DNA of 23,969 nucleotides, taken from a virus. Position 1 is the stretch's first letter. Every line of letters begins with the position of its first letter. The stretch is from the IMG/VR virus record IMGVR_UViG_3300001472_000161, positions 1 through 23,969 of that record; one strand, written 5' to 3'. Positions 1-23,969 of the stretch are shown piece after piece. The position numbers and the translations under genes are program-made. Below the pieces are notes generated by a model. It was not told the DNA's origin. It did no database searches and was given only the letters and a program-made list of their open reading frames with translations.

Positions 1-479
1 ATGCCTCTGCTAGATAGATAGCTCAACATGTTGTCTATACTTTTCTGTTCTGTGTCTGATAATATTCCTGTTGTATATTTTTCTAACCATGTGTCCAACG
101 GCTTAGTATTGTTTGGCAAATTCTTTCTGTTGAATGTTATAAACTTTTTCTTTTCATACTTAATATCCCTCTCCTCCTCACGCATGGCCTCTATTGCCAA
201 CTTACGTATGGTATCTTCAGGTATTCCGATGTAGCTCATGAACTGCCTCATCTTGTAGTTCAGTTTGCGTCCGATCACGTAACTTGCCTTGAAGCCACAA
301 TTGAAACAATGGTAACTCACAGTGCCGTCAGCACTAGTCATCAGTCCGCCACGTTTCTTTTTATCCGCAGTCTCTCCGTTGTGTACACAACAGGGTGCAT
401 TGAAACTTATCCAACCACTTGGAGTTTTTTTTCTACCCGCAGGCAGACTTGTCAGAATTGTATTCTGGATCAGGTTCAT
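1..479 (-). CDS. 61: DNA primase, T4 gp61-like (partial, N-terminal part)
   Basis: The gene runs off the left edge; about 159 N-terminal residues are visible. It matches the zinc-binding start of T4-type primases, which lay down RNA primers for lagging-strand synthesis with the gp41 helicase. Residues 18-34 hold an Lys-Thr-Pro-Ser-Gly-Trp segment followed by C30, C31 and H33, and the second half of the ribbon is YHCFNCGF with C58 and C61. The catalytic TOPRIM region lies beyond the window. The ATG at 479-477 comes 10 nt after the stop of the structural-type gene upstream, so the two may share a transcript. No good ribosome binding site is seen. The family call rests on the zinc motif and the T4-like context. 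Confidence 0.8.
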   Translation of the reverse strand, partial: MNLIQNTILTSLPAGRKKTPSGWISFNAPCCVHNGETADKKKRGGLMTSADGTVSYHCFNCGFKASYVIGRKLNYKMRQFMSYIGIPEDTIRKLAIEAMREEERDIKYEKKKFITFNRKNLPNNTKPLDTWLEKYTTGILSDTEQKSIDNMLSYLSSRG

Positions 480-489
480 AAACTATATT

Positions 490-1293
490 TTACTGTCTAT
501 ATAGGATTTTGTCAATCACGCCAGTGTCATCTGCGTCATTTCCCCAACTGAACCTCACACTATGGTAAACTCCTGTGAAGTTGAAATTGGTAACTGTGGT
601 CGAACTAGAAAACGTGTTAGCAGGTGATCCTGCATCGTCCATGGTAATATCAAAATAATCGCTGTTGCTAGGTGACGCACTCATGGTGCCTTGGACTCTC
701 AAAGTACCTGAGAAGTTTTTGGTGTAGACAGCAATGGTGTGCAGGCCCTTGTTGTTGTTGATACCTGGTCTTGCATCTATAGAACCAGAGGTGTATGTCA
801 ATGGTCCTCCTGATGCTGTAAAGGTTGATACATTTGTACTTGCTAAGAATTCTGGATAAGCACCGTCTAGCAATTCTATTGTACCAGCGGCCGCATATCC
901 TGTGTCAGCATATGTGATTTCTCTGCTACCATCTGATTTGACTTCACGAACTGCGAAGTTGTAGAACTTTGCATCTAGCGGTAACAGGTCACCTTCTGTG
1001 ATCGTACAACTAGCATCTCCCTTTGTACTCACGGTTGAACCGTCATCTAAAATGGTCAATGTCTTTGTAAGAACCGCTTTTTTGCTCTCAGAATCGATCA
1101 CATTTAGCTCATAGGTTTTGGATGTGATATCCTGCGCCTTCTGATCTTCGTTTTTGAACGTGAATGAGACTGGGTTTGATACCCCTCTGTGTAGTGTTAG
1201 ACGTCTATCGTACACTTCTGAATTCCTCCCGTGATAACCACTTACGTAGGCTATTACCAACTGTGATAGTAAATACCTTGAAACTGTTTGCAT
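490..1293 (-). CDS. Putative virion structural protein with baseplate-upper-protein-like N-terminus
   Basis: A 267-residue protein with no signal peptide or membrane segment. The N-terminal ~110 residues (Arg-Leu-Thr-Leu-His-Arg-Gly near 31-37, then a stretch describing additions to a background state with an Ile-Asp-Ser-Glu-Ser-Lys-Lys segment) have the look of BppU/DUF2479-type N-terminal domains of phage baseplate or fibre proteins. The C-terminal half is rich in Ser, Thr, Gly and Asn with alternating hydrophobics, as expected of a beta-sandwich. A TATAAATA late-promoter motif lies 17 nt upstream of the ATG, which supports late expression and a virion role. It sits oddly between replication genes and directly before the primase. 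The exact virion component is not identified. Confidence 0.6.
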   Translation of the reverse strand: MQTVSRYLLSQLVIAYVSGYHGRNSEVYDRRLTLHRGVSNPVSFTFKNEDQKAQDITSKTYELNVIDSESKKAVLTKTLTILDDGSTVSTKGDASCTITEGDLLPLDAKFYNFAVREVKSDGSREITYADTGYAAAGTIELLDGAYPEFLASTNVSTFTASGGPLTYTSGSIDARPGINNNKGLHTIAVYTKNFSGTLRVQGTMSASPSNSDYFDITMDDAGSPANTFSSSTTVTNFNFTGVYHSVRFSWGNDADDTGVIDKILYRQ

Positions 1294-1309
1294 AGTACAT
1301 ATTTAACAG

Positions 1310-1317
1310 TATTTATA
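1310..1317 (-). promoter_or_regulatory. T4-type late promoter (TATAAATA)
   Basis: A perfect TATAAATA octamer on the minus strand, the consensus recognised in T4-like phages by the gp55/gp33/gp45-directed host RNA polymerase. It ends 17 nt before the ATG at 1293 of the structural-type gene, leaving a leader of about 10 nt. It is the only exact copy I found in the window. Confidence 0.7.
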
Positions 1318-1325
1318 GATATAGA

Positions 1326-1700
1326 ATGAATGAAATTTTTAACACACTAAGAGACAAATTTCCTTTCCTAAGTCTAATCAGAAAGGGCGATTTGGAGTAT
1401 GTGGGCATAGTGCAGAATGAGGACACAAACGTTATCAGTTTCTATGACTATGGCAGGCTTATGTTACCGCGGGACAAGATGCAGTTTTTGAAGTGCGGTG
1501 AGACATGGTGGCACGAATCCAATCGTAAATTACCAATTAATATATTCCTTAAGGGCGACTTCAGATATTTTCGTTCTACTTTGATTACCTTAAATTCTAA
1601 AGACGTAGAAATTGTACATGGTCCTACAGTCAGACTGTCTGACATTTCTAAAAAAAGAGTAAAGAGAAGAACAATCCAACTAGTTAGAAAACCAGTTTAG
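1326..1700 (+). CDS. Conserved phage protein of unknown function (124 aa)
   Basis: A soluble, basic 124-residue protein with no signal peptide, membrane segment or metal motif. It has the look of a conserved small protein of T4-like marine phages. A Trp-Trp pair with an adjacent His (near residue 58) and the segment Lys-Leu-Pro-Ile-Asn-Ile-Phe-Leu-Lys-Gly are its most distinctive parts, and the C-terminal 20 residues are strongly basic (KKRVKRRTIQLVRKPV), which would suit nucleic-acid binding. It is a lone plus-strand gene within a minus-strand block. Its stop is 1 nt from the stop of the convergent small ORF. The function is not known to me. Confidence 0.7.
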   Translation: MNEIFNTLRDKFPFLSLIRKGDLEYVGIVQNEDTNVISFYDYGRLMLPRDKMQFLKCGETWWHESNRKLPINIFLKGDFRYFRSTLITLNSKDVEIVHGPTVRLSDISKKRVKRRTIQLVRKPV

Positions 1701-1719
1701 CCTACTTAATTTTAGTAGG
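1701..1719. terminator. Possible bidirectional stem-loop between convergent genes
   Basis: CCTACT (1701-1706) and AGTAGG (1714-1719) form a 6-bp stem with a 7-nt AT-rich loop exactly where the plus gene ending at 1700 and the minus ORF ending at 1702 meet. The stem is short and no clean U-tract follows on either strand, so termination is only plausible. Confidence 0.3.
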
Positions 1720-1869
1720 ATCAGTAATATTAATACCACAAACTTTCTCAACATATTTCGTCAACGGACTATTAGGTTGATAAGATTTAAGTTCTGATGT
1801 TAATGATGTATTGCGATTGGATGTCTTACGTTTTTTTGGAAGTTTTTTCTTACGTTTCTGATGGTGCAT
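1702..1869 (-). CDS. Small Lys-rich protein (55 aa), unknown
   Basis: A 55-residue ORF beginning ATG-CAC-CAT and overlapping the end of the DnaE-like gene by 20 nt in another frame; an upstream in-frame GTG at 1887 would give 61 residues. The N-terminus is strongly basic (QKRKKKLPKKRKTSNR), and the rest is soluble and ends NITDPTKIK. It fills the space between the DnaE-like stop and the convergent gene ending at 1700, a packing typical of real phage genes. No ribosome binding site is obvious. The basic start suggests nucleic-acid contact, but no function can be assigned. It might alternatively be a C-terminal extension of the DnaE-like protein reached by frameshifting. Confidence 0.45.
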   Translation of the reverse strand: MHHQKRKKKLPKKRKTSNRNTSLTSELKSYQPNSPLTKYVEKVCGINITDPTKIK

Positions 1870-2440
1870 CAAAACTATATTTAGCACTGCTGATCAAATT
1901 CATCTGTACCACTATGGCTTGTGCATATGCCACGGCGTGTGATTTCTTAAAAAAATATGATCCATCTGTTGGTTTAGTCCACACCTCTTTCATAATGTCA
2001 ATCCAATCCTTATACATTAATTGACGCTTTGCAGGACGTATGATTGCTAACACAGCCGCAAGTTGTTCTATGGTCTTTGGCTCCAATTTAGACACTATAT
2101 TAAAATGACCATTCAGGTGAAAAAGGTTCTTTACTATGCTTGGATCTTTAAGCATGTCCCAGTCCGGCTCTTGTATCATTAGTTCAACAAGTTCCTGCTC
2201 TGATTTTACATCTTTGTATATGTTCACGTTTAAACAGTCTATCTTGAAGTAACCTCTGTCCTCTGCATTTTTGTAATCTAGAGAAGCATGTCTGGTTACA
2301 GGATGTTCTGGAACAGCATGAAAGTAAACACCAGTCTTATGTTTCTCAGATTTACCATCTTTGATCATAGATGCTGGTGTGTGTTTAAATAATTTTAATG
2401 TGTTGTCTCGATCAAAAAAATCTATGTCTACGTCAGGCAT
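1850..2440 (-). CDS. Miniature DnaE-like (Pol III alpha, family C polymerase) protein, 196 aa
   Basis: Several short blocks match the conserved core of bacterial DNA polymerase III alpha in the correct order. PDVDIDF at 2-8 corresponds to the motif holding the first two catalytic Asp (E. coli D401, D403). KHKTGVYF at 33-40 resembles the KHAGG region. YFKIDCL at 64-70 corresponds to KFDFLG with the third Asp (D555), here D68. LFHLNG at 106-111 resembles VFQLES, ending an IRPA block at 134-137 like the YRPGP region. KKSHAVAYA at 165-173 corresponds to NKSHSAAYA. PHP, tau-binding, OB and beta-clamp regions are absent, as are about 100 residues between the first motifs and about 130 before KSHAVAYA. 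A full enzyme is near 1,160 residues. The start is ATG in a TAATG overlap with the gene upstream, behind an AAGGAA ribosome binding site. Polymerase activity is not implied. Confidence 0.75.
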   Translation of the reverse strand: MPDVDIDFFDRDNTLKLFKHTPASMIKDGKSEKHKTGVYFHAVPEHPVTRHASLDYKNAEDRGYFKIDCLNVNIYKDVKSEQELVELMIQEPDWDMLKDPSIVKNLFHLNGHFNIVSKLEPKTIEQLAAVLAIIRPAKRQLMYKDWIDIMKEVWTKPTDGSYFFKKSHAVAYAQAIVVQMNLISSAKYSFDAPSET

Positions 2441-2673
2441 TAGTGTATTCTTCCTTTTTCCTTTTTACTGTGTTCGATAAACTTTTGTTTTGATCCTGGT
2501 TGTAATAGTTCGGCAACTTCAAGCATTGCTTTGTAACCGTCACTTTGTTTTGTTTTTAAGTCCATTTTTGGTAAGATAATTTTCCCAATAGAACCGTCTT
2601 CCTTGATAGTAATTGCAATATCACCATCTTCGAATTCTAAATTATCTGCAATTTGTAGATCAATCTTAGACAA
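2440..2673 (-). CDS. Conserved phage protein of unknown function (77 aa), TTG start
   Basis: A small soluble acidic-to-basic protein whose central segment (ITIKEDGSIGKIILPKMD, near 22-39) predicts a beta-hairpin; the C-terminus is basic. The start is TTG at 2673-2671, chosen because a strong Shine-Dalgarno GGAGG (2684-2680, within AAAGGAGG) sits 6 nt upstream and no ATG lies nearby. It overlaps the stop of the zinc-finger gene upstream by 8 nt and is coupled by TAATG to the DnaE-like gene downstream, suggesting co-translation with it. No known family is recognised. Confidence 0.65.
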   Translation of the reverse strand: MSKIDLQIADNLEFEDGDIAITIKEDGSIGKIILPKMDLKTKQSDGYKAMLEVAELLQPGSKQKFIEHSKKEKGRIH

Positions 2674-3349
2674 TCTTTGCCTCCTTTGCCGTATCCTGTA
2701 CCAACATAAGATCTGCTGGGTAACTTTTTAATTTACTTGGCCAGAAACTTGGGTTTATAAATTTTTCTATCATTTGTAATTGTTCGTCGTTAAAAGATTT
2801 TAACATCCTTTTCCCTGCACTGCAACCTAACAACAGCCATGGACTTATCTTTCCTTGCTGAATGTGTTGCACTGCTCTGTTGGTGTTTACAAGTCTAAAG
2901 TAGTCCGACCACTGTGCATTTTGTTCGTTTGCCCAATCCATCATTGTTGCTATGCTTCTTTGTAGTGCGGCCTCTACTGGTTCTGATTTCAACGCTTCTA
3001 TTAGGTACGCCTCATATAGGTCATCCCTTGCCCAATGATCCAGTTTGATCTTTGACTGTAGAACATAATCGATGTACCTTTCAGGATACAATGGGTTGAT
3101 ATGCATAATAAATCTACCAAACTTTACGAATGCGTTGTAGTATGAGCTTTTTACAAAGTCATCATATGTCTTTGGTTTAGAATTGTGTTGGTGTATCTGA
3201 TAGAATCTTTGGAACACCATGAACGCATTCACAACCCATTTCTCATCACGTTGCAGGTATCTTCTTTTAGGTTCGCACAGATGTACTTGTAGTGTGCGTT
3301 CTTTGGCAAATTCCTTGCCACAGTATGTGCATCTATTTGTCGTAGCCAT
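2666..3349 (-). CDS. C2HC zinc-finger phage protein, function unknown (227 aa)
   Basis: The N-terminus carries a compact zinc finger: C7-x2-C10, then H23 and C25, in CTYCGKEFAKERTLQVHLC, followed by a basic KRRY. The remaining ~200 residues are helical, with many Tyr and Trp (YYNAFVKFGRFIMHINPLYPERYIDYVL), and have no signal peptide or enzymatic motif that I can name. Its shape resembles a protein conserved in marine T4-like phages beside replication genes. It overlaps the probable gp62 gene upstream by 17 nt, so it is translated from the same message. A role in DNA or RNA contact during replication or transcription is plausible from the zinc finger, but unproven. Confidence 0.65.
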   Translation of the reverse strand: MATTNRCTYCGKEFAKERTLQVHLCEPKRRYLQRDEKWVVNAFMVFQRFYQIHQHNSKPKTYDDFVKSSYYNAFVKFGRFIMHINPLYPERYIDYVLQSKIKLDHWARDDLYEAYLIEALKSEPVEAALQRSIATMMDWANEQNAQWSDYFRLVNTNRAVQHIQQGKISPWLLLGCSAGKRMLKSFNDEQLQMIEKFINPSFWPSKLKSYPADLMLVQDTAKEAKIV

Positions 3350-3785
3350 GTGCTTCTATTAGTTCCTCTAGTTCTCGATCTGTTATCACTTTATCTAATG
3401 TTTCTAGGTCACTTTCTTTCCACGTTGGATATATTTGTTGCAGTTTTTTGAGGCTCTTGTTTGGAACACGCTTCATTGGTTTCAGCCATGGGTGGAATTG
3501 TTGTGTCTCTGCTCCGCACATAGCAGTAAGTATCCATAATAGTTTTTTGTGTTTACCCAATGCGAAACAGTGCTTGTTCACACATTCGTTGATCATCTCT
3601 ACGTAATGTTCAACATAAAAAGGATCCTTAGATGAAACATTTGAAACATATCTCATCAGCATGTACGGTGAATACAACGATCTCTCTTTGTCATCTATTC
3701 TGTCAAAATAATCCTTGTTCCTAAAGTCAACGGCCTTCAGACCGTTTCTAAGATCAAAAAATTTTCTATTTTTTTCTGCTGGCAT
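3333..3785 (-). CDS. 62: Probable clamp-loader small subunit, gp62-like
   Basis: A 150-residue helical protein. Its N-terminal ~90 residues follow the pattern of the phage clamp-loader A subunit (T4 gp62): a FFDLRNGLKAVDF start, an acidic linker, then YSPYMLMRYVS near 40-50 and the EMINECVNKHC and GKHKKLLWIL segments. HPWLKP (98-103) resembles the Trp-Leu-Lys element after the collar helices. In T4 the subunit joins four gp44 ATPases to load the gp45 sliding clamp. gp44 and gp45 are not in this window, so the usual neighbourhood cannot confirm the call. It overlaps genes on both sides by 17-20 nt. The family match is by pattern only. Confidence 0.55.
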   Translation of the reverse strand: MPAEKNRKFFDLRNGLKAVDFRNKDYFDRIDDKERSLYSPYMLMRYVSNVSSKDPFYVEHYVEMINECVNKHCFALGKHKKLLWILTAMCGAETQQFHPWLKPMKRVPNKSLKKLQQIYPTWKESDLETLDKVITDRELEELIEAHGYDK

Positions 3786-3999
3786 ATTTTAATCCAAACA
3801 TTGTACATTCCTTTGCGTTTACAAATGTTAATTTTATTTTATTTTGCATGTGATTCATACCTGAAAGTTTACATTTATGTTTACGTATAAAATCAAAGAA
3901 ATCGTGCATCCAGTTTTCGTCCGTCCAAACAGCGATCTTGTTGCTGGTTATCATGACCGGGGCATCTATTGTTATTGTTTTCCTACCAGACTGAGCCAT
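3766..3999 (-). CDS. Small conserved phage protein, unknown (77 aa)
   Basis: A 77-residue basic protein. A longer open frame reaches back to 4047, but the ATG at 3999 is preferred because AGGTGG lies 4 nt before it and the longer version would intrude into the gene upstream. It still overlaps that gene by 17 nt. It contains a D-E-N-W-M-H segment and a Lys/His-rich centre (FIRKHKCKLSGMNHMQNK). Two Cys and several His do not form a clear zinc motif. The C-terminus is basic. I do not recognise the family. Its place between the 167-aa gene and probable gp62, with overlaps on both sides, puts it in the replication transcript. Confidence 0.55.
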   Translation of the reverse strand: MAQSGRKTITIDAPVMITSNKIAVWTDENWMHDFFDFIRKHKCKLSGMNHMQNKIKLTFVNAKECTMFGLKYASRKK

Positions 4000-4486
4000 A
4001 GTCCACCTGTTCGCACTGCCTGGAGATGTCCTTGACAAAGTAAGCACACATGGGTTTTGGTCCGTTGGTCAACGGCACAGCCAACATCTGTCCTGACTTA
4101 ATTTTAGGGAAGTACCATTTTACTTCCGTGTATATGTCTACCACATCTATTGGATAGAAATCTGGTTTGGGACTAGACAGCGGATTGAATGTAAATGCAT
4201 CAAACCCCCTATCGTTGAGACTTGTAATTGGTAACACGTGCATCTCTGATTGGCCTGCCTCTCCTATCAGCATCTTCCAATCAAGTGGCATCTTTATCTT
4301 GTATGGCCCGATCTCTAACACAGCCGCCGGGGCGTTGAAACTCTCTAAAAATATCAGAGGTATGTAAAAGAAATCTGGGTTTGCTGGATCCGAATTATCC
4401 AAAACTGCAAATCGCAATTTCTCATCCACCCATTCTGGAATCTTTTCTAGCGTGTATGTTCTGTTATCAAGTGTAAGGATTTTCAT
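3983..4486 (-). CDS. Conserved phage protein of unknown function (167 aa)
   Basis: A soluble 167-residue protein predicted mostly beta. It has a Tyr-Ile-Pro-Leu-Ile-Phe-Leu-Glu-Ser-Phe-Asn-Ala-Pro block near 41-53, a centre with LPITSLNDRGFDAFTFNPLS (about 85-104), and EVKWYFPKIKSGQMLAVPL near 126-144. No catalytic or metal motif is seen. It begins 20 nt inside the end of uvsW and ends 17 nt inside the next gene, so it belongs to the uvsW message. Its residue pattern looks like a conserved protein of marine T4-like phages, but I know no function for it. Confidence 0.65.
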   Translation of the reverse strand: MKILTLDNRTYTLEKIPEWVDEKLRFAVLDNSDPANPDFFYIPLIFLESFNAPAAVLEIGPYKIKMPLDWKMLIGEAGQSEMHVLPITSLNDRGFDAFTFNPLSSPKPDFYPIDVVDIYTEVKWYFPKIKSGQMLAVPLTNGPKPMCAYFVKDISRQCEQVDYGSVW

Positions 4487-5930
4487 AATTTATCTTTTCT
4501 ATATTATACGGGTAATTGGCCTCTTTGTAAAACTTTTTCCTTGCTCCAAGATGTCTTTTTGCAAACTTACAACTGCTGGTGATGTCCCATATTTGAACAC
4601 TGTCTTTGTCTTCTGCTTTCCTAATTCCACGTCCTATGCTCTGTATCACTCTCACAAACGACTTACCTGGCTCTATGAGAACAAGATTAAAAATCCTAGG
4701 AATATTAATACCAACAGCGGCAACTCCATATGTGGCAATGATAACTTTATTTGTTGCAGTAGATATTTCATCATATTGCTCCTTCCTATCTGTGTTTTTT
4801 GTTGATCCTGACACGAAGACCGCGCCATCGATTTGTTCTTCGAGTATCTCCCCTGCGGAAATCCTGTCCACAAGTATTAGTGTATTACCCGAACTTGATA
4901 TGTCTTTAATTGTGTTAGCCACCCATTTCATTCTGGTTTTGTCTGTGGTTAACCATTTTAGTTCTTCACTATATGTCTTGAACTGTGGATGATCCTGCGT
5001 TTGTAAAACGTTTACGTGGCAGTTTGCTAACACACCCTTGTCTTGTAGTTCACTGGCTCGTATTCTATTTGACACTTCACCGATGCTACATTTTAATCCC
5101 ATGAATTCGTAATCTGCTTTAGGCACTGTGCCTGTAAGACCCCAACGTATGCCACAATGGGCAAAAGGTCCCGTCAACAATCTTTTCAATACATCCGCCT
5201 TTGCCATGTGTACTTCGTCTATTATCACTGTGTTGATGCCTTGTATTGCTTCTAAAAAATCTGTCGTGTGTTCATCCTTGCTTTTCTTTTCTAACACATT
5301 CAATGACTGCCATGTTGCTATTGTGTTGAACCTTCCTAGTTCCTTACGGTCGCCGTAGTAAACACCAACGTCTAAATTACAAGCAATGAAATCCTCTTCC
5401 GTCTGAGTGACAAGGCTCTTGTTTGGAACTATTGTAAGCGTTCTTCCGTACGGTTCGACCAGTTGGCATAGTGCCGCAGTAATTATAGTCTTGCCTGCAC
5501 CAGTGGCGATCTCTTGTATGCTTTGTGGATGTTCAATAAATTTGTTTATGGTCTCCACTTGATAATCTCTTAACGTTATTGGTTGTCCCGCGGCAGGATG
5601 ATTCACAGGCCAGGTTATGTGTGATAGATAATCTTTATCTACTGCATTGAATTCAAAGTTGTGTTGTTGTCTTTTATCCACAACATCTATGTACACGCCG
5701 CCCTCGTCTAGTATGGGAATTATTTGGTCAACTAGATTAAGATAAGTCGTGCCGCCGAGACCAAAGAAACTTACCTTTCCATCCCATCTACCTAATTTTA
5801 CTGCTGGTAGATGTCTTGCGTATGGTATCTCGTATTTGAATTTGTTAGATAATTTTTTACGCCATTCGAGAGAAAGATTCTCGAATTTTACATTTACTTC
5901 ATCTTTTATTATTAGTTTACAACTGCTCAT
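4467..5930 (-). CDS. uvsW: UvsW-like SF2 DNA helicase
   Basis: A 487-residue superfamily 2 helicase. An N-terminal ~110 residues resembles the UvsW accessory domain, including PAVKLGRWDGKVSFF (42-56). RDYQ (121-124) precedes Walker A ATGAGKT (142-148), then the DEVH box at 238-241, motif III-like GLTGT (264-268) and motif VI QSIGRGIRK near 435-444. In T4, UvsW unwinds R-loops, regresses stalled forks, promotes branch migration and ends origin-dependent initiation. Its length is close to T4 UvsW (503 residues). It starts 1 nt after the stop of the HARP-like gene, so the two proteins are almost certainly made together. Confidence 0.93.
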   Translation of the reverse strand: MSSCKLIIKDEVNVKFENLSLEWRKKLSNKFKYEIPYARHLPAVKLGRWDGKVSFFGLGGTTYLNLVDQIIPILDEGGVYIDVVDKRQQHNFEFNAVDKDYLSHITWPVNHPAAGQPITLRDYQVETINKFIEHPQSIQEIATGAGKTIITAALCQLVEPYGRTLTIVPNKSLVTQTEEDFIACNLDVGVYYGDRKELGRFNTIATWQSLNVLEKKSKDEHTTDFLEAIQGINTVIIDEVHMAKADVLKRLLTGPFAHCGIRWGLTGTVPKADYEFMGLKCSIGEVSNRIRASELQDKGVLANCHVNVLQTQDHPQFKTYSEELKWLTTDKTRMKWVANTIKDISSSGNTLILVDRISAGEILEEQIDGAVFVSGSTKNTDRKEQYDEISTATNKVIIATYGVAAVGINIPRIFNLVLIEPGKSFVRVIQSIGRGIRKAEDKDSVQIWDITSSCKFAKRHLGARKKFYKEANYPYNIEKINYENPYT

Positions 5931-5931
5931 T

Positions 5932-7278
5932 CTAAAGTTTTATTATAATATGATCATGCCAATCCCAATTACTCGGTTGGTGATCACTATAATACAACTT
6001 TTTTGGAAGATTTTCAAGAAGTCTTTTTAGGTTATCTGTGCCTGTGGCATAATAACCACCACCAAGTGCTACCAACGATGCTTTTGGTTGAATTTTACTT
6101 TTGATTAGTGATCTTGGTATTCGATTCCTCACAAATATTATCTTGGTATTATCAGTTATCAGTTTGAACTGTTTACTCATTTGGTGTATTTCATACAGGT
6201 TTTCAAAGAACTCTTTGGATTTTTGATTGTCAAGCAAGTAAGTTCTTTCGCTGTTGAAACGCTCTAGATCCTTTTTGTAGATTGGTTCCTTCACATCAAA
6301 TCCCCAACTGCAATCATTCAATATGTCAATACCGTGCGCCTTGAAAGCATTTAACCATTCCCAAAAATTTTTCACATCGGCTTCCATGTGTATGTCACCA
6401 CTTACAGGCATTACCAATGGAAAGCAATTTAGTTCTACCAAACCTTTAACGACTTCATTTTTAGAAAAGGCTTTTGAATCTATCCACAATTTATGATATT
6501 TGTTGTGTGCTATCTTCTTTCCTATTTGCGTGTGTGCATCGACATCAATACCTTGCGTGGATATGTTTAGATTTTTTAAAGAATCAACCTGTTCCAATGC
6601 TGATTTATCTTTTAAATTTTCGTCCCAGTACTCTTGTAATGATTCCGGAGCATCACGTAAAATTATTTCTCCACCTATTAGATGTGCTGATGCTTGTCTG
6701 TGATTTATTATGTTATTTTTTATTTCTTCATAGTCTTTCAACAGGCTGTCATCTGTAAATTTGAAATCATATCTCGCCGCTATCAATGTGAGATAGTATG
6801 CTGTTACATCAGTGTGTAAGAACGTCCATTTCTTTGCCTCGCCATCATATTGACTGTACCCTGCTGGGAAGTCACGTGTATCTTTAAGACATCTTATTAA
6901 CTGTATGACTTTTTTGTTGTATGGAAATCTTAGTTCTATCTTGTCTATGTTGTCCTCGTCTGTGTATTTTTCAATGACTTTATCAAAACTTATTATCCTA
7001 AATTCCTCCTCATATTTTGGGTTATCAAGTAATGTCTTAATGTCCATTCCGTGTGCTTGGAACTTCGTAAGGTATCTTTTCAGTATTACCAGGGCTAAAC
7101 GTGCCTGCTTCTCAGTCCATGAATATTGTGCCTCTGCTAATGATTTCACCGTTTCATGATCCTTAGGATGAGGCTTTACTGTTGTATGTAGGGGAGTTGC
7201 CCACAAATAATCATTATATGCTAGTATTTTGAGTGCTTCGTTTATTGTTTTTGGTAAATCTGTGTGCATATTAGTCAT
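5932..7278 (-). CDS. Conserved phage protein with HARP-like segment, next to UvsW (448 aa)
   Basis: A 448-residue soluble protein with no Walker motif. Residues ~115-175 (FPYNKKVIQLIRCLK, then YDGEAKKWTF and a Thr-Asp-Val helix) follow the pattern of the HARP domain of SMARCAL1-type annealing helicases: Tyr, hydrophobic helix with K, YD-x3-K-x-WxF, then a helix. The C-terminal ~90 residues (TKIIFVRNRIPRSLIKSK, VALGGGYYATGTDNLKRLL) alternate strands and helices like a RecA-type lobe but show no nucleotide-binding motif. It is the first gene behind a strong sigma70-type promoter and lies 1 nt from uvsW. I infer a DNA-binding partner of UvsW; the HARP match is by eye and tentative. Confidence 0.6.
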   Translation of the reverse strand: MTNMHTDLPKTINEALKILAYNDYLWATPLHTTVKPHPKDHETVKSLAEAQYSWTEKQARLALVILKRYLTKFQAHGMDIKTLLDNPKYEEEFRIISFDKVIEKYTDEDNIDKIELRFPYNKKVIQLIRCLKDTRDFPAGYSQYDGEAKKWTFLHTDVTAYYLTLIAARYDFKFTDDSLLKDYEEIKNNIINHRQASAHLIGGEIILRDAPESLQEYWDENLKDKSALEQVDSLKNLNISTQGIDVDAHTQIGKKIAHNKYHKLWIDSKAFSKNEVVKGLVELNCFPLVMPVSGDIHMEADVKNFWEWLNAFKAHGIDILNDCSWGFDVKEPIYKKDLERFNSERTYLLDNQKSKEFFENLYEIHQMSKQFKLITDNTKIIFVRNRIPRSLIKSKIQPKASLVALGGGYYATGTDNLKRLLENLPKKLYYSDHQPSNWDWHDHIIIKL

Positions 7279-7302
7279 GGTATTTTAGATAATTATTAGT
7301 AT

Positions 7303-7330
7303 ATTATAACATAATTGGTAATACAGTCAA
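7303..7330 (-). promoter_or_regulatory. Strong sigma70-type promoter (HARP-like gene / uvsW block)
   Basis: On the minus strand TTGACT (7330-7325) and TATAAT (7308-7303) are 16 nt apart, close to ideal. The expected start would leave a leader of about 18 nt before the ATG at 7278. The promoter lies between the divergent SprT-like gene and the replication block, and its -35 box is just outside the ATG at 7333. It would suit early transcription by host polymerase. Confidence 0.6.
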
Positions 7331-7332
7331 CC

Positions 7333-7809
7333 ATGAAAAAGATAAAAAACAAAGCGGTAAATGTAAGGAAACAACTTAAGGTTAGGTTGGAGAATACAGC
7401 GACAAGATACAAGAACACAGTGGGGTTTCGACCAACCAAGCAACAAGCATATCAGTGGTTTAGATATATCAACCGTTCTTTGTTTAACAGCAGATTACCA
7501 ATGGTTGACATACACGTCAAAAAATTGCACAAGGACTGGGGCAGATGTGTAGCCGATTGGGACAATAGGAAAACACCAAAAGGAAAATTTGATCAGCGTG
7601 TGATACCGTATCATATTGATGTACATTTTTATATTGAATTACACTGTAAATTTCCAAAATGGAAGGACTTCATAGAGACGCTGGCACATGAGATGGTACA
7701 CTTATATCAAATGACCTGGGTCAAAGATCCATATTCAAATCACAACAAAAATTTCTTCGCTTGGAAAAATAAATTTAAACTTGCAGGCCTAGGCCTTACT
7801 AGGTGTTAG
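7333..7809 (+). CDS. SprT-like zinc metalloprotein
   Basis: A 158-residue protein with the SprT-family zincin motif HEMVH at 119-123 and the downstream third ligand H137 in SNHNKNFFAW, the H-x3-F spacing typical of SprT/Spartan-like proteins. Eukaryotic Spartan cleaves proteins crosslinked to DNA, and SprT-like proteins are frequent in marine T4-like phages. The N-terminal 30 residues are very basic. The ATG at 7333 is preferred over the in-frame TTG at 7315. The gene diverges from the HARP-like/uvsW block and its 3' end overlaps the convergent GT42-like gene by 21 nt. No C-terminal zinc ribbon is present. The substrate is unknown. Confidence 0.85.
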   Translation: MKKIKNKAVNVRKQLKVRLENTATRYKNTVGFRPTKQQAYQWFRYINRSLFNSRLPMVDIHVKKLHKDWGRCVADWDNRKTPKGKFDQRVIPYHIDVHFYIELHCKFPKWKDFIETLAHEMVHLYQMTWVKDPYSNHNKNFFAWKNKFKLAGLGLTRC

Positions 7810-8514
7810 TATAGTTTCAAATTCAGCATAACTTATAACTTTACTATTACCAAGATCAGTACCAGTCTGTAAATTGTTTAGGTACTCTGGTGGACTATCA
7901 TGTACAACTGTGAAATTACAGTAAGGTCTCATCTTAAGTATATCTCTAAACTGTTTTAGCCAGCCCTCAAATATCTGATCATTGTGTCTTTCGCCGTAGT
8001 TGTTGGTATCCTGGTACATGTTGTTAAACTGGCCTTTGCCGTACTCTCTGAAGTCAAACCCCAACAGGTATATATTTTTATGTCCATGAACCGCCGCTGT
8101 CCAAAAGGCCGCGTTGCCAGAGATCCAATGAGGATTGTCTGGAATAAGATGTAACATCTCTTTGTGCCTGTTTACTTCAATAGCAGGTGTATAGTGAACG
8201 GTCTTCCGACCAACTTGATTATTACACATTTCTATAGTAATTTTACTGTCAACACTGAAAATAAAATCGGGCATGAAATCTCTGTAAAGAGCATTACATC
8301 CATATGTTTGTCCTGTCTCCTTGAGTCTATTGAGATCAAAATTTTTCCTTGAAGGACCATTTCCTATGCAGTAAGCGTTGCCTCGTGGTACTGCCTGCAC
8401 ATCGTCGGCAAACCATTTCATGTCTTTAGTGCGTTTACCGTTTTTGATAGTGATGTTCATACAGACTTCTTCGCCTTCGTATTTCTTCCATTCGATTGGA
8501 TTGATTATGGCCAT
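7789..8514 (-). CDS. GT42/MptE-like (sialyltransferase-fold) protein
   Basis: A 241-residue protein. GNGPS (51-55) followed by Tyr-Gly-Cys-Asn-Ala-Leu-Tyr (71-77) corresponds to the AGNGPSL and RCNQFY motifs of Campylobacter CstII-type sialyltransferases (GT42), where Asn residues hold CMP. A later block, ISGNAAF (131-137) leading to IYLLGFDF (148-155), matches the S-G-x4-A and I-Y-L-S-G-I-D-F region. H177 might stand for the catalytic His. The same Rossmann-like core occurs in MptE/DUF115 proteins, so sugar transfer is likely but the donor unproven. It ends the six-gene glycan transcript, sharing the ATGG junction with the gene upstream. Confidence 0.6.
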   Translation of the reverse strand: MAIINPIEWKKYEGEEVCMNITIKNGKRTKDMKWFADDVQAVPRGNAYCIGNGPSRKNFDLNRLKETGQTYGCNALYRDFMPDFIFSVDSKITIEMCNNQVGRKTVHYTPAIEVNRHKEMLHLIPDNPHWISGNAAFWTAAVHGHKNIYLLGFDFREYGKGQFNNMYQDTNNYGERHNDQIFEGWLKQFRDILKMRPYCNFTVVHDSPPEYLNNLQTGTDLGNSKVISYAEFETILTPSKA

Positions 8515-9383
8515 TATAGATATCTCTCTAGTAGCCTTTTCTTTATCCTAGTCCATGGTATGCCTTGTGCTATCTCGTCTTCAAACCATTCGGTAAATGC
8601 TAGTCTATTGGCCCAGTTTGATCTATCTGGCATTGTAGGATTATTGACAGTGGAGAAATCCTTATTACCCACTTCGTAACATAAACTTGCTTCTGATACA
8701 AACACAGGTATGCCATTTATCACTGCCTCCATGGCAGGGTTAGAACTATGGTTTACAACGGCCCAAGCATCTTTAAGAATGTCTTTGAAGTCTGTGTCAT
8801 CTATCTTACTGACATCTATTATAGGATTTTTAAGACTTACATTTGGATATTTCTTAACATCGAACCCTACGTTGTTTCTCGGATGCGGCCTTATCTGTAT
8901 TGGCCGATCAGTGTATTTTCTTATTTGCTGTACCTGTGATTCAAACCATGTCCTCATGTCCGGCATGCCTGCCCATTGTTCAGATGCATGGTGTTGGCCA
9001 AGCACTATAATGGTTTGTCCCCTTTGCTTCCATGGTTTGAATGTGTGCTTAAATAGATGCCATCTCTTGTCGTCTATATCTTGATTTGCAAAGTCTGCCT
9101 TTCTATTCACCCCGTTGATTGCAATCTTGAAACTTTTATTTCGTCGTAAACCGCCAACTTCTAGTACAATGACTGGTTTATTAGCCTGTCGGTATCTTTG
9201 CCATATCTGTTTGTAATTCCTCATCCTTCCAAGCCATAACACGCTCCAGATTACAGCCACGTCGGCATCGCTTGATTTATTAAGTATCACTTGATCTCCT
9301 GCGTCCTGTAAACTTTTAATGAATGCTTTGAATATAGGCTCCGAGTTCAGAGGCCCATGTTGTGTCCAAACTTCTATTTTCAT
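8514..9383 (-). CDS. KpsS/KpsC-like glycosyltransferase (paralog 1)
   Basis: A 289-residue GT-B-like C-terminal half of the capsule-polysaccharide (KpsC/KpsS-type) transferase family, which adds Kdo or related sugars. IRPHP (164-168) and HSSNPAMEAVINGIPVF (212-228) match the conserved RPHP and Ser-Ser-x4-Glu-x4-Gly-Ile-Pro-Val blocks of sugar-nucleotide binding. The last 45 residues (from PTMPDRSNW on) repeat a signature shared with three other genes in this window. It is translated from an ATGA overlap with the gene upstream. Length is shorter than KpsS (about 400). The acceptor and donor are unknown. Confidence 0.65.
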   Translation of the reverse strand: MKIEVWTQHGPLNSEPIFKAFIKSLQDAGDQVILNKSSDADVAVIWSVLWLGRMRNYKQIWQRYRQANKPVIVLEVGGLRRNKSFKIAINGVNRKADFANQDIDDKRWHLFKHTFKPWKQRGQTIIVLGQHHASEQWAGMPDMRTWFESQVQQIRKYTDRPIQIRPHPRNNVGFDVKKYPNVSLKNPIIDVSKIDDTDFKDILKDAWAVVNHSSNPAMEAVINGIPVFVSEASLCYEVGNKDFSTVNNPTMPDRSNWANRLAFTEWFEDEIAQGIPWTRIKKRLLERYL

Positions 9384-10282
9384 GTGCTAGACGGTACGTT
9401 TTTCCAGTAATCCACTGAGAATATATCTGCGGGTGCGTTTGGGTTGGCACGTAGATCGTTCTTCCCGCTTGTCCCAACTTTTTTACGTTTACCTTTCATG
9501 TGGTCCATGTACAATCCAAGTTCACTATTGACGAAAACATGATGTCCTTTTACTCCTATCCAATAACCTATGTCATTGACCTTTATGTTCTTCTCTTGCC
9601 TGTATTTTTTTGTTAGGTGCCAAAACACGTAACTGTCGTGCCATTCCAGAAGTTTGAATACTTCGTCTGTGACATAGAGTTTTTCCCAGTCGTTTACAAA
9701 ATTTTGTATCTCAGGATGTTTCATGTTATAACCAACAAACCCACATTCTGGGTATTTGCCGCCATCATTCAGTTTAGGATTTTCTCTACCCAGGTAAGTT
9801 ACCATTGTGTCTGAGGGTAATAATTTTTTAAAAAAGTTTATCGGCACGGGTCGAAAACTAAAAGTATCTGCGTCTATCCACACTACGTAGTCGTACTCCT
9901 TGCTGTTTCTTACACCATTTACAACACAGAATACTTTGTTTGCAAATCGGACGGCCGCCCAAAGGTATGACCCTTTGTTTTTATCCTTGCCACCTTTTAC
10001 TTGTAGTTCCGCAGGACGTCTTACTCCTCCTGGTATTTCATGTAGTTCTCCGTTTGCTACAGGATCGTCCTTGTGTTTGTTTTTGAACTTGAACAGTTCG
10101 GGTTCAGCAGTGTTTAAGTCTATCCATTGTATTCTCTCGTACTTACAGTCTGGTTTGGCTTCTTCGGCGTATACCACAATGTCGATTTCTTTTGGAAATT
10201 GCTCCGCCATGGATTCTATTCCTTTTTTTCCATATTGTTCCCAACTGCCTGGTTTATATGAAGTAATAACTTTTATTTTCAT
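9380..10282 (-). CDS. GT-A-fold glycosyltransferase
   Basis: A 300-residue protein of GT-A type. VVWIDADTFSF (133-143) holds the DxD motif (D137, D139) that binds the metal and sugar nucleotide. The N-terminus (MKIKVITSYKPGSW) forms the usual first strand, and a late WHDSYVFWHL block could serve acceptor contact. The ATG at 10282 is chosen because AGGAG sits 4 nt upstream, overlapping the asnB stop; a TTG 21 nt earlier is less likely. A GT8-like or other GT-A subfamily cannot be decided. It is the fourth gene in the minus-strand glycan transcript. Confidence 0.75.
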   Translation of the reverse strand: MKIKVITSYKPGSWEQYGKKGIESMAEQFPKEIDIVVYAEEAKPDCKYERIQWIDLNTAEPELFKFKNKHKDDPVANGELHEIPGGVRRPAELQVKGGKDKNKGSYLWAAVRFANKVFCVVNGVRNSKEYDYVVWIDADTFSFRPVPINFFKKLLPSDTMVTYLGRENPKLNDGGKYPECGFVGYNMKHPEIQNFVNDWEKLYVTDEVFKLLEWHDSYVFWHLTKKYRQEKNIKVNDIGYWIGVKGHHVFVNSELGLYMDHMKGKRKKVGTSGKNDLRANPNAPADIFSVDYWKNVPSST

Positions 10283-10289
10283 GTTACTC

Positions 10290-12029
10290 CTATTTACTTT
10301 CAAAATTCATGTTAAATTTATTTGCCCAATCTCTCATTATCCATGCAGGTATGGCAGACTTTTGGGTTTCGTTGTTTCTTAAAACTATGTCTTTTAAACA
10401 ATCTTTTCTGGCAATCTGATTTTGATAAAAATTTTTTGTTACTTGCTCGTTTTGTATCCATCCTTTGACGGGCGCCGTCCATCCTGTCTTGTGTTTTGAT
10501 ATAATCTCATTTGGAAATATATTTCGATATGCCTTTTTACTTAAAAGTTTCGTATCTGATTTATTGATTCCTATTTTTTCATTGGACGGAATACTCAAAC
10601 CATATTTCATAAATTTCTTCGTGGCTAACGGGAAACGTCCTTCCATGCTAAATGCCATACCGTATGTGTCGTTTCTTATAAAAAATTCTTCCGGAACTTG
10701 TGTTACGCAGTCTAATGACATATAGGAATTTACAGGATCAGCATCGTTATACAGTTCCATTGGAAGATTTTTTATTAAATATTTTGTAAGATCGTTTCTG
10801 CTAATTGGATAATGAGAGACTAGGATTGGTCTTTTAATTCTGTTCATCCATTGTTCAACCAACTGTGTCCAATTAGTCACATTCTGATTACGCAATTTCC
10901 AATACTTTGGATAGCCACCAAGCACTTCGTCTCCCATATCACCGGCTAGTGTGACCACTATCCCGTCCTCTGATAAAAATTTATTAGTGTAATAATACAT
11001 GGCCATAGATGGATTGTACACAGGTTGCTCCATAAAATAGATGCTTTTATCCCAGCAGTCTTTGACCAATTGAGGAGTCATTGTGACAACTTTATGATTG
11101 AACTTAAACTGTTCTGCCAGCATTAGTGCTTTGGAATGATCGTCATTGTGATCATCCTCACGCCACACTATGTTTGGTTCCATTTTATTTGTGTAGGTGT
11201 TTGTGGTGTCGTGCAGTTTACTGTGTTCGTACGCCACCATGCCACTGTCAAGGCCTCCACTTAGGAATATACCTATCTTCCTACGTCCTATGCTACACAT
11301 CTTCACGCTTTCTCTGGTAATGTGTCTAAACTCTTCTTCGTCAAACTTATGCTTGTTTGTTGCAACTATAAGATTTCTTTTTTTATTTTTTATTTTTTTA
11401 TTGGCAACGTCATACACTATTGTTTCACCGCTCAAAAGTTTCTTTACATTTGAAAAGAAAGTGTTTTCTGTAACGTTTACACCAACGTGCGCCATGCAAC
11501 TGAAAGCCAATGGATCAATATTTCTTGAGCCTTGGACATGGTCAAGCATGCCTTTGATTTCACTGCCAAATATTAGTCCTTGTTTTATTTCGGCGTAGTA
11601 CAACGGTTTAATTCCTGCGTGGTCCCGCGACAGCCATAGTTCTTGATTTTGTTTTTTGTAATATGCAAACCCATGCATAGAATCTATCTCATCAGTGAAA
11701 TCTAGTCCGAACATGTCCAATCCCCATGCCAGTAATTCTGTATCGCAACCAGTCTCTCCTACAAACCCTTTTTCGCTGTACTTGTCTCTAAGTTCGTAGT
11801 AATTGAATATTTCTCCATTGTAAATGAGATAATTCCCCGCAGGAGTTTTCCAGGGCTGGATTGAATTATTAGGATGTCCCATTATTGACAGAAGATTGTG
11901 TCCTAGTGTGAGATTGTTGTCAGGTGATGACCATACCTTTGACCCATCTGGTCCTCTATGACTACAGGCAGTGATGTAGTCTTGTATAAGTTTTGGATTA
12001 TTATCGGTAATTCCGTAAATTCCGCACAT
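10290..12029 (-). CDS. asnB: Asparagine synthetase (glutamine-hydrolysing), AsnB-type, probable sugar-acid amidotransferase
   Basis: A 579-residue two-domain amidotransferase. Nucleophile Cys2 opens the N-terminal glutaminase domain; the oxyanion pair N71-G72 and D96 are in place, but the residue matching E. coli R49, which holds the glutamine carboxylate, is Leu46. The synthetase domain has the PP-loop SGGLDS (257-262) and the later GDMGDEVLGGYP block. AsnB normally makes asparagine; in polysaccharide clusters such enzymes often amidate sugar carboxylates, which is the likelier role here. Marine T4-like phages are known to carry asnB. It starts in a TAATG overlap with the gene before it. Confidence 0.85.
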   Translation of the reverse strand: MCGIYGITDNNPKLIQDYITACSHRGPDGSKVWSSPDNNLTLGHNLLSIMGHPNNSIQPWKTPAGNYLIYNGEIFNYYELRDKYSEKGFVGETGCDTELLAWGLDMFGLDFTDEIDSMHGFAYYKKQNQELWLSRDHAGIKPLYYAEIKQGLIFGSEIKGMLDHVQGSRNIDPLAFSCMAHVGVNVTENTFFSNVKKLLSGETIVYDVANKKIKNKKRNLIVATNKHKFDEEEFRHITRESVKMCSIGRRKIGIFLSGGLDSGMVAYEHSKLHDTTNTYTNKMEPNIVWREDDHNDDHSKALMLAEQFKFNHKVVTMTPQLVKDCWDKSIYFMEQPVYNPSMAMYYYTNKFLSEDGIVVTLAGDMGDEVLGGYPKYWKLRNQNVTNWTQLVEQWMNRIKRPILVSHYPISRNDLTKYLIKNLPMELYNDADPVNSYMSLDCVTQVPEEFFIRNDTYGMAFSMEGRFPLATKKFMKYGLSIPSNEKIGINKSDTKLLSKKAYRNIFPNEIISKHKTGWTAPVKGWIQNEQVTKNFYQNQIARKDCLKDIVLRNNETQKSAIPAWIMRDWANKFNMNFESK

Positions 12030-13012
12030 TAGTAACCTAACTTTTCCTTGAACCTTTTAAACACTGTGCCATCTCTAATTTCTTTTTCTGTCCATTGCTT
12101 GTAGCCAATGTTGCACACCCATTGATCTCTGTCAGGATATTCGGGTGTTTCTATGTTGTTAAGATCTTTGTTTGCCACGTCCCAGCAGATTGCAAGGTCT
12201 GATGTTACAAAAGTGGGGATACCTCTTACGCAACTGTCAATACTAGCAGTGCTGTTATGCGTAATTACTGCGTGGCAGTTTGCTATTGCTTCTTGGAAAT
12301 TGAATCTGTAGTATTTCTTCTCATCTCCACTGAAGAACTTTTGTCCTATTATGACTTTGCAGTCCTCTGGAAATTCTTTTACACGTTCTTCAATGTGGGC
12401 CATATGATTTGGGTGTGGACGTATCAAGAACTGTCTGTCCGTGATTGGTCTGATCTTTTCGTATACACCATTGAACCATTCTATTGGATCCAACTCGTCC
12501 ATACTCCAGTTGTCTTTAGGCTGTAGAACAAAAAGTATTGGATCATCTTGATTGGATTTCCTCCATGGTTGGTATTTTATATTCCACATCTTCTTCATCA
12601 TTTCCCAACGATCGGGTGGCGAATTTTCACTTAAAAAGTCTCCATTATTCATGGGTGAATAGAGGCTGACTCGCCAATGGTGTTTAGGATGTGTGATAGT
12701 GTTGCCAAAACTTGATAGTATGCCTCCGTCAAAAGTTATTATGTGTATTCCTTTTTTCTTTGCACGTTCTACTAGATCTCTTCTTCTACCTTTGGTGTGG
12801 TGCATCTGATTTGATCCGCCATAGCCAAACATACAGCCTATCCTTGCTGTTGGCTCCATCTCGTTTAATGTCCACTCTCCGGTCTTGGTCTCATTAACCA
12901 TGATTGGATTATCACCACAAGCACGTATGCCTTCTGCCATGTGTTGCAACAGTTCGTAACTTGCCCCACGTCTACGGTCTTTTACAGTCCTTCTAAATAT
13001 TTCAACGTCCAT
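12029..13012 (-). CDS. KpsS/KpsC-like glycosyltransferase (paralog 2)
   Basis: A 327-residue member of the same capsule-type family as the genes at 8514 and 13002. Visible elements are a Gly-rich FGYGGSNQMHHTKG segment (62-75), FDGGILS (94-100), IRPHP (197-201), and HNSTASIDSCVRGIPTF (252-268). The conserved Glu of the last block is Asp here. The tail (PEYPDRDQW and GYKQWTEKEIRDG) is the signature shared by all four paralogs. It starts 11 nt inside the gene upstream and ends in TAATG with asnB. Donor and acceptor are unknown. Confidence 0.65.
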   Translation of the reverse strand: MDVEIFRRTVKDRRRGASYELLQHMAEGIRACGDNPIMVNETKTGEWTLNEMEPTARIGCMFGYGGSNQMHHTKGRRRDLVERAKKKGIHIITFDGGILSSFGNTITHPKHHWRVSLYSPMNNGDFLSENSPPDRWEMMKKMWNIKYQPWRKSNQDDPILFVLQPKDNWSMDELDPIEWFNGVYEKIRPITDRQFLIRPHPNHMAHIEERVKEFPEDCKVIIGQKFFSGDEKKYYRFNFQEAIANCHAVITHNSTASIDSCVRGIPTFVTSDLAICWDVANKDLNNIETPEYPDRDQWVCNIGYKQWTEKEIRDGTVFKRFKEKLGY

Positions 13013-13814
13013 CTAATATACCTAATGCCCATCCGTTTCTAAATTCTTCCTGAGTGAACTGACCATATGCTAGACTGTGGAACACAGGTTCTCTGTCAGC
13101 ATAGATGGGAGTTTCAATTTTACTAAAGTTATTTTCACATATCTGTCCACAAGGGTTTTCAAAATTGCTAAAGCAAGGTACACCATTGTGTAATGCCTTA
13201 ATGGTCATGGAACTATTAAATGTGACCACCGCGTGTACTTGATCCCACTCGAATGGTTTTTCGGGTTGCTTGTTGTCACTTGGCCCTGGCAACATTCTTC
13301 CCTGCTCGTCTAAATAACTTTTTGGATTGTAAGGTTTTTCTCTTATAATAATTTGTCTTTCTGTATTTGCTTTTAATACCTGTAAAGTGTCTTCCAGCCA
13401 GGTCTGTGCATTGAAGTGTAAAGCCATACTGTGGCTAGGTGGTACCACTAGCACATATTTTCCATTTTTGTGGTATGGCAAAATTGGATCACCTTTGTAA
13501 TATTTTTTGTATCTGTCGTCTGGCCTTTGTTCGTGGCTGGTCTTTACATGTTCGTTCTTGACACATCTCATCCAATAAGGTGTTGCTCGGCTTTCTCCCC
13601 AATAGGGCCTGTCGATGTAATAAAAATCTTTCTTGTTTTCTTTCGCCCAGTTGTAAACTATGTTGGTACCTCTCAACACTCCCATAAATGCAACTTTTTC
13701 GCAGTCTTCCTTCATTGCATTTTGGTAATTTACTATTTGTGCCGTGGAGCCTCTTGCAATTGATTCAATATATTTTTCAGTGTTGGCTCGTTCCGTTCGT
13801 ACGCAGTAAAACAT
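13002..13814 (-). CDS. KpsS/KpsC-like glycosyltransferase (paralog 3)
   Basis: A 270-residue member of the KpsS/KpsC-like group in this window. IREKP (157-161) replaces RPHP, and FNSSMTIKALHNGVPCF (199-215) stands where paralog 1 has its Ser-Ser-x4-Glu block, with Lys for Glu. ADREPVFHSLAYGQFTQEEF near the end is the shared tail signature. It most resembles the gene at 16364-17176: both have 270 residues, a PYWG/PYFG segment, a YWMRCVKN or YWRICKN block, and R-x-KP instead of RPHP. It is the first gene of the six-gene minus-strand glycan transcript, behind a TATAAT promoter. Confidence 0.6.
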   Translation of the reverse strand: MFYCVRTERANTEKYIESIARGSTAQIVNYQNAMKEDCEKVAFMGVLRGTNIVYNWAKENKKDFYYIDRPYWGESRATPYWMRCVKNEHVKTSHEQRPDDRYKKYYKGDPILPYHKNGKYVLVVPPSHSMALHFNAQTWLEDTLQVLKANTERQIIIREKPYNPKSYLDEQGRMLPGPSDNKQPEKPFEWDQVHAVVTFNSSMTIKALHNGVPCFSNFENPCGQICENNFSKIETPIYADREPVFHSLAYGQFTQEEFRNGWALGILDGR

Positions 13815-13832
13815 AATCGTAAATAGTTATCG

Positions 13833-14588
13833 ATGAGAAACTTGGTTATTCAATATTATATAGACATTCAAAAATATTCGCAACCTGGTTTTAACAATCT
13901 AAAACCAAGTCCTATGGAAACATATAGCAGACATAGTTTCCAAAAATATTGTGCAAAGTACAATTTAGAATATCAAAGAATTACCGAACCAAAATTAGCA
14001 TTCAAACACCCTACCTGGGAAAGATTTGATCTTTGGGTGGACCGTAGTTGGTGGGAAAAATATGATCAGATCATGTACGTTGATAGTGATGTGATCGCTT
14101 TACCACATGCCGGAAACATATTTCAGGAATACCCAGAGATAAATCAAAAGTTAAAAACCTGCTACTATCCTAAGTTCAGAGGCGCAACACCAGATGGTGC
14201 AAAATATAACCAAAGGGTCAATCCGTTAGCCGACAACTATACCGGAGAACAGATCATGCAACGATTTGTTCAGCCTGGGGTAATGATGTTAAACAAAGTG
14301 TCTACAGAATTTATGCTTCCTTGGGTCAGCAAATACAAAGAAGTCACCGACGACAGGATAGACGACGGCATGTTTCTTAATGGTTGTATAGTAGACAGCA
14401 AAGTTCCTTTGTTAGATATGCAAAGAATGTATAATCATAAAAATAACGGCGAGAAATTTGATTATAACAAGGTTAATTTTTTACATTGTGCCGGCGGCAA
14501 GAAACACAAAAGGAATGTTAAGATTTGGTCCAAGTTGAAAGATATATTTCCTGATGTTGAGGTAGACTTGTCTGGGCTAGAAGTCTAA
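13833..14588 (+). CDS. GT-A-fold glycosyltransferase (GT8-like)
   Basis: A 251-residue protein. IMYVDSDVIAL (80-90) carries the DxD motif (D84, D86) preceded by a Tyr-Val strand, as in GT8-like and related GT-A enzymes. Downstream, a DDGMFLN block and the segment VNFLHCAGGKKHKRN near the C-terminus fit the late His-containing motif of those families. It is a single plus-strand gene: it diverges from the transcript starting at 13814 with only 18 nt between start codons and its 3' end overlaps the GT61 gene by 4 nt. Specificity is unknown. Confidence 0.72.
   Translation: MRNLVIQYYIDIQKYSQPGFNNLKPSPMETYSRHSFQKYCAKYNLEYQRITEPKLAFKHPTWERFDLWVDRSWWEKYDQIMYVDSDVIALPHAGNIFQEYPEINQKLKTCYYPKFRGATPDGAKYNQRVNPLADNYTGEQIMQRFVQPGVMMLNKVSTEFMLPWVSKYKEVTDDRIDDGMFLNGCIVDSKVPLLDMQRMYNHKNNGEKFDYNKVNFLHCAGGKKHKRNVKIWSKLKDIFPDVEVDLSGLEV
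13855..13883 (-). promoter_or_regulatory. Sigma70-type promoter for the minus-strand glycan transcript
   Basis: TTGCGA (13883-13878) and a perfect TATAAT (13860-13855) lie 17 nt apart on the minus strand, inside the 5' end of the divergent plus-strand transferase gene. The expected start leaves about 34 nt before the ATG at 13814. It would drive the six overlapping genes down to 7789. Confidence 0.45.
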
Positions 14589-15667
14589 TCTAAAATTTTT
14601 ATTAAGTTTGGTATGTTTATCTTAAGATTTACCATGTCCTTGGCCTTCTTATTTTTTGGTTTTGTTAATTGTAGTTTTTCAGTTTCACAAAGTATTACAT
14701 GATGCTTGAGTCCAAGATGATGCGATAGGCTTGGATAAACTTTTTTGTGCATGAATGCTTTGTGTGTCAATTCATAAACTTTTGTTTTTGGCCTGCACCA
14801 TAAAAGGTTTGTTAATCCAGCACCATGGGGAGAAACTATATGCGTGGCTTCAGCGAAAGTTTTTACTTGCTCCTCTATCGACATATTTTCTAAAGTCACT
14901 GTCTCCCAGCCTTTCAACGCCATAACAAGTTCGTCTTGATTCTTTATGTTCCTGTTTTCGGCATCTTTCCTTGTAATAAAAATTTTACGAGTAGGTTTTA
15001 TATCATCCTTGGCTACAAGGTTTGCTAGATGTCTTATCCACTTCGGCATGTGAGGAGTCAGGATTCCATCTTGGTAGTTGCTCATACTTGGCACAATGAG
15101 GTGAGCAAAACGCCAAGTTTCTTTTTTGGGTATTACTTTGTATTGCAAATCAGGGAAAAACACCTTACAAATCCTGTCGAAGTATTTGCTAGGGTTGGCT
15201 AGAATGAAAGTGTACTTTTCAAAATTGGTGCTCCATCTTTTTTCAATGAGTCGGAACTTGGATACGATGTCTATCCAAATGTGCCAAGGGTTCTCAGCAC
15301 TGTACTCGTCGATAGGCAACCAAACATATTTCCAAGTGCCATTGAACTGTTGTGTGATCGGTGGCATCGTGATATCTACTTTTTCACCCCAAGATGTAAA
15401 GATATCATGCACCTTGTGTGGTTTGTCACGATATTTTGAAATCAAAGGCCATACATGATTTGTAATTAATTTCCTGTCTTCAGTAACCAATACTGGTAAG
15501 CAGTTCACACTGCAATTTGAAAAATCTGCCACAAATGTTGGTAAAGTTGAATAGGTGTTTATAATTCCAAAACTTTTAAAATTAAGAGCATACTGGTAAG
15601 ATTGATCAATGATGTCCCATTGGTTAGTGAAAAATTTAATATCTTGTATGTTTTGAACCGTTTGCAT
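14585..15667 (-). CDS. GT61-type glycosyltransferase (DUF563)
   Basis: A 360-residue protein whose C-terminal half carries the signature of the GT61/DUF563 family: the ITRKDAENR segment (231-239) and HGAGLTN (281-287), followed by KVYELTHKAF. The family includes xylosyl- and other transferases acting on polysaccharides and glycans, including bacterial capsular examples. The N-terminal half has no recognised motif and no signal peptide. It is a one-gene minus-strand unit between convergent and divergent plus-strand genes. An AT-rich 29-nt gap precedes the next start codon used at 15697. Substrate unknown. Confidence 0.78.
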   Translation of the reverse strand: MQTVQNIQDIKFFTNQWDIIDQSYQYALNFKSFGIINTYSTLPTFVADFSNCSVNCLPVLVTEDRKLITNHVWPLISKYRDKPHKVHDIFTSWGEKVDITMPPITQQFNGTWKYVWLPIDEYSAENPWHIWIDIVSKFRLIEKRWSTNFEKYTFILANPSKYFDRICKVFFPDLQYKVIPKKETWRFAHLIVPSMSNYQDGILTPHMPKWIRHLANLVAKDDIKPTRKIFITRKDAENRNIKNQDELVMALKGWETVTLENMSIEEQVKTFAEATHIVSPHGAGLTNLLWCRPKTKVYELTHKAFMHKKVYPSLSHHLGLKHHVILCETEKLQLTKPKNKKAKDMVNLKINIPNLIKILD

Positions 15668-15690
15668 ATCTCTTATAATTAATGTATAAT
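15662..15690 (+). promoter_or_regulatory. Possible promoter for the plus-strand glycan transcript
   Basis: The AT-rich gap between divergent genes contains two TATAAT boxes on the plus strand, at 15674-15679 and 15685-15690. The second is 17 nt from TTGCAT (15662-15667), but would start transcription at or near the ATG at 15697, giving a leaderless message. The first pairs with TTGAAC (15653-15658) at only 15 nt. Either could serve; the AT-rich base composition makes chance matches likely. Confidence 0.3.
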
Positions 15691-15696
15691 TATCTT

Positions 15697-16389
15697 ATGA
15701 CAGTTTCCAGATTGTTTCTTAATGGTTGTTCTTTTTTGACCTTCAGGCCACGGCAGGGTGTGGATACACACTGTGGAATAGAATTTGCTAAGAAAATGAA
15801 ACTTGATATTGCGGTAAATCTAGCAGGCGGTGGCAGGGGAAATAAAAGAACAAGTTTTACAACAAAAGTATGGTGCGAACGGAATCCTGAGATAGCAAAA
15901 GACTGCTTTTTCCTTATAGGCTCAAGTTCTGGCATACGGGTTGATTATCCAACAAATGACGGTTACAAAAAAGACAAGTTTCCTAGCATAGACACTACCT
16001 GGAGAACCTACAGTCCAAACAAAGATCTGCCCTGCCAGTCCTTTTGGAAATACCTGATGAGAACTGGTGCCGACCTTGATCAAATGATACAGATTGAATC
16101 TTTAGATAATATTTTAAATTTGCAATATTATTTCGAATACAAAAAATATCCTTATTTGATATACCATACAATATCAGATCCAGTAGTCAAAAATTCTGAT
16201 ATAAAATTATTATATGACAAAGTAAACAAAAAAAGATTTTTTAGACAAGACTCAAGCCATGTAGATTATGTCAAAGAAAATAATCTAACGATTTCGGAAA
16301 GTGACGAACACCCAAACACAGAAGGACACTTACAGTGGGCCACACTACTCAAAGAACATACAGATGCTAACAATCTACTCACCATTTAA
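15697..16389 (+). CDS. SGNH/GDSL-like hydrolase
   Basis: A 230-residue protein opening RLFLNGCSF, in which S12 fits the block I nucleophile of the SGNH family. GGGRGN (44-49) and IGSSSG (74-79) resemble the glycine and block III regions. DEHPNTEGHLQWA near the C-terminus supplies the D-x-H of block V. Such enzymes remove or add acyl groups, often O-acetyl groups, on glycans. A longer frame starts at the ATG at 15682, but 15697 begins directly at the conserved region. The gene leads a chain of six genes, and its end overlaps the next by 26 nt. Confidence 0.68.
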   Translation: MTVSRLFLNGCSFLTFRPRQGVDTHCGIEFAKKMKLDIAVNLAGGGRGNKRTSFTTKVWCERNPEIAKDCFFLIGSSSGIRVDYPTNDGYKKDKFPSIDTTWRTYSPNKDLPCQSFWKYLMRTGADLDQMIQIESLDNILNLQYYFEYKKYPYLIYHTISDPVVKNSDIKLLYDKVNKKRFFRQDSSHVDYVKENNLTISESDEHPNTEGHLQWATLLKEHTDANNLLTI

Positions 16390-17176
16390 TAATAGGAACA
16401 GCAAAGCATGGGAAGTTTTCAACGGCGTTGAGAAGTCTTGGCCTGATCAGATTACAAAATTAGACAATGCAGTAGAACAAGATCCTCAGATTAATTCTAT
16501 GTTTTGGGGTTTTGTTGGCAATAACAGAAAAATGGTAAAAAAGTTGGAAGCACGGAATCATCAATTTTGGTTCACAGACACCCCATACTTTGGAAGATTT
16601 GAAAACAACAATTTAAAACCTAACAACCATTACTGGCGTATTTGCAAGAACGCCATACACGTGCCATACATAAAGAATTGCAAGGCAGATAGGTTTGAAA
16701 AGTTTGGAATGAAAATAAAGGCGCCAAACTTTGCTGGCAAATACATATTAGTTTGTCCAAGTTCTGAGGGGATCCACAACTATCTAGACAGACCAAATTG
16801 GACAAACGAAACCATGGAACAGATTAAGAGATACACGGACAGGCCTATCAAACTTCGACACAAGCCTAGGGGCAGGGGTACATCAGGACCGAGTGAGGCA
16901 AAGGTACCCCTATCCGAGGATCTAAAAGAGGCCTGGTGTGTTGTGACGAGTTGTTCTATATCGGCGGTGGAGGCCATCTGTGAGGGAATACCTGTGTTCT
17001 GTGACAACAGAAGTTTTGCTGTAGATGTTGGAAATGTAGAACTTTCAGACATAGAGAATCCCTATTATGGCGGGCCTGAGCCATGGTTGTACAGTTTAGC
17101 ATATCAACAATTCACTCCTGAAGAATTCGAAGACGGTACAGCAGTTGAGATATTAATAGACAATGGAATATTGTAA
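16364..17176 (+). CDS. KpsS/KpsC-like glycosyltransferase (paralog 4)
   Basis: A 270-residue protein from the ATG at 16364; an open frame reaches back to 16301, but that would run far into the hydrolase gene. LRHKP (164-168) stands where other paralogs have RPHP, and SCSISAVEAICEGIPVF (196-212) keeps the Glu and Gly-Ile-Pro-Val of the family. GGPEPWLYSLAYQQFTPEEF is the shared tail. Its closest relative here is the minus-strand gene at 13002, also 270 residues. It overlaps the hydrolase gene by 26 nt and meets the methyltransferase in TAATG. Confidence 0.62.
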   Translation: MLTIYSPFNNRNSKAWEVFNGVEKSWPDQITKLDNAVEQDPQINSMFWGFVGNNRKMVKKLEARNHQFWFTDTPYFGRFENNNLKPNNHYWRICKNAIHVPYIKNCKADRFEKFGMKIKAPNFAGKYILVCPSSEGIHNYLDRPNWTNETMEQIKRYTDRPIKLRHKPRGRGTSGPSEAKVPLSEDLKEAWCVVTSCSISAVEAICEGIPVFCDNRSFAVDVGNVELSDIENPYYGGPEPWLYSLAYQQFTPEEFEDGTAVEILIDNGIL

Positions 17177-17874
17177 TGCCAAAATTAAAGAGTTATGATA
17201 CAGATAGTTTTAGTTTTCCTATAGGAGGCAAGTCTATTATGTTTGCAAATGTAAAAGGACAGAGGACCTACATAAAAAATAGAATGGACAGATTAATGAC
17301 TAAAGAACCAGAGACAATAAAATGGATCAATACCTTTGATAATGACAGTGTGTTCTTTGACATTGGTGCCAACATCGGTATATACACACTTTATAGTGCA
17401 ATGACACGTAACAATATTGTGTATTCGTTCGAGCCACATGCGGCAAGTTACAAGAATTTACTCGACAGTATTAATTTGAATAAACTTCAAAACTGCCAGG
17501 CATTTTGCATAGCACTAAGTGATAAAATTGCCATGTCGTCTATAAGCGTCAAGAACATGCATGAGGGAGTAGCAGACAATATAGTGGGAGAGCGTGGCGA
17601 ATACTACCATGGATGCACAGAAATAGATCTTGATTTTTTAGTTGATAAAGGAATATTACCACAGCCTGATCATCTTAAAATTGACGTAGATGGATTTGAA
17701 GACAAGGTTTTAAACGGATCATCAACCACACTGCAGAAATGCAAAAGTCTACTTGTTGAAATTGATAATAAGCATGTGAACATGGTGAACAAATTGCAAG
17801 AGTTAGGACTGGTTTTGCAATCTAAACACAAACGTAATGAAGAAGAACACAACTACATATTTAAAAATGCCTAA
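17176..17874 (+). CDS. FkbM-family SAM-dependent methyltransferase (1)
   Basis: A 232-residue class I methyltransferase of FkbM type. Motif I is FDIGANIG (61-68), the acidic loop after beta-2 is FEPH (85-88), and KIDVDGFE (168-175) with a following VLNG is the family's signature late block. FkbM-type enzymes O-methylate sugars and other hydroxyls, and they are common in marine phage glycan clusters. It starts in TAATG with the transferase before it and overlaps the second FkbM gene by 8 nt. The acceptor is not known. Confidence 0.85.
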   Translation: MPKLKSYDTDSFSFPIGGKSIMFANVKGQRTYIKNRMDRLMTKEPETIKWINTFDNDSVFFDIGANIGIYTLYSAMTRNNIVYSFEPHAASYKNLLDSINLNKLQNCQAFCIALSDKIAMSSISVKNMHEGVADNIVGERGEYYHGCTEIDLDFLVDKGILPQPDHLKIDVDGFEDKVLNGSSTTLQKCKSLLVEIDNKHVNMVNKLQELGLVLQSKHKRNEEEHNYIFKNA

Positions 17875-18496
17875 GATTGAAAAAATCAATGGCTTTTGGG
17901 TACCAAGCAATGACGTGCATTTAGATCAATGGAAAGACGGCAAACCGTTTACACAAAATAAATGTTTATTAAAATTTATAGAATATTGTGAAAGCGAAAA
18001 TAAAAAATTTAATCATATTTTAGATATAGGTGCATGGGTAGGCACTTGGAGCATGGCAATGAATAAATTTTGTGGCAGGGTTGTTGCATTTGAACCGGAT
18101 ACTGTTCATTATGAATGCTTGGTAAAAAATGTAGGCGCCGATATAGAAACACACCAGTTGGCCGTTGGCGCTGAACAAAAAATGATTTCATTATCCGAAG
18201 ATGATTTTACACAAAGCAAAAGAGTTGTAGGTGCTGGGACAATACCCATGATAACAATAGATAGTTTAGGTCTAGATGATGTGGATATGATCAAGATCGA
18301 TGTTGAAGGTCTCGAAATGGAAGTGCTTAAGGGGGCAGTTGAAACCTTGTCAAACGTACAGTACTTGATGATTGAATTGAACAACAACACCAAAAAATAC
18401 GGTAGTAATAATTTTGAAGTTGAAAAATTTATTAGTTCCTTAGGTTTCAAAGTTCTTATCGAACACTGGCCTGATAAAATTTTTTATCGGGTGTAA
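17867..18496 (+). CDS. FkbM-family SAM-dependent methyltransferase (2)
   Basis: A 209-residue second FkbM-type methyltransferase: ILDIGAWVG (51-59), FEPD (75-78) and KIDVEGLE (143-150) with VLKG. The ATG at 17867 is preferred; an in-frame ATG at 17837 would add ten residues inside the first enzyme. It differs enough from its neighbour that the pair is not a recent duplication, so they may methylate different hydroxyls. The end of the gene contains an AT-rich near-palindrome (18470-18491). A gap of 18 nt follows before the epimerase. Confidence 0.85.
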   Translation: MPKIEKINGFWVPSNDVHLDQWKDGKPFTQNKCLLKFIEYCESENKKFNHILDIGAWVGTWSMAMNKFCGRVVAFEPDTVHYECLVKNVGADIETHQLAVGAEQKMISLSEDDFTQSKRVVGAGTIPMITIDSLGLDDVDMIKIDVEGLEMEVLKGAVETLSNVQYLMIELNNNTKKYGSNNFEVEKFISSLGFKVLIEHWPDKIFYRV

Positions 18497-18514
18497 TACA
18501 AATTAAATATTAAT

Positions 18515-19519
18515 ATGAAAATTTTCATTACAGGTGTAGCAGGATTTTTAGGATCTCATCTTGCTGATCTTATGTTGTCACAAGGGCATGAAGTCGCTGG
18601 TAATGACAACATGATTGGTGGTTATACAGATAACGTGCCTCAGGATGTGCAATTCCATCAGGTAGACTGTTGCAATCTAGAGAACATGACTAAAGCCATG
18701 GAGGGGTGTGACATAGTGTATCACACTGCCGCCACCGCATATGAAGGGCTGTCTGTTTTTTCACCTGTGCTTGTTACACGGAATATTTTTGAAGCCTCTG
18801 TCACCACTATTACAGCGGCCATAAGAAACAAAGTAAAACGTATTGTATATTGTTCCAGCATGGCCAGATACGGCCATCATGATGTGTTGCCATACAAGGA
18901 AACATATGAGTGTCGTCCCCAAGATCCATATGGTATAGCCAAAAAGGCAGGGGAAGATGTTCTACGTAACTTGTGTGAGACCCATGGAGTTGAGTATGTA
19001 ATAGCAGTGCCTCACAACATAGTTGGACCAAGGCAGAAGTATGACGATCCTTTTAGGAATGTAATGAGCATCATGCTCAATAGAATGTTACAAGGCAAGC
19101 AACCTATAATATACGGTGACGGCAAGCAAAAAAGATGTTTCAGTTACATTGATGATTGTCTATACTGTTTAAACGCTCTAGCATTTAACGATAATGTGGT
19201 TGGTGAAGTAATAAACATAGGCCCTGACGAAGAACCAATTACCATCAACGAATTAGCAGAAGCGTGTTCTAACGAAACAGGCATCAACCTAGAGCCCATA
19301 CATCATAAAGACAGACCCAAAGAAGTCAAACTTGCCACTTGTTCATCAGATAAAGCACGTAAACTTCTTGACTACAAAACATCTACTAACATGAGACAGG
19401 CAGTCAAAAAGACCGCTGAATACATTAGGACACGTGGCACTAAAAAATTCCAGTATCACCTGCCCCTCGAAATAGTAAACGACATCACTCCAGAAACTTG
19501 GAAAAATAAATTGATATGA
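18515..19519 (+). CDS. NAD-dependent sugar-nucleotide epimerase/dehydratase (extended SDR)
   Basis: A 334-residue extended short-chain dehydrogenase. The NAD-binding motif TGVAGFLG (6-13) opens the Rossmann fold. Catalytic Ser115 lies in YCSSMARYG, and Y139-x3-K143 is in DPYGIAK. Late substrate-binding elements include NIVGPRQ and a block with DGKQKRCFSYIDDC, as in UDP-glucose and UDP-GlcNAc 4-epimerases and GDP/dTDP-sugar dehydratases. It would convert one nucleotide sugar to another for the transferases of this cluster. Which sugar cannot be decided. It shares ATGA with the next gene. Confidence 0.88.
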   Translation: MKIFITGVAGFLGSHLADLMLSQGHEVAGNDNMIGGYTDNVPQDVQFHQVDCCNLENMTKAMEGCDIVYHTAATAYEGLSVFSPVLVTRNIFEASVTTITAAIRNKVKRIVYCSSMARYGHHDVLPYKETYECRPQDPYGIAKKAGEDVLRNLCETHGVEYVIAVPHNIVGPRQKYDDPFRNVMSIMLNRMLQGKQPIIYGDGKQKRCFSYIDDCLYCLNALAFNDNVVGEVINIGPDEEPITINELAEACSNETGINLEPIHHKDRPKEVKLATCSSDKARKLLDYKTSTNMRQAVKKTAEYIRTRGTKKFQYHLPLEIVNDITPETWKNKLI

Positions 19520-20235
19520 TTAGTTTCTGTGTTCCTAGTCGCGGCCGGCCGGAACTAGCAAAAAGATTAGTAGACACAGCCAACGAGACAGCAAAGTTTC
19601 AAACAGAATTTTTATTTTATCTCAATGACGATGATCCAGCACTAGAACAATATAAAGATTTATTAGATGAGAACTTTTATACTATTGGTCCAAATCAGTC
19701 CACTTGTTTGAGTTGGAATCAAATGGCCAGTAAGAGTACTAATGAAATTGTAATGTTAATGGGAGATGACGTGCAATTACAAACAGCGGATTGGGATGAA
19801 AAAATTAAAGCACAGTTTGATAAATTTGAAGATAAAATTTTAATGGTTGTACCTAGCGATGGGAGGCGGAAAGGCAGTGGCAATAAAGCAGAAGTTGAAC
19901 CAACTTTATGGCCCGACGAAAGTCTACCAGCGGCACATTTTGCGGTGCACAAAAATTGGCTAGACGCTGTTGGGTATCTTGCACCACCATTTTTTTGGCA
20001 TTTTTACGTAGACACTTACACCCAAAAGGTTGCTAGAAAATTAAACAGGTGTATGTTTTTGCCAACAGTAGTTTTCAAAGCAAAAAAACTCTTTGATTCG
20101 ACTGCAACAAATGTTAGATCACACCTTAATATTGCAAAACGTGATGAATTTGTTTGGACAAAAGTCCGAGATAGGCACTTGATGTCAGATGTGAATTTAT
20201 TACAAAATTTTATAGCGGATAAAAACACTTATTAG
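19516..20235 (+). CDS. GT2-like GT-A glycosyltransferase
   Basis: A 239-residue protein starting ISFCVPSRGRPE, the first strand and loop of GT2-type transferases. A DDD cluster (38-40, in LNDDDP) and GDDV (83-86) provide candidate metal and nucleotide contacts; GDDV is where GT2 enzymes have DxD. WHFYVDTY near residue 160 has further acidic residues. No membrane segment. It is the last gene of the plus-strand series, and its 3' end overlaps the convergent oxygenase-like gene by 26 nt. Acceptor unknown. Confidence 0.68.
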   Translation: MISFCVPSRGRPELAKRLVDTANETAKFQTEFLFYLNDDDPALEQYKDLLDENFYTIGPNQSTCLSWNQMASKSTNEIVMLMGDDVQLQTADWDEKIKAQFDKFEDKILMVVPSDGRRKGSGNKAEVEPTLWPDESLPAAHFAVHKNWLDAVGYLAPPFFWHFYVDTYTQKVARKLNRCMFLPTVVFKAKKLFDSTATNVRSHLNIAKRDEFVWTKVRDRHLMSDVNLLQNFIADKNTY

Positions 20236-20821
20236 ATCTGTGTTTCATTATAAACAGATTAAAGGTAATTCTATTAGTGTCCTGATTGCTTTCATACGAG
20301 TGCCATGTCTTCCCTTGTTGCCCACAGAATACAAACGTTGAATTAGGTTCCCATTCTGCTTCCTTAACAAAGGCATCTTCGCTTTGTGCTTTGTACATTT
20401 TAGTGCCAACATTTTTTTCAGGTGTGATGTATGTAACTGAACTCCAAACTTTTTCCAATCCTTCCTGGTGTATGTAAAACTTATATGGAAGTGGTGGAGT
20501 AATACTAATGTGTGCGTTTATACCCAGTGTTGTATATTTCCTGTATGATGGGAAGATGTCTTGTATCTCTTTGATGTTTTGATATACTTTTTCACAAATG
20601 TCTAATGTTTCATCATAGAAGTCTATGCCTAGCTCTTTGAACTGATTTGGAAAAACATGAATAAGGTCATTGGTATGTTGATTAAGAAATTTCTCTTCGC
20701 ACTGTGTTTTTAATTTAGCGAATGTTTCTTGGTCGAATGTGTCTGTGAAAATCTGGTGCGGCCATGGATCTCTCTCCACTACCGTCTCCAAACATTTTTG
20801 TAAAAATCTTTGTCCAATCAT
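20210..20821 (-). CDS. 2OG-Fe(II) oxygenase-like protein
   Basis: A 203-residue protein with the jelly-roll pattern of the 2-oxoglutarate/Fe(II) oxygenase superfamily. H118-x-E120 in IHQEG would be the first iron ligands (an HxE instead of the usual HxD). GTKMY (139-143), H174 in KTWHSY and R184 in NRITFNLF fit the later strand, distal His and the 2OG-binding Arg 10 residues beyond it. It resembles phage members of prolyl-hydroxylase-like families and could hydroxylate a protein or sugar. It shares a stop/start overlap at 20821 with the gene before it. Confidence 0.6.
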   Translation of the reverse strand: MIGQRFLQKCLETVVERDPWPHQIFTDTFDQETFAKLKTQCEEKFLNQHTNDLIHVFPNQFKELGIDFYDETLDICEKVYQNIKEIQDIFPSYRKYTTLGINAHISITPPLPYKFYIHQEGLEKVWSSVTYITPEKNVGTKMYKAQSEDAFVKEAEWEPNSTFVFCGQQGKTWHSYESNQDTNRITFNLFIMKHRSNKCFYPL

Positions 20822-21495
20822 TATGCACTGAAAAGATTTATCAACTCCTTCTTCCAGTCATCGGCATATTCACAATCTCTATAACCGTCAAACCATGGGC
20901 CACCTTCTGTGTAGTGTAGTATTTTTGGATGTCCATCTTTTGGTTCTTTGTACCAACCTACCAACCAATTGTACTCCAAAGGTAAAGATCCTATTTCGTT
21001 ATCATCTAACCAACTGAATCTATGTAAGAACTTTGGTGATTCTTCATTAAGCAATTCAGGAGTAAGTATTTTATTTTTAGGGTGTTCGCAGTTCCAAAGT
21101 ACCATACTTGACCAATTTTTTCTTGGATATGACGTTTGCACTTGCCCGTCCATTTTAGTTGTTTCCTTTGGCGTGTAATCATGTTGCACTACAACCACTG
21201 CTTTAGACGGATCGCAGTATTTTACAAGCTCATGGCTAGGTACCTTCCATAGGAAATCACAGTCACAGAACACTGCCCATCCCTTAAAGTCATTCATGTA
21301 CGGTACAAAGAATCTTGTGAACGTAAACTCAGTCGATGCAAGTTTGTCTATTGGTCTAGTGTATAATCCCTGGTCTCGCATCTCCTTTTGCTTAAGGGGA
21401 ATTACTTCTGCCGAAGGGTCTTTCCGCTTGATGCTGTGCTCACACACCTGGTATGCTATGTCTTCTCTGCTATCGTGCCCTACGTAAACTTTCAT
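20821..21495 (-). CDS. GT-A-fold glycosyltransferase
   Basis: A 224-residue protein from ATG at 21495, which has AGGAAG upstream and an ATGA overlap with the HAD gene; a longer frame to 21531 is less likely. KVYVGHDSRED opens the fold and FCDCDFLW (77-84) holds the DxD motif (D78, D80). KILHYTEGGPWF near the C-terminus is the conserved His-containing block of GT8-like transferases. The family is common in marine phages and alphaproteobacteria. Substrate unknown. Confidence 0.75.
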   Translation of the reverse strand: MKVYVGHDSREDIAYQVCEHSIKRKDPSAEVIPLKQKEMRDQGLYTRPIDKLASTEFTFTRFFVPYMNDFKGWAVFCDCDFLWKVPSHELVKYCDPSKAVVVVQHDYTPKETTKMDGQVQTSYPRKNWSSMVLWNCEHPKNKILTPELLNEESPKFLHRFSWLDDNEIGSLPLEYNWLVGWYKEPKDGHPKILHYTEGGPWFDGYRDCEYADDWKKELINLFSA

Positions 21496-22118
21496 TTTCT
21501 TCCTGATAATAATTTGTGTATTTCTTGCCAATTACTTACACGGGTAACCTCAGGATGATCCAAATCTTGATTGTATGGGTGGTCAATTAATATAGGCTTT
21601 AAACCGTATTTGAGCCCGGCTACAGCGTTCTTTGGCTTGTCCTCGACCCAATATAGTCCGGTGTTATGAAACTCAGATAAAGCACCATCTTTGTCAGCAC
21701 CCGTGCCTAGTATATGGTAATTTGTGAAAACATGTTCACCGAATAGTTCGCCAAGTCTTTTTTTACGTAACTGTTGTGCAGGTATATCTGATGTCTGCGA
21801 AGTTATAGGGATGAAGGTCCACCCTTCCGCCGCTAATAGTTTGACCCAAGTTTGTGATTCTAACATTGGTCTCTGTGTGCCCATCCATGCACTCCTATTG
21901 AATTCTCTTATGTGCTTTCTTATTTCATCTTTTGTTACACCAAAACGATCTGCCATTTCGTATGTGTTTTCTTTGTCCGGTAATAATCTGTGTGGATGAT
22001 ATCTTGCACCCTTCTCATCGAAGAGAGTTTTTTGTAACATCCATTTTGTGAAATGGTGTTCCCATTCCAATAACACACCGTCTACGTCTGTAAGTATTAT
22101 TCTATTTGATGTCTGCAT
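21492..22118 (-). CDS. HAD-superfamily phosphatase-like protein
   Basis: A 208-residue protein. TDVDGVL (10-16) is motif I with nucleophile D11 and acid/base D13; ITSQTSD (105-111) is motif II; K143 could be motif III; and VEDKPKN (158-164) is motif IV. This is a complete HAD set, so a phosphatase or related phosphoryl transfer is likely. Substrate could be a sugar phosphate from the glycan cluster next to it or a nucleotide; neither is shown. It overlaps the gene before it by 17 nt. Confidence 0.82.
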   Translation of the reverse strand: MQTSNRIILTDVDGVLLEWEHHFTKWMLQKTLFDEKGARYHPHRLLPDKENTYEMADRFGVTKDEIRKHIREFNRSAWMGTQRPMLESQTWVKLLAAEGWTFIPITSQTSDIPAQQLRKKRLGELFGEHVFTNYHILGTGADKDGALSEFHNTGLYWVEDKPKNAVAGLKYGLKPILIDHPYNQDLDHPEVTRVSNWQEIHKLLSGRK

Positions 22119-22563
22119 CTTCCATCCCTGCGACTCTCAGTTTAACAATATTTGTTATTTGCCATTGTTTCTGATCTAGTCCTTTGGTGATGCCTAGCCA
22201 TTGATTCCTTATCAACGCAAAGTCATTGATTATTTTATCCATATCAACAACATCGTCCTCGCCGTCTACATATTTCTCTGCGTCTCTGCTTGATAATGCT
22301 CTGTTATAATTTTCTAAGTATTTTCTAAAAGTTTTTGATCTTAATCTTCTCAACTCTATGTTGAGATATTCTAGTATTGCTTCGAGTTGTTGTAGTTGAC
22401 TGAATCTCTCTTCTACTATTCCTGGTAGTGAGGCACTGGCTCTTTCCAAGTTACCATATATCTTACACTGCTTTTTGGCCTCTAGCAATTCTTTGTCAAA
22501 GTATGCTACGCAGTCTGGTATCTTGTCTAAGTTCCTACTTACTTCGTTATACCAATTAATCAT
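22102..22563 (-). CDS. Conserved helical phage protein downstream of uvsX (possible UvsY-like mediator)
   Basis: A 153-residue all-helical protein starting MINWYNEVSRNL at 22563 (8 nt inside the previous gene; a longer frame to 22587 is less likely). An LEAILEYLNIELRRLRSK helix is followed by YLENYNRALSSRDAEKYVDGEDDV and a last helix with NIVKLRVAG. T4 UvsY has a similar end, with a D-rich linker then helix and an MRAFEAG close. The order and spacing are suggestive but identity is low, so a role with UvsX in loading on ssDNA is only inferred. Confidence 0.6.
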   Translation of the reverse strand: MINWYNEVSRNLDKIPDCVAYFDKELLEAKKQCKIYGNLERASASLPGIVEERFSQLQQLEAILEYLNIELRRLRSKTFRKYLENYNRALSSRDAEKYVDGEDDVVDMDKIINDFALIRNQWLGITKGLDQKQWQITNIVKLRVAGMEDADIK

Positions 22564-22789
22564 CTTCACCGTATCCGTCTGACTCATCGTCTTCCTCGAA
22601 CACAGTATTGATTGCTTCTTCTAACTTGGGATCGTATTCGGCAGACGCTTTGATTTCGTCATGTTCTACTCCTATGTCCTCAAGACTTTTAATAAAGTCT
22701 ATCGCACAGTCTAGTTTCTGTCTTTCTGGCACGTAGTGGGTGACAGAATTCCATAAACGTTCTATGTCTTCGTGTGTAAAGTCGATCAT
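22556..22789 (-). CDS. Small acidic phage protein, unknown (77 aa)
   Basis: A 77-residue protein with a helical N-terminal part (THEDIERLWNSVTHYVPERQK) and a very acidic tail (FEEDDESDGYGEDD). It begins in TAATG with the uvsX stop and overlaps the next gene by 8 nt, so it is translationally coupled to UvsX. The tail could mimic DNA or touch a DNA-binding partner; no family is recognised. Confidence 0.65.
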   Translation of the reverse strand: MIDFTHEDIERLWNSVTHYVPERQKLDCAIDFIKSLEDIGVEHDEIKASAEYDPKLEEAINTVFEEDDESDGYGEDD

Positions 22790-23850
22790 TATTCTTTGTC
22801 TTCTGGTGCTTCCTCAGTTTCTTCTGTAGGCACTTCTTCTTTAAACTCTGCCATTATCATATCTAATTTATCACCTACCCACGCTTTTCTGAACTCTATG
22901 TGTTCTTTACCTGCCTTGTCGATGTATTTCAGTCTGTTACCTTGTTGAACTAATAAACCTTTTTTCTCAAACAAGTCTACAAGACCGCTGTACGGATTCA
23001 TTCCTGTTTCATATGGAATCTTAACTTGTACACCTTCAAACGGTTTAGCATATCTAGTTTTCATGACTTTACAAGCGGCTCTAATACCTCTTACGTCAGT
23101 TACTTTATTGCCTGCTTCGTCTTCTTTTAGTTTAAGTTTTTTCATTGCAACAACAATACTTGATGCATAGATAAATCCTTGTCCGCCCGATATCTTGTCA
23201 TCTGGATCAAACATGTCCTGTGATGCGTATGTGTGGTTGGTTGCTATAAGCCCTACGTTCCAACTTCCAAACATGTTCACACAGTTTCTTACCAGTGCCG
23301 TCAATGCCTTAGGTTTTCTACCTAGGTCACCTTTCATGTCACCTGCTTCAAACTGATTAACGTCTGTTGGTGTAAGCATCATACCCAAACTGTCTATAAC
23401 GAATAATACTTTAGGTGCACCTTCTTTGTTATCTGCGTGTTGCTCTTTGTAACCTTTCATGAACTCCGACACAGTTTTTGCAACGTCATCCACCATTGAC
23501 ATGCTTAATTTTAAGAGTTTGTCTTCTGATGTGTCTACTTTCAATGCCTGTAACCATTTTTCATCAAGTGCATTCTCTGTATCAATTAAGATAACAAATA
23601 TACCTTGATCCTGTGCATTCTTGATTATGTTTCCTGATGCTATGTAACTTTTTCCTGCTCCTGATTCTCCTGCAAGTACTGTAACCTTACCTAATGGAAT
23701 ACCTCTGTTGAAGTCACTGGTCATCAAATAGTTTAATGCGTAATTTCCTGTCGATATCCAGTCTGTTGGATCGCTGAATCCAATACCTAGTCCTTGGATT
23801 GATTTTGTGATGCTCTTTCTAAATTTTGTTGCGTCGAATACTTTTGTCAT
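22789..23850 (-). CDS. uvsX: UvsX RecA-like recombinase
   Basis: A 353-residue strand-exchange recombinase. Walker A is GESGAGKS (61-68), Walker B VLFVIDS (148-154), and ISGGQGFIYAS near 220-230 follows the L2 region; the C-terminus is acidic (EEVPTEETEEAPEDKE). T4 UvsX (391 residues) pairs single strands with homologous duplex during recombination-dependent replication. The ATG at 23850 is chosen because AAAGGA lies 8 nt upstream; a frame reaching 23901 would include the promoter. It is first in a six-gene minus-strand series that runs into the glycan island. Confidence 0.94.
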   Translation of the reverse strand: MTKVFDATKFRKSITKSIQGLGIGFSDPTDWISTGNYALNYLMTSDFNRGIPLGKVTVLAGESGAGKSYIASGNIIKNAQDQGIFVILIDTENALDEKWLQALKVDTSEDKLLKLSMSMVDDVAKTVSEFMKGYKEQHADNKEGAPKVLFVIDSLGMMLTPTDVNQFEAGDMKGDLGRKPKALTALVRNCVNMFGSWNVGLIATNHTYASQDMFDPDDKISGGQGFIYASSIVVAMKKLKLKEDEAGNKVTDVRGIRAACKVMKTRYAKPFEGVQVKIPYETGMNPYSGLVDLFEKKGLLVQQGNRLKYIDKAGKEHIEFRKAWVGDKLDMIMAEFKEEVPTEETEEAPEDKE

Positions 23851-23872
23851 AATTTTGTCCTTTGTGTCTTCT

Positions 23873-23901
23873 ATTTTAGCATACCTAGGCCCTAACGTCA
23901 A
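23873..23901 (-). promoter_or_regulatory. Strong sigma70-type promoter of uvsX with extended -10
   Basis: On the minus strand TTGACG (23901-23896) and TAAAAT (23878-23873) are 17 nt apart, with TGC directly before the -10 (extended -10 form). Transcription should begin near 23866, leaving a leader of about 16 nt with an AAAGGA ribosome binding site. The -35 box lies in the loop of an inverted repeat. Confidence 0.6.
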
Positions 23902-23912
23902 TGCTAGGGCCT
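23887..23912. repeat. Inverted repeat (8-bp arms) over the uvsX promoter
   Basis: AGGCCCTA (23887-23894) and TAGGGCCT (23905-23912) form a perfect 8-bp dyad with a 10-nt loop that contains most of the -35 box. GC-rich arms stand out from AT-rich surroundings. No U-tract follows on either strand, so a simple terminator is less likely than an operator or RNA hairpin. It also lies 15 nt after the stop of the gene upstream. Confidence 0.55.
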
Positions 23913-23927
23913 TGGTAAAATGTCAGA

Positions 23928-23969
23928 TTATTTTGCTTGTCTTGATCTAATCAACTTCAAGATGTCTTC
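23928..23969 (-). CDS. C-terminal end of an unidentified gene (partial)
   Basis: Only the last 13 codons are visible: EDILKLIRSRQAK and a TAA stop. The reading is open to the right edge on the minus strand and precedes uvsX. The fragment is too short to identify. Confidence 0.45.
   Translation of the reverse strand, partial: EDILKLIRSRQAK

Follow-up and report, generated by a model that had tools for sequence, protein, structure and literature searches.

The split-intein DnaE of cyanobacteria is a known case of a Pol III alpha divided over two genes; its chain is broken at another place than the one described here and is rejoined by the intein. Split inteins are noted in PMC3919608. The closest described system is that of the "group 2.2" jumbo phages (>200 kb), from which computational work described a minimal DNA polymerase III alpha in split form (Iyer et al., 2021, Viruses 13:63, PMC7824862); reconstitution of a catalytic enzyme by the two halves was proposed there, and the passages of that paper on the split enzyme state that Pol III domains are otherwise absent from its carriers. 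The corresponding protein families in PHROG (11778 and 11127) are labeled "DNA polymerase", with no indication that each represents one half of a single enzyme. The literature searches that we made returned no experimental work on either half.

We analyzed a stretch of 23,969 nucleotides from a T4-like virus (IMG/VR record IMGVR_UViG_3300001472_000161; hereafter the window, meaning this whole stretch), in which a minus-strand open reading frame (ORF) at 1850-2440 appears to encode the C-terminal half (C-half) of such a split enzyme. Like the enzyme of Iyer et al. (PMC7824862), as far as its description there goes, the C-half is a stand-alone protein with the Mg2+-binding aspartates and the template-binding region; the NTP-binding GS half (N-half) lies in a separate, distant gene (in contig G117 of the window's clade and in all 11 isolates tested), and a family B DNA polymerase is co-encoded (in G117 and six other carriers). 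Atu_ph07, which that study placed in group 2.2, carries both halves in our searches. Unlike the carriers as portrayed in that source, the window clade has in addition a 563-aa DnaE without a PHP domain, which the tested isolates lack; and whereas those carriers are jumbo phages, the carriers found here include a 141-kb Alishewanella phage and G117, of 196.6 kb and possibly incomplete. Both points describe the carriers and not the protein itself, and we do not regard the absence of other Pol III domains as defining the enzyme. With bacterial DnaE and PolC the C-half shares the fold, the catalytic aspartates and the fingers motifs, but it is without the GS half, PHP, thumb, RRAMGKK segment, HhH, OB, clamp, tau and C-terminal regions. 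Unlike split-intein DnaE, the two proteins showed no intein-like tails; most N-halves stop at the break, and the C-half starts there. The concept of the split enzyme is known; as far as we checked, the new elements are the wide marine distribution, the inclusion of the marine window clade among the carriers, the compact DnaE beside the C-half, the 141-kb carrier, the conservation counts over the full family and the structural models.

The C-terminal half

The 196-aa ORF starts with an ATG at 2440 on the minus strand. PHROG 11778 matches its translation over the full length (E = 5e-65), and PHROG 405 (DnaE-type) matches it weakly (E = 8e-6). A single-sequence Pfam scan detected DNA_pol3_finger, weakly and under the gathering score (E = 0.004), and no other domain; the relative in phage XacN1 scores above the gathering threshold of the same domain. 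A family profile was needed to reach the PDB: a single-sequence phmmer search gave chance matches to MutH only, whereas nine of the ten PDB sequences matched by the profile are Pol III alpha (best E = 0.002). In a structural search with the AlphaFold model of the window protein (pLDDT 88.7), the top 15 entries were all Pol III DnaE or PolC (Z 6.4-9.7; 9.7 for PolC 3f2b), and the first unrelated entry dropped to Z 3.6. Residues 1-196 of the model align to residues 400-794 of E. coli alpha (Z 8.6 on 2hnh). The ORF and bacterial DNA polymerase III alpha are homologous, with a resemblance beyond chance; the preliminary description, which had recognized Pol III alpha from motifs, is borne out by both the profile and the predicted fold.

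The motifs that it named (PDVDIDF, HKTG, FKID with D68, LFHL, IRPAK, and KKSHAVAYA) all lie where it placed them. D3 and D5 of PDVDIDF (codons at 2426-2434, minus strand, as are all motifs below) correspond to E. coli D401 and D403: the structural match begins at alpha residue 400, and the first residue of the C-half matches alpha 399, directly at the DxD strand. FKID (K66, I67, and D68; 2237-2245) is placed opposite the E. coli KFD by hhalign, so that K66 corresponds to K553 and D68 to D555. The proposed equivalence of the three catalytic aspartates is thus upheld by hhalign and by the structural alignment, and all three, like K66, are 100% conserved in 204 sequences. HKTG (residues 34-37; 2330-2341) is the counterpart of the DnaE HAGG segment according to conservation and hhalign, which pairs EKHKTGV with SKHCGGI of the compact DnaE. 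Similarly, IRPAK in the fingers (134-138; 2027-2041) corresponds to DnaE FRPGP by conservation and hhalign, and KKSHAVAYA (165-173; 1922-1948) corresponds to NKSHSAAYA by conservation and the PDB profile. Across the 204 unique C-halves, 13 residues never vary (D3, D5, D7, H34, P44, K66, D68, W94, R135, P136, K138, H168, and Y172), and the catalytic residues are invariant even in relatives down to ~35% identity.

A tblastn search with the C-half matched 63 phage records (35-56% identity), almost all of them jumbo phages of the T4 superfamily; carriers include RaK2, PBECO4/121Q, GAP32, CBB, PA5oct/Paride, Atu_ph07, Phosso, XacN1, SCTP-2, and Vibrio 2.275.O, and the smallest isolate carrier is the 141-kb Alishewanella phage (Slicko01). 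In IMG/VR, at least ~570-600 contig stretches of the family were confirmed per scan, and the split enzyme is common in marine T4-like phages. Comparison of the window C-half to 30 close relatives gave a median pS of ~0.70 (saturated) and a median pN/pS of 0.095; the protein stays ~90% identical while its synonymous sites are saturated. The C-half is under strong purifying selection, as had been supposed at the outset, and with its invariant active-site residues this leads us to reject the idea that it is a degenerate remnant.

What the preliminary description did not get right is the notion of a self-contained palm/fingers core. The structural match is confined to alpha 400-794, and about half of that range is unoccupied. 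In the PDB profile, IRPAK and KKSHA are separated by ~22 profile positions in the C-half versus ~110 residues in DnaE, and ~90 residues of the fingers are missing, including the RRAMGKK segment (E. coli 709 onward). Also missing are the thumb and the GS half of the palm: GRGS is not in this chain and is carried by a second protein. Because neither the ORF nor its start contains that half of the palm, we reject the C-half as a stand-alone mini-polymerase. A PF17657 search of 16 genomes (of low sensitivity) for a third gene with the missing fingers returned only the C-half, in two genomes, and one compact DnaE. Given the deletion of the RRAMGKK segment and the thumb, template-directed synthesis may be impaired, and the absence of a thumb and of regions that bind the clamp speaks against a processive replicase.

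The N-terminal half and its co-occurrence with the C-half

A truncated Pol III alpha is mentioned in two papers, as gp316 of Atu_ph07 and as CBB_328 (172 aa) of CBB. Both are a different gene from the C-half of the window: CBB_328, whose C-terminal end reads ...GLGRGSSVSSYCLYLIGLHLVDSIKYELDVNEFLKW and then stops, corresponds to the N-terminal half of the palm, GS motif included, and stops just before the DxD strand. N-halves are ~155-210 aa long and end at alpha residue 393, while C-halves start at 399. PHROG 11127 matches them over the full length, and the family covers only positions 16-95 of the 260 in PF07733 (E = 5e-12 to 2e-8). Its profile matches DnaE residues 320-392, and the hhalign alignment with E. 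coli alpha (E = 2e-6) ends in FERFLNPE. GxGRGS is invariant in 142/142 unique N-halves, 115 of which stop immediately after EF[LF][KR]; no natural fusion of the two halves was seen among these 142 N-halves and the 204 C-halves. The AlphaFold model of one N-half (pLDDT 91.8) spans alpha 281-393, with Z 10.0 on 2hnh, 11.0 on 4jom and 10-12 overall; the top 11 entries in the structural search were all Pol III, and the next had Z 3.1.

Both halves are present in 11 of the 11 isolate genomes tested and in 11 of the 12 contigs of at least 196 kb, G117 of the window's clade among them. The exception, a contig of 199.8 kb with an N-half and no C-half, probably lacks the latter because it is a fragment. 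Shorter contigs mostly carry one half only, matching what is expected of unlinked genes: the distance between the halves is 34 kb in CBB and RaK2 and ~180 kb in Atu_ph07. In Alishewanella phage Slicko01 (L004/L274), a very divergent N-half (E = 1e-19) and gp44 are located 11 kb and 1.5 kb, respectively, from the C-half.

In most carriers the C-half is accompanied by a UvsW-type helicase, small genes and a gene on the opposite strand, followed mostly by the gp61 primase and the gp41 helicase, in support of the linkage to replication genes that the preliminary description proposed; the N-half is usually a few genes away from the gp44 clamp loader. The opposite-strand gene, of similar size (~120 aa) in all phages viewed, is found at or adjoining the C-half; in the window it lies at 1326-1700 (plus strand; PHROG 11637), and from the PHROG match and the gene maps we regard it as context and not as part of the enzyme. 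Upstream of the C-half, at 2666-3349 (minus strand), is a gene for a 227-aa protein with an N-terminal C2H2-like zinc finger (PHROG 11058, function unknown), which is conserved in the window clade and 81% identical in G117. The family B polymerase domain (PF00136) was found in 7/7 carrier genomes tested, G117 included.

A proposed two-gene enzyme and its possible role

We consider the C-half and the unlinked N-half to be a minimal DNA polymerase III alpha that is specific to phages and encoded by two genes, with a probability of roughly 0.8. Most likely, the halves dock, and the two-metal nucleotidyltransferase palm restored in this way assists the replisome; this docking we infer from their complementarity and co-occurrence, the structure models being of single chains that cover adjacent parts of alpha. 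The halves would meet where alpha has a natural loop (between residues 393 and 399), rebuilding one palm sheet. The incoming nucleotide would be held by its triphosphate at the GS helix of the N-half, and two Mg2+ at the three aspartates of the C-half, with the fingers residues R135, K138, K166, and H168 contacting the nucleotide or the template. The assembled product would be an active nucleotidyltransferase with a Pol-beta-like palm; without thumb, PHP, clamp or tau sites, it would be non-processive, acting beside the phage family B polymerase. Among the options raised in the preliminary description, a minimal nucleotidyltransferase fits best, though as an enzyme of two proteins.

The role of such an enzyme can be suggested only tentatively. 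In B. subtilis, DnaE extends RNA primers for PolC. By analogy, and given the genes for primase, helicase and clamp loader near the two halves, the two-gene enzyme might be a short-patch helper, which for example elongates the RNA primers of gp61 and then hands them over, or takes part in gap repair; this is the single role that we favor most, although it is less likely than not. It is unlikely, in our judgment, that the assembled halves are instead a nucleotidyltransferase other than a DNA polymerase, one that would attach nucleotides to RNA ends, to proteins or to small molecules, or would produce a nucleotide signal. Such an activity would suit an active site of the Pol-beta type that is complete (the GS motif, the three aspartates and the KxD lysine) in an enzyme from which the thumb and the RRAMGKK segment are gone, in a phage that already has a family B polymerase; but the fingers motifs common to DnaE are kept (IRPxK, KKSHAxxYA, and LFHL), and the neighboring genes are those of replication and not of RNA repair or defence.

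If the halves of the two-gene minimal Pol III alpha do form an active enzyme, they would make the palm of a replicative-type polymerase from two separately encoded chains, and would provide a minimal model of what catalysis by family C polymerases requires. Since the family is abundant, and conserved in laboratory-tractable phages of E. coli, Klebsiella, and Pseudomonas, the question can be tested now. Residues 1-78 of the N-half (L236, 7983-8504) are confidently modeled and lie outside all listed Pol III matches; they may, judging from the model, be a phage-specific docking domain.

The marine clade and its 563-aa DnaE

The record of the window is 25 kb long, and the partner N-half was therefore sought in related contigs. 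Window-type contigs (at least 70% identity) end at most 35 kb downstream, and no N-half was found on them over that reach. We ranked 210 N-half loci by tetranucleotide signature, and the top ranks were taken by one N-half group; a scan with this group identified contig G117, which contains an N-half and a C-half 82% identical to that of the window. The genes flanking the C-half in G117 are mostly 65-85% identical to the conserved neighbors in the window, and its family B polymerase is an open frame of ~890 aa. Another, abundant N-half group ("MLMKTD") was rejected as the partner: its tetranucleotide signature gives r 0.55-0.74, versus 0.84-0.98 for window-clade contigs, and there are no shared genes at 75% identity or above.

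Every window-clade contig that is long enough has a 563-aa DnaE-like polymerase 4.5-6 kb downstream of the C-half; in contig L124 it is located at 12966-14657, 4.4 kb downstream of the C-half and beyond the window edge. G117 begins too near its C-half to reach the expected site. This compact DnaE has a complete palm of its own (with the GRGS-like HMTRGSAGSS, PDVDIDF, and KVD), the fingers motif YRRAFAKK, and no N-terminal region of the size of PHP. Its C-terminal extension looks OB-like by eye. The genes before it are, in order, a primase, a helicase and an endonuclease-III-like gene. It was absent from the tested isolates with both halves and from the other contigs tested, and its nearest phage relative, at 37%, is in an uncultured phage of 484 kb. 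The marine clade is thus a case of coexisting split and unsplit family C enzymes. We had also considered whether this protein supplies the window clade with the missing half, an idea weakened by the N-half found in G117.

The constant presence of the compact DnaE near the C-half in this clade, and not in the isolates and other contigs tested, would also be expected if the C-half were a partner or regulator of that DnaE, instead of or besides the N-half; we think this improbable, as the palm of the 563-aa protein is complete by itself, the window clade has the N-half too, and the invariant residues of the C-half are identical in clades that lack the compact DnaE. More improbable still is that the C-half is catalytically dead and acts as a structural or regulatory component, or as a decoy for the partners of host Pol III (the decoy being an option of the preliminary description). 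The small size and the lost thumb, PHP, clamp and tau regions would suit this reading, but the known epsilon (PHP) and beta-clamp sites of Pol III alpha fall outside alpha 400-794, the region retained, and catalytic residues that are 100% invariant, like the GS motif of the separate N-half, are not expected of a decoy. Returning to the two-gene minimal Pol III alpha, one could speculate that the marine T4-like window clade has a replisome with three polymerases, namely the family B replicase, the compact DnaE without PHP and a mini Pol III heterodimer with a two-protein palm, of which the last could extend primers or fill gaps as the smallest family C enzyme, active only as two chains; we regard this as a doubtful proposition.

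Several other genes of the window were noted. At 1-480 (minus strand), a gene that by eye begins as a gp61-like primase with a Zn-ribbon continues past the edge of the window (compare L124, 9782-10798). At 5932-7278 (minus strand), between UvsW and a glycosyltransferase island, a 448-aa protein is encoded that has no PHROG match and a weak Pfam match to DUF7400 (E = 0.05). The island itself (8514-21531), which splits the replication genes, is by eye a dense array of glycosyltransferase-, amidotransferase-, FkbM-methyltransferase-, and NAD-epimerase-like genes, and includes several paralogous proteins, for example those at 8514-9383, 12029-13012, 13002-13814, and 16301-17176.
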